Source: Lunularia cruciata (taxonomy: Eukaryota > Streptophyta > Marchantiopsida > Lunulariales > Lunulariaceae). From it: DNA of 64,000 nucleotides. The position numbers and the translations under genes were made by a program. Where the stretch lies: assembly GCA_948567375.1 (NCBI GenBank), contig OX419757.1, forward strand, positions 70,253,836-70,317,835, written 5' to 3'. Positions 1 through 64,000 of the stretch are shown one piece after another (the first letter of the stretch is position 1; each line of letters starts with the position of its first letter). Below the pieces are notes generated by a model, which was not told the DNA's origin, made no database searches, and saw nothing but the letters and a program-made list of their open reading frames with translations.

Positions 1-473
1 AGGCTCACAATCTAGGTCAAATAGTTTAGGTTCATAGCTTGACCTAACACTTAACGCCTGGACGCCTCTTACATTGCTAGAACAACGGTAATACCGGTGC
101 AAAAACCCATCACCCGCTTTCTCTCATTGGCATTGGGCTCCACCAACTACTGTAATTAAGAATCCCAAACAAGTCTAGGACCTCCCTCTCAAAAAACATG
201 AGAGCTTGGGAAACTCATAAGTGTGGCAAAAGTGGCTCTAGGCTATCCAACTAGGTTCTCCATTGCCATAAGTGACCTATAAATCACTATTACCATTTGA
301 GACTGATACACAACATCCAAGATGTAATTAACAATGATGTGGTCTAGTTGTCAAATCCCATCATAAGCATGTTATAGAACCTCTCTAGGTAAGAGGTTTA
401 TCCACCAAAGACGAAGATAATGAGCTTGTGATCCCACTTTAGCTGCATTTAACAAAATACCAAGTCCCATCTA
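1..473 (-). mobile_element. Family B Ty3 fragment (methyltransferase part)
   Basis: This piece matches, in reverse orientation, about positions 22873-23345 of the fuller copy B1. It covers the C-terminal part of the DNA methyltransferase-like domain, motifs VIII to X, including the segment resembling LGQAM near the left edge. It begins outside the window and ends where the LTR of A1 starts, so A1 was inserted into it. It is a broken fossil. It matters because it is an independent copy of the methyltransferase-bearing family. Confidence 0.8.
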
Positions 474-857
474 TGGTGCCCACATTTTTTGTTTTTTTCA
501 AAATAAAGGAGAAGAAGTGTATAGAGAAGTCGGATTGCGCCTGTATGGCCAAAGAAAGCGAAGAAAAGAGTCTTTGGGATGAAACCCAAAGTAAAGTGAC
601 TTTGGGTCATAAGGCAAAGTACTCAGAAATGCCCTATCAGCATACAACCCAAAGTAAATTGTCTTCGGATCGGGGGGAGCTCAACCCGAGGCGAAGATAG
701 TCTAACAACCTTTCATCGGGGCGAGAAATTCAAGAAGGAGCTGTTTGAAAATGGGCGGCTCATACGCACGAAGGTTGATTGACAGTGACATGTGCATGTT
801 GGAGGTGTGATTTTTTGGTAGGAACTTGAAGTGACGGAAGACGAAGAAGCACAACTC

Positions 858-865
858 TATAAAAA
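858..865 (+). promoter_or_regulatory. Candidate TATA box in family A LTR
   Basis: A TATAAAAA sequence lies about 385 bases into the LTR. It is kept at the matching place in the other LTRs (10804-10811, and TATAAGAA at 44691 and near 53914). It sits just upstream of the first LTR reading frame. Transcription from here would put the LTR-borne frame at the 5' end of the element RNA. Confidence 0.55.
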
Positions 866-884
866 TCAAAACTGCAATGCCAAA

Positions 885-1784
885 ATGTCGAGTAATTTTC
901 CTTTGCGGTTGAGGAGTCGTCTTGTAGGTGATCGGGGAAAGGGAAATAGAGTTGGGATCGTGTTAGTGCGCAAGGGAGAAGTCGCAACAGTGAAATCAAG
1001 AGAAAGTGAGAAGGTAGAAGAAATGGAAGGAGGGAAGAAGAACTCCGAATTCGTAGTGAGAAATCATGCGATTCGGAGATTAGATGTGATAGCGAGGATT
1101 GAAGTCTTGAGCCGACTTTGGATCACATTTCTAGCATGGAACTGGAACGTAAGTTTTCCAGGATTCATGACAGAAATCATCGAGAGTAAGTGTCTCGATG
1201 GACCCGAGGAAGAAGGGAAGAGAGGAAATCTAGCTTGTTGGATAGAGTCAGATTGGAGACTCGTACTCGGGAAGGAGGCAGGCTCAGAGCAGGGAGCCAT
1301 GTTCTTGTGGAAAGGAGAGAGAGCTCAGGAGACGCATGAGGTGAGAGATGCCTTCTCGTCAAAAAGAACAAAGAATGGGTACAAAGTTGAGAGTTACAAG
1401 GATCCAGTGAAGAGAGGGATCGTGAGTGCTCTCATGGCAATCTTGAAGCCGGAGAGAACGACTTATGTAATGAAACACCAAGCTGTGTTCTTCCATAAGT
1501 TGTTTGCAGGAGAACCTATCAATTGGGCGAGGTGTTTTCACGGGAGAACGAGGCAGATAGTGTGGAATTTGTGGGATAAGTCGCCTCCACACTACATTGT
1601 GCCGTATGCAGCACACTTCTACCTCGGGCTCAATTTACTGAACTTGGCGGAGTGGATTCGGATGGTGTCGCACTTCCATCCTGATGTGCGAAAGGAGGTC
1701 GATGTCGAGGAGCATCAGTACATTCTCCAAATCCGGAGCACAGACGACTACTACGCGAAGACAGGGAAAATGTGGAGGTCGTAG
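885..1784 (+). CDS. LTR-borne ORF, N-terminal region, unknown function
   Basis: An open frame of about 300 residues inside the 5' LTR, taking the methionine at 885 (MSSNFPLRLRSRL) as start because it lies just after the TATA-like box and is matched in other copies by MTSNFPSSLRSHL-like starts. An earlier in-frame ATG at 831 lies upstream of the TATA box. The N-terminal third is basic. The middle and end are a folded-looking segment rich in W, F, H and R, for example around WARCFHGRTRQ and YAAHFYLGLNLL. I do not recognise the family. Related coding sequence occurs in all four LTRs of A1 and A2, so it belongs to the element and is not a host gene. The expected transcription start is so close to this ATG that the true start is uncertain. 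Confidence 0.5.
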   Translation: MSSNFPLRLRSRLVGDRGKGNRVGIVLVRKGEVATVKSRESEKVEEMEGGKKNSEFVVRNHAIRRLDVIARIEVLSRLWITFLAWNWNVSFPGFMTEIIESKCLDGPEEEGKRGNLACWIESDWRLVLGKEAGSEQGAMFLWKGERAQETHEVRDAFSSKRTKNGYKVESYKDPVKRGIVSALMAILKPERTTYVMKHQAVFFHKLFAGEPINWARCFHGRTRQIVWNLWDKSPPHYIVPYAAHFYLGLNLLNLAEWIRMVSHFHPDVRKEVDVEEHQYILQIRSTDDYYAKTGKMWRS

Positions 1785-1876
1785 TGAGTACCCCAACAAA
1801 GAAGAGGAGTCAGCAAGGAGAAGCCGAATAAAGCAAGAAACCTCAGAAGATGCAGAGAAGTAACCCGAGGTGAAGT

Positions 1877-3456
1877 ATGGTGGTAATTGAGTCAGAAGAT
1901 GAAGACTCAAAAGGCGAGGACGAGCTCAAGATACAAGACTCGGAACATGAGGAGGAACCTGAGCTGACATTGCAGAGTGGAGATACGAGCAGTGACAGTG
2001 AAGAAGGAGGAGAGATGACATTGGTGCCATCAGCTAACAAAGAAGAAGAAGAAGTGCAAGCCAAGTTGGAGGCCAAAGACAACTTGCCATTGGAAGACAC
2101 CGGTGCCGGTGCCAGAGGAAAGGAAGATCGCAGTATAGCGAGGGGTTCGCTCGAGACGTAGGGCAAAGTGTGAAGAGGGGCCAAGTAGAGTGAAGGAAGA
2201 GGCAGAAGAAAGCTCCGGCAGTGAAGCATCAATCCCGATACAAAGACTCCAGAGAAGAAGGCGAGTATCGGGAGAACACGAAGTAAGAAGAGAGACCACT
2301 CCAAGAGAGGAAGTCGTTGCCAATGATGGAGTGGAGTACCTACGAGAGATTGTGTGCACATTGTTGGTGAAGTTGGAGTACAAGAAGAAGGAGATGCAGT
2401 CGACTTGTCCAGAGGTGAAGACTGTATTGCAGGTGGTAGTGAGATTAGAAGAAGAGAACTCAAAGGTGAAGAGAAGTATAACCCGAGGTGAGGAGGAGAG
2501 AGAAGTACGAGCGGAGGCAGTAGAGAGGAGTCAGGTAATTGAAGACCTGAAGAGAGAAGTGAGCTATCAAGAGGATCTGGCGAGGAAGAGTGACATAGCC
2601 AGGGAGAGACAAGTAGCTGAGTACGAGATCTTCAAGCAGCAATTTGCTGATTCAAGAGTAGAAATTATCCATGCTATGGCGAGGGTAGCAACAAAGGATC
2701 AGGAGCTCGATAGAGTGATGGAGAGTATGGAGGAGAAGAAGCAACTCTGGCAACGAGAGTTGGCTGCACGGTATAAGAGAAGAAGAGAGATTGCGAGAGC
2801 TACTTCGTAATCAAGAAGAGAAGGTTGTGTAGAAGGAGAAGGAGAAGGAGACGGTGAAAGCCGAATTCGAAGCAGAGTTGGCAATGTATAGGGAGGATTG
2901 GCTTGCAGATTAGGAACGTGAAAGGAAGACAAGATTGGAGCCATTGAAGAAGATTGTCCTCAGGATGAACACGATGTTAAGTACAAATGCCAGCGTTTGA
3001 ATTGAAGAAGCACGATTGCATGAGTTGAAGTTGCTGGTGCAGGATACAAGGCGTAGACAAGCAAAAGATACAGAGATGAATGCCTTGTTGTTCAAATTAA
3101 GAACTCGTGTAGACAGAAAGGTTTTAGAGGTAGAAGATAACATCTCGATTAGATTAGACTTAGTGAAAATAGAGATAGAAAAGCTTCGGAAGGATGTTAG
3201 AGCAAAACCCAAAGTAGATAACATAGGAGTCCAAATGTCTTCGGAGTTGCCATCAGAGACATTAGAGAAGAGTGGGTCGGGAGATAAGGAGTTAGATAGA
3301 TTACCTGATAGTGGAATTTCAGATCAGGAAAGAGAATTGTTGGAATTGGTAGAGGAAGTAGAAGATACGAAACCCGAGGATAGAGTAGTAGGAAGTAAAA
3401 TTACTTCGGGTTCGGGTTTGAAAGCCGAGGAAGTAGTAGACATCGGATCGGAGTAG
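1877..3456 (+). pseudogene. LTR-borne acidic and coiled-coil coding remnant
   Basis: This continues the coding-like stretch of the LTR after 1784. It starts with a strongly acidic segment (about 1877-2161, runs of E, D and S). Then comes a long helix-prone region with heptad-like spacing of L, V and E/K residues (about 2190-2810) and another coiled-coil-like stretch (3016-3240) that ends in an acidic, serine-rich tail. The same series of segments appears in A2 (about 45769-47334 and 54962-56523) and reversed at 63447-63977. It looks like an oligomerising, structural protein, but no family is recognised. It is fossil sequence in more than one reading frame here. Confidence 0.5.
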
Positions 3457-4256
3457 TAACAGATTTGAGATTTGAAGAGGCAGATATGAAGAGGTGCATT
3501 GTCATTTTGGATCTGCAGGTTAGAATAGTTGTTGTAGAACGGTATAGTTGTTAGAACTGTTGATTTGTTCACTATTTAAGAGTGGCATTCGCAGGAAATT
3601 GTTGTTCAGTGCTCATTATTTCTGAGAATAGATAAAGTGAAGTGTTGTGTAGTAGTGCTCGTCGCTTAAACTTGATTCCGAGTATCAACTTTGCAATTGT
3701 GTTTGTGAGTGTTTGGAGAAATTTGAAGTGCAAGTCAGTGTGCTTGTTGGATGTTGGATTCCACAGCCTTGATCTTCATTCAATGTGTTTGATCCTGAGT
3801 GAAGTGCAATCAAAGCAATGCCTTGAAAGATCTGAGAGGAATTGTAGTGTTGGTAGTATTCTGCATTTGTGAGTGCAATGTGAGGTTGATGTGAAGCAAT
3901 TTCAATCAAGGAAGTTGTGCCTTCAGTGGAGGGGTGGAACACAATTCTGAGGCAAAGTCATTATGCAGTGAAGTGCCATTTTCGGGAGAGCCTGAATCAT
4001 CACAATCAAGATTGTTTGGAAAGATTTGATAGAGTTGTGATTAAGAAGTGTTAATTTGTGACAAGACTGCAAATCAGTGCTTGTTACTCTCTTCTGGGTG
4101 TGGTTTCTACCTGAGAGATTAAAGACACAACCAAGAAGAACTGAAATTGTTACTTTGCTTCGTATTTGGACATTTCTGACTTGTATCTTTGCGGGAACGA
4201 ACTTTACTTAACCGATTACCGCAAAAGTGATATTTGCCGGGTTGTCACATGATTTT

Positions 4257-4275
4257 TCGCACCGCTGCCGGGGAT
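4257..4275 (+). other. Primer binding site, tRNA-Asp-like
   Basis: Seven bases after the LTR end, the sequence TCGCACCGCTGCCGGGGAT matches at about 16 of 19 positions the complement of the plant tRNA-Asp 3' end (TGGCGCCGTTGCCGGGGAT). Plant long-LTR Ty3 elements are known to use this tRNA. The matching place in A2 (about 48130-48152) is more diverged. Confidence 0.7.
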
Positions 4276-4428
4276 ACAAATCTCGGAAGTGGAAGAATAC
4301 AAAGCCAAATTGGAAACTGGGTATCAACGCAATATGAATGTCTGCATCGAGAGAACAATAAGAAGATAGGGCTCAAAGACGAGCACTTTAGTGTGAAGAA
4401 GACGAACGTCTGAACGTCCCATCCATCA

Positions 4429-6980
4429 TTGACAAAACTGAACGAGAGGCATTGGATTTTCAACTCCTTCACAAAGTGCAAGAAGCCCTACAAGAACTTG
4501 ACCACAAGAAATGCGAAGGCGGTTGGCAAGGCTACTTCGCATCTCCCTCTTCTTCCAAGAAGAAGAAAGAATCAAGTGGGCAAACATATGCATTGCAGCC
4601 TCATACACCAACTTCCCCTAGAGTTGTAAAGGAAGTTGTTTCCTTGAAGAACTTTGTTCAAGAAAAGACAGCACGAACACTTACTGAAGACGAGTGTCAA
4701 CATCTTCTACGAATGATTCCTCGGTTGTCCCGAGGGAATTTTGAAGAACCCATCGAAGGTGTTGATCCTGAATCTTCCACTTGGGTTGCAGTTGACACCC
4801 TCATAGCGGAAATTGTCAAAGAAGACCCTACCTTGAATTTGACGAATTGGAATTCTTGGGCTGACAACACGGCGTCAATTCCAGCCAATCCTTCAGTTCC
4901 GTCAAGTTCCACATTACCTCAGCCAATCCCAATGCATCGAACGATGACTTTGCTGCCTATCACCCGACACGCCTATCAGAAGTACAAGGGGACAGAACAA
5001 GACGAAGACCCCAATGAATTCATCAAAGAATTCAAAATCATCTCCTTTGCTAACAAGGAGCATGACTCGGCGGATCGACTGAGAATTTTCCCAAGTTTGC
5101 TCCGCAAGAAAGCTCGGAGCTGGTACACCCATGTGACCCAGAAGGGGTTTTTACCAGCGGACTGGGCAGACTTGAGAAACAACTTCTTGGAATGATTCCA
5201 AGAGGTTGATTACGACACGAGTGTCTTTGCGGCACTCAATGATTTGGACCGAGGCAAGAAGGAGAAGTTGAGAGACTACTCTGAGCGGTTCATGGCACTA
5301 CTGAACCGAGTTCCCAAGCAATCGGCGGTGGTGGTTACTCTGATGCCCAAGCCATTACCCGGTTCCTTGGGGGACTTTCACCAGAGATACACATCTTTGC
5401 CAGGGAGAGGAATATAACTTCCTTGGACAAAGTACTCAAACATGTCGCTCATTATGAAGCGGCCCACTCTCACTCTGCCAGAAACTGGAGAAATCGGGAG
5501 AAGAAAGGCAAGAAGCCCAGAAGAAGAGCTTTGTGCAATACCTCCACTTCTTTGGACGAATCCTCCACGACTTTGAGCTCTTCTTTGAAATCCAAAGAAG
5601 AATCCAAGCCAAGACGAGTCCAAAGATGTGGAGGCAAGAAACTTGTGACAACTCCAGCCAAGAGTGTACATAAGGCGGATACCAAGCTGGATACCCTCAT
5701 CAAGGAGTTTTCGGATTTCAAGATCCAGATGATTGGGGCCAAGGACCACAGGAAGGCCACAGCGTTTGGACGATCTAATGTATGGTGCACCGCATGTGGC
5801 AAATCAGGCCACGCCAACACAGAATGCAATACTCGTAATGCATTCCCGGTGCAGCAAATTGATTGGGTTCCGGGATGGAACCAAGACGAGGATGAAGAGG
5901 TTGTGTACCAAACTCAGGAGGTACAGCCTCAAGCAAGCACATCGTATCAAGGTCCGAGGTTTGGACCCAGGGAGTATAACCCCAATGCTCCTCCATGAAG
6001 ACCATCGATGAGCAACCAAAATCGGCCTCAGAATGTTGCACCCGGAGCTTGTTATAATTGTGGCTTGATGGGACATTGGTCCCCAAACTGTCTCGAGCCA
6101 AGAAGGCAAATTGGGTACGTTCCCCTGTGCGGAAATTGTAAAGGATTGGGGCATACGGGCAACCAATGCCCTCACCCACCGATCCCGAAGCCGCCTGTAA
6201 AGTATGTACAGACCCCCGCTGAGCGTGCAACACTTCAGCCAAAGGGGGATACGAATGTAAATTGTATCACTCTTGAGGAAGAAAGACCTCAAGAAGGGAG
6301 TCCGGCCTCAGAAGGAGAATGGCCGGACCTTGAAATTTTGAAGGTTGAGACACGCTCCAGCAAGAAGAAGCGTGATCCCAAAGAATTGAGTAGGACCTCG
6401 TCGTCTTCCCAAAAGGCAAAGAGACTGCGCCCAAAAGCAATTCTTTCTACTAAGGAGGAAAAGATCCTCGCAAAAGCCAAAGCTAAAGCCTTGCAGAAAG
6501 TACTAAAGGAGGCACTACTCAGGACTTGGGAACTGAGTTTGGAAGAGGAGACGAAGACGAAGTCTCTAGTTTTTCTGGCGGACATCCGATCCAAAGTAAA
6601 GGGTCTCATCCAAGCCGAGGTGGGCCAACCCGAGGAACCTCGGGTTAAGGCCATCAGCAAGCCCGTCACCATTTTGAAGCGTCCCGAAGTCAAGTGGGAA
6701 CATGGAGAGACTTCGGACCCAAAGCCTAAAGCAAAGACGGTCAAATTGGGAGGAGTTCCCCAATATGATATTGTAGCAGATTTGGCCACCACAAATGCCA
6801 ACGTTACATTCAAGCAATTGTGGGAAGATAACAAGCTATACAAGAGACAGCTGAATTCGGCCCTCAAGAAGGTGAGATTGATGTCAAAGAAGGACCTGCC
6901 GGCTATCTATCATATTGAGCAAGAAGATTTGGGATCTCCCGAGGTAGACGCGGAGATTGCCGGGTGCATGATCACATTGA
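4429..6980 (+). pseudogene. gag: A1 gag region with three zinc knuckles
   Basis: Gag forms the capsid-like particle and binds element RNA. A retrotransposon Gag core is seen at about 4960-5330, with KARSWYTHV followed by a W-D-L-R-N-N-F stretch typical of Ty3 gag. Three CCHC zinc knuckles follow: CTACGKSGHANTEC (about 5785-5826), CYNCGLMGHWSPNC (about 6050-6092) and CGNCKGLGHTGNQC (about 6134-6175). A lysine-rich segment (about 6340-6540) leads towards the protease. Three knuckles is more than the one or two usual in plant Ty3 gag. The region is fossil and broken. Confidence 0.75.
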
Positions 6981-7694
6981 TACCCATTTGATTCTGGGTC
7001 CGGTGTGAATGTCATGACCGAGGATACTACGAATCGATTTGGGTATCACACGTTTGAACCAACACCCCGAGTGTTGAAATTTGTAGACCAAACCAAGAGA
7101 TGGCCATTGGGCATGCTGTCGAACATTACTATGATCATTGGAGGGGTGCCCTTCAAGTTGAATTACATTGTGTTGCGACCAATGACAAAAACTGGTTACC
7201 CTCTGTTGATCGGCAGACCCTGGTTGTACAGTGCCCAAATTGTGGTGGATTGGCATCAGCAGAAGTTAAGATTCAAGGACATTTCGTCTAAAGATCAGAA
7301 GCTGGTGAATGTGAGTTGGACGAAGGTTCCCCATCTCGAGGAAACAAGTTCATTGGAAGAGGAGGACAAATCCAAAGACTCATCATCTTCGTCCTCAGAT
7401 GAATCCGAAGACGAAGTCCAAGTTAATTACTTGGAATGGTACGAGGTGGATGTTGAAGACGAAGATCCATATGACCTTGCCTCGGGTGAACCTGACTTGG
7501 AGGAAGGGGGTTTGATGGCAGCTCGCCTCGGATTAAGCCGAGTAAGCCACGTTGAAGGAGTCATCAACCCCGATGATTGTCAAGATGTTTTATTAACTAA
7601 AGAAAAAATTTTGAAAATCTCGAAGACAGTTACTTCGGAGGAGTTGGCAAGATACACTGCCATGTTTATAGAGTTCCAGGATGTATTCGCCTAG
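6981..7694 (+). pseudogene. A1 aspartic protease region
   Basis: The protease that would cut the Gag-Pol polyprotein. The catalytic motif region, reading like DSGSGVNVM, lies near 6986-7015, and a second conserved block LIGRPWLYSA near 7206-7235 marks the C-terminal half of a retropepsin fold. It is followed by an acidic linker with a serine run (about 7370-7410) before the reverse transcriptase. A2 has the matching segment at about 50840-51420. Confidence 0.65.
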
Positions 7695-7706
7695 TCGACT
7701 GATCAA

Positions 7707-9034
7707 ATGCCGGGTATTCCACAAGAATTTGGAGAACACCGGATTGATTTGGTTGAAGGTGCAGTTCCGGTTCGGCAGCGACAATATCGCCTGAACCCAA
7801 AGTACTCACTTTTGGTGAAAGATGAAATCGACAAGTACTTAGGAGCCAGAATCATCTTCCCTATCTTAAGCAGTGAATGGGTTTCCCCCATTGTCATTGT
7901 CCCGAAGAAGAAAACAGGGAAGATCCAAGTGTGCCAAGACTTCCGAAAGTTGAACGCAGTTACGAGGAAAGCTCATCATCCCTTGCCTTTTACCGATACA
8001 ATTTTAGACCAAGTAGCTGGGCATCCTTGTTATAGTTTTCTCGATGGATTTTCAGGGTACAATCAAGTATCCATTCGAGAGGAAGACAAGGATAAAACCA
8101 CATTCACGACCGATTGGAGCACTTTGCTTACAATCAAATGCCCTTTGGGTTGTGTAATGCTCCCACTACTTTCCAGCGGATGATGAATTCAATCTTCAAA
8201 GATTTCTTGCGCAAATTTGTGGAAGTTTTTATTGATGACTTTTGTGTGTTTGGGCGAAGAGATGTACATTTAGATTACCTTTGCCAAACGTTTGAAAGGT
8301 GTCATTTTGCCGGCTTGTCATTACACCCGGAGAAATGCTTCTTTGCAATGAAGGAGGGAATTCTTCTGGGGCATCGAGTGTCAAGCCAAGGTATTGAAGT
8401 CAATGTCAAGAAAGTCAAGATAATTGCAGCTTTGGAATCCCCGAAGAACATCCGGGAGCTGAGAGCCTTCTTGGGACATGTCGGATATTACAGACGCTTC
8501 GTGTCAAACTATGCAGTGCTTGCTGCACCACTTACAAAGCTTCTGAAGAAATCCGAAGACTATTTGTGGGAAGCAAATCAAGAAGAAGCTTTCCAGGTGT
8601 TGAAGAAGAAACTGGTTGAAGCACCAGTCATGAGGGCCCCAAATTGGGACGTCCTTTTTCATGTATATGTGGACACTTTGTCCATGGCCATCGGAGTCGT
8701 CTTAAGTCAGAAGGACAAGAAGAAGAAGGACTACCCGGTGTATTATGCCAACCAAAAACTTTTAGTTTCTGAAAAGAACTTTTCGATGACTGAAAGAGAA
8801 GCACTCGGAATGGTGTATGCCTGCAAGAAGTTTTGCCATTATTTGTTGGGGTATGAGTTTGTCTTCTATGTTGACCATTACGCATTGCAACATTTGGTCA
8901 AGAAGGCAGATTTATCATGGCAAATTGCAAGATGGATCTTGTTGTTACAAGAGTTCACGTATACTATACAAGTAAGGAAGAGAGCCTCGCATTTGAATGC
9001 GGACCACCTGTCTAGGTTAGAGACTCAAGACTAG
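7707..9034 (+). pseudogene. pol: A1 reverse transcriptase and RNase H
   Basis: Copies element RNA into DNA and removes the RNA strand. Reverse transcriptase blocks in order are SEWVSPIVIVPKK, CQDFRKLNAVT, FLDGFSGYNQVSI, MPFGLCNAPTTFQ and the active-site motif FIDDFCVFG (about 8228-8254). The F-I-D-D-F-C form fits non-chromovirus plant Ty3 elements. The RNase H domain follows from about 8650, with VYVDTLSMAIGVVLSQ, the TEREALG block and the terminal HLNADHLSRL signature near 8990. The order RT then RNase H then integrase is that of Ty3. It is broken, as is the rest of the pol region. Confidence 0.85.
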
Positions 9035-9299
9035 GAGTGGGAAATTGACGATCAGTTCCTTGACGAAGAGTTGTATCACTTATCAGCAATGCAAAGTACG
9101 AGGTATGCAGCTGAATATAATTATCTAAATACTCTCCATTGTCCTGAGGGGATGGACCCGGAACAGCGGGCAGTCTTTCTCAGGAAAATGGGGCCATACC
9201 AGCTTAAACACAACATTTTATTTAAGTGGGCAAAGACAAAGTACTTTGTCGATGCTTGGAGTCATACAAAGTAGGAGGAGTGATTGAATCTTTACACTC

Positions 9300-10244
9300 C
9301 AAAGCATCAAAGGACACTATGCCCTGAAGAATACTGTAAAGAAAATTCTTTTGGCAGGGTATTGGTGGCCTACAATGTACAAAGATGTACATGCTCATAT
9401 TAGAAGTTGTGATGCTTGTCAGAGAACGGGGAAGCCGACGGCTACTTCTCAATGGCTTTTGAAACCAATTTTGCCTTTGGCCCCATTTGAGAAATGGGGA
9501 ATTGATTTTGTGGGTCCCATTCAACCAGTGACCCAAGTCACAAGAAAGTGATACATTTTGGTTTGCATTGACTATGCTACCAAGATGGTCGAAGCGGAAG
9601 CAACTCGTAGAGATGATGCGGAAACTATGGCGGAATTTTTCTTTCGAAACATCATCTCCCGATATGGGTGTCCTCTGGAATTGGTCAGTGACCGAGGCAC
9701 ACATCTTTTGAACTCAGTAATGGAGGCGTTAACCAAGTACTTTCAGATTAAACATCGGAAGACGACTCCTTACAACCCAAAAGCAAATGGCTTAACGGAA
9801 AAAGCAAATGGGTTACTTTGTAAAATTTTGAATAAGGTGACCGTCAATTATGCCTATGAGTGGGATATGAAATTACCAGCCGTGTTGTGGGCATATCAAA
9901 CGACAGAGAAGATTACAACCAAACAAACTCCATACTTCTTGACATATGGCTTGCATCCCATACTGCCAGTTGAATTTGAAGTTCTGACATATCGGGTTCT
10001 GTGCAAAGAACAAATGTCGAAAGAAGAAAGTCAGGATCTTTGGATTCATCAATTGATGTGGTTAGAAGAGAAAAGAAACAATGCAATGCAAACCACGAAA
10101 GAAGTACAAGCACAGAGGAAAGTCAGGCACAATAGGCGAATCAAGCCTGTGATTGTACGAGAAGGGGATTTGGTTTTGTTAAATGACAATCGCCGAATAC
10201 TTTTTCCAAGCAAGTTGCATTTGAGATGGATGGGTCTCTATTGA
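9300..10244 (+). pseudogene. A1 integrase
   Basis: Inserts the cDNA into the host chromosome. The zinc-binding N-terminal part ends in CDACQRTGK (about 9409-9435). The catalytic core shows the three acidic blocks IDFVGPI, LVSDRGTHL and KANGLTEKANG (D, D, E). The C-terminal part has a VREGDLVLL block (about 10156-10182), the usual GPF/Y-like tail region, and then stops without a chromodomain. A2 carries the same domain at about 52600-53606. Confidence 0.8.
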
Positions 10245-10400
10245 GTTCTTCATCTTTATGAAATGGATCCATGCAGCTCGTCGACTTGGAAGGTAATCCT
10301 TTTGCCACTCGAGTAAACGGGTAGAGAGTTTGGAGATATTGGACCATAGACTCGGAAGTTTCTAAGACACCTGAGGTCTATGTTCGCGGGGACACTCACA

Positions 10401-10416
10401 TTTGAGGGAAGGGGTA
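10401..10416 (+). other. Polypurine tract of A1
   Basis: The purine-rich run TTTGAGGGAAGGGGTA lies directly before the TGTGGTGCCCACA start of the 3' LTR. This is the site that would prime plus-strand DNA synthesis. Confidence 0.75.
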
Positions 10417-11562
10417 TGTGGTGCCCACATTTTTATTTTTTTTTCAAAATAAAGGAGAAGAAGTGTATAGAGAAGTCGGATTCCGCCTGTATGGCCAAAG
10501 AAAGCGAAGAAAAGAGTCTTCGGGATGAAACCCAAAGTAAAGTGACTTTGGGTCATAAGGCAAAGTACTCGGAAATGCCCTGTGAGCATACAACCCAAAG
10601 TAAATTGTCTTCGGATCGGGGGGAGCTCAACCCGAGGCAAAGACAGTCTAACAACCTTTCATCGGGGCAAGAAATTCAAGAAGAGGCCGTTTGAAAACTG
10701 GCAGCTCACATGCGCGAAGGTTGATTGACAGTGATAGGTGCATGTTGGAGGTGTGATTTCTTGATAGGAACTCAAAGTGACAAAAGACGAAGAAGCGCAA
10801 CTCTATAAAAATCAAAACTGCAACGATGAAATGTCGAGCAATTTTCCTTTGCTGTTGAGGAGTCATCTTGTAGGTGATTGGGGAAAGGGAAATAGAGTTG
10901 GGATCGTGTTAGTGCGCAAGGGAGAAGTCGTAACAGTGAAATCGAGAGAAAGTGAGAAGGTGGAAGAAATGGGAGGAGGGAAGAAGAACTCCGAATTTGC
11001 AGTGAGAAATCATGCGATTCGGAGATTAGATGTGATAGCGAGGATCAAAGTCTTGAGTCGACTTCGGATCACATTTCTGGCATGGAACTGGAACGTAAGT
11101 TTTCCAAGATTCATGACAGAAATCATCAAGAGTAAGTGTCTCGATGGACCCGAGGAAGAAGGGAAGAGAGGAAATCCGGCTCGCTGGACAGAGTTGGATT
11201 GGAGACTCGTACTCGGGAAGGAGGAAGGCTTGGAGCAGGGAGCCATGTTCTTGGGGAAAGGAGAGATAGCTCAGGAGACGCAGGAGGTGAGAGATGCCTT
11301 CTCGTCAAAAAGAACAAAGAATGGGTACAAAGTTGAGATTTACAAGGATCCAGTGAAGAGAGGGATCGTGAGTGCTCTCATGGTGATCTTGAAGACAGAG
11401 AGAACGACTTATGTGATGAAACACCAAGCGGCGTTCTTCCATAAGTTGTTTGCAGGAGAACCTATCAATTGGGCGAGGTGTTTTCACGGGAGAACAAGGC
11501 AGATGGTGTGGAATTTGCGGGATAAGTCGCCTCCACACTACATTGTGCCGTTTGCAGCACTA
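10417..11562 (+). repeat. 3' LTR of A1, first part
   Basis: Matches the 5' LTR from its first base through the LTR-borne reading frame (open from 10777 to 11565 on this copy). It stops at 11562, where the family C element was inserted. The rest of this LTR is not found on the far side of that insertion within the window, so the locus was rearranged later. Confidence 0.9.
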
Positions 11563-12250
11563 TGAGCCGACATGTCTCTCACTCAGGATGAACCTCTGAT
11601 GGCTATTATGGTAGCACACCATGGACTAAGAAGGCAAGGAACCCGAACTCCATCATACTCCTCCAAGGCTAACACTCCAAGACTCAAGACATTGCTCACT
11701 AGAGAACTCAATGAGAGAGATAGTTGCAAATGAAAGGATGATGAGTACCTCCTCACCCCTTGTTTATATACTTGTGAAATAGTTACGTACCAAAGTTACT
11801 AATTACCGTAGTAACTCAAGTTACTAGACTAAAAGTCAAGTAAAGTTAAAAAGTAGAAAGGAATATCCATTCACATGGGCATATTCCCCTAAGCATGTGG
11901 TCTTATCTTGACCCAACCACTAAAGCAAGGATTCCTTCACATGGGCTATCCTTGGACTATAGAAGAATCCAACACAAACAGGCTTGCGGGCCCAAGAGTT
12001 CTCAACTCTTTCCTCAAAGCCAAACACCTAGGAATAATACCAAGTCAACACACTAAAATCCAAAATAGTGGTGCTCATCTTTTCTACTTCCTCTAAAGTA
12101 AGGTCCCATCTATCTTAGCTATGAATAACTTTAGCTAACCATGACTAATATAGAACCATCCTTTATCTCTATATAAATAATATCTCTTAAGTACTTGTAA
12201 TACCAAACTAAATATCACAATACCACACACATGCACAAATGGGTGTTACA
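11563..12250 (-). repeat. Family C 3' LTR
   Basis: On the minus strand it starts TGTAACACCCATTTG at 12250 and ends GTCGGCTCA at 11563, so it has TG and CA ends. It directly follows the polypurine tract and directly abuts family A sequence. No second copy of this LTR is present in the window, so border and age cannot be cross-checked here. Confidence 0.75.
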
Positions 12251-12264
12251 TTTACCCCCGGACT
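12251..12264 (-). other. Polypurine tract of family C
   Basis: Minus-strand AGTCCGGGGGTAAA lies next to the TG start of the LTR and after the end of integrase. Confidence 0.6.
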
Positions 12265-12454
12265 AAGTTTTCACTTTGTCCTCAAAGTGAAGGTCTCTCT
12301 ACCTTCTATGGTACATCTTCAACTTATCATGGTTAATCCTATCAAAGTGTCTTCCTCCCAACTCCTTGAGATCATAAGTGTAATTGCCCCACACCTTCTC
12401 TACTATGAAAGGTCCAAAGTACTTAGGCAAAAACTTCTTTTGCACTCTCTTGAA

Positions 12455-15349
12455 TCAAATGGAATCAAACAACATTACCCAATCACCTTCTTTGAAAGGC
12501 TCCACCTTCTTCTTGCCTTGCCTCTTGTCATAGCTCTCCTTTTGTTTCCTTTGGGCTTGCTCCACTCGAACCATAGCAACTGCTCTTGCCTCTTCCAACT
12601 CCATGAGTTGATCCTTCCTTGACTTCTCTGCATCACTTCCTTGTGCTTTCTTCAATCTCCTATGAATGCTTTGGAAGGTAGGAAGATCAAAGTGAATAGG
12701 TAAGGTAGACTTAATACCATACACCAATTGGAATGGAGAATATCCGGTGGAAGTCTTCATGGTTGTCCTATACTCCCACAAAACTACATGAATCCCCTTG
12801 TCCCAATGATGTTTAGCCCCCTCCATTTCTGCATCTTTGGCCAACATCATGCACAAGGTCTGATTGGTTCTCTTTGCCAAGCCATTGGAATTTGGCTTAT
12901 AGAATGTAGTTACTCTATGTGTGATAGAGAAATGTCGTAGCATGGCTGTAGTAATGCTTCCTGTAAACTCTCCTCCTCTATCAGAAACCAACTCCAAAGG
13001 GCATCCAAACCTAGTGATAATGCGTTCATAAAGAAATCTACCCACTTCATCTTCATTTTTGTCCCTCAATGGTCTAGCCTCAACCCACTTGGTAAGGTAA
13101 TCAATAACTACCACAATGTACCGATTGTTCCTTGGGGTTCTATTGAGAGGTCCTACAAAATCAATTCCCCACTTCTCAAAAGGTCCTAGCAATGGAATTG
13201 ATCTAAGTGGTGGAGTGGATGTAGACTTTCTAGCAAAAGCTTGACAAACATGACAAGTTTTGCAATAATCAAGACAATCCTTGAAAATCCCTCTCCAATG
13301 GTAACCTGCATCTAGAATCTTGAAAGCAATCACCTTTCCTGCAAAGTGTCCTCCACATACTAAACCTTCATGAAACTCCTTTATGAGTAGGATAGACTCT
13401 TCCTTACCCACTGCTCTTCGAAGTAAACCATCTGCTCCTTGGTGAAAAAGAATATCCTCCACCATTGTGTAAGGTCTAGATCTTGCTGCAAGGGCCTTCC
13501 TCTCCCTAGCATGCATCCCTTCTCGATAGTTACCTCTTGTCACAAAATCCACAATCTCCTTGTACTCCATTGGAATCTCTTGAGTGACTAAGATTGTCAT
13601 GAGCTCCTCATCCGGGAAGGAATCATCCATTGGCTCATCTCCATCATGATCATAGGCTCTAGATAATAAATCAGCATTTGCATGTTTCTTTCCTGGCCTA
13701 TCTTCAATGGTGTAGTCATACTCAAACAAGAGTATCATCCACCTTGCTAGTCTCCCTTCAACATTAGGCTTGTTGAAGATGTACTTCAAAGCCTTGTGAT
13801 CCGTGACAATGGTGGCTTTCCCTCCAATCAAGTAGTGTCTAAACTTCTTGAGACCAAAGATCACTGCCAACCCTTCTCTCTCCGTGACAGAGTAGTTCTT
13901 CTCTGCTGAAACCATCTGCCTACTAGCATAAGCTATTGGATGATCATGCCCATCTTGGTCTAATTGACTAAGAGTGCATCCTATAGCTACATTAGAAGCA
14001 TCAGTGTAGAGGATGAAAGGCTTACTCCAATCAGGTTTAGCAAGAATTGGAGCTACAACAAGGGATTGCTTGAGCTCCTCAAAAGCTTTGAGAGCCTCCT
14101 TGTCTTCCAAAATCACCATGTAATCTACACCCTTCTTCATGTAGATGGTCAATGCATAAGCCTTGTTGGAAAATGAGAAGATGATATAGTACCCAACCAT
14201 TCCAAAGAATTGGCGTAACTTTGTCAAGCTTGAAGGGAATGGAAGGTTTGAGATTTTCCTCACCTTCTCAGGATCAACTGCTATTCCATCCTTGGAGATG
14301 ATGTGCCCCAAAAGTAGACCTTCTTCACATCCAAAAATGCACTTCTCTGGGTTGAGTGATGCATTTGCCTCATCCAAGCATTGCAAGACTTTGATTAGGT
14401 GCTCAAAGTGCTCCTCCTTGCTCCCATAGACACAAAAGTCATCAATGAAATCTCTCACAAATTTCCCAATGAAAGGTTCAAATACCTTGTTCATGAACCA
14501 TTGGAATGTGGCTGGAGCATTGCAAAGCCCAAAAGGCATGACCTTGAAAGCGTAAGTTCCCCAAGGTGTGGTGAACGTGGTGAGTTGTTGATGCTCTGGT
14601 GCAATCTTGATTTGGTTATATCCACTATAACCATCTCCAAAACTGTACCTCTCATGACCTGCAACCTCCTCCAAGATCTCATCAATGAATGGCAATGGGT
14701 AGTAGTCCTTCTTGGTAACAGCATTGAGCTTCTTGTAATCCACACATACCCAAAGCTTGCCATTCTTTTTCTTCACAATGACAATTGGAGACACCCATTC
14801 TGAATTCTCCACCTCAAAGATAAATCCAACCTCCTTGAGCTTATCAATCTCCTCCTTCACAACCAAAGATATTGGTGGGCTAATGCGACGTTGCTTTTGG
14901 TGGATTGGTCTTGCATGTGACTCCACCTCTATCTTGTGCTCCTCCAAGGTGCCTTCCTTCAAATCCTTGTAACTAAAAGCAAACACATGGATGAACTTGC
15001 GGAAAATCTCCTCAAATCTCACCTTCTCCTCCTTGGTAACATTTGGGCCATACTTGAGGGTAGATAACCTTCTCTCTACCTCCTCAAGTGTCAATGGTGA
15101 TTTATCTGGGTCCTTCAAAACCTCTGGCTTAGGTGAAAAATCCATAGCACACAAAGGATACACATCTGAATCAGATTCCGATTCATCCTCCTCCGTGGAA
15201 GTCTCCTCTTCCATGCTTGTGTCCACACCTGAAGCTCCTTCTTCAGAATCTGATTCCCAATAATCAGAAGATGGGGTATCTGAATGTGAAGTGTTGGTGG
15301 TGTTAGTCACAGGAATAGTGACTCTATGGTTTGATGGCCCGATCCTCAA
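12455..15349 (-). CDS. pol: Family C pol: RT, RNase H, integrase (964 aa)
   Basis: One long open frame. Residues 1-100 are an acidic, serine-rich linker. The reverse transcriptase lies at about 130-350, with SEWVSPIVIVKKKNGK, MPFGLCNAPATFQ and the active site DFIDDFCVYG. RNase H is at about 425-565 (FILYTDASNVAIGCTLSQ; HANADLLSRA). The integrase zinc finger runs over about 640-700, ending in CKTCHVCQ. The D-D-E core follows (GIDFVGPL, LVSDRGGEF, an N-G-L-A block), and then a C-terminal domain ending in KEGDWVMLFDS. Length and order fit a Ty3 pol without the protease, which lies in the next frame upstream. No chromodomain is seen. Preservation is much better than in the A and B copies, which suggests a more recent insertion. 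I do not claim that it is active. Confidence 0.88.
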   Translation of the reverse strand: MRIGPSNHRVTIPVTNTTNTSHSDTPSSDYWESDSEEGASGVDTSMEEETSTEEDESESDSDVYPLCAMDFSPKPEVLKDPDKSPLTLEEVERRLSTLKYGPNVTKEEKVRFEEIFRKFIHVFAFSYKDLKEGTLEEHKIEVESHARPIHQKQRRISPPISLVVKEEIDKLKEVGFIFEVENSEWVSPIVIVKKKNGKLWVCVDYKKLNAVTKKDYYPLPFIDEILEEVAGHERYSFGDGYSGYNQIKIAPEHQQLTTFTTPWGTYAFKVMPFGLCNAPATFQWFMNKVFEPFIGKFVRDFIDDFCVYGSKEEHFEHLIKVLQCLDEANASLNPEKCIFGCEEGLLLGHIISKDGIAVDPEKVRKISNLPFPSSLTKLRQFFGMVGYYIIFSFSNKAYALTIYMKKGVDYMVILEDKEALKAFEELKQSLVVAPILAKPDWSKPFILYTDASNVAIGCTLSQLDQDGHDHPIAYASRQMVSAEKNYSVTEREGLAVIFGLKKFRHYLIGGKATIVTDHKALKYIFNKPNVEGRLARWMILLFEYDYTIEDRPGKKHANADLLSRAYDHDGDEPMDDSFPDEELMTILVTQEIPMEYKEIVDFVTRGNYREGMHARERKALAARSRPYTMVEDILFHQGADGLLRRAVGKEESILLIKEFHEGLVCGGHFAGKVIAFKILDAGYHWRGIFKDCLDYCKTCHVCQAFARKSTSTPPLRSIPLLGPFEKWGIDFVGPLNRTPRNNRYIVVVIDYLTKWVEARPLRDKNEDEVGRFLYERIITRFGCPLELVSDRGGEFTGSITTAMLRHFSITHRVTTFYKPNSNGLAKRTNQTLCMMLAKDAEMEGAKHHWDKGIHVVLWEYRTTMKTSTGYSPFQLVYGIKSTLPIHFDLPTFQSIHRRLKKAQGSDAEKSRKDQLMELEEARAVAMVRVEQAQRKQKESYDKRQGKKKVEPFKEGDWVMLFDSI

Positions 15350-15364
15350 GTACCCTTTGTGCCA

Positions 15365-15970
15365 TCAATCAGTTGTGCATGCTGCTCTCAACCATGGCCT
15401 CCCAAGAAGTAAGTCATAGCTTGAATCCTTCAAGACTTGGAAAGTCATGAGATTTTGAACTCCCATAACTGAAACTACCACTTTATCCATCACCCCTACT
15501 AGTCGAACTTGTTGCTTGTTTGCCATGCTCACCAAAAATGTTGAAGGTCTTGAGGGTATCATACCCAACTTCTTCATCAACCTATCTGACATGGCATTCA
15601 CTGCTGATCCTCCATCAACCAATGCATCCTTGATGTTGTGACCATTCACTCTCACATCAATCTTGGAGGCATATTCACAAGCCTCCCATGGTGTTGGCTT
15701 GGCATCCACCACCCCCATTGATATTGGAACTTTTGCCTTCTTCTTCTTCTTGCTCCTTGTAGAACTCAAACCACCTCTAAGCTCCTTTCTCAAGGTAGGG
15801 TTCAAAGCAATTAATTGGCCCACTGTGATGTTAGCCTTGTGACTACCAACATCGTCCAACACATTGTAGTTCCATTGTTGCTTTGAGATCAAGAAGTCCG
15901 CCATCCCCAACTTCTTCCTTGGAGTCTTTGTTGTTGATGGTGTTGAGGTGCGAGTGCTCGTAGTAGACAT
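15365..15970 (-). CDS. Family C aspartic protease region
   Basis: An open frame of 201 residues just upstream of pol. It contains KDALVDGGSAVNAM, in the place of the retropepsin active site, and later YDLLLGRPWLRAA, the second conserved protease block. The active-site triplet reads D-G-G here, and also in the plus-strand C copy (LVDGGSTVNAM, near 58950), so it is a family feature and not damage in one copy. The frame overlaps the gag frame by about 80 bases, which suggests expression by a frame change between gag and protease. Confidence 0.7.
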   Translation of the reverse strand: MSTTSTRTSTPSTTKTPRKKLGMADFLISKQQWNYNVLDDVGSHKANITVGQLIALNPTLRKELRGGLSSTRSKKKKKAKVPISMGVVDAKPTPWEACEYASKIDVRVNGHNIKDALVDGGSAVNAMSDRLMKKLGMIPSRPSTFLVSMANKQQVRLVGVMDKVVVSVMGVQNLMTFQVLKDSSYDLLLGRPWLRAACTTD

Positions 15971-17117
15971 AGGAGTATCCTTGCTTGAAGAAATCCTTGA
16001 GAAGAGTGAACATCCTCTGCAAAACGAGCTCTCTTCTTCTCTTGTGCCAAAAGCTCCAAATTAAGACCCTTGGAGTTTGAGCACTCTCCCTTCTCATACT
16101 TGCTCTCAACCACATCTATGGATGCTATCCCCTTACCTTTGTTGGGATTAGGAGCCACTTGGGTTTCACTACCTCCCTCTTTCCCTCTATTGGCTCCCTC
16201 ATAACCCCTTCCTCCATGGTAAGTGGAATTTGGGCAATTCCTTTGGATATGGCCTCTTCCTCCACAACCAAAACAATTTCTATCATTGAAATTGTTGGCT
16301 GGTTGGCCTCCTCTATATGGATAGTTTCCATAACTCCTAGGTCCTCTCCCTACATTCTGATCCACCTCTCTCTTCTCCCATAGTTGCATCACATTGATCT
16401 TGAGATCCACAAGTTGTTCTGTGATGGTTTGGAGTGGATCTTTTGGTGGAGGTGCAAGAACTGGAGCAACTACTACTTGTGGTGCAGCCCTTGTCACCAA
16501 AGTATCAGAAGTTCCACCATAATTGTAGCCTTGAGGAGGATGCACAACCTCCTTCACCACCAAATCACTCTCATTCCCTTCCAAACTCTCCTCCATATGA
16601 ATTGTGATCTTGATAGCTTCAACCTTGGAAGAAGGTTTCTCATATCTCACCTTGCTTCTAATTTGTGGTCTCAAACCTCCCACAAAATTCTTGGTGAGCA
16701 TGGCCCCTATGCCAATCATTGTAGTCTCCACATCATCCCCACCCTTCCTCAACACTATGCGAAATCTGGACTCCAACTTGTCCACTCTTTCCACATAGAC
16801 TCTCACTTTCTCTCCATCTCCTTGCTTACGAAATGTAACCTCACTCATCAATCTCTCATAACTCTCATCAGGAAGAAAGTTCTCAATGAGTGCTGAAGTC
16901 AAAGTCTCCCAAGACTCCTCTTCCCCCTCTCTCCTCTCTCTCTTTTGGTATTCTCACTCATACCATGTAAGTGCTGCATCCTCAAAGAAATCTGGTAATA
17001 ATGAGGCCCACTCATTCTTCCTCCTCTCATTGTTTCCTATGCAAGCTCTCTTGAAGTCTCTCACAAAGGCCTCCACATCTTCTCCATCCTTGCCAAAGAA
17101 AACCGGAAGTTTCCCCA
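15889..17117 (-). pseudogene. gag: Family C gag
   Basis: On the minus strand the protein starts MGKLPVFFGKDGEDVEAF at 17117, with a Gag core (SALIENFLPDESYERLM, VYVERVDKLESRF) and a proline-rich linker. A single CCHC zinc knuckle, CFGCGGRGHIQRNC, lies near 16232-16273. The C-terminal part runs into the protease. The plus-strand copy at 57449-58560 is a close match. Gag would form the particle and bind element RNA. Confidence 0.75.
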
Positions 17118-17351
17118 TCTTAACCCCTCACTATCTTTCTTTTCTCTCAATTTTTTTTCTCTTTTTTTTTCTCTCACTCTATTACTAATAGAGTATATAC
17201 ATGACTAACACCATCTGAGAATAATCCACTCTAGGGAACACAAAAGGTTCAGGTTGCTCCAAGATTTCTATAGAAACATCAAATCCTAGAGTGCATATTA
17301 ATCTAACTCTCATGGATAGTCTATCCATAAGTTGAAAGATTATCTCCATCA

Positions 17352-17701
17352 CTAATCTTGAGAACTAACTGATGAAGGTGGTAGTATTTCTGTAGTTGTA
17401 CTAAGACTCTCTCCAAGATCCTTCACCAAAGTTTCCAAAAGTGCTTTTACTCCACTACACTCATGTCCTTTTGGAAGTCCTTCAACTCCACAAACCTCAC
17501 ACAACTCCTTGGTCTTAGATCTTCTCCCTCCCAATCTTGGTGAAGAAGGTCAAACATGCAAACCCAAGTCAAGTAAGCCTCTCCTTTCCCTCAATCTCTT
17601 GCTCTCAAAGGTCAATGGACATGAACTTGACTTATGTCTCTTCTCTCCACATAGAAAGCACTTAGACTCACTCTTTCCTCCAAGTGGTGTAGGTTTTTGG
17701 A
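17352..17701 (-). pseudogene. Family C leader coding remnant with zinc knuckles
   Basis: Upstream of gag on the minus strand lies coding-like sequence with a CCHC knuckle (CFLCGEKRHKSSSC near 17632-17675) and a second Cys/His cluster, CEVCGVEGLPKGHEC, near 17465-17510. It is separated from the gag start by about 230 bases with no gene seen. The plus-strand copy (43890-44308) has the same pair, preceded by VIVGVDLRKRGFTIEFEE. That block loosely recalls DUF4283-type segments that precede zinc knuckles in plant retroelements, but the match is weak. B1 was inserted within this region. Confidence 0.5.
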
Positions 17702-18540
17702 TGTCACGCCATTTGTAGTTCCGCATCTAGATGCTCGGACACTGGAGTTCCAGTGATGGTAGTTAGAGTTATTCTAGCAATTTCTCAGGGACTACTTTCC
17801 GACGGTTAGATTTCATGTTCGGGGTACTGACTTCACGGTGGGGCCCACCGTCACTTTGCACCGTTCGCACCGTCGAGTGTGCCGTCAGCGGGACCGTTAG
17901 GGTTTCAGGGCTAGCTGGAGTCCAAGGGGTATAGTTTTGAAGTGAGCTCCAGAGAGCTCACTTCTCTGATGTTGAGCCTTCGAGTTCCTGGCTATGGTGG
18001 ACAGAGCCCGGTGAGCGTCACCTGGATTCTCTATGCTTGAGTGGGTGTGGCTTGACTGTAATCAATGCCCAGTTGTTGGCAGTTTATAGAGTGACAGATC
18101 AAGTACTGATCTGAGTTGAGTTGAGTTGAGAGTGTTAAGCAATCTGATTACATCAGAGAAGTGAAGTCAGGGGGAAATCGGGTGCAGGAACGTTGAGTGT
18201 TGGTGGTATCTCCAAGCTCGGTGGATCGTGGTAGCTCGATTCAGGTTCTGTGTTTCCCTAGTGTGCAGAAGCTCGTGTAGTTGATGCAAATTTGGCAGTT
18301 AGGCGGACGGTGTGCGGAAGCGCTGGCCAAATTTTGAGCAAAGAAGGAGCAATTTTTGAGCAATGTTGTGATTTTGAGCTCAGGAGGTGAAGGCAGGACC
18401 AATTTGCTGCGAGTTGGGCTTAGAAAGTGAAGGTGGAGTTGGAAAGCTCTTCTCATGAAATTGTGATTTGGAAAAACCCGTTTTGTCAATTTGGCTCGAG
18501 TGGAAAGTTAGCGGGGGATTTGGCGGACATCCATCTTTAG

Positions 18541-18690
18541 GGTTTACATCAGATTTTACGTCAGATTTACGTCAGATTTTTGGGCCAGAATTGGAGGAGT
18601 TTTGCTGTTTGGCCAGATTTGGAGAAGTTTTGCTAGTTTGGAGGAGTTTTGCAGATTTGGAGAAGTTTCGCCAATTTTGGAGGAGGTTCG
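18541..18690 (+). repeat. Short imperfect tandem repeats in B leader
   Basis: Two or three copies of a unit near TTTTACGTCAGA are followed by four or five copies of a unit near TTTGGAGAAGTTTTGC. The same cluster is present, diverged, in the reversed copies at about 28380-28520 and 42880-42980. Confidence 0.55.
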
Positions 18691-18790
18691 AAGTGGCAAC
18701 AAGAAAGGCCTCATTTGGCTGAATTTCGGCGTTTCGAGGCATAGGGCTGTGGGCTATGAGAGGCTACGAAGGCCTAGAAGGGCCAGAAGG

Positions 18791-18812
18791 GCCAGCAAGC
18801 CAGCTTGCTGGC
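18791..18812. repeat. Perfect 9-bp stem hairpin in B leader
   Basis: GCCAGCAAG, a 4-base loop, then CTTGCTGGC. The reversed copy at about 28257-28278 keeps both arms intact; the copy near 42748 is decayed. Retroelement leaders often carry palindromes used for RNA dimerisation, so that is a possible role, not shown. Confidence 0.5.
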
Positions 18813-18879
18813 GTGAGGCTAGCTAGTTTAGTGTAGATCTTGGTCATTGGTTGGCAAAATCTACCTTTCTTGCTAGATT

Positions 18880-18952
18880 GTGCGTAACAGGGTTTGACCC
18901 CTAGATCTCTTGTTCCTAGACTGGTGCTCTAGCCAACTGGTCCACCCTCACT
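18880..18952 (-). repeat. tRNA-like (SINE-head-like) sequence, antisense in B leader
   Basis: On the minus strand GGTGGACCAGTTGGCTAGAG resembles a tRNA D-arm and A box. About 35 bases on, GGGGTCAAACCC resembles a T-arm and B box (consensus GGTTCRANYCC, with a mismatch). Copies in the other family B leaders keep both boxes (plus strand, about 28123-28195 and 42610-42685). It is too degenerate to be a working tRNA. It looks like a captured tRNA-derived SINE head that could hold a polymerase III promoter. Confidence 0.5.
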
Positions 18953-19085
18953 TGTTGTCATAGTGACTGTGCCACTGTTATCTATACACATGTAGCTTTG
19001 GCTAGGAGAGGCAGTTTGATCACATTCTTGGTGATCCTGGTAGCTTAGGACTTAGATACGAACTACTCTTATGTCAAATGCCAAA

Positions 19086-19100
19086 TGGTGGCAGAGTCAG
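19086..19100 (+). other. Primer binding site, initiator-Met-tRNA-like
   Basis: TGGTGGCAGAGTCAG matches the complement of the plant initiator tRNA-Met 3' end (TGGTATCAGAGCCAG) at 12 of 15 positions. It is kept in the reversed copy near 27966-27982 and, more diverged, near 42464-42480. It places the end of the 5' terminal region at about 19083. Confidence 0.6.
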
Positions 19101-19448
19101 TCCTGTGTTGTGTTATGAGATGGAGGGTTTTTATTTAGATTTCTTGTGATTGGATCCCCTCCATTCTCTGCTTCTTGTTTGTGCACCAAGTTTGTGTGAG
19201 GTGCCCTGACTTTTGAGCATTGGTGCTCTGGTGTGCTCTCGGTGGTGAGGCTGGAGTGATGACCAGTCAGACTACCTTTGTTTCTCTTCGGTGAGGCAGG
19301 AAGTGATGACCTGCAGACCGTGGGAGTGCGTGTTATGATGGCAGGTTATAGGTTGCCCTTCCCCTAGTGTAGTTATCTCGGTAAGCGTTACATTAGTGGG
19401 TGGTGTTTAGTTGGTGTTGGCACTTGGTGGGGCACTTGCGGTTGCGAC

Positions 19449-20519
19449 TTGCTGTTGCAGTTGGTGGTTCGGGTTTGTTGGTGTGGTTACTTTGTCACGA
19501 TGGAGTTCTTTGAAGATTCCAGAGGAGTTAGCCCTGTAGTACGCAGTGGGTTTACTCGGAGTGGTGCTTGGTATCAGCCTGTATCTCAGGTCCCAGTGAG
19601 GGAGGAGATTGACTCTGAGTTGGAGTTTGACACAGGAGCTGATTCAATTGAGAGTGCACTTGGTGTGTCCGCACCGTTGTTGTGGGACATGGACAAGATT
19701 TATGGGGCCTCCAAAGGCCCTAGGCATTACTCTGGTATAGTGGGTACCATTGAGTTGGATGACTTCATCCAGGAGTTTGATAGTTGGTGTGATCTGCAAC
19801 AGATGCGGAACCCGACTTTGTTCACACCTTTCATGGCATGGAAGGGGTTGTTTCAGCACTTGGAGGGTCCGCCGATGGACAACTACCATGAGTTCAGGAG
19901 AGCTCATTTGGAGGAGATTGAGTTATGGAGACAATATTGGTCTCCACACTATGTCTCCATCACTTTAGGCTCGGTGGCCAGGAGTAGATCGGCGGTACCC
20001 ACGAGTTCTAGCTCGAGTAGTGTTGGTGGAGCTAGTGGAGGTGCACTAGCTGGAGATAGTGCTACTACGAGTGGAGGTACCGCTGCAGGAGGTGGTGTGG
20101 TACCGGGGTTTAACCCCATGGTGGAGTTCTTCCTATGTTTGAGGCAAAACTACTAGGGAGTGCGGACTGACAAGCTGAGGAGCTTGCAGGAGTTCCAGCG
20201 GAAGGCTGGAGAGAGCCTACGCGAGGCATATACTTGCATGAGCCGGCTGATCAGTTTCACTCAGGGAGTTATTGAGGCCCAAGCAGTCCAGTTTTGGTAT
20301 GGGATACTGGACAGGGAGTTGCGACGTAGAGTTCGTGATGCTACGTTGTTGCAGGCTACTTCGCCCACTTTGGCAATAGTCTTTGGTTTGGTTGAGCGTA
20401 TTGAGCTCAACATGGTGGAGGAGAGAGTGGTGACAGCTGGATTTGGTAGAGAGACCTCATCCACGGTTGTGACTTCTTCTAGAGTGCAGCAGAGTGCACC
20501 ACGCCCAGCTGGTCTTTGA
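19449..20519 (+). pseudogene. gag: B1 gag core
   Basis: Gag-like core with WKGLFQHLEGPPMDNYHEF and SLQEFQRKAGESLREAYTCM, the helical capsid-like part of Ty3 gag. The first methionine after the leader with a good fit is at about 19500 (MEFFEDSRGVSP); the frame is open from 19449. A Ser/Gly-rich low-complexity linker is at about 19990-20095. Broken fossil; the zinc knuckles follow in the same register. Confidence 0.65.
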
Positions 20520-20591
20520 GGACAGGGGGGACAGCCTAGATCCTATGGAGCGAGTGGAGGGCCTAGTGGAGTTAGACCCTTACCCTCATTT

Positions 20592-21155
20592 TTGGGTCAA
20601 CAGCAGCTAGTGAGTGGTGGTGTTGCTTGTTGGACTTGTGGTGGACCTCACCATAGGAGAGAGTGTACTCAGGGCAGCGGACCTGATACCTCTGGTGCAT
20701 CACAGCCAGCACAGAGGCAATGTGAGCACTGCCATAGATTTGGTCATACTAGTGACCGGTGTTTTGACCTACACCTGAAGTTACGGAGTGGTAGGGCTGC
20801 TATGGCAGGTGGTAGAGGAGCTCCTGTTCATGGAGGACAAGGTGGTAGAGGTGGTGGTAGAGGATCTACACTTAGTAGGGGTGCAGTACCTGCCCTTACT
20901 TTTGACACAGCTATGGCTACTCGGATTGAGCAGTTGGAGCAGAGATTGGCTAGTATGGCTATTGCTCAGAGGAGATCACATTCGGGTGCTGAGGCTTCCA
21001 CCTCATATGCTGGTGATAGAGATGCTTTGGACTTCATGTGCGGAGCAGCACAGGTGGATGCATCTGCAACAGTGACTAGGAGTGCAGTACGTGCTCCAAA
21101 GCCTAGAGGAGCATCAGTGGAGTTGGACCCACAGAGAGGAGAGGTTGGGAGATAG
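20592..21155 (+). pseudogene. B1 gag nucleocapsid, two zinc knuckles
   Basis: CWTCGGPHHRREC (about 20628-20666) is a C-x2-C-x4-H-x4-C-like knuckle, with a second His next to the usual one. CEHCHRFGHTSDRC (20721-20762) is a canonical CCHC knuckle. Next come a Gly/Arg-rich basic stretch (GGQGGRGGGRG, about 20839-20871) and a short coiled-coil-like segment (RIEQLEQRLASMAIAQ). This is the RNA-binding part of gag. Confidence 0.7.
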
Positions 21156-21176
21156 GTCAGACTTCCCCAGTCTTTC

Positions 21177-21806
21177 ATGCTATCTGAGGCATTGCAGACG
21201 ACATCCATGGTTCCTAGACGTCCCAGTGCATGTGTGGTAGGTGGTGATGGAGTACCTGATGGAGTACCTGCTAGTCAGCCACCTGCTACTACACAGATTG
21301 AGTCTAGCATGATGATGGGGGCGGCTCAGCTGATTATGCGACATCCTTTATTTTCAGCCAGTGACATGTTTACATTGGGAGTTGACCCAGCCCCAGTGTT
21401 CCGGTTGGCTGCCACATTGTGTGAGAGTAGGGATGGTGCAGTTCCTACTACTAGAGCAGAGGTGGTTGGTAGTGGAGCTGACTTGGTTGAGGAGCATGGG
21501 ATCCGTTCAGCCACCAGTGGTTTATGGCAGGCAGCAGCGGCTAGACTGGAGGAGTTGCCAGCTAGACCGGCCTTTGAGAGAGCGCGGTTTACACATGGTG
21601 TTGTCCTATTGGATAACCAGAGGGGGATCTTTCGTTTGGTGGGACCTTCAGGGAAGGTCTATACACCACAGAGAGTCTTGTTAGACTTTGGTGCGCAGCC
21701 CCTTATGTTGGGGAAGGCTGCAGTTGTTGGTTTGGAGTTACGGAAGACCGATGTAGAGAGGTGTCCATTTCAGATCCAGACATCTCTTGGTGGTGGTTCG
21801 ACATAG
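21177..21806 (+). pseudogene. B1 protease region
   Basis: The C-terminal third contains RVLLDFGAQPLMLGKAAV (about 21672-21725). It sits in the place of the retropepsin active-site strand (hydrophobic-L-D-x-G-A-x-x-x-x-hydrophobic). Upstream sequence (21177-21600) is Ala/Thr/Pro-rich and unrecognised. The assignment depends on position between gag and pol as much as on the motif. Confidence 0.5.
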
Positions 21807-21866
21807 TACATCACACGTGGAGAGCTTGTTGTCCAGGTTCAGCCTGGTCATCCGACTGATAGCTCG

Positions 21867-22400
21867 GTGGTGAGAGCTCAGGCTATTGCGACGATAGCTG
21901 AGTCATATGATGTGCTAGTTGGGGGAGCAGTGTTATACCCTATGGGTTTCAGCTTTGACTATTGGGAGGAGACAGCCTCTTATAGACCTGGTTGGCAGTC
22001 TGGTGAGGGACGGGTATGTCGCCTACCAGTACGCTTCAGTAGTGGCAGTCTTGGCTCACTACAGTCCGGGACCATGGCAGCATCAGTTTTAGCTTTCAGC
22101 GGTGTAGTTACTTGGCCTGGTGACTTGTTGGAGGGGAACGCCCATGCAGAGGATACTCCAGTACCAGAGGAGATCACTCGGCTATGGAGTACGAGTGGGA
22201 TTGTTCCATCCACCTTGGATGTTCCATTGTGGAGTTCAGAGGAGGCATTGCAGCAGCATGCAGATCAGTTGGTGCAGCAGGCTTGGAGTGGAGCCTTTGT
22301 ACCATCAGGGGATGAGTGTGAGGATGAGCCTCCAGAGGCAATTGCTTTGACACCTCTGGATACCACACTCATTGCTTGGCAGTATCCAGTAGAGGGGATA
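21867..22400 (+). pseudogene. B1 spacer domain, unknown
   Basis: About 178 residues between protease and methyltransferase. It has a globular-looking start (YDVLVGGAVLYPMGFSFDYW, which may be the C-terminal half of the protease fold, compare the LLLGRPWL block of other elements) and an acidic tail (DECEDEPPEAIALTPLDTT). No other family is recognised. Part of it is kept in B2 at about 39190-39770. Confidence 0.4.
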
Positions 22401-23333
22401 TGTCTATTGGAGTTGTTTGGTGGGATCAGCACCGGACTAGCTGCGGTGTTACAGGCGGGTATCCGAGTACAGACATACTTGTATGTAGAGAGAGATGAGA
22501 CTGCTAGGCGAGTCTCTCTACATCATGTGGCACACTTGGCCTATCGGTATCCGGAGTTATTACCGATGTCAGCAGTCAGAGGTTACCAGAAGGCCTTACC
22601 AGGAGACATTTCCTTATTGGAGGTGCATGACCTAGAGAGACATGGGCCTATTCACTTGGTGATTTCTGGATGGCCATGTTAGGGACATACACGTGCGGGC
22701 CGTGGTTTGGGTCTTCAGGATCCTCGTTCTGGTGTGTTTTGGGAGATGTTACGGATATTACGACATCTCCAGGTTCATCAGTTTGTTTCTCCAGCTTACC
22801 TTTTGGAGAACGTTCCATTGATGGGTGATTCTTGCACTAGAGTGGTGGCAAGTACACATCAGGTCCATTCATGGATGGGACCTGCTGTATTGTTAGATGC
22901 AGCCAGAGTGGGATCACGGGCTCATCGTCTTCGTCTTTGGCGGACGAACCTCTTACCCAAAGAGGTTCTGCAGCGTAGTTATGATGGGATTTAGCGACTA
23001 GACCACATTCTTGTTGATGATATCTTGGATGTTGGACGTCAGTCTCAGACAGTGGTAGTGGTTGATAGGTCACCTATGGCAGTGGTGAACCTAGTTGAAC
23101 AGCCTAGAGCTGCATTTCCCACACTCATGAGTTTCCCAGGCTCTCATGCTTTTCGAGAGGGAGGACCTGGACTTGTTTGGGACTCACAGTTACAGCAGTT
23201 GGTGGAGCCCAATGCTGATGAGAGAGAGCGGGCGATGGGTTTTCGCACCGATATTACCGCTGTTCCAGCAGTGTTAGAGGCATCCAGGCGTCAGGTGTTA
23301 GGTCAGGCTATGGACCTGAACTGTTTGACCTAG
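22401..23333 (+). pseudogene. B1 C5 cytosine DNA methyltransferase domain
   Basis: C5 methyltransferases transfer a methyl group from S-adenosylmethionine to cytosine in DNA. Motifs appear in the canonical order. Motif I, LLELFGGISTGLAAVLQAG (about 22404-22460), is the cofactor loop; motif II, with its acidic residue, is in YVERDETARR (about 22482-22511); motif III is GDISLLE (about 22602-22622). Motif IV is ISGWPC (22662-22679), holding the catalytic cysteine; motif VI is LLENVPLM (about 22800-22823); motif VIII is SRAHRLRLWRTNL (about 22914-22952). Motifs IX-X are in ADERERAMGF and RRQVLGQAMD (about 23214-23315). Motif VIII and the RSGVFWEMLRIL block recall Dnmt3/DRM-class enzymes. The domain sits between protease and RT in the same register. 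It is also present in the fragments at 1-473 and 38140-39200. Fossil, broken. Confidence 0.85.
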
Positions 23334-23336
23334 ATT

Positions 23337-23774
23337 GTGAGCCTTGGTTTGGCAGAGCAGCGTAGGATGCGCTTGATAGGCATCACCACTCGGACACTTG
23401 TGAGCCCTGTGCCTATCGAGACGATTCAGGCACGTGCTGGGGGCGATGGACCGAGTGGAGATGGTATTCTTGGGACACATCCAGTAGCTACTAGGGAGAG
23501 TGGTCTACTTGGAGTCCATCCAGGTGAGCGTGGGCTACTTGGATTACACCCTTGGTCCACATGGGATGCAGCCAGAGGACGTATGGAGCTTGCAGCCAGA
23601 GTGGAGGGAGTTTTTCACACAGAGGTTGGGACCTCTAGTGGTCGGGAGCATGACACCATTGCTCCGAAGGGCTCAGTGTAGCAGCCAGTCAGTACGTCTT
23701 CCACTCCTACTACAGTTACAGAGGATACTTGGGAGCCAGATCTTGGACCCAAGCTTACTGGAGAGGAAAGACGG
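23337..23774 (+). pseudogene. B1 linker between methyltransferase and RT
   Basis: About 145 residues with repeated short blocks of the type GxLGxHP (GILGTHPVA, GLLGVHPGE, GLLGLHPWS). These look like three tandem copies of an 8-12 residue unit at about 23465-23560. No known domain is recognised. The B2 copy has related sequence at 37889-38130. Confidence 0.45.
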
Positions 23775-25088
23775 ATGGTTTGGAGGTTCTTGAGGAGTCA
23801 CACGAGTTGTTTTGCCTTCAGTATGAAGGATTTGGGTGCTCTGAAGGGACCTGGTATACGGATTGAGCTGACTAGCGACACACCAGTTTTCCGACGTCCT
23901 TATCAATATAGTGATATGGAGAGGACATTGATTCAGAGCCGGAGTAGTGACCTTTTTGAGGCTGGTTTGGTGGAGATTTCACATGGAGAGTATGCATCAG
24001 CGACAGTGATGCTAGCCAAGAAGGATATGCATGGCAACTATACAGATAGGCGGATGTGTGGAGATTACCGTCCTATCAACCAACAGACCAGGGCTGATCG
24101 GTATGCCATGCCTACACCGGAGGAGATTTTTGATGCGATTGGGCATGCAAAGGTCTTCAGTACTTTGGATCTTCGAGCGGGATATCATCAGTTGCCGATC
24201 AGGGAGGAAGATAAGTCCAAGACAGCATTTTGGGCTATTGATCCTCACGGCAAGGATGTGTTATATCAGTGGAGGTTCTTACCATTTGGGTTGAAGAACG
24301 CTCCTACTGAGTTCCAGAGGGTCATGGATAGGATCCTAGCTGGACTGGATTTTGCTCGATGCTATATTGATGACATTTTGGTGTATAGCACTACTGTGGA
24401 GGAGCATGAGCGACAGTTGTTGGAGGTGTTTGAGAGGTTGAGATCTCATGGACTCAAACTACATCCTGGGAAGTGTAGGTTCTTCCACAAGCAGGTTGAG
24501 TATTTGGGTCACACTATCTACCCCGGAGGACTTGGTGTTCAGCAGACCAAGGTGGAGGCTATTGCACGTATTCCTCGGCCTACGGATGTGAGCACAGTGC
24601 GAGCATTCCTTGGGTTGGCGAACTTCTATCGCCGCTATGTTAGAGGATTTAGTGCCATTGCCAAGGCCTTGACGAAGCTGACCAAGCTTACACAAGAGTG
24701 GTGTTGGGGAGATGAGCAAGAGAGAGCTTTTGTAGAGCTCAAGGAGAGGTTGACATCTGCTCCTATTTTGAGGAGACCGATCGAGGGACGACCATTTCAG
24801 GTTCATACTGATTGGAGTATGTTGGGGCTTGGAGCGGTGCTCACCCAACATGATGATGAGGAGAAGGAGTTTGTGGTGGCCTATGCTAGTCGCTCCAACA
24901 ATTCAGTGGAGGCAAAGTATAGTTCATATGAGGGAGAGTGCTTGGCAGCAGTTTGGGCAGTAGCACATTTCCGATGTTACCTATTTGGTAACCCCTTCAC
25001 TCTCATCACTGATCATCAGCCGCTGAAGTGGTTGATGGAGTCCGACAAGCTTTCAAGGAAGCTTGCACGATGGGCTCTGATTTTATAG
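23775..25088 (+). pseudogene. pol: B1 reverse transcriptase and RNase H
   Basis: Reverse transcriptase blocks: CGDYRPINQQTRADRYAMP, FSTLDLRAGYHQLPI, FLPFGLKNAPTEFQRVMD and the active site YIDDILVYS (about 24361-24390). RNase H follows from about 24786 with VHTDWSMLGLGAVLTQHDD, YEGECLAAVWAV and a TDHQPLKWLM block. The Y-I-D-D-I-L form and LRAGYHQ block differ from the F-I-D-D-F-C form of families A and C, so B is a separate Ty3 lineage. B2 carries a matching region (about 34850-35262 and 36960-37720). Confidence 0.85.
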
Positions 25089-25121
25089 GAGTATGATTTC
25101 ACGGTTGTTCACAGACCTGGA

Positions 25122-26645
25122 GTGGTGAACCGTGATGCAGATGGGTTGAGTAGAAACCCATGTCCCAACCAGCAGGATCAGACCGGAGCACGTTGGCATG
25201 GTGAGACAGATGAGGAGATGGTGCCAGGTTGGCATGCATCGGCCTTTCTGTGTATATTTGCAGAGACTTTGGTGGTATCTCTCTCAGCGCATACAGGAGG
25301 AGTTATTGAGGTCACAGATCCAGAGAGTGAAGATATTGGTACAGTTCAGCGAGACATTCATGATGATGTCTTAGTGATGGACTATCTTTGCATTGGTGTT
25401 GTGGGTGGCACAGTTGGGGCCAAGGAGAGAGACCGTGTTCTTCAGCGAGCCAGACGGTTCAGATTGGAGGGTAGACACCTTTTGCGTGTATGGGAGGATG
25501 GTAGAGTGCGAGTAGTACCACTTCCATCATAGAGACCACAGTTGGTCCGTCATGCTCATGAGGAGCTAGGACATTTTGGAGTAAAGCGTACATATAGCTT
25601 ACTTCAGAGTCATTATTGGTGGCGCGGTATGCAGACCGGGGTACAACAGTTTGTTGCCAGATGTGTGGTTTGTGACCGAGTTAGAGCATCATTCAATGCT
25701 CCTACGCCACAGTTACACCCATTACCTATCATGGGATTGGGTTACCGTTGGAGTTTGGACTTCGCCGGACATTTACCGCTGACTGTGAGACATCATCGGT
25801 ATGTTTTGGTGATGGTGGAGCACTTCTCCAAGTGGATTGAGTTGGTGGCACTTCCTGACAAGTCTAGTGAAGGGACAACTTACTCATTCTTGGATCGAGT
25901 TCTTAGTCATTTTGGTGCACCAGCTGAGGTTTTGACTGATCAGGGTACAGAGTTCTTGGGAGAGTTTCAGGTCTTGTGTGACAAGGCTTTGATTGATCAT
26001 CGTACTACATCCCGAGATCACCTTGAGGCAGATGGCTTAGCAGAGAGAGTGGTTCAGACGGTGAAGAGAGGATTGCGAAAGTATGGTTTGCAGAGAGGCC
26101 ACTTGGGAGATTGGGATCTCCAGTTACCTTGGTTGGCCATGGGCTATCGGTTCAGCCGGCAAGCCTCCTTAGCATCCTTCTCTCCATACTTTCTACTCTA
26201 TGGACGAGATCCAGATTTACCTGCAGCCATTCGTCGAGATGCTACTGGAGTTTTGGACTTGGATGACCCCGATGTATGGATGAGCGCATGTTCTCAGCGG
26301 GCAGAGATCTTTCGGAGAGTGATGCCGATGGCCTTTGAGAACTTGGCGATTGCTCAGCATAGAGATACTTTACGCTATGCTACCATTCAAGGAGGAGATT
26401 ATAGACCCTTGATCCGTCAATTTCATCCAGGCGACTATGTATATCTACAGCAGACAGCACCGACGACACTTGATGTTTCTACAGGCCGCACTATCTTGAG
26501 AGTGCGTGAGGTTTTGTCATCTGGAGTCCTTGTGTTAGAAGGACATGATGGTGTTGTTTGGAAGGATCATGTGCGCAATTGTGCGCCATGCCACCTTCCA
26601 AACATTGATGGTACTATGGACCAAAGCTTGGCACTTGTACGTGCA
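25122..26645 (+). pseudogene. B1 RNase H tail and integrase
   Basis: The first part has the terminal RNase H signature NRDADGLSR and a linker. Integrase then starts near 25542 with an HHCC zinc-binding module (HEELGHFGVKRTYSLLQSHY and CVVC). The catalytic core has the acidic blocks WSLDFAGHL, LTDQGTEFLGEF and ADGLAERVVQTVKRG. The C-terminal part has the FHPGDYVYLQQ block (about 26429-26461), usual before the C-terminal targeting module of Ty3 integrases. The targeting module here is a PHD finger instead of a chromodomain. Confidence 0.8.
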
Positions 26646-26792
26646 GGCTTGAGGTGTATGTTATGTGGCTCTTTTGGTGGAGCTGCTACTATGTTAGTGT
26701 GTGATAGCTGTTCGAGAGGATGGCATATGGCATGTATGACTCCTCCCCTCACGGTGGTTCCTCAGGGACAGTGTTTATGTCCTAGATGTACT
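26646..26792 (+). pseudogene. PHD finger at the C-terminus of B1 integrase
   Basis: PHD fingers are zinc-binding readers of histone H3 tails. The last 49 residues show the full Cys4-His-Cys3 set: CMLC, then MLVCDSC, SRGWHMAC and CLCPRC. The CDSCSRGWHMACMTPPL core is very close to classic PHD fingers, with the usual Trp before the zinc His. It lies directly at the end of the integrase in the same register, where chromoviruses carry a chromodomain. B2 has the same finger, decayed, at about 33145-33260. A role in directing insertion to marked chromatin is inference. Confidence 0.85.
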
Positions 26793-26949
26793 TGACCTAT
26801 AGCTAGTTCATTCTTTATATGGTATAGATTGGAGACAGGCGACTAACGATGGGGCTCCATAGCACCCGGCCTCCTGATCTTTGCCCATTAGAGGGTATAC
26901 CATATACTTAGAGTAGATGGCTATCTGGAGTTAGAGGGACCTAACCGCC

Positions 26950-27069
26950 AGCTAGGGGGGCGATTGTGGCACTTTAGAGTCTATGTATGACTTATGTGTG
27001 AGTTGTGCTTTTATAGTGTATGATGTTGACAGCGATGTATGTTGTGTAGCGATGTATATACCCACGACA
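26950..27069 (+). repeat. B1 3' end: polypurine tract and 105-bp terminal module
   Basis: A polypurine tract (AGCTAGGGGGGCGAT, 26950-26964) is followed by TGTGGCACTTTAGAG and 105 bases ending CCCACGACA at 27069, where the target duplication TGGA begins. The same 105-base module recurs twice in B2 (32844-32946 and 32262-32366, reversed). It does not occur at the 5' end of B1. The 156 bases before the tract (26796-26949) hold nothing recognised. Confidence 0.7.
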
Positions 27070-27831
27070 TGGATCCTCTCAATACTCTCTTCAAATTCTA
27101 TTGTAAACTCTCTTTTCCTCAAATCAACCCCTACAATCACCTCAAACCCTTGGGGAACCTTGCATAATCTCAATTTCCACTCTTGATGACCCTCCATGTT
27201 CCCAAGATGAATCTAAACACTCAAACATGCTTTTTGTTGATTTCAAACTTCTCATGTATGAGATCTACACTCTGCAGAATTGACCCTTCCTCACAATGTG
27301 ACTCAAATCTCCCAACCAATCTGTTACAGTCCTCTGAAATTTTGCACACTTGATAAAAACTCCAGGGCGTCCCTCCCTGCAAAATTTCAGATCTTTTCAT
27401 TGAGTCATTTGGCCTAGACACCTTTCTATTCAGCACCCATATTTCAGATTTGGTCTCAAAACCACCCCCTTCACTTCAAAAACTCATTTCTCCGTGCGCA
27501 AGAATGATCTCTCTCTAATTTCTGTGGTAACAGGTAGAACACAATGCACAAAATTTTCTTGGAAATTTTCAGGACAATTCACTGAAAATTGAAGAAATGG
27601 CAGACTCTGTACAATTTTCCATAGAGCATGTAGTTGCGGGAGCACTTTACCCTATCAACTTTCAAAAATTCTAGCCCAGTGCATATAGAAGCTCTCACAA
27701 TAATTTCAAGTGTGCTAACTGAAAGATAACCCAAGCTATCATGTGTAGAAATCTCAAGTCCAGATCTCAAACTTGAGATTTTGCCCAAAATCACCTTAAT
27801 CCCCAAAATCTGCAATCCACCTCACACAATT
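27070..27831 (-). mobile_element. Family C leader, continuation beyond B1
   Basis: Minus-strand leader of the family C element, split from 17701 by B1. The first 300 bases match the plus-strand C copy at 43700-44030. The rest (about 27380-27831) is further leader without a recognised gene. It ends abruptly at 27831 against a family B fragment; the expected 5' LTR is absent. Confidence 0.75.
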
Positions 27832-29369
27832 TCTCCAGAGCACCAACGCTCAAAAGTCAAGGCCCCTCACACAAACGTGGTGCACAAACAGGAAGTAGAG
27901 AATAGAGGGGATCCAATCACAAGAAATCTAAACAAAAACTCTCCATCTCATAACACAACACGGGATTGACTCTGCCACCATTTGGCATTTGACATAAGAG
28001 AAGTTTGTATCTAAGTCCTAAGCTACCAGGATCACCAAGAATGGGATCAAACTGCTTCTCCTAGCCAAAGCTACATGTGTATAGATAACAGTGGCACAGT
28101 CAATAGGACAACAAGTGAGGGTGGACCAGTTGGCTAGGGCACCAGTCTTGGAACAAGAGATCTAGGGGTCAAACCCTGTTGCGCACAATCTAGTAGGAAA
28201 GGTAGATTTTGCCAACCAATGACCAAGATCTACTCTAAACTAGCTAGCCTCACGCCAGCAAGCTGGCTTGCTGGCCCTTCTAGGCCTTTGTAGCCTCTCA
28301 TAGCCCACAGCCCTATGCCTTGAAGCCTCTAAACGCTGAAATTACGCCAAATGAGGCCTTTCTTATTGCCACTTTGAACCTCCTCCAAAATTGGTGAAAC
28401 TTCTCCAAATCTGCAAAAGTCCTCCAAACTAGCAAAACTCCTCTTAATCTGGCCAAACAGTGAAACTCCTCCAAATCTGGCCAAAATTTGATGTAAAATC
28501 TGACCAAAATCTGATGTAAAATCTGACATAAACCCTAAAGTTGACGGTCCGCCAAATCCCTCGCTAACTTTCCACTCGAGCCAAATTGACAACACGGGTT
28601 TCTCCAAATCACAAATTCATGAGAATAGCTTCACAACTTCACCTTCAATTTGACTTTCTGAGCCCAACTCGCAGCAAATTGGTCAATTCCTTCACCTCTT
28701 GAGCTCAAAATCACAACCACTGCTCAAAATTTGCTCCTTCTTTGCTCAAAATTTGGCCAATGCTTCCGCACCCCGTCTGCCTAACTGCCAAATCAGCATC
28801 AATTGAACAAGCTTTTGCACACTAGGGAAATACTGAACTTGAATTGAGCTACCAATGATCTACCAAGCTTGGAGATACCACCAACACTCAAAGTTCCTGC
28901 ACCCGATTTCCCTCTAACTTCACTTCTTTGATGTAATCACATTGCTTACCACTTTCAACTCAACTGAACTCAGATCAGTACTTGATCTGTCACTCTATAA
29001 ACTACCAACAACTTGGCACTAATTACAGTCAAGCCACACCCACTCAAGCATAGAGAATCTAGGTGACGCTCGCCGGCCTCTGTCCACCATAGCCAGGAAC
29101 TCGAAGGCTCAACATCAAAGAAGTGAGCTCTCTAGAGCTCACTTTGAAACTATACCCCATGGACTCGAGCTAGCTCTGAAACCCTAACGGTGCCATTGAC
29201 GGTGCAAACGGTGCAAAGTGACGGTGGGCCCCACATGAAGTCAGTACCCCGAACACAAAATCTGACCATCGGAAAGTAGTCTTTGAGAAACTGCTGAAAT
29301 AACTCTAACTACTATCACTAGAACTCCAATGTCCGAGCATCTAGATGCGGCACAACAAATGGCGTGACA
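27832..29369 (-). mobile_element. Family B fragment, 5' terminal region
   Basis: Matches B1 from its first base (29369 equals 17702) to about 19215, through the hairpin, tRNA-like sequence and primer site. No coding part is present. Its outer edge is at exactly the same base as B1's, with unrelated sequence outside. Confidence 0.85.
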
Positions 29370-30560
29370 ATTGAGATACTCTAAGGATGCCATATATTTC
29401 CATGTATACTTTGTGCCAAATTAAAATTCATTTATATCCTTAATATCCATGTAGACATCCTATATGCCATACAAACCAACCTCTCAATACACATAACACA
29501 CCAACCGCATATTGCATATACTGCCTCAATGCCACATAAACCGCATGCCTTTGCTAACCATTTAGCAGCATGAAAAGGCAAATTGCATAGCATTTTGGTT
29601 TGCATAGGCCATTTGGTGTTTGTTATGGTTTGTACAACTGGTTTGCGTGGTTGCGTCATGTGTGCTTTCCCATGGAAGTCAAATTTTGGTGACAAGCTGA
29701 TTGTCGTGTGCTTTCCTATCATATACACATCCACACACAAAATAAAAAATAAAAAATAAAAAATAAAATTTTATTTATTTATTTATCCTAAAACATAGAG
29801 AAAAAATGTTCATCATGTAATCATGCTTACTATTTTATGCATTAGAACTAGATGAGTTGTTGTCTGTGCACTAGTAGGACAAGTAATAATTGAATGAGTG
29901 TAATGTGTTGGAACTAGGTGAATGTCTTGTCTTGTGCACTAGTTGGATAACTACAAACAATGAGTGTATCATATAAAACCATATTAGAAAAGAACCTTAT
30001 CATACAAACCACAAACCATTATCATAGTATCACTTACATAACCATGAATAAACATTATAGAATAATTCACATAGTATCATTCAAAACCATATCACAACAT
30101 TCATAACAAAATTTTAGAACCATATCATATGAACTCCATACAACCAAGACCTAAGAACTCCATACCACTCCATGAACCCAACCAAGAACCAAACCATTTC
30201 ATTCATAACCATCGGAACTCCATGACCAATGATAGATTCATAAAACTCCATCTCCAAATTCAAAACTTCAAAAATTCAACAAAAGTGGTATAGTACATTA
30301 TGTCAAAGTCTTGTTAGACTATATATCCTTGTGCAAGTACAACTCCATGTTTACATTGAATGTCCAAGAATATGATACATTGAATTGTATCACAATCTTT
30401 AATACTCTTGAGAAGTTCTCAATATGAAGGCTAATGTGTTCAAAAACCCAACAAGTCTATTATAAGAAAGGCAACCACTCATAACATATGATCTAATATC
30501 CTCTCTATTCAAACTTTGTCTTTTTACATCTCCTTCCAATATATCTTGATCTATAGTGGG
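29370..30560. other. AT-rich unassigned sequence
   Basis: I see no supported gene or known element here. It contains an AT-only run at about 29741-29790, of AAATAAA units followed by TTTATTTA units, which can fold back on itself. Short open frames exist but look random. It may be the flank or non-coding part of the Harbinger element to its right. Confidence 0.5.
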
Positions 30561-30599
30561 ACTAGTTGCCTCTAAACTCTATGTGAATTCTTCTTCATC

Positions 30600-31880
30600 C
30601 TCCCACAAGTCTCTTCTATTTATCTAAAAGTTATGCAAAATAATGCATACACTAATCCACCTTAACAAAAGTATCTATTTCTGTTTTATTACTCTTGAAT
30701 TGAACTCTCAATTTATGAAATGAATGTCATCTACCTTTAAATCCCTATGCAATGCTCATTTGAGCACACACGTGCAAGCTACACATTTTGTTCAAGTCTA
30801 TTGGATCTTGAGAGCATTGCCCTCTAAAAGAAGGTACAAAATGACTAGTGGGCACATAAGCAAAGTCACCAAGAAGAAACTTATGTGGACCAAAGGACTC
30901 ATTGGCCCCTCTTGTATTCAAATTAATCCAAAGGATGACCCTTTCAGTCAAGTCATGTCATGGCAAGAGCCAAGAATTCCTCCATATTTGATCCATATGC
31001 AAATGTGAGATAAAATACTGAACTCATGAACTTGTGAAGGAATTATGGAACATGCAAGAATCCTAGCAATCTAATGTTGATATGGTTTAGTGAACACCAA
31101 GGACAAGATCCACACTAAAATTTACCAAACCAAATGGATCCTTATCACCAAAGAAGTATATTATTCTCCTTATGTCATCATAGATTACTTGTCCATTGAT
31201 GGACTAAGATCTCCTACTAAAATAAGTTTCATCATCAAATTTTGGTCATTAAGACAATAGAAAAAGTGTTTTGTCAACAAATCTCACCCAGCCAAGGAAT
31301 CCTTAAACTCCAAATACTTGTGAGACTCTTTCTCTTTCCTCCATATTAGGCCTTACAACCTCTTTTGCTAGATATGCTATAATAGTAGTGATTACTGTAT
31401 GAGTGAATTATGTAGTGCTCCCAACATTGATACCCCACAAGTTGGTACCTCTAGCTATATAGGCTCTATCTCATTGTGACCTAATCTATCCAAAGCAACA
31501 ACAAGTTTGGATCCACACGGGGTTCTACTTTTTTTCTTGGTTTTTCTCCTTGAGCACCTCATGATATTTAATGAAAGCAAGCAATGTATAAAACGCATTT
31601 ACATCCATCCTCATCAATTGTTTAAAAGGAACTAGATCTATATTCTAGAAAAGCATAGTACCAAATTCGCCAGGGTAATCCAAAATGGTTTGATCCATCA
31701 AATAGCAAGGAGTATGGGCAAAGTCCCACCATCTTAACAATAACACACATTGTTCAATGTAAGCATCATTGTTATCTTCATCCATATCATCAAAATCTAC
31801 AAACCTATCCCCAATGTTAACGTCAAATTCAACCTCACTTTGCCACATTGATAAATGGGCCTACATCACCTTTTTAACTC
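30600..31880 (-). pseudogene. PIF/Harbinger transposase remnant
   Basis: Minus-strand pieces read in order like a DDE_Tnp_4/HARBI1-type transposase. LVVALDRLGHNE (about 31465-31500) is the characteristic N-terminal block, and RPNMEERESHKYLEF follows (about 31300-31350). FVDKTLFLLS (about 31255-31290) is in the place of the first catalytic Asp, normally F-x-D-G-T. SINGQVIYDDIRRIIYFFG (about 31155-31215) comes next. KFLLGDFAYVPTSHFVPSFRG (about 30805-30870) holds the second catalytic Asp, and DPIDLNKMCSLHVCAQMSIA (about 30745-30805) is the final helix region. The pieces lie in different frames with stops and the D-G-T block reads D-K-T, so it is dead. Terminal inverted repeats and the usual 3-bp TTA/TAA duplication were not found. 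A decayed host HARBI1-like gene is the alternative. Confidence 0.7.
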
Positions 31881-32261
31881 ATTTGTCAACTCTTACCTTG
31901 TTCTCATATGGAGCATATTGAATTAAATGGCTTCTATAAAACTACCCTCTAAGAAACACTATACATACTCCACAACAAAAGCTTAAAACATCTTACCACC
32001 ATGTACTCTTATGTAGATTCTTAGATCCTCTAGCATGTACTCTTATTATGTAGATTCTTTGCTCCTATAACATGTACTTCTTTGCAAAATGTAAATTCTC
32101 TATGCATCTATATCTATGCATTGGAAACATCCATAAAGATCAAAGTTCACCACTACTAGAAAGTTATTGTTTTCCTGGCCCTATGTACTCTTCTATGTGA
32201 CTTTCATTATCTAGACTTTCACTTCTCAATATTACTAGATGTATATTTAGTGTGTAGCTTT
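31881..32261. other. Unassigned sequence
   Basis: AT-rich, with no recognised gene. It lies between the Harbinger remnant and the outer end of B2. Confidence 0.4.
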
Positions 32262-32946
32262 TATCGTGCATATATACATCTATATATAACATACATCACT
32301 ATCAACATCATACACTATAGACACACAACTCACACATAAGTCATACATAGACTCTAAAGTGCCACAATAATCAATTTGTTTATACCACTCAAATCAACTC
32401 ACTTAGATCAGTACTTGATCTATCACTCTATAGACTATCAACAATTGGTCATTGATTATAGTCAAGCCACACCCACTCTATCTAAGAGAATCTAGGTGAT
32501 CCTCATCAGTCTCTATCCACCATAGCCAAAAACTTGAAGACTCAACATCAGAGAAGTGAGCTCTCTAGAGCTGCACTTTGAAAGTATACCTCTTGGACTC
32601 AAGCTAGGTTTCAAACCCTAATGGTCCCTCTCAAGCTAGGTCTCAAACCCTAAACCATTATATACCCAATGGTGCAAACAGTGCAAAGTGATGGTGGGCC
32701 CCACCATGAAGTCAATACTCCAAATACAAAATCTCACTATTGGAAAGTAGTCTACGAGTAATTGCTAAAATATCTCTAACTACTATCATTGCAACTCCAG
32801 TGTCCAAGCAATCTAGATGTGACACTACAAATGGCATGATAGTTGTTGTGCATATATACATTACTACATAACATACATCAATGTCAACATCATACGCTAT
32901 AGACACATAACTCCCACAAGTCATACATAGACTCTAAAGTGCCACA
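32262..32946 (-). repeat. B2 terminal modules, order E-S-E
   Basis: Reading the minus strand after the polypurine tract: a 103-base module (32946-32844, TGTGGCAC to CACAACA; call it E), two bases, then 475 bases matching the 5' start of B1 (32841-32367; call it S). A second 105-base E (32366-32262) follows. The E-to-S join resembles a CA-NN-TG LTR-LTR junction. Confidence 0.7.
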
Positions 32947-33144
32947 ATCGCTCCCCTAGCTAGCGGTTAGCTCCCTCTAACTCCAGATAGCCATCTACTC
33001 CAAGTATATGGTATGCCCTATGATGGGCAAGATCAAAAGATAGGATGCTATCAAGCCCCATCATTAGTTGCCTGTTTGCAATCTATACCATATAAAGGAT
33101 GAACTAGCTATAGGTCAAGTACATCTAGGACATAACCACTATCC

Positions 33145-34330
33145 TCAAGGAACCACCATGAAGGGAGGAGTCATACATACCATATGCCATCCTCTCAAAT
33201 AGCTATCACACACTAACATAGTAGTAGCTCCACAAGAAGAGCCATATAACATACACCTCAAGCTTGCACATACAAGTGCCAAGCTTGGGTCCGTAGTACC
33301 ATCAATGTTTGGGAGGTAGCATGGCGCACAATTGCGCACATGATCCTTCCAAACAACTCCATCACATCCTTCCAACACAAGGACTCTAGATAGCAAAACC
33401 TCATGCACTCTCAAGATAGTGCAGCTTGTAGAAACATCAAGTGTCATCGGTGTTGTTTGTTGTAGATATACATAGTCCGCTAGATGAAACTAACAGATTG
33501 AGGATCTATAACCTCCTCCTTGAATAGCAACATAATGTAAGGTATATCTATGTTGAGAAATCACTAAGTTCTCAAAGGCCATCGGCATCATTCTCCAAAA
33601 GATCTCTGCCTGTTGAGAACATGCGCTCATCCATACATATGGATCATCCAAGTCCAAAACTACAATAACATCTTGACAAATGGCTGCAAGTAAATTTGGA
33701 TCTTGTCCATAGAGTAGAAAATAAGGAGAGAAGGATGCTAAGGAGGCTTGCCGGATGAACCGATAGCCCATGGCCAACCAAGGTAACTAGAGATCCCAAT
33801 CTCCCAAGTGGCCAAACCATACTTTTGCAATCCTCTCTTCACCATTTGAGCCACTCTCTCTGCTAAGCTATCTACCTTAGGGTGATCTTGAGAGGTAGTA
33901 TGATGATCAATCAAAGCCTTGTCACAAAAGCCTTGAAACTCCCCCAAAAACTTTGTACCTTGATCAATCAAAACCTCAACTAGTGCACCAAAATAACTAA
34001 GAACCCGATCCAAGAACAAGTAAGCCGTCCCTTCATTGGACTTGTCTGGAAGTGCCACCAACTCAATCCACTTGGAGAAGTGCTCCACCATCACCAAAAC
34101 ATATCAATGATGTCTCACAATCAATGGTAAAGGTCTAGCAAAGTTCAAATTCTAATGATAATCCAATCCCATGATAGGTAATGGGTGGAACTATGGTGTA
34201 GGAGCATTGAATGATGCTCTAACTCGGTCACAAACCACACATCTGGCAGCAAATTGATGTACATCAATTTGCATACTACACCACCAATAATGACTTTGGA
34301 GTAAGCTATATGTATGCTTTACTCCAAAAT
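33145..34330 (-). pseudogene. B2 integrase and PHD finger
   Basis: Integrase blocks VMVEHFSKWIELVALPDKS (near 34040-34097) and LIDQGTKFLGEF (near 33945-33980), the integrase C-terminal region, and the PHD core MLVCDSYLRGWHMVCMTPP (near 33160-33220) are still readable. This copy confirms that the PHD finger is a family feature. Confidence 0.75.
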
Positions 34331-34849
34331 GTCCCAGCTTCTTGTGAGCATGATGGACCAACTGTAGTCTCTAAGATGGAAGTGGTACTACTCGCACTCT
34401 ACCATCCTCCCATACCCAAAGAAGGTATTTGCCCTCCAATCTGAACCGCTTGGCTCATTGAAGGACATGATCTCTCTCCTTGGCCCCAATTGTGCCACCC
34501 ACAACACCAGTGCAAAGATAGTCCACCACTAAGACATCATCACGAATGTCTTGCTAAATTGTACCACTATCTCCACTCTTTGGATTTGTGACCTCAATTA
34601 CTCATCCTGTATGCGTTGAGAGAGGTACCACCAAAGCCTTAGAAAATATACAAAGAAAGGTAGATGCATGCCAACCTGGTACCATCTCTTCATCTATCTC
34701 ACCATGCCAACATGCTCTGATCTGATCCTATTGGCTGGGACATGGGTTTCTATTTAACCCATTTGCAGCATGATTCACCACTTTATGAACAATCGTGAAA
34801 TCATACTCTTGTAAAATCAGAGCCCATCATGCAAGCTTCCTTGAAAGCT

Positions 34850-35257
34850 TGTCAGACTCCATCAACCACTTAAGTGGCTGATGATCAATGATGAGAGTGA
34901 GGGGCTACTAAATAGGTAACATCAAAGATGTGCTACTGCCCAAACTTCTACCAAGCACTCTCCCTTATATGAACTATACTTTGCCTCAACTGAATTGTTG
35001 GAGTGACTAGCATAGGCCACCACAAACTCTTTCTCCTGATCATCATGTTGGGTGAGCACTCCTCCAAGCCCCAACATACTCCAATTAGTGTGAACCCAAA
35101 ATGGTCGTCCTCTAATCGGTCTCCTCAAAATAGGAGCAAATGTCAACCTCTCTTTGAGCTCTAAAAAAGCTTTCTCCTGCTCTTCTCCCCAACACCACTC
35201 TTGTGTAAGCTTGGTCAGCTTTGTCAAGGTCTTAGCAATGGCATTAAATCCTCTAAC
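34850..35257 (-). pseudogene. B2 RNase H part
   Basis: Matches B1 24650-25088: WGEEQEKAFLELKERLTFAP, VHTNWSMLGLGGVLTQHDD and YKGECLVEVWAVAHL are readable. It is separated from the RT part by the family A solo LTR. Confidence 0.75.
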
Positions 35258-35262
35258 ATAGC

Positions 35263-36959
35263 TGTGACAACCCAACAAATATCACTTTTGTTGTAATCAA
35301 GTAAATAAAGTTTGTTACCATAGAGATACAAGTCAAAAATGTTCAAATACAAAGCAAAGTAACCAAATCAGTTCTTCTTGAGTTCTTCTTTAATCTCTCA
35401 AGTAGAAACCACACCCAGAAGAGAGTAACAAGCACTAGATTGAAATCTTGTCACGAATCAACACTCTTGAATCACAATTCATTCAATTTTGTCCAAACAA
35501 ATCTTGATTGTGATGATTCAAATTCTTCCAAGGACAGCTACTTCACTACAAAATGACTTCACCTCAAAATTGTGTTCTAGCCCTTCATTGAAGGCACAAC
35601 TTCCTCAATCAAAATTGCTTAGCATCAAACTCTTGTTGGACTCACAAATGCAAAATACTACCAACACTACAATTCCTCTCAAATTTGTCAAGGCATTGCT
35701 TTGATTGCACTTCACTCAGGATCAAAAACACAAATGAAGATCAAGGCTACAGAATCCAACATCCAACAAGCACACTAATTTGCACTTTGAAATTCTCCAC
35801 ACTCACAAACAAAAACACAAACTTGATACTCAAAAATTCAGCTCAAGTGACGAGCACTAAACTTAGCATTTTGCTTAATCTATCTTCAAAAATTATGAAT
35901 ACTAAACAATATAAAATTGTGAATGCCACCTTTAAATAGTAGAGCAATCAACAATTACTAACAAAAATACCATTCTACAATATCTCTACAACCTGTAGAT
36001 CCAAAATAGCAATGCACCTCTTCATATCTGCCTCTTCAAATCTCAAATCTGATCCGATGTCAACCTCAACTTTGGTTTCCAAACCCAAAGTAGCTTCATG
36101 CACTTCCCTAGCTTCTGGTCTATCTATTATCACTAAATCTTTTGCCAATTCTCCTACCTATTCATGCTGAACTATAGTTAAAGACATGGGTAATCTATCT
36201 ACATCTTTATCCTACAACCCACTCCCTCCTATTGTCTCCAATAATAGACCCAACGACACTCATTTTCTGATCTTGCACTTTGGATTCATTCATTATTACT
36301 ACTTTCCCTTTAATTTCTATCCTCAATCTGAATTGAAATTCAAGTCATGGGTATCCTAACTATCTCTTCTTTCTCTATTGTAACTATTTCAGACGCTTTA
36401 GATATTTGACCCAAAGGCTCTAACATTTGATGTCTGATTACCTTGGATTGTGTCACCTTTTTCCTGAGGTATCGTCTCTTGACCCAAAGTCATGTAAACC
36501 CAAAGTCATATAAGTTTTGAAGAAGCTTACTGAAAGTAACTCAACTACTCCATACATCTACTATAGAAACTTCAAATGCTTGTAAATTTTGCTCTAAATC
36601 TCCAAACTTTGTGATTTTGGTGGCAATAGAAAGGTCTAAAGAAGATGTTTCCAATGAAGTATAGCACGTAGGATTTGGACATGTGGTCATTGAGATAAAA
36701 GCCCCGTAGTAATCCTGCCTTCTAACTTCCATTTTGATAAAAATTACCCCTCCTTCTAGTCCAATCCTCCTTTGGGTCTGCCCTCCTTCTGGTCCAATCC
36801 AAATTCTTCTTCTTATGACACAAAGTCAACTTCCTTGGGTCAGACCAAAACATAAGCTTCTCCTCATATCTTTGTTTCTTTGTTTCCTTTGTTCAATTTG
36901 ATTTCAACAACGCACTTCTTCTTCAAAACTTGTCCAAAATGAAAAATGTGGGTACCACA
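35263..36959 (-). repeat. Family A solo LTR inside B2
   Basis: It starts TGTGGTACCCACA (minus strand, at 36959) and ends TTGTCACA (at 35263). The flanks carry a perfect 5-base duplication, ATAGC, at 35258-35262 and 36960-36964, so it was a clean insertion into the B2 RT/RNase H boundary. No internal element sequence remains, as expected when the two LTRs recombine. At 1.7 kb it is much shorter than the 3.8-kb LTRs of A1 and A2. Readable LTR coding segments are few. Confidence 0.85.
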
Positions 36960-37720
36960 ATAGCGGCAATAGAAGCTTGTCAACCTAAGGAATGCTCGCA
37001 CTTTGCTAACATCTATAGGTCAAGGAATACGTGCAATAGCCTCCACCTTGGTCTGTTGAACACCAAGTCCTCTAGAGTAAATAGTGTGACCCAAATACTC
37101 AACCTACTCATGGAAGAACCTACACTTCCCAAGATGTAATTTGAGTATATGAGATCTCAACCTCTTAAACACCTCCAACAATTGTCTCATATGCTCCTCC
37201 ACCATTGTGCTATAGACCAAAATGTCATCAATATAGCACCAAGAAAAATCCAATCCAACTAGGATCCTATCCATGACTCTATGGAACTCAATAGGAGTGC
37301 TCTTTAACCCAAATGATAAGAACCTCCATTGATATAACGCATCCTTACTATGAAAATCAATAGTCCAAAATGCAATCTTGGACTTATCCTGCTCCTCCTT
37401 GATTAGCAACTTATGATATCTTGCTCAAAGATCCAAAATACTAAAGACCTTTGCATGCCCAATCACATCAAAGATCTCCTTTGGTGTAGGTATGACATAC
37501 CGATCAACCCTAGTTTGTTGGTTGATAAGATGGTAATCTCCATACATTTGCCTATTTGTGTAGTTGCCATGCATATCCTTCTTGGATGGCATCACTATCA
37601 CTTATGCATACTCTCCATGTGAAATCTCCACCAAACCAACCTCAAAAAGGTCACTATGTTGGCTCTAAATCAATGCTCACTCTATGTCACTATATCGATA
37701 GGGACATCAAAAAATAGGTG
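36960..37720 (-). pseudogene. B2 reverse transcriptase part
   Basis: Contains RFLSFGLKSTPIEFHRVMD and the active site YIDDILVYSTMVEEH (about 37190-37235), matching B1 RT. Fossil. Confidence 0.75.
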
Positions 37721-38139
37721 TATCCCTAGTTAGCTCAACTTGTATACCAAGTCACTTTAGAGCACCCATATCCTTCATACTTCAGGCAAAAAAACTCGTG
37801 TAGCTCCTCAAGAACCTCCAAACCCTCCATCTTTCCTCTCCTATAAGCTTGGGTCCAAGATTTGGCTCCTAAGTATCCATTGTAATTGTCATAGGAGTGG
37901 AAGATGTATTGACTGGCTACTACATTGGATCCTTGGAAGGCATAGTGTCATGCTCCCACCCACTAGAGGTCTCAGCTGCAGTGTGAGAAACTCCTTCCAA
38001 TCTGGCTGCAAGCTCCATACGTCCTCTAGTTGCATCTCAAGTAGACCAAGGGTGTAATCCAAGAAGACCATGCTCACCTAGATGGAATCCAAGTAGACCA
38101 CTCTCCCTAGTAGCCATTGGCTGTGTCCCAAGAATACCC

Positions 38140-39200
38140 TACCCACTCGGTCCATCGCCTCTAACATGTGCCTGAATCGTCTTGATAGGCACAGGGCTCA
38201 CAAGTATTTGAGTGGTGATGCCTATCAAACGCATCCTATGTTGCTCTGCCAAGCCAAGGGTCACAATCCAAGTCAAACAGTTTAGGTCCATAGCTTGACC
38301 TAACACTTGATGCTTGGATGCCTCTAACACTATTGGAACAGCCATAATACTAGTGCAAAAACCTATTGCCAGCTCTCTCTCTCATTGGCGTTGGGCTCCA
38401 CCAACTACTGTATTTATGAGTCCCAAACAAGTCTAGGGCCTCCCTCTCAAAAAGCATGAGAGCTTGCAAAACTCATAAGTGTGGGAAAAGTAGCTCTAGG
38501 CTGTCCAACTAGGTTCACCACTACCAAAGGTGACCTACCAACCACTACCACCATCTGAGACTGATGCCCAACATCCAATATATCATCAATAATGATATGG
38601 TCTAGTTGCTATATCTCATCATAAGCATGCTATAAGCGCTCATGATCCCACTCTAGCTGCATCTAACAAAAAAGCATGTCCCATCCAAGAATGGACTTGA
38701 TGTGTACTCACCACCACCCGGGTGTGAGAATCACCCATCAAAGGAACATTCTCCAAAAGGTAAGCTGGAGAAATGGATTGATGAACCTAGAGATGTCATA
38801 GTATCCATAACATCTCCTAAAACACACTAGAATAGGGATCCTAAAGTGGTTTTCAGGATCCCCATTCTGGTGTGTTTTAGGAGCCTTTGCCAACATGTGT
38901 ATGTCCTTGACATGGCCATCCAAAAATCACCAAATGAACAAGCCCATGTCTCTCCAAATCATGCGCCCCTAGTAACCCCTAACTATTGACATCGGTCTAG
39001 ATATCATGTTGTCCATAACTTAGGATACCAATAAGTCAAGTGTGCCACATGATGTCAAGAGACTTGCCCAATAGTCTCATCTCTCTCCATGTATAAGTAC
39101 TTTTGTACTTGTATATTGCATATAAGACCACAACTAGTCCGGTGTTAATCCTCTTGAACAACTCTAGTAGACATACTCCCTCTATTAGATCCTACCAAGC
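38140..39200 (-). pseudogene. B2 DNA methyltransferase remnant
   Basis: Matches B1 22390-23345 along its length. The motif X segment EASKHQVLGQAMDLNCL is readable near 38265-38320, and the regions matching motifs I, IV and VI lie near 39130, 38900 and 38760. It is the third methyltransferase copy in the window. Confidence 0.75.
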
Positions 39201-42050
39201 AATGAGTGTGGTATCCAAAGGCATCAAGGTAGTTGACTTTGGAAGCTCATCTTCACACTCATCTTGGTGGTACAAAGGCTCCACTCCAAGCCTATTGCAC
39301 CAACCAATCTGCATGTTGCTGTAATACCTCCTCCAAACTCCACAATGGGACATTTGAGGTGGATGCAACAATCCCACTTGTTCTCCAAATCTGAGTGATC
39401 TTCTCTGGTACTTGATTATCCTTTCATGTGTGTTCTCCTCCAATAAATCCCCATGCCAAGTAATTGCACCACTGAAAGCTGAAACTGATGCTGCCATGGT
39501 CCCAAACTGTAGTGAGCCAAGATGGTCACTACTAAAGCATACTAGTAGGCGACATACTCATCCCTCACCAGACTGCCAACCTGGTCTATAGGAGGCTATC
39601 TCCTCCCAATAATAAATATTGAAACCCATGGGGTATAAAATTGCTCTCCCAATTAGCACATCATATGACTCAATTAATGTCGCAATAGCTTGAGCTCTCA
39701 CCATTGAGTTATCAGTCAGGTGACTAGGCTGAACCTGGACAACAAGCTCCCCACGTGTGATGAATTGTGTCAAACCACCACCTAGAGATGTTTGGATCTA
39801 AAATGGATACCTCTCCACATCGATCTTCCGTAAGCCTAGATCAACAATTGCAGCCTTCCCCAACACAAAGGGTTGTATAAACCTTCCTTGAAGGTCCCAC
39901 CAAACAGAAAATCCTCCTTTGGTTATCCAATAGAACAACACCAAGTGTGAACTGCACTCTCTCAAAGGTTGGTCTAGTTGGCAACTCTTCCAATCTAGTC
40001 GCTGCTGCTTGCCATAAACCACTAGTCACTAAGCAAATCCTATGCTCCTCAACCAAGTCAAATCCACTATCAACCACCTTTGCGCTAATAGTAGGAACTA
40101 TGTCATCCCTACTCCCACAAAGTATGGTAGCCAATCTGAACATTTGAGTTGGGTCAACTCCAATGTAAACATGTCATTGGTTGAAAACAAAGAGTAACGC
40201 ATAATCAGCTAAGCTACCCCCAACATTGTGCTAGACTCAGTCTGTGTAGTAGTAGGTGGTTGACTAGCAAGTAGTCTATCATGCATCCTATCACCACCTA
40301 CCACGCCTACACTGGGACGTCTAGGAGCCATGGATGTCATCTATAATGCCTCAGAGAGCATGGAAGACTAGGGAAGTCTGACCTATCTTCCAACCTCTCC
40401 TCTCTGTGGGTCCAACTTCACTGATGCTCCTCTAAGCTTTGGAGCACGTACTGCATTCCTAGTCACTATTGTAAATGCATCTACTTGTGTTGCTCCGCGC
40501 ATGAAGTCCAAAGCATCTCTATCACCAACATATGAGGTGGAAGCCTCAACACCAGAATCTGATCTCCCTTGAGCAATGGCTATACTACCCAATCTTTGCT
40601 CCAATTGTACAATCCAAGGAGCCATAGTTGTATCAGAAGTAAGGGTAGGTACTGCACCCCTACTAGATGTAGATCCTCTACCACCACTTCTACGACCTCA
40701 TCTTCCATGAATTGGAACTCCTCTACTACTTGCCATGGTAGCCCTACCACTCCATAACTACGAGTGTAGGTCAAAGCACCGGTCACTAGTGTGACCAAAT
40801 CTATGGCAATGCTCACATTGCCTCTTTGTTGGCTATGATGCACTAAAGGTATCAAGTTTGCTACCTTGAGTACACTCTCTTCTATGACAAGGTCCACCAC
40901 AAGTCCAACAAGCAACACCACCACTCATTGGTTGCTACTAACCCAAAAGTGAAGGTAAGGGTCTAGCTCCACTAGGCCTTCCTCTGGCTCCATAAGATCA
41001 GGGCTGTCCACCTTGTCCTCAAAAAGCAACTAGTTGTGGTGCACTCTGCTACACTCTAAAAGAAGTCACAACTATGGATGCGGTCTCCTTACCAAATCCA
41101 AATGTCACCATTCTCTCCTCCACCATGTTGAGCTCAATACGCTCAACCAAACCAAAGACCACTGCCAAAGTAGGTAAAATAGTCTATAACAACTAAGCAT
41201 CACAAACTCTATGTCGCAACTCCCTGTCTAGTATCCCATACTAAAATTGGACTGCTTAGGCCTTAGTAACTCCCTAAGTGAAACTGATCAGCCACCTCAT
41301 GCGAGTGTATGCCTCATGTAGGCTCTCTCCAACCTTCCGCTAGAACTCTTGCAGGCTCCTTAGCTTATTAGTTTGCACTCCTTGGTAGTTCTACCTCAAA
41401 CACTAGAAGAACTCCACCATGGGTTAAACCCCAATACTACACCACCTCCTAGAGCAGTATATCTACTCATAGTAGCACTATCTCCAACTAGTGCACCTCC
41501 ACTAGCTCCACCAATGCTACTTGAGCTAGAACTCGTGGGTATAGTTGATCTACCCTTGTCAACTAAGCTTGAAATGATGGAGACATAGTTTGAAGACCAA
41601 TATTGTCTCAATAACTCAATCTCCTCCAAGTGAGCTCTCTTGAACTCATGGTAGTTGTCCATCGGTGGACCCTCCAAGTGCTAAAATAATCCTTTCTATG
41701 CCATGAAATGTGTGAACAAAGACAGGTTTTGCATCTGCTACACATCATACTAACTATCATTCTCTTGGATAAAGTCATCCAACTCAATGGTACCCACTAT
41801 ACTAAAGTAATGCCTAAGGCCTTTGGAGGCCCCATAAATCTTGTCAATGTCCCACAACAATAGTGTGGACACGCCAAGTGCACTCTCAATTGAATTAGCT
41901 CCTATGTCAAACTCCAACTCAGAGTCAATCTCCTCCCTCATTGGGACCTAAGATACAGGCTGATACCGAGTGCCACTTCGAGTAATGCAAGGCTATCTCC
42001 TTTGGAATCCCCAAAGAACTCCGTCGTGACAAAGTAACCACAAACCACCA
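39201..42050 (-). pseudogene. B2 gag, zinc-knuckle, protease and spacer remnants
   Basis: Matches B1 19500-22390. Readable parts include the gag block MEGPPMDNYHEFKRAHLEEIELL (about 41610-41677), the two-knuckle region (about 40780-40910), the coiled-coil-like segment QLEQRLGSIAIAQGRS (about 40560-40610) and the protease area (about 39800-40150). Fossil. Confidence 0.75.
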
Positions 42051-43522
42051 ACCACAACCGCAATTTCAAGTACCCCACCAAGAACCAACACCACCAACTA
42101 AACACCACCAAGTACCAACAATAACTAAGCACCACCAAGTGCCAATACCAATGGAACACTACCTACTAATGTAACTCTAATTGAGACAACTATATTAGGA
42201 GAAAGGGCGACCTGAAACCTACCATCACAACACGCACTCTCACGGTCTACATGTCATCACTTCTTGCCTCACTAGAGAGAAACAAAGGTAGTCTGACCAG
42301 TCATCACTCCAACCTCACCACCGAGAGCACAATAGAGCACCAATACTCTAAATTCAAAGCACGTCACACAAACATGATGCTCAAATAGGAAGCAAAGAAT
42401 AGCAAGGATCCAATCACAAGAAATCTAAATGAAAACCCTCCATCTCCTAAAGCAACACGAGATTGACTCTATTGCCATTTGGCATTTGATATAATAGGAG
42501 TTCCTATCTACGTCCTAAACTACCAAGATGACCGAGAATGGGATCAAACTGCCTCTCTTAGCCAAAGTTATAAGTGTATAGATAATGGTGAGCTAGTCAG
42601 TAGGACAAGTGAGGGTGGACCAATTGACTAGGGCACTAGTCTAGGAACCAGAGATCTAGGGATCAAACCCTATTGCACACAATCTAGCAAGATGGATAGA
42701 TTTTACCAACGAATGACCAAGATCTACTCTAAACTAGCTAGTCTCATGCAAGCAAGCTGGCTTTCTGGCTCTTCTAGGCCTTCATAGTCTCTCATAGCCC
42801 ACAATCCTATGTCTTGAAGCCTCTAGATGCTGAAATTCAGCCAAATGAGGCCTTTCTTCTTGCCACTTTGATCCCTCTCTAAATCTGGAAAAATTCCTCC
42901 AAATCTAAGAAACTCTTCCAAATCTGACCAAAATTTGACATAAACTCTAACAAAAATCTGATGTAAAATCTGACATAAACCCTAAAGTTGGCTGATCACC
43001 AAATCCTCTGCTAACTCTTCACTTGAGCCAAATTGAAAAAAAAGAATTCTCCAAATCAGAAATTCACGAGGGTGAGTTCCCAACTCCACCTTCAATTCAC
43101 TTTCTGAGCACAACTTGCAACAAATTGGTCTTGCTTTCACCTCTTGAGCTCAAAATCACAACTACCACTTCAAAATTGCTTCTCTTTGCTTGAAATTTGG
43201 CCAATGCTTCCATACACTTTTTACCTTATTGCCAAAACTACATCAATCAATGAGCTTCTACACACCAAGGAAAAACCTAAACTTTGATCAAGCTACCAAT
43301 GATCCACCAAGCTTGGAGATACCACCAACACTCATACTTTTTGCACCCAATTTCCCCTTGACCTCTCTGATGTAATCAGTTTTTTTACACCACTCAAATA
43401 AACTCAACTCAAATTAGTACTTGATATGTCATGCTATAAACAACTAAGCATTGATTACAATCAAGCCACATAAACTCTAGCTAAGAGAATCCAAGTGACG
43501 CTCGCTGGCCTCTGTCCACCAT
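42051..43522 (-). repeat. B2 5' terminal region
   Basis: Matches B1 from about 18005 to 19500, with the primer site (about 42464-42480), tRNA-like sequence (42610-42685) and repeat cluster (about 42880-42980). The outermost 300 bases are missing at the junction with family C at 43522/43523. No gene. Confidence 0.75.
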
Positions 43523-44308
43523 TATTCAGTGGATTTTTGTGAAAATTTCCAAGAAACTTTAATACATTATATCCTACCTAGTAACACAAAAATTAGAGAG
43601 AGATAATTCTTGACTAGGGAGTTATGAGTCTTTGAAGTGAGGGGGGTGGTTTTAAGACCAAATCTGTAATATGTGTGCTGAATAGAAAGGTGTCTAGGGT
43701 AAATTGCTCAATGAAAGATTTGAAATTTTGCAAGGAGGGACTCCCTGAAGTTGTGATCAAGTGGGAAAAATTTCAGAGGATTGTCACATACAAGTTGAGA
43801 GATTTGAGTGAAATTGCGAGGAAGTGTCAATTCTATAGAGTGGAGACCTCATGCATGAGGAGTTTGAGAGCAACAAAAAGCATGTTTGAGTGTTTAGATT
43901 CATCTTGGGAACATGGAGGGTCATCAAGAGTGGAATTGAGATTCCCAAAAGGTATGAGGTGATTGTAGGGGTGGATTTGAGGAAAAGAGGGTTTACAATA
44001 GAATTTGAAGAGAGTGTTGAGAGAATCCAAAAACCTATGCCACTTGGAGGAAAGAGTGAATCTAAGTGCTTTCTATGTGGAAAGAAGGGACATAAGGCAA
44101 GTTCATGTCCATTGACCTTTGAGAGCAAGAGATTGAGGGAAAGGAGAGGCTTACTTGACTTGGGTTTGCATGTTGGACCTTCTTCACCAAGATTGGGAGG
44201 GAGAAGATCTAAGGCCAAGGAGTTGTGTGAGGTTTGTGGAATGGAAGGACTTCCAAAAGGACATGAGTGTAGTGGAGTACAAGCACTTTTGGAGACTTTG
44301 GTGAAGAA
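43523..44308 (+). mobile_element. Second family C copy, leader part
   Basis: Plus-strand family C leader, split from its gag (57132 onward) by the insertion of A2. An open segment (43890-44308) holds VIVGVDLRKRGFTIEFEE, the CCHC knuckle CFLCGKKGHKASSC (44067-44108) and CEVCGMEGLPKGHEC (about 44233-44277). It matches the minus-strand copy at 17352-17701 and 27070-27530. No 5' LTR is present. Confidence 0.75.
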
Positions 44309-47300
44309 TGTGGTACCCACATTTTTGTTTTTTTTTTTAAATTTGGAAGAAGTGTATAGAGAAGTCAAATTGCGCTTGTATGGCCAAAGAAGGCAAAGAA
44401 AAGTGTCCTCGGGATGAAACTCGAGGTAATGTGGCTTTGGGTCATAAGACGAGGTACTCGGAATTGCCTTGTCAGCATAAAACCCAAAGTGAGGAGTCTT
44501 CGTATCGGGGGTGCTCAACCTGAGGTGACGATAGTGTAACAACTTTCCTTCGGGGTGAGACATTCAAGAAGAGACCATTCAAAAACGGTGGTCACATGCG
44601 TGAAGGACACTTGACAATGACAGGAGCATGCAAGAGGTGTGATTTTTTGGTAGAATCTCAAATTGAGAAAAAACAAAGAAGGCGCGACTCTATAAGAATC
44701 AGGCTAAAGATGAAGCAATGACAAGCAATTTTCCCTCGTCATTAAGAAGTCATCTTGCAGGAGATCATGGGAAGGGAAGTAGAGTCAAAGATGCATTGGT
44801 GTGTAGAGGAGAATTTGAGAGAGCTAATCCGGGAATCAATAGGAAGAATAGTCCCCAGCCTAGAGTGGAAGAGAGAAAGATAGGAGGAGGGAAGAAGAAC
44901 TCCAAATTCATAGTGTGAAGTCATGCAATTTGGAGGTTAGATGTGATCTCAAGAATTGAAGTCTTGAGCAGACTTCGGATCATATTCTTGGCATGGAACT
45001 AGAATGTAAGCTTTCCAGGGTTCATGATTGAGATCATCAAGAGGGGATGTCTTGATGGCCCTGAGGAAGAGGCTCAATGGCGCCGAGGAAGAGGGGAAGA
45101 GAGGTAATCCAGCTCGCTGGATGGAGTTGGATTGGAGGTTAGTACTCAGAAGAGAAGCAAGCACAGAGCATGGTGCCACGTTCTTGGGGAAGGAAGAAGT
45201 AGCAAAAGAAACCCAAGAGGTGAGAGATGCTTTCTCTTGGAAGTGCACAAAGAATGGTTACAAAGTAGAGAGTTACAAGGATCTTGTCAAGTGAGTGATA
45301 GTGAGTGCTCTAATGGTGATCTTGGAGCTGGAGAGAACGACTTATGTGATGAAGCACCAAGCGGTGTTCTTCCATAAGATGTTTGCAAGAGAGCCAATTA
45401 ACTGGGCAAAGTGTTTTCATGGGAGAATGAGACAGATGGTGTGGAATTTGTGGATAAAATGCCTCCGCATTTACATTGTGCCATTTGCAGCTCATTTCTA
45501 TCTGGGGCTGAACTTGCTCAATGTGGCGGAGCGCAATAGGATGGTGTCACATCTCCAACCAGACTTAAGAAGAGATGTTGATGCAAAAGAGCAGCAATAC
45601 ATTCTTCAGATCAGGAGCAATGATGAGTACTACGTGCAGATGGAGAAGAGTGTGCAGTTGGACGTGAGTACTCCGAAGTTGAAGAAGAGGAGTTGAAAAC
45701 AAGGAGAAGGAGAAGACGTCAAGAAAGTAAGACCTTGGAAGACTAGAAGAGTAAACCCAAGGAAAGGTATGGTGGTAATCGCATCATTGGAGGAAGAATG
45801 GAAAGACAAAGCCAAGTGCAAGTCCGAAGACTCGGAAAGAGATGAAGAACCCGAGTTCACATTGCAAAATGGAGACACAAGTAGTGATAGCAATGATGGA
45901 GGGGAGATGACATTGGTACCCAAGGAAGAGAAAGCCATGATGGAGATGGAGGAGAAAGGTAACTCGAAGTTGGAAGACAAAAGGCCAGAGCAGGAAGAAA
46001 GGAAAGTTACCATTCAACAAGGAGTTTCTTCTAGGCAAAAGGCAAAGTGAGAAGTAGGGCTAAGTAAGGTAAGAGAAGAGGAGGATGGAAATTCGGGGAG
46101 TGAAGCATCCATTCCTATAAGATGACTATAGTTTAGAAGGTGAGTATCAAGAGAAGAAGAGGTGAAGAAGGAGCCAAGTCCGCAAGTCGAGGTAACCCCA
46201 AGTGAAGGAGTGGAGTATTTGTAGGAGGTTATGTGCCCATTATTAGTAAAGTTGGAGCACAAGAAGAAGGAGATGTAGTCAAAGTGTCCGGAGGTGAAGA
46301 TTGTGTTGCAGGTGTTAGCAAGATTAGAAGAAGAGAACTCGGAATTGAAGAAGAGTATAATCCAAGGTGAGGAGGAGAAGGAAGTACTACGAGTAGATGT
46401 AGTAGTACAGAATCAAGTGATTGAGAACTTGAGGAGAGAAGCAAGGAATAGAGAGGAACTAATAGAGAATGTCATAGCAAAGGAAAGACAAATTGTTGAA
46501 TATGAAATCTTGAAGCAGCAATTTGCTAATTCAAGACTAGAAATTATCCATGCTATGGCGAGAGTAGCAAAGAAAGAGCAAGAGCTCAATAGGGTGATGG
46601 AGAGTGTAGAGGAGAAGAAGCAGCTGTGGCAATGAGAGTTGACAGTGAGGTATAGAGAGGAAGAAAGGTTGAGAGAGTTACTTCACAATCAAGGGGATAA
46701 GATTGTGCTGAAAGAGAAGGAGAAGGAAGTTGTGAAAGCCGAGTTTGAAGCTGAATTGGCAATGTACAAAGAAGATTGGCTTGCAGATCGAGAATGGGAG
46801 AGGAAAATGAGATTGGTGCCATTAAGGGAGATTGTGATCAAGATGAATGCGATGCTGAGTATAGAGGCCAATGTGCACATTGAAGAGACAAGACGTTGAA
46901 GTTGAATTTGTTGGTGCAAGAGATGAGGAGGAGAAATGAAAAGGACAAAGACTTGAATGCCTTATTGATCAATCTAAGAACTCGTGTAGATAGGAAGATA
47001 TTGGAAGTAGAAGACAATATCACAATCAGATTAGACTTAGTCAAATAAGAGATAGATAAACTTTAGAAGGATGTTAGAGCAAAACCCAAAGTAGATGAAG
47101 TGGGAGTGAAGATATCTTTGGAGTTACCATTGGAGACATTAGAGAAGAGTAGGTCGGGAGATAAGGAGTTAGATAGATTACCCACTAGTGGAATTTCAGA
47201 TCAAGAAAGAGAACTATTAGATTTAGTAGAGGAAGTAGGAGTTATAACACCCGAGGACAGAGTAGTAGTGAGTGAAGTTACTTCGGGATCGGGGTTTGAA

Positions 47301-48124
47301 AGCCAAAGAAGAAGTAGACATCGGATTGAATTAGTAACAAAATTGAGATTTGAAGAGGCAGATATGAAGAGGTGCATTGTTATTTTGTATCTGCAGGTTA
47401 GAAGAGTTGTTAGGAAATGGTATTTTTTTGGATTGTCGTTTGCTTCACTATTTAAGAGTGGCATTTGCAAGAAATTGTTGTTCAATGCTCGTAATTTTTG
47501 AGAATAGATAAAGCAAAGTGTTGTGAAGTAGTGCTTGTCGCTTGAGCTTGATTCTAAGTATCAACTTTGTGTTTGTAATTGTGAGTGTGTGGAGAAATTT
47601 GAAGTGCAAGTCAGAGTGCTTGTTGGATGTTGGATTCTGTAACCTTGATCTTCATTCTATGTGTTTGATCCTGAGTGAAGTGCAATCGGAGCAATGCCTT
47701 GATAGATCTGAGAAGAATTGTAGTGTTGGTAGTATTTTGCATTTGTGAGTGCAGTGTAGTGTTGATGTGAAGCAATTTTGATCAAGGAAGTTGTGCCTTC
47801 AGTGGAGGCGTAGAATGCAATTCTGAGGCAAAGTCATTTTGCATTGAAGTGCCATTTTTGGGAGAGCATGAATCATCACAATCAAGATGTTTTGGAAAAA
47901 ATTGAAGGTGTTATGATTAAGGAGTGTGAATTCATGACAAGACTGAAAATTTATGCTTGTTACTCTCTTCTGGGTGTGGTTTCTACTTGAGAGATAAAAA
48001 ACCTCAAGAAGAACTACATTGTTATAGTTTGACTTTGTATTTGACCAATTCTGAATTGTATCTCTGCAGGAACAAACTTTACTTACCTAATTATCGCAAA
48101 AGTGATATTTGCCAGGTTTTCACA
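44309..48124 (+). repeat. 5' LTR of A2
   Basis: Runs from TGTGGTACCCACA to GTTTTCACA, 3816 bases, close to the A1 LTR in length. A TATAAGAA box is at 44691-44698. LTR-borne coding remnants lie at about 44718-45696 (N-terminal domain with the CFHGRMRQMVWNL block) and 45769-47334 (acidic and coiled-coil part). The final 800 bases hold no gene. The diverged primer site follows at about 48130-48152. Confidence 0.88.
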
Positions 48125-48212
48125 TGATTTTGAGTGCTACTACCAGGGATACAAATCTTAGAAGTGGAAGAATACAAAGCCAAATTCAAAATTGGGTATC
48201 AAAGCAATATGA

Positions 48213-51200
48213 ATGTCTGCATCCAGAGAACAACGGGAAGAGAGAGTTCAAAGACAAGCATTGCATTGTGAAGAAGACGAATGTTTGAAGATCCAAGCCA
48301 CTTTTGACAAAACTGAACAAGAGGCGTTGGACTTTCAACTCCTTCATGAAGTGCAAGAAGCCCTGCAAGAACTTGACCAAAAGAAACGCAAAGGCGGTTG
48401 GCCAGGCTACTTTGCATCCCCCTCTTCCAAGAAGAAGAAAGACTCAAGCGGCCAAACATATTCATTACGGTCTGGTACACCTACTTCCCCTAGAGTTGTA
48501 AAGGAAGTTGCATCCCTAGAGTTGTAAAGAAATTTGTTTGAGAAAAGACAGCACGGACATTGACGGAAGAAGAGTGTCAACATCTTTACGAACGATTCCT
48601 TGATTGTCTCAAAGGAATTTTGAAGAACACATTGAAGATGTTGAGCATGATTCTTCCACTCGGGTTGAAGTTGACACCCTTAGAGAAGAAATTTTCAAAG
48701 AAGACCCTACCTTGAATTTGACAAATTGGAACCCCTGGGCTGTCAACATGTCGTCAATACCAGCCAGCTCCTCGGTTCTGTCAAGTTCAAACTTACCTAG
48801 CCAATCCCATCAAATCAAATGATGACTTCACTAGTTGTCACCCGACACGCCTATCAAAGTACAAGGGGACAAAACAAGACAAAGACCCCAATGAATTCAT
48901 CAAAGAATTCAAAGTCATCTCCTTTGCTAACAAGGAGCATGACTTGGTGGATCGACTGCAAATTTTCCCAAGTCTGCTCAAAAAAAAAGCTCAGAGCTGG
49001 TACACCCATGTAACTCAAAAGGGGTTTGTACTGGCGGACTAGGCTGACTTGAGAAACAATTTCCTGGAATGATTCCAAGAAGTTGATTATGACACAAGTG
49101 TCTTTGCGGCACTCAATGATTTAGACCGTGGCAAGAAGGAGAAGTTGAGAGACTACTCTAAGAGGTTCATGGCGCTCTTGAACTGAGTCCCAAAGCAATC
49201 GGGTGTGGTGGGTCACTCTAATGCCCAAGCCATTACTTGGTTCCTAGGAGGACTTTCACCAGAGATTTGGATCTTTGCGAGGGAGAGGAATGTAACTTCC
49301 CTCAACAAGGTACTCAAACATGTTGCCCGCTACGAGGCGGCTCACTCTCACTCTCACTCATCAAAGAAACTGGGAGAAGAAAGGCAAGAAGCCCTGAAAG
49401 AGAGCTTCTTGCAATACATCTCCTTCTCTGGAGGAATCCTCCATGTCTTCAAGCTCTTCTTTGGAATCCAAAGAAGAATCAAAGCCAACACAAGTATGAA
49501 GATGTGGGGGTAAGAAACTAGTGACCACCCCAGCAAAGAGTGTACATAAGGCTGATACTAAGTTGGACGCCCTCATCAAGGAGTTTTTGAATTTTAAGAT
49601 CTAAATGATTGGGGCTAAGGATAGAAGGAAGGCCCCAGCATTTGGCAGATCCAACGTATGGTGCACCGCATGTGTCAAGTCAGGCCATGCAAACACGGAA
49701 TGCAATACTCGTAATGCATTCCCGGTGCAGCAGATTGATTGGGTTCCGGGATGGAATTAGGAAGAGGAAGAAGAGGTGGTGTACCAAACACAAGAGGTAC
49801 AACCTCGGCAAACACATTGTATCAAGGTCCGAGGTACGGACCAAGGGAGTATAACCCCAATGCTCCTCCATGGAGACCACAGATGAGCAACCAAAATTGA
49901 CCTCAGAATGTTGCACCCGGGGCATGTTACAATTGTGGCTCAATGGGACATTGGTCTCCAAACTATCTGGAGCCAAGAAGGCAAATCGGGTACGTTTAGA
50001 ATCATATGGGCAACCAATGCCCTCACCCACCAAACCCAAAGCCGCCTATAAAGTATGTATAGACCCCGGCTGAGCATGCAGTGCTTCAGTCAAAGGGTGA
50101 TACCACTAAAAATTGTATAACACTTGAGGAGGAGAGACCTCAGGAAGGGAGTCTGCCCTCGGAGGGAGAATGGCCAGACCTTGAAATTTTGAAAGTTGAG
50201 ACATGCACAAGTAAGAAGAAGCATGATCCCAAAGAGCTTAGTATGACCTCGTCATCTTCCAGAAAGGCAAAGAGACTACGCCCAAAAGCAATCCTTTCTG
50301 CCAAGGAGGAAAAGATCCTTGCTAAAGCCAAAGCTAAAGCCTTATAGAAAGAACTCAAGGAAGCAATACTCAGAAATCAGGAAATGAGTTTGGAGGAGGA
50401 GATGAAGACAAAGCCTCCAGTTTTTCTAGCAGACATCCGATCCGAAGTAAAGAGTCTGATCCAAACCAAGGTGGGCCAACCCGAGGAACCTCGGGTCAAG
50501 ACCACTAGCAATCACGTTACCATTTTGAAACATCCCAAAGTCAAAATCAAACATGGAGAGACTTTGAACCCGAAGCCAAAGGCAAAGACGGTCAAATTAG
50601 GAGGAGTACCCCAATATGACATTGTAGCAGATTTGGCAGCCACAAATGCCAACGTCACATTTGAGCAATTGTGGGAAGACAACAAGTTGTACAAGAGGTT
50701 GCTGAATTTGGCCCTCAAGAAAGTAAGGTCAATGTCAAAGAAAGACCTGCCCGCTATATATCATATTGAGCAAGAAGATCTGGGATCTTTTGAGGGCAAC
50801 ATAGAGATTGCAAGGTGCATGATCATATCGATACCCATTGATTTGGGTTCCGGTGTGAATGTCATGACCAAAGATACTGCAAATCGTCTGGGGTATCATA
50901 CGTTTGAGCCAACACCCCGAGTCTTGAAATTTGCATACCAAACCAGGAGACGGTCCTTGGGCATGCTATCAAACATTACCACAATCATTGGAAGGTGCCC
51001 TTCAAGTTGAACTACATTGTGTTGCGACTAGTGACCAAGACTAGTTACCCTAGTTGTTGATCGGAAGACCCTGGTTGCCCAAGTTGTGGTGGATTAGCAC
51101 CAGCAGAAGCTACGGTTCAAGGACATTTGTCCGGAGACCAGAAGCTGGTGACTGTGAGTTGAATGAAGGTTCCCCATCTTGGAGAAACTAGTTGTCAGAA

Positions 51201-51420
51201 GACAAGGACAAATCCAAAGACAAAGTCCAAGTAAATTACTTGGAATGCTATGAGGTGGATGTCAAAGATGAAGATCCATATGACCTCACCTCGGGTGAAC
51301 CTGACTTGGAGGAAGGAGGTTTGATGGCAGCTCGCCTTGGGTTAAGCCAAGTAAGCCACGTTGAAGGAGTCATCAACCCCGATGACTGTCAAGATGTTGT
51401 TTTGACTAAAAGGAAAATTT
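48213..51420 (+). pseudogene. A2 gag and protease remnants
   Basis: Matches A1 4350-7600. The gag start MSASREQREERVQRQ, the zinc-knuckle zone (about 49650-49960), the lysine-rich linker (about 50200-50350) and the protease area (GVNVMTKDTANRLGYHTFEP near 50855-50915) are recognisable. Fossil. Confidence 0.75.
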
Positions 51421-51489
51421 AAAACTTTTTGAAGATAGTCACTTTGGAGGAGTTGGCAAGATACATTGCCCTGTTTATAGAATTCTAGG

Positions 51490-53606
51490 ATGTATTTGCC
51501 TGGTCTATTGATTGTACATTTGGATTACCCTCACCAAACTTTTGAAAGGTGTCATTTTGCCGGTTTTTCATTACACCCGGAGAAATGCTTCTTTGTAATG
51601 AAGGAGGGAATTCTTCTGGAGCATCGGGTGTCAAGCCAAGGTATTGAAGTTGATGTCGAGAAGGTTAAAGTGATCTCAACTTTGGAATCCCCAAAGAACA
51701 TCCGAGAGCTGAGAGCCTTCTTGGGACATGTTGGATACTACAGACGCTTTGTTTCAAACTATGCGGTGCTTGCTGCACCCCTTACAAAGCTTTTGAAGAA
51801 AGCCGAAGACTGCCTGTGGGAAGCAGATCAAGAAGAAGCTTTCCAAGTGTTGAAGAAGAAACTAGTTGAAGCACCAATTATGAGGGCCCCAAATTGCGAC
51901 ATTCCCTTTTCATGTATATGTGGACACTTTGTCCATGGCAATCGGAGTTGTCTTAAGTCAGAAAGACAAAAAGAAGAAGGACTACCCGGTATATTATGCC
52001 AACCAAAAACTTTCAATTTCTGAAAATAACTATTTCACGACTGAAAGAGAAGCACTCGGAATGGTGTATGCCTGCAAGAAATTTTACCACTACCTGTTGG
52101 GATACGAGTTTGTCTTCTATGTCGACCATTGCGCATTGCAACATTTGGTCAAGAAGGCAGATTTGTTTGGGCAAATTGCAAGATGGATCTTGTTGTTACA
52201 AGAATTCACATATACTGTACAAGTAAGGAAGGGAGCTTTGCATTTGAATGCAAACTTCCTGTCCAGGTTAGAAACTCAAGACCAAGAATGGGAAATTGAC
52301 AATCGGTTCCTTGATGAAGAGTTATATCAATTAATAGCAATGCAAAGTACAAGGTATGCAGCCAAATATCATTATCTGCATACTCTCTATTGGCCGGAAG
52401 GACTGGACCCGGAGCAGAGGGCAGTCTTTCTCAGGAAAATGGAAAATGTTGCTAAAACACAACATTTTATTCAAGATGGGAGAAGACAAAGTACTTTGGT
52501 GATGCTTGGAGTCATACGAAGTCGGAGGCATAATCGAGTCTTTACACTCCAAAGCATCGAGAGGACACTATGCTCTGAAGAATATTGTAAAGAAGATTCT
52601 TTCCTTGGGGTATTGGTGGCCTACGATGTACAAAGACACGCATGGTCATATCGGAAGTTGTGATGCTTGTCAGAGAACGAGGAAGCCCACAACTACTTCT
52701 CAATGGCCTTTGAGACCAATTTTGCCATTGGCCCCATTTGAGAAATGGGGAATTGATTTTGTGGGTCCCATTCAACTAGTGACCCAAGTCACAAGGAAGA
52801 GATACATTTTGGTTTGCACTGACTATGCTACCAAGATGGTTGAAGCTGAAGCAACTCGCAGAGATGATGCCGAAATTGTGGGGGAATTTTTCTTTTGAAA
52901 CATCATCTCCCGATATGGGTGTCCTCTAGAATTGGTCAGTGATAGAGGGACACATTTTTTGAACTCTGTGATGGAGGCATTAACCAAGTACTTCCAGATT
53001 AAACATCGGAAGACGACTCTTTATAACCCAAAAGCAAATGGCTTAACGGAAAAGGCAAATGGGTTACTTTGCAAAATTTTGAACAAGGTGACTATCAATT
53101 GTGCCTATGATTGGGATACAAAATTACCAGCCGCATTGTGGGCATAAAGAACGGTAGAAAAGATCACAACCAAACAAACTCCATACTTCTTGACATACGG
53201 CTTGCATCCTATACTACCAATTAAATTTGAAGTACCGACATATCGGATTCTTTGCGAAGAACGATTGTTGGAGGAAGAAAGCCAAGATCTTTGGATCCAT
53301 CAACTAATGTGGTTAGAAGAGAAAAGAGATGATGCAATGCAAACCACAAGAGAAGTATAAAAGTAGAGGAAAGTCAGGCACGATAAGCATATCAAGCCTA
53401 TGGTTGTGCATGAAGGAGATTTGGTTTTATTATACAACAATTGCCGAATATTTTTCCCAAGCAAGCTGCATTTGAGATGGATAGGGCCTTATCAAGTTCA
53501 TCATCTTTACAAAAATGGGTCCATTCAACTTGCAGACCTAGAAAGCAACCCTTTTGCCACTCGAGTAAACGGGTGGAGAGTTTGGAGATATTGGACCATA
53601 GACTAG
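51490..53606 (+). pseudogene. A2 pol remnants
   Basis: RT C-terminal part (FLGHVGYYRRFVSNYAVLAA near 51718-51780), RNase H (TEREALGMVYACKKF near 52042-52086), and integrase zinc finger and core (YWWPTMYKDTHGHI near 52612; GIDFVGPI; LVSDRGTHF near 52935) match A1. An integrase tail block HEGDLVLLYNN is near 53408. The polypurine region is at about 53650. Confidence 0.75.
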
Positions 53607-53659
53607 GAAGTCTCTAAGACACCAGAAGTCTATGTTCACGGGGATGCTCATATTTGAGG

Positions 53660-56600
53660 GAGTCAGGAGTACGGAGTAAGGAGTCTTTGTATTGGGGGTG
53701 CTCAACCCGAGGTAAGGAGTGTTTGTATTGGGGATGCTCAACCCGAGGTGAGGACAATGTAAAAACTTTCCTTTGGAGTGAGATATTCCAGAAGGGACCG
53801 TTCAAAAATGGCACTCATACGCGTGAAGGACACTTGACAGTGAAAGGAGCATGCAGGAGGTGTGATTTTTTTGTAGAATCTCAAATTGAAGAAAGACAAA
53901 GAAGGCGTGACTCTATAAGAATCAGGCTAAAGACAAAGCGATGACAAGCAATTTTCCCTCGCTGTTAAGAAGTCATCCTATAGGGATCGTGGGAAGGGAA
54001 GTAGAGTTGAAGACGCGTTGTGTATAGAGGAGAATTTGAGAGAGCTAATCCGGGAATCAGTAGGAAGAATAGTCCCCAGCCCAAAGTGGAAGAAAGAAAG
54101 ATGGGAGGAGGGAAGAAGAACTCTAAATTTGCAATGAGAAATCATGCGATTTGGAGGTTAGATATTATCGCAAGAATTGAAGTCTTGAGTAGACTTTGGA
54201 TCATATTCTTGGCATGGAACTAGAATGTAGCTTTCCAAGGTTCATGATTGAGATCATCTAGAGGAGATGTCTCAATGGCCCCGAGGATGAGGGGAAGAGA
54301 GGTAATCCGGCTCGCTGGACGGAGTCGAATTGGAGGTTAGTACTTGGAAGAGAAGCAGGCATGGAGCATGGTGCCACGTTCTTGGGGAAGGGAGAAGTAG
54401 CAGCAAAAACCCAGGAGGTGAGAGATGCTTTCTCTTGTAAGTGCACAAAGAATGGTTACAAAGTAGAGAGTTACAAGGATCCTGTCAAGCGATGGATTGT
54501 GAGTGCTCTAATGGCCATCTTGAAGCTAGAGAGAACAACATGTGATGAAGCACCAAGTGGTGTTCTTCCACAAGATGTTTGCAGGAGAGCCAATTTACTG
54601 GGTGAAGTGTTTTCATGGGAGAACAAGATAGATGGTGTGGAATTTTTGGATAAAACACCTCCGCATTACATTGTGCCATTTGCAGCTCATTTCTATCTGG
54701 GGCTTAACTTGCTCAATGCAGCGGAGCACAATAGGATGGTGTCGCATTTCCATCTCAACTTCAGAAGAGATGTTGACGCGGAGGAGCAGTTATACATTCT
54801 TCAAATCAGGAGCAGTGATGAGTACTACACACAGATGGGGAAGAGTGTGCAATTGGATGTGAGTACTCCAAAGTCAAAGAAGAGGAGTTGACAAGGAGAA
54901 GGAGAAGACGTCAAGAAAAGTAAGACCTCAGAAGACTAGAAGAGTAAACCCAAGGAAAGGTATGGTGGTAATCGCATCATCGGAGGAAGAATCAGAAGGC
55001 AAAGCGGAGTGCAAGTCTGAAAACTTGGAAAGAGATGAAGAACCCGAGTTCACACTGCAAAGTGGAGACACAAGTAGCAATAGCAACGATGGATGGGAGA
55101 TGACATCGGTACTCAAGGAAGAGAAAGCCAGATGGAGATGGAGGAGGAAGGTAACTTGAAGTTGGAAGACAAAGTGCCAGAGCAAGAAAAAAGGAAAGTT
55201 ACCATTCAACAAGGAGTTTGTTCCAGGCAAAGGCAAAGTGTGAAGTAGGGCCAAGTAAGGTAAGAGAAAAGGAGGATGGAAGTTCAGGGAGTGAAGCATC
55301 CATTCCTTTAAGACAACTGCAGTTTAGAAGGCAAGTATCGAGAGAAGAAGAGGTGAAGAAGGAGCCAAGTCCGCAAGTCGAGGTAACCATGAGTGAAGGA
55401 GTGGAGTATTTGCGGGAGGTTGTGTGCCTATTATTAGTAAAGTTGGAGCACAAGAAGAAGGAGATGTAGTCAAAGTGTCTGGAGGTGAAGACTGTGTTGC
55501 AGGTGTTAGCAAGATTAGAAGAAGAGAACTTGGAATTGAAGAAGAGTAGAATCTGAGGTGAGGAGGAGAAGGAAGTACTAGGAGTAGATGCAGTAGTACA
55601 GAATCAAGTGATTGAGAACTTGAGGAGAGAAGCAAGGAATAGAGAGGAGCTGATAGAGTAGAATGTCATAGCAGAGGAAAGACAAATTGCTGAATATGAA
55701 ATCTTGAAGTAGCAGTTTGCTGATTTGAGTTTGCTGAAATTATCCATGCTATGGCGAGAGTAGCGGAGAAAGAGCTCAAGAGGGTGATGGAGAGTGTAGA
55801 GGAGAAGAAGCGGCTGTGGCAACGAGAGTTGACAGTGAGGTATAGAGAGGAAAAATGTTGAGAGAGTTACTTTGCAATCAGGAGGAAAAGATTGTGCAGA
55901 AAGAGAAGGAGAAGGAAGCTATGAAAGCCGAGTTCAAAGCAGAATTGGCAATGTACAAAGAAGATTGGCTTGCAGTTCTAGAACAAGAGAGGAAAATGAG
56001 ATTGGCGCCATTAAGGGAGATCATGATCAAGATGAATTCAATGCTGAGTACAAAGGCCAGTGTGTGCATTGAAGAGACAAGACTACATGAGTTGAAGTTG
56101 TTGGTGCAGGAGACGAGGAGGAGAAATGCGAAGGACAAAGACTTGAATGCCTTACTGATCAATCTAAGAACTTGTGTAGATAGGAAGATATTGGAAGTAG
56201 AAGACAATATCACAATCAGATTAGACTTAGTCAAATTAGAGATAGATAAAATTCTGAAAGATGTTAGAGCAAAACCCGAAGTAGTTGAAGTGGGAGTGTA
56301 GATGTCTTTGGAGTTCCCATTGGAAACATTAGAGAAGAGTGGGTTGGGAGATAAGGAGTTAGATAGATTACCCACTAGTGGAATTTCAGATCAGGAAAGA
56401 GAACTATTAGATTTAGTAGAGGAAGTAGGAGTTATGAAACCCGAGGACAGAGTAGTAGTGAGTGAAGTTACTTCGGGATCGGGTTTGAAAGCCAAAGAAG
56501 AAGTAGACATCGGATTGGATTAGTAATAGAATTGAGATTTGAAGAGGCAGATATGAAGAGGTGCATTGTTATTTTGGATCTGCAAGTTAAAATAGTTGTT

Positions 56601-57131
56601 AGGAAAAAATATTTTTGTTAGAATTGTCGTTTGCTTCACTATTTAAGAGTGGCATTTTCAAGAAATTGTTGTTCAATGCTCATAATTTCTAGGAATAGAT
56701 AATGCCTTGATAGATCCGAGAGGAATTGTATTGTTGGTAGTATTCTGCATTTGTGAGTGTAGCACAATGTTGATGTGAAGCAATTTTGATCAAGAAAGTT
56801 TGCTTTTAGTGGAAGGGTAGAATGCAATTCTGAGGTGAAGGTATTTTGTAGTGAAGTGTTGTTTTCGGGAGAGCCTGAATCATCACAATTAAGATTGTTT
56901 GGAAAGAATTGAAGGTGTTGTGATTAAGGAGTGTGAATTTGTGACAAGAATGTAAATCAATGCTTGTTACTCTCTTCTAGGTGTGGTTTCTACTTGAGAG
57001 ATTAAAGAACTCAAGAAGAACTACATTGTTATTGTTTGACTTCGTATTTGACCAATTCTGAATCGTATCTCTGCGAGAACAAACGTTACTTACCTGATTA
57101 CCACAAAAGTGATACTTGCCGGGTTGTCACA
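53660..57131 (+). repeat. 3' LTR of A2
   Basis: Matches the A2 5' LTR over most of its length and ends GGGTTGTCACA at the target duplication. The outer start differs from the 5' LTR and includes a local repeat of a block near GTATTGGGGGTGCTCAACCCGAGG. LTR coding remnants lie at 54020-54891 and 54962-56523. Confidence 0.85.
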
Positions 57132-60020
57132 AAGGATCTTGGAGAGAATCTTAGTACAACTACAGAATACTACCACTTTCATCAGCTAGTTCTCAAGATC
57201 AATGATGGAGATAATCTTTCAACTTATGGATAAGTTATCCATGAGAGTTCGATTAATATGCACTCTAGAATTTGATGTTGCTATAGAAATCTTGGAGCAA
57301 CCTGAACCTTTTGTGTTCCCTAGAGTAGATTATTTTCAGATGGTGTTAGTCATGTATATACTCTATTAGTTATAGAGTGAGAGAGAAGAAAAGAGAAAAA
57401 GAAGAAAAAAAAAATTTTAAGAGAAAAGAAAGATAGTGAGGGGTTAAGATGGGGAAACTTTCAATTTTATTTGGCAAGGATGGAGAAGATGTGGAGGCCT
57501 TTGTGAGAGACTTCAAGAGAGCTTGCATAGGAAACAATGAGAGGAGGAAGAATGAGTGGGCCTCATTATTACCAGATTTCTTTGTGGATGCAGCATTACC
57601 ATGGTATGAGCCAGAAAACCAAAAGAGAGAGGAGAGATGGGGAAGAAGAGTCTTGGGAGAGATTGACTTCAGCACTCATTGAGAACTTTCTCCCAAATGA
57701 TAGTTATGAGAGATTGATGAGTGAGGTTACCTTTCTCAAACAAGAACATGGAGAGAAAGTGAGAGTCTATGTGGAAAGAGTGGAAAAGATAGAGTCTAGA
57801 TTTTGCATAGTGTTGAGGAAGGGTGGGGATGATGTGGAGACTACTATGTATGATTGGCATAGGGGCTATGCTCACCAAGAATTTTGTGGGAGAATTGAGA
57901 TCACAAATAAGAAGCAAGGTGAGATATGAGAAACATTCTTCAAAGGTTGAAGCTATCAATATTGCAATTCGTATGGAGGAGAGTTTGGAAGAGGATGCGA
58001 GTGATTTGGTGGTGAAGGAGGTTGTGTATCTTCCTCAAGGTTACAAGTATGGTGGAACTTCTGATACTTTGGTGGCAAGGGTTGTACCACAAGTAGTAGT
58101 TGCTCCAGTTCTCGCACCTCTACCAAAGGATCCACTTCAAACCATCACAAAACAACTTCCTTGCAAATCTCAAATCAATATGGTGCAACTATGCGAGAAG
58201 AGAGAGGTGGATCAGAATGTAAGGAGAGGGCCTAGGAGTTATGGAAACTATCCATATAGAGGAGGCCAACTAGCCAACAATTTCAATGATAGAAATTGTT
58301 TTGGTTGTGGAGGAAGAGGCCATATCCAAAGGAATTGCCAAAATTCCACTTACCATGGAAGAAGGGGTTATGAGGACACCAATAGAGCAAAAGAGGGAGG
58401 TAATGAAACCCAAGTGTCTCCTAATCCAAACAAAGTTAAGGGGATAGCATCCATAGATGTGGTTGAGAGCAAGTATGAGAAGAGAGAGTGCTCAAACTCC
58501 AAGGGTCTTAATTTAGAGCTTTTGGCACAAGAGAAGAAGAGAGCTCATTTTGCAAACGACATTCACTCTTCTCAAGGATTTACTCCAAGCAAGGATACTC
58601 CTACGTCTACTAGGAGCACTTGCACCTCAACACCATCAACAACAAAGACTTCAAGGAAGAAGTTGGGTATGGAGGATTTCTTAATTTTAAAGCAACAATG
58701 GAACTACAATGTGTTGGAGGATGTTGGTAGCCACAAGGCTAACATCATAGTGGGCCAATTGATTGCTTTGAACCCTACCTTGAGAAAAGAGCTTAGAGGT
58801 GATTTGAGTTCTACAAGGAGCAGGAGGAAGAAGAAGGCAGAAGCTCTCATATCAATGGGGGTGGTGGATGCCAAGCCAACACCATGGGAGGCTTGTGAAT
58901 ATGCCTCCAAGATTGATGTGAGAGTGAATGGTCACAACATCAAGGATACATTGGTTGATGGAGGATCAACAGTAAATGCTATGTCAAAAAGGTTGATGAA
59001 GAAGTTGGGTATGATATCCTCAAGACCTTCAACATTCGTGGTGAGCATGGCAAACAAGCAACAAGTTTGACCAGTAGGGATGATGGATAAGGTGATGGTT
59101 TCAATTATGGGAGTTCAAAATCTCATGACTTTCCAAGTCTTGAAGGATTCAAGCTATGACTTACTTCTTGGGAGGCCATGGTTGAGAGCAGCACTCACAA
59201 CTGATCGATGGCACAAAGGGTACTTGAGGATTGGGCCATGAAACCATAGAGTCACAATTCCTATGACTGACACCACCAACACTTCATATTCAGATGCACC
59301 ATCTTTTGATTATTGGGAATCAGATTCTGAAGGACCTTCAAGTGTGGACACAAGCATAGAAGAGGTGACTTCCACGGAAGAGGATGAATCTAAATCTGAT
59401 TCAGATGTGTAACATTTGTGTGCTATGGATTTTTCACCTAAGCTAGAGGTTTTGAAGGACCCAGATAAATTACCATTGACACTTGAAGAGGTAGAGAAAA
59501 GGTTATCTACCCTCAAGTATGGTCCAAATGTTACCAAGGAGGAGAAGGTGAGATTTGAGGAGATTTTCCGCAAGTTCATCCATTTGTTTGCTTTTAGTTA
59601 CAAGGATTTGAAGGAAGTCACCTTGGAGGAGCACAAGATAGAGGTGGAGTCACATGCAAGACCAATACGCCAAAAGCAACATCACATTAGCCCATCAATA
59701 TCTTTGGTTGTGAAGGAGGAGATTGATAAGCTCAAGGAGGCTGGATTTATCTTTGAGATAGAGAATTCAGAATGGGTGTCTCCAATTTTCATTGTGAAGA
59801 AAGAGAATGGCAAGCTTCAGGTATGTGTGGATTACAAGAAGCTCAATGTTGTTACCAACCCATTCCATTCATTAATGAGATCTTGGAGGAGGTTGCAAGT
59901 CATGAGAGGTATAATTTTGGAGATGGTTATAGTGGATATAACCAAATCAAGATTGCACTAGAGCATCAACAACTCACCACATTCACCACACTTTGGGGAA
60001 CTTACAATTTCAAGGTCATG
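57132..60020 (+). mobile_element. Second family C copy, gag to RT
   Basis: Continues the family C element after A2. Gag starts MGKLSILFGKDGEDVEAF at 57449; the CCHC knuckle CFGCGGRGHIQRNC is at about 58297-58338; the protease block LVDGGSTVNAM is near 58950-58985; the first RT blocks (SEWVSPIFIVKKENGK) are near 59770-59820. It stops in the RT at 60020, where element D begins, and its remainder is not seen within the window. About half a dozen breaks; older than the minus-strand copy by its decay. Confidence 0.85.
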
Positions 60021-60125
60021 TGTAAAAGACCAAAACTGAGGAGAGAAATAGGAGAATGGAAACTCACATTGGGACACTTGAATGAGGGAAAACTACAAAT
60101 GCTTAGCATTAGCTTCGGCTTTGGT

Positions 60126-60133
60126 ATTTATAG
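60126..60133 (-). promoter_or_regulatory. Candidate TATA box of D LTR
   Basis: Minus-strand CCTATAAATACC holds TATAAATA, in the LTR about 105 bases from its end and downstream (in element sense) of the heat-shock-like array. Confidence 0.6.
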
Positions 60134-60152
60134 GTAGCATACAAGACCCTTG

Positions 60153-60369
60153 AAGCTTCTCAAGAAGCTTCCTTGAGCCGCTTTCTTGGAGTGCAAGCCA
60201 AGTTAACCAGAAAGCTTCTCAAGAAGCTTCCTTCTAGAAGCCGCCTACTTGGCGTGTAAGCTAAGCTAGTTAGAAGCTTCTAGAAGCTTCCTTCTAGAAG
60301 CTACCTGCTTAGGGCACAAGTTAACTAGTTGGGAAGCTTCCCAAGAAGCTTCTTAGATGCTTCTAGAAT
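60153..60369 (-). promoter_or_regulatory. Heat-shock-element-like array in D LTR
   Basis: Heat-shock factors bind alternating nGAAn/nTTCn units at 5-base spacing. The stretch 60274-60291 reads GAAGCTTCTAGAAGCTTC: four perfect alternating units, a canonical site. Further GAAgcTTC or TTCtaGAA pairs lie at 60153-60160, 60165-60172, 60224-60231, 60233-60240, 60293-60300, 60334-60341, 60346-60353 and 60362-60369. All lie between about 20 and 240 bases upstream of the TATA box in element orientation. Confidence 0.65.
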
Positions 60370-60499
60370 ATTTTAGGCTATTTTTTCTTATACTCTACTT
60401 CGTAAGCCCGACTAACTTTGTCGCTAAACTCCATATTGTTACATATTCCTCCACCGCTAGTTGGTGACGTCCTTGTCGCCAGTGAAGCTTCAAATTCCT

Positions 60500-60690
60500 T
60501 GATGGCCGTATGTGCATTTTAGAGGTGAGAAAGAGGTTCCCATGTGACATCATGAAGTGGATACTCTTTCCAAAGGACCTTGTACTCCGTATGTTGGCGA
60601 CAACCTCGTTGAATATGGCGACACGCAAGGATACGATCAACTTTGTACTCCTCATGATCATTGATAGGGACAGGAAGAGGTGGAGGTTTG
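60500..60690 (-). pseudogene. Chromodomain of D
   Basis: After the integrase tail the minus strand reads EEYKVDRILACRHIQRG, then EYKVLWKEYPLHDVTWEP, then AIKEFEA: the three strands and C-terminal helix of a classic chromovirus chromodomain. It would bind methylated histone H3 and steer insertion. Confidence 0.8.
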
Positions 60691-60692
60691 AC

Positions 60693-61700
60693 TCAAGAGG
60701 AAAAGGAAGAGGGGTTAGGAACAAAGGGTTTCAACTTAGAAACATGAAAGACATGATGGATATGCATGTGACAAGGCAAGGCAAGTCGATAAGCAACAAG
60801 AGAGACAATGTGGGTGATATCAAAGGGTCCTATCCAATTAGTGGTAAGTTTACGAACTTGGGTATCAAGTGGGAGAGGGAGGTTACTAGAGGATAGCATG
60901 ACTTTATCCCCAACTTCAAAGGTGGGATCACAATGATGGTGGTCCACATATTGTTTTGGGTGATTTTGAGCAACAAGGAGGTGAGACTTGGCTTGTTGGA
61001 GAGATTAGGATATAGTAGTCAAGAATGTGGAAGTATGAGGAACTTGAGAGGGAGGGGGAGCAAGAAGAGAATCTAGAACAAGCGGATCTTGGCCAAAATT
61101 GAGAAAGAAGGGAGAAAATCTGGTGCTTGCCTGTTTGGAATTATTGTAGGCAAATTCTACAGCTGCAAGATATTCATCCCAATTGGTATGGTGGACATTG
61201 ACAAAGACCCGCAACATATCCTCCAATGTACGGTTTACACATTCGGTTTGTCCATCAGTTTGAGGATGATAGGTCGTGGAAAAAGCAAGCTTGGTGCCGA
61301 GTATTTGGAAGAGTGCTTGCCAAAACTTCCCGGTAAATCAAGGATCACGGTCGGAGATGAGTACATGTGGCATCCCATGATGCTTGAAGACATTGTCAAA
61401 GTAGATTTGTGCTAAGATTGGAGCATTCATGGTATCACAGGTTGGTGCCAAGTGGATTTGCTTACTAAGCTTATCCACAAATACTACGATTGCGGTGTGT
61501 CCTTGTTTTGTCTTTGGCAAGGATGTGATTAGATCCAAGCTCACATGCTCCCAGTGAGCAGATGGAATGGTGAGTGGTTGAAGGAGTCCACTTAGCTTCT
61601 GGTTGCTAGCCTTGTTATGTTGACAACTTTCACATGATTGGACAAAGTCTCAAACATCTCGTCTCATGTTGGGCCACCACTATTAGCGTTGGAGGGTGCC
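60693..61700 (-). pseudogene. D integrase
   Basis: Zinc-finger and core start near 61540-61700 (SLDLITSLPKTKQGHTAIVV; VLISDRDP near 61345), core helices at 61005-61226 (NSKQASTRFSPFFLNFGQDP), and the GPF/Y-type C-terminal region at 60693-60947 (FEVGDKVMLSS, NWIGPFDITHIV, HHVFHVSKLKPF). These are hallmark chromovirus blocks. Confidence 0.8.
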
Positions 61701-61766
61701 CAAGGTCTTGTCCACTCCCATGTGACCAACTATTGGTAAATCATAGGCTTCTTAAAGGCGCACAAG

Positions 61767-62655
61767 TCAAAGATCATCTTTGGCTAGAACATAGATCTGG
61801 TCTACATGGAATAAAAGGCCTTCCTTGAAGGAGAAGGTGTTGTACTCCTTGTCGTATGTTGTCAGACAACCATGTACCATTTGGAAGAAGGGATCTTGTT
61901 GCATAGCTGATTGAAACTCATTATGGACCTTAGGGTCAATGGACACCATTGTAATTGCTGCCGTGATGAGAGGAAGAGCCTTCAAATCAGGTCGTCGTGA
62001 TAGAGCATCAGGGATGATATGGAACCGACCTGGTTTGTATTCAAGTTTGATGTCAAACAATTGGAGTTGCTCTTCCCATCGATGATGCTGACTCTTCATG
62101 TGCTCCAAGTGTAAGGTATGCAACAATGGCTTGTGATCAGTTTGCATGATCACTTGTTTCCCCGAGAGATAATGCCTCCATACCTTGGTGGCATATACCA
62201 TTGCAATTTGTTCCCGATCTCAAGAAGAGTAATTTCTTTCAACTATATTTAGTCGGCAAGACACAAAAGCAATAGGATGTAGTCCATCTAGAAATTCTTG
62301 TTGCAACACAGCTCTAATTGCAAAGTTAGAAGCATCAAAATCAACCTTACAAGGTAGTTGAGGATCATATGGTTGAAGATTGGGTCTTGAAGACACCATA
62401 TGCTTTAACTTCTGGAATGCTTGTTCATGCTTGGTGGTCCACTGGAAGCTCAAGTTCTTTCCTAAGAGGTTAGTCAATGGGTGCAGCCACGTGAGCATAA
62501 TAGTGGATGAACCGTCGGTAAAAAAATGGCCAATCCATTGAATGCTCGTACTTTTGTAGCATCCTTCGGGGTAGGCCAATCAGTAATGGCCTTGATCTTC
62601 TCTTCTTCCATCTTGATCCTCTCTGATGAGATCTTATGACCCAAGAAGGTAACCT
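61767..62655 (-). pseudogene. D RNase H and end of RT
   Basis: The RT C-terminal part (VTFLGHKISSERIKMEEEK, near 62600-62655) is followed by the RT connection (FQWTTKHEQAFQKLKHMVSS). RNase H follows, with KVDFDASNFAIRAVLQQ near 62290-62345 and, near 62005-62165, TDHKPLLH and HIIPDALSRR. Confidence 0.8.
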
Positions 62656-64000
62656 TGTGACAACCTGGCAAATATCACTTTTGTGGTAATTGTGTAAGTA
62701 AAGTTTGTTCCCGTAGAGATACAAGTCAGAATTGGTCAAATACAAAGTCAAACAATAACACTATAGTTCTTCTTGATTGTGTCTTTAATCTCTCAGGTAG
62801 AAACCACACCCAGAAGAGAATAACAAGCAATGATTCACAATCTTGTCACAAATTAACACTCCTTAATCACAAATCCATCAAATCTTTCCAAACAATCTTG
62901 ATTGTGATGATTCAGGCTCTCCCAAAAACGGCACTTCATTGCAAAATGACTTTGCCTCAAAATTGTGTTCCACCCCTCCACTGAAGGCACAACTTCCTTG
63001 ATCGGAATTGCTTCACATCAACCTCTTACTGCACTCACAAATGCAGAATACTACCAACACTACAATTCCTATCAGATCTCTCAAGGCATTACTTCAATTG
63101 CACTTCATTCAAGATCAAACACATAGAATGAAGATCAAGGCTACGGAATCCAACATCCAACAAGCACACTGACTTGCACTTTGAATTCTCCCCACACTCA
63201 CAAACACAATTGAAAAGCTGATACTCAAAATCAAGCTCAAGCGACGAGCACTGCTTCACAGCACTTTGCTTTATCTATTCTCAGAATTATGAGCATTGAA
63301 CAACATGATATTGCGAATGCCACTCTTAAATAGTGAAGCAAACATCCGTTATCTTCCTAATGCACCTCTTCTTAATGACTCTACAAACCTCCAGATCCAA
63401 AATGACAATGCACGTCTTCATATCTACTATTCAGATCTCAAATTGGTTACTGATCCGATCCGATGTCTACTTCTTCCTCGGCTTTCAAACCCAATCCTAA
63501 AGTAACTTTACTTCCTACTATTCTGTCCTCGGGTTTCACAACTCCTACATCTTCTACCAGATCTAACAGTTCTCTTTCTTGATCTGACATTTCACTAGTG
63601 GGAAATCTATCTAACTCCTTATATGCTGACCCACTCTTCTCTAATGTCTCCAATGGTAACTCCGAAGACATCTGCACTCCTACTTCATCTACTTTGGGTT
63701 TGGCTATAACGTCTTTCCGAAGTTTATCTATCTCTATCTTCACTAGATCTAATCTAATCATGATATTGTCCTCAACTTCCAATATCTTCCTATCTACCCA
63801 AGTTCTCAAACTAATTAACATAGCATTCAAGTCTATATCCTTTGCATGTCTCCTCCACATCTCCTGCACCAACAACTTCAACTCATGCAGCCTTGTCTCT
63901 TCAATACAAACATTGGCTTCTGTACTCAGCATCGCATTCATCCTGATTATGATCTCCTTCAATGGCTCCAATCTCATCTTCCTTTCATGCTCCCAATCTG
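62656..64000 (-). repeat. Family A LTR, partial, running off the window
   Basis: Minus-strand family A LTR, from its end (TTGTCACA at 62656) inwards for 1345 bases, matching A1 about 2900-4249. The segment 63447-63977 is open on the minus strand for 176 residues of the LTR coiled-coil frame (MRLEPLKEIIIRMNAMLS...). It was inserted within the RT of D. Whether it is a solo LTR or the end of a full element cannot be seen. Confidence 0.85.

Follow-up and report, generated by a model that had tools for sequence, protein, structure and literature searches.

Methylase-bearing retroelements and the Lunularia family

DNA methylation is a main weapon of plants against retrotransposons, and yet the plant family treated below retains a methylase of its own. 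In the main texts searched, mostly of open-access papers, methylase-bearing retroelements are described from dinoflagellates and, among streptophytes, from one charophyte, and a land-plant family is not among them. According to the main text of PMC5890265, KnitGypsy-Dnmt3 of Klebsormidium nitens has a Dnmt3 domain in its Pol ORF and is treated as an independent acquisition in one alga. The dinoflagellate elements SymbioDIRS-Dnmt3 and SymbioLINE-Dnmt belong to other retrotransposon classes and are likened to the present family by their description only; two of the SymbioDIRS enzymes methylate CG in yeast (main text of PMC5890265).

The family described here was recognized in a stretch of 64,000 nucleotides from Lunularia cruciata (contig OX419757.1), hereafter the window. 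It shares with KnitGypsy-Dnmt3 the Gypsy domains, the Dnmt3-type domain, purifying selection and, judging by a figure legend in PMC5890265, DIRS-like repeats; it differs in its occurrence in land plants, a stop between the methyltransferase (DNMT) and the reverse transcriptase (RT), a PHD finger, 4-bp target duplications and its place in a clade of many members. The main text of PMC5890265 makes no mention of a PHD finger, readthrough or target site duplication. The split direct repeats, A1-B1-A2-B2, are those of PAT-type DIRS elements, but the latter use a tyrosine recombinase (text of PMC4157794), whereas the Lunularia family has an rve (DDE) integrase and 4-bp duplications; no tyrosine recombinase was matched by Pfam in element 1 of the window or its relatives, the rve integrase being found in its place. 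A UAG codon between upstream and downstream coding parts is known from MuLV, and the CAR-YYA context behind it from TMV (text of PMC2194720), but in Lunularia the upstream product also bears a DNA methyltransferase.

A methyltransferase domain inside a Ty3/Gypsy element

The features of element 1, all on the plus strand, are as follows (window coordinates).

17702..27069, plus: element 1, an A1-internal-B1 unit without the A2-B2 tail; TGGA target duplication on the flanks
17702..18149, plus: A1, left split repeat, starting TGTCACG (right edge good to about 2 bases)
19428..21152, plus: Gag region by reading frame, candidate start ATG at 19500
20628-20666 and 20721-20762, plus: CCHC knuckles of Gag, by eye
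21156..22364, plus: protease segment and linker by frame and motif, LLDFGAQ at 21678-21713 (LDSGAQ in the relative L080)
22365..23330, plus: DNMT3-type C5 cytosine methyltransferase domain with two in-frame TAG, by profile match and relatives
23334..23678, plus: linker from the DNMT to the conserved stop, by frame
23679..23687, plus: conserved, probably leaky stop context TAG CAG CCA (UAG-CAR-YYA), a stop being present at this place in all 60 genome copies
23682..25085, plus: RT (PF00078, 3e-32) and RNase H (PF17917, 8e-34), YIDD at 24360-24383
25533..26792, plus: integrase with H2C2 zinc finger (PF17921, 3.2e-17) and rve core (PF00665, 1.4e-13)
26655..26789, plus: PHD finger at the integrase C-terminus (PF00628, 7.5e-7)
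26951..26962, plus: purine-rich run GCTAGGGGGGCG directly 5' of B1, a possible polypurine tract resembling a run in L080
26963..27069, plus: B1, right split repeat, ending CACGACA, by repeat alignment

At the edges of the element (TTTTTGGA/TGTCACG and CACGACA/TGGATCC) TGGA is duplicated on either side, and the target is itself a repeat, of which an intact copy without the insert lies at 44309-43525 on the minus strand. A single reading frame extends over 19428-26792 with zero frameshifts and is broken by stops alone, ten of them (nine TAG, one TGA) preceding the terminal TGA. Two of these fall in the DNMT, at 22680, right behind the catalytic cysteine of motif IV, and at 22992; that at 23679, the junction stop, is conserved and does not reflect decay. 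The TGGA duplication at a known target repeat, taken together with the in-frame stops, thus marks element 1 as a genuine but dead insertion. The domains follow in the order Gag, aspartic protease, C5 methyltransferase, RT, RNase H, integrase and PHD finger, and the succession of protease, RT, RNase H and integrase, by which Ty3/Gypsy elements are classified, is found both here and in L080. Pfam had no match in the Gag region or the protease segment of element 1, while zf-CCHC and PF13975/PF13650, respectively, were matched in relatives.

In agreement with the sequence-only reading, the frame 22401-23333 contains the motifs of C5 methyltransferases in order, namely I (22401-22439), IV (GWPC, 22659-22679), VI (ENV, 22800-22817), VIII (22911-22940) and IX/X (23211-23321). 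The DNMT proper begins slightly ahead of this frame, at about 22365. The profile search which that reading had proposed gave a match to PF00145 with an E-value of 4.5e-7 (30.1 bits, the cut-off being 22) when X was placed at the two in-frame stops; after cutting at the stops, one of three pieces matched, with an E-value of 0.0054, under the cut-off. The DNMT lies between the protease segment (21156-21803) and the RT (23682-25085) in a register common to all three, no frameshift occurring from 19428 to 26792. The description of the domain as built into a Ty3/Gypsy polyprotein holds in that the domain is part of the element, but not in the sense of one continuous Pol, since the conserved stop splits the DNMT from the RT.

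Among solved structures of C5 methylases, DNMT3A and DNMT3B rank first for these retroelement enzymes (retro-DNMTs), DRM2 and HhaI being weaker; in sequence, DNMT2 is far less similar to them than DNMT3. The DNMT3-like fold spans the whole catalytic domain, the motifs are unpermuted in contrast to DRM, and relatives show little or no variation in the catalytic cysteine, the E and N of ENV, and AHRxR. CMT and DNMT1 chains were absent from the PDB match lists at the cut-offs used, and a CMT or DNMT1 origin found no support within that scope. Taken together, these comparisons support the assignment of the window domain to C5 methyltransferases of the DNMT3 type. The domain is part of the element and common to the whole family. 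In five proteins (P0102, P0091, P0081, P0074 and P0079) motif IV reads GWECQ or GWDCC in place of GWPCQ, the cysteine being kept and the proline replaced by an acidic residue.

A host code with TAG as a sense codon was also considered. The three stray TAGs compared, at 22680, 22992 and 23331, read Gln, Gln and Trp in relatives or other copies, and transitions pile up at CG and CHG in the 60 genome copies described below; this code is therefore rejected.

A conserved stop between methyltransferase and reverse transcriptase

A profile search of the Lunularia genome (565,766,749 bases, of which eight large contigs make up 557,989,605, or 98.6%) gave 123 scored PF00145 matches. Sixty copies were obtained by fetching these matches in list order to the 73rd row and leaving out four host-like loci (L100-L103), L104, L107 and seven others, mostly because of an off-range match. 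A stop is present at the DNMT-RT junction in all 60, as TAG in 59 and TAA in one, and the reading frame upstream and downstream of it is identical in 59 of the 60. The codons that follow are CAG CCA (54 copies), CAG CTA (two) or CAG TCA (one), all of which fit CAR-YYA, and CAG CAA, CAG CTT or TAG CCA, which do not, in one copy each; the complete UAG-CAR-YYA context, from which the TAA copy departs, is present in 56 of 60. L104 and L107 likewise have TAG CAG CCA. The runner-up stop column, at a CGA codon, is filled in 18 of 59 copies. Because the copies are so closely related (their pairwise identities have a median of 0.967), the shared stop is largely one ancestral event, and its count measures maintenance rather than independent gains.

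The only independent case at the DNA level beside the 60 copies is L080 (CADCWO010000201.1), the one family member among 20 loci of the genome-contig search. This 9.3-kb contig holds a eukaryotic-type element with open frames and 127-bp identical ends; it is filed in a cyanobacterial MAG and is probably a contaminant of that bin. Its DNMT is about 50% identical to that of the window, and its Gag-protease-DNMT frame ends at a TAG at 3489, the sole stop between 3 and 6632 (about 2,200 codons), immediately followed in frame by RT, RNase H, integrase and PHD finger. The stop occupies the homologous place in L080 and the window, and the next six bases, CAATCA (TAG CAA TCA) and CAGCCA, respectively, are both CAR-YYA.

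At the protein level, 111 relatives have an ORF reaching the end of the DNMT. In 54 of them the ORF stops 72-142 residues later without RT, many sharing a tail (PKVFA, EYVE, ALSATK); 41 end sooner, four end later without RT, and 12 have an RT or pol match. Some of these ends may be contig ends, and fused ORFs are under-counted, because the searches returned proteins of limited length only. The stop is not general, since other relatives with the DNMT between protease and RT (slot A) have both in one protein; this holds for K. nitens P0213, whereas the single uninterrupted DNMT-RT ORF of the KnitGypsy kind was not encountered in any of the 60 Lunularia copies. P0213, with the order DNMT-RT-RNase H-integrase, belongs to the slot-A clade like the window, and may be KnitGypsy itself. 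In the tree described below, the window and L080 belong with Marchantia P0142 and Calypogeia P0140 to a group of 20 rows (support 90), and all 11 fused slot-A proteins lie outside this group.

CAR-YYA behind a stop suffices for readthrough in TMV and other plant viruses (text of PMC2194720). UAG-CAR-YYA with an in-frame downstream ORF, the arrangement expected for readthrough, is found in the window, in L080 and in 56 of the 60 copies, and the stop is thus probably leaky. It could instead be an ordinary terminator, Pol being made from an internal start, by splicing or from an internal promoter, with the DNMT still on the Gag side. This is the situation in Candida Tca2, where the context of the gag/pol stop did not permit readthrough in yeast and a promoter was identified in its stead (text of PMC2194720). 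Two gene models, P0145 and P0061 from Marchantia and Riccia, continue from DNMT into RT, which may reflect splicing or an annotation artefact. An ordinary terminator seems quite unlikely, given that in L080 and in 59 of 60 copies the RT keeps the frame of the coding part before the stop, and that CAR-YYA is matched in both lineages.

Proposed role of the enzyme

The reading that we favour, at a probability of roughly 0.6, starts from the probably leaky stop. Most ribosomes would terminate at the UAG and yield Gag-protease-DNMT, and a few would read through to the full polyprotein; production at the level of Gag would therefore place many DNMT copies in each virus-like particle. There the enzyme would methylate double-stranded cDNA before integration, at CG by analogy with the SymbioDIRS enzymes, so that new copies would carry the mark on arrival. 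Insertion of a circle, or of a linear copy cut at its TGTC/GACA termini, would then fall to the integrase, which its PHD finger may guide, and would produce a 4-bp duplication. It is plausible that the element methylates its own DNA; the possible gains listed in the main text of PMC5890265 are passing as host DNA, shielding from editing or degradation, and slower, safer spread. The junction stop predicts the dose and location of the enzyme; from the split repeats and their 4-bp duplications, an unusual substrate for integration is to be expected. With a high-copy land-plant family and its bryophyte relatives, the question moves to cultivable organisms, among them a genetic model.

Alternatively, the domain could act on RNA or serve the particle by binding nucleic acids. 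In yeast the K. nitens enzyme failed to methylate DNA, a result deemed inconclusive by its authors, and RNA was suggested by de Mendoza as the substrate of the LINE type (main text of PMC5890265). The DNMT3-like fold across the catalytic domain, the retained catalytic residues and the far weaker match to DNMT2 all argue for a DNA methylase, and we regard a role on RNA or in binding as improbable.

Selection and decay in the genome-wide family

In the Lunularia genome the family is apparently a young, high-copy one of Ty3/Gypsy type, and the DNMT3-type methyltransferase is, judged from the sequences, a standing part of its gag-pro gene. We compared nonsynonymous and synonymous changes shared by at least six of the 60 copies with those found in single copies, excluding changes present in two to five. 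The shared changes were 27 nonsynonymous to 27 synonymous in the DNMT against 158:53 among singletons (p 0.0008), and 17:22 against 125:51 in the RT (p 0.0015). The difference persisted for transversions only (DNMT, 1:3 against 79:13, p 0.014; RT, 1:4 against 63:15, p 0.009) and was not significant for transitions only (p 0.085 and 0.11, respectively). Shared substitutions are thus enriched in synonymous changes and the DNMT behaves as the RT does, on small counts and with hot spots that may mimic sharing. Between the window family and L080, pN and pS are 0.361 and 0.734 for the DNMT and 0.258 and 0.79 for RT-RNase H, both synonymous values being near or past saturation.

Transition rates per site in the 60 copies are 0.072 at CG, 0.054 at CHG and 0.009 at CHH, and the copies therefore bear the trace that methylation at CG and CHG would be expected to leave, by whichever enzyme. 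This excess, which makes methylation of the copies in the germ line probable, would also suit a DNMT kept for self-silencing, which dampens the element and spares the host rather than protecting cDNA, an option raised by de Mendoza (main text of PMC5890265). The family is nevertheless high-copy with many similar copies, and marks at CHG are the expected work of host enzymes, a CMT-like locus being recognizable by eye in the genome; self-silencing as the reason for retention is accordingly unlikely.

Origin of the methyltransferase

A quick tree of 68 rows, rooted with four bacterial or phage enzymes, included 61 retro-DNMTs; three rows were long, five were of odd composition, and none was a named Sphagnum protein. 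All 61 retro-DNMTs form one long-branched clade (support 98) beside host DNMT3, whereas the DNMT3 (L100) and DRM (L101) of the Lunularia genome, named by eye from their motifs, group with human DNMT3A (support 91) outside it. A constraint joining host DNMT3 to the 11 rows closest to the window cost 52.6 log units (AU p 0.047, these rows having been grouped post hoc). The sequence-only reading had taken the domain as inherited with the parent element and not captured by chance, and had proposed a tree as a check; run with the K. nitens enzyme included and dinoflagellate enzymes left out, the tree bears this out, as does the identical junction in 60 of 60 copies. That each copy is instead a separate recent capture of host DNMT DNA is next to impossible: no point was found in its support, and per-copy capture is ruled out by the clade lying apart from the genome's DNMT3, by the AU test on the post hoc group and by the shared junction. 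A second DNMT3-like host locus seen by eye (L103, G000:C1:51668693) consists of exon-like pieces with a stop and is perhaps a pseudogene.

Within the retro-DNMT clade, slot A (protease-DNMT-RT) comprises 36 rows (support 90), including the window, K. nitens P0213 and Closterium P0240 and P0265. The other branch (support 95) holds 17 of 18 rows with the DNMT between RNase H and integrase (slot B) and seven rows with no slot assignment; the remaining slot-B protein, P0214, was placed in neither branch. By order, the fetched proteins comprise 32 with RT-RNase H-DNMT-integrase-PHD and 13 with DNMT-RT-RNase H-integrase, with or without PHD. The difference in slot stems either from relocation of the domain inside the polyprotein or from two fusions of a single stock. 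The tree, which has no dinoflagellate enzymes, suggests that the retro-DNMTs are one old stock within the green lineage. The slot-B set (P0152, P0157 and 30 others) shows the same DNMT clade in PHD-bearing Gypsy polyproteins, mostly from unnamed records. In P0097, the DNMT lies behind a stretch resembling a DIRS-type RNase H by eye; Pfam found no RNase H in this protein.

Family relatives occur in Marchantia, Calypogeia, Riccia and Sphagnum, and the land-plant setting surmised from the letters is corroborated by liverworts and Sphagnum being the nearest named relatives. The expected extension of the charophyte picture was borne out by the addition of a land-plant family, but this family is not separate from the charophyte one, the K. 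nitens protein lying inside the same clade. A search of viral contigs with P0002 gave no match; a profile search of these contigs gave 79 loci with best-segment identities of at most 48%, which were taken for phage or bacterial methylases, and one of them (L063) served as an outgroup row.

The integrase of L080, like that of element 1, ends in a PHD finger (PF00628, 4.3e-10), and of the 71 fetched pol proteins that lack a DNMT, 48 have such a finger too. Among the solved structures nearest to the finger are CHD4, PHF12, UHRF1, KDM5A/B and PHF21A, several of which read unmodified H3 tails. The finger may steer the choice of insertion site.

Split repeats and integration

Both ends were fetched for 20 genome copies, 17 of which have the full pattern A1-internal-B1-NN-A2-NN-B2; of the others, one has no right end, one has no left end, and one lacks the left A and has a single right B. 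The identical repeats at both ends that characterize Ty3/Gypsy LTRs are thus not found, the left end having A only and the right B1-NN-A2-NN-B2. Target duplications of Ty3/Gypsy elements are 4-6 bp long, and a 4-bp duplication outside A1 and B2 was observed in 15 of the 17 complete copies (absent in L174/L175 and L186/L187), as well as in element 1. The B1-A2 spacer is GC in 13, AC in three and GT in one of the 17 copies, and GC in L080 too; the A2-B2 spacer is TT in 15 of 17. A purine-rich run precedes B in element 1 and L080. Mean identity is 97.3% for A1 against A2 within a copy and 96.2% for A1 between copies. The right end of L206/L207 (G000:C2:62725143-62736543) has B without A2-B2, like element 1, and its fetched left stretch has no A.

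The tRNA primer site of Ty3/Gypsy elements lies behind the 5' repeat and starts with TGG. No such site was seen by eye after A1 in the 17 copies; TTACATCAGAGA directly follows A1 in 14 of them (18148-18160 in the window) and differs by one base in the others.

These ends could be explained by a reverse transcript with terminal B-GC-A repeats, which would be joined at A-TT-B to give a circle; the integrase would cut this circle open at a palindrome of 10 bp, GACAGCTGTC (GACA-GC-TGTC), for insertion with a 4-bp duplication. The A-internal-B form of element 1 would then derive from a circle with a single repeat, from two cuts in a linear copy, or from subsequent recombination of B1 with B2. All 17 copies are right-heavy, contrary to what a random choice between two circle sites would yield, and the split repeats may therefore be built by a templated route as in PAT elements.

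Our most inclusive reading is a tentative one, on which we would not insist. It would see in these elements a green-lineage clade of self-methylating retroelements, older than land plants and with a single DNMT origin; its bryophyte branch would make the methylase at the Gag level, upstream of a leaky UAG, for work in the particle, and would pass through a two-repeat circle (LTR = B-GC-A, joined A-TT-B) opened at GACA-GC-TGTC. If true, the circle model would explain DIRS-like split repeats in an element with a DDE integrase.

Other copies and repeats in the window

The window contains three further members of the family.

32264..43522, minus: element 2, decayed and 5'-truncated, with another repeat inserted at about 35263-36959, by blastn and repeat alignment
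39209-38271, minus: DNMT of element 2, frameshifted and decayed, by translation comparison
32950-32844 (B1), 32839-32368 (A2) and 32368-32264 (B2), minus: tail of element 2, by repeat alignment
470-15 within 1..475, minus: third copy, C-terminal part of the DNMT only, by translation and blastn
27835..29369, minus: 5' fragment of a further copy (A1 and leader), by repeat alignment

The domain had also been noticed in two more copies, and both were verified, at 39209-38271 and 470-15. By blastn, element 1 is 81-88% identical to element 2 and 83% to the third copy. The junction codons of element 2 are TAG TAG CCA.

Another Ty3/Gypsy-like element with a 969-aa open frame lies at 12455-16953 on the minus strand, and the stretch 14537-17423 recurs at 57132-60020 with 92% identity. 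Two copies of a long repeat (80%) occupy 474-7703 and 44311-51512, with related stretches elsewhere, in a landscape of nested repeats.
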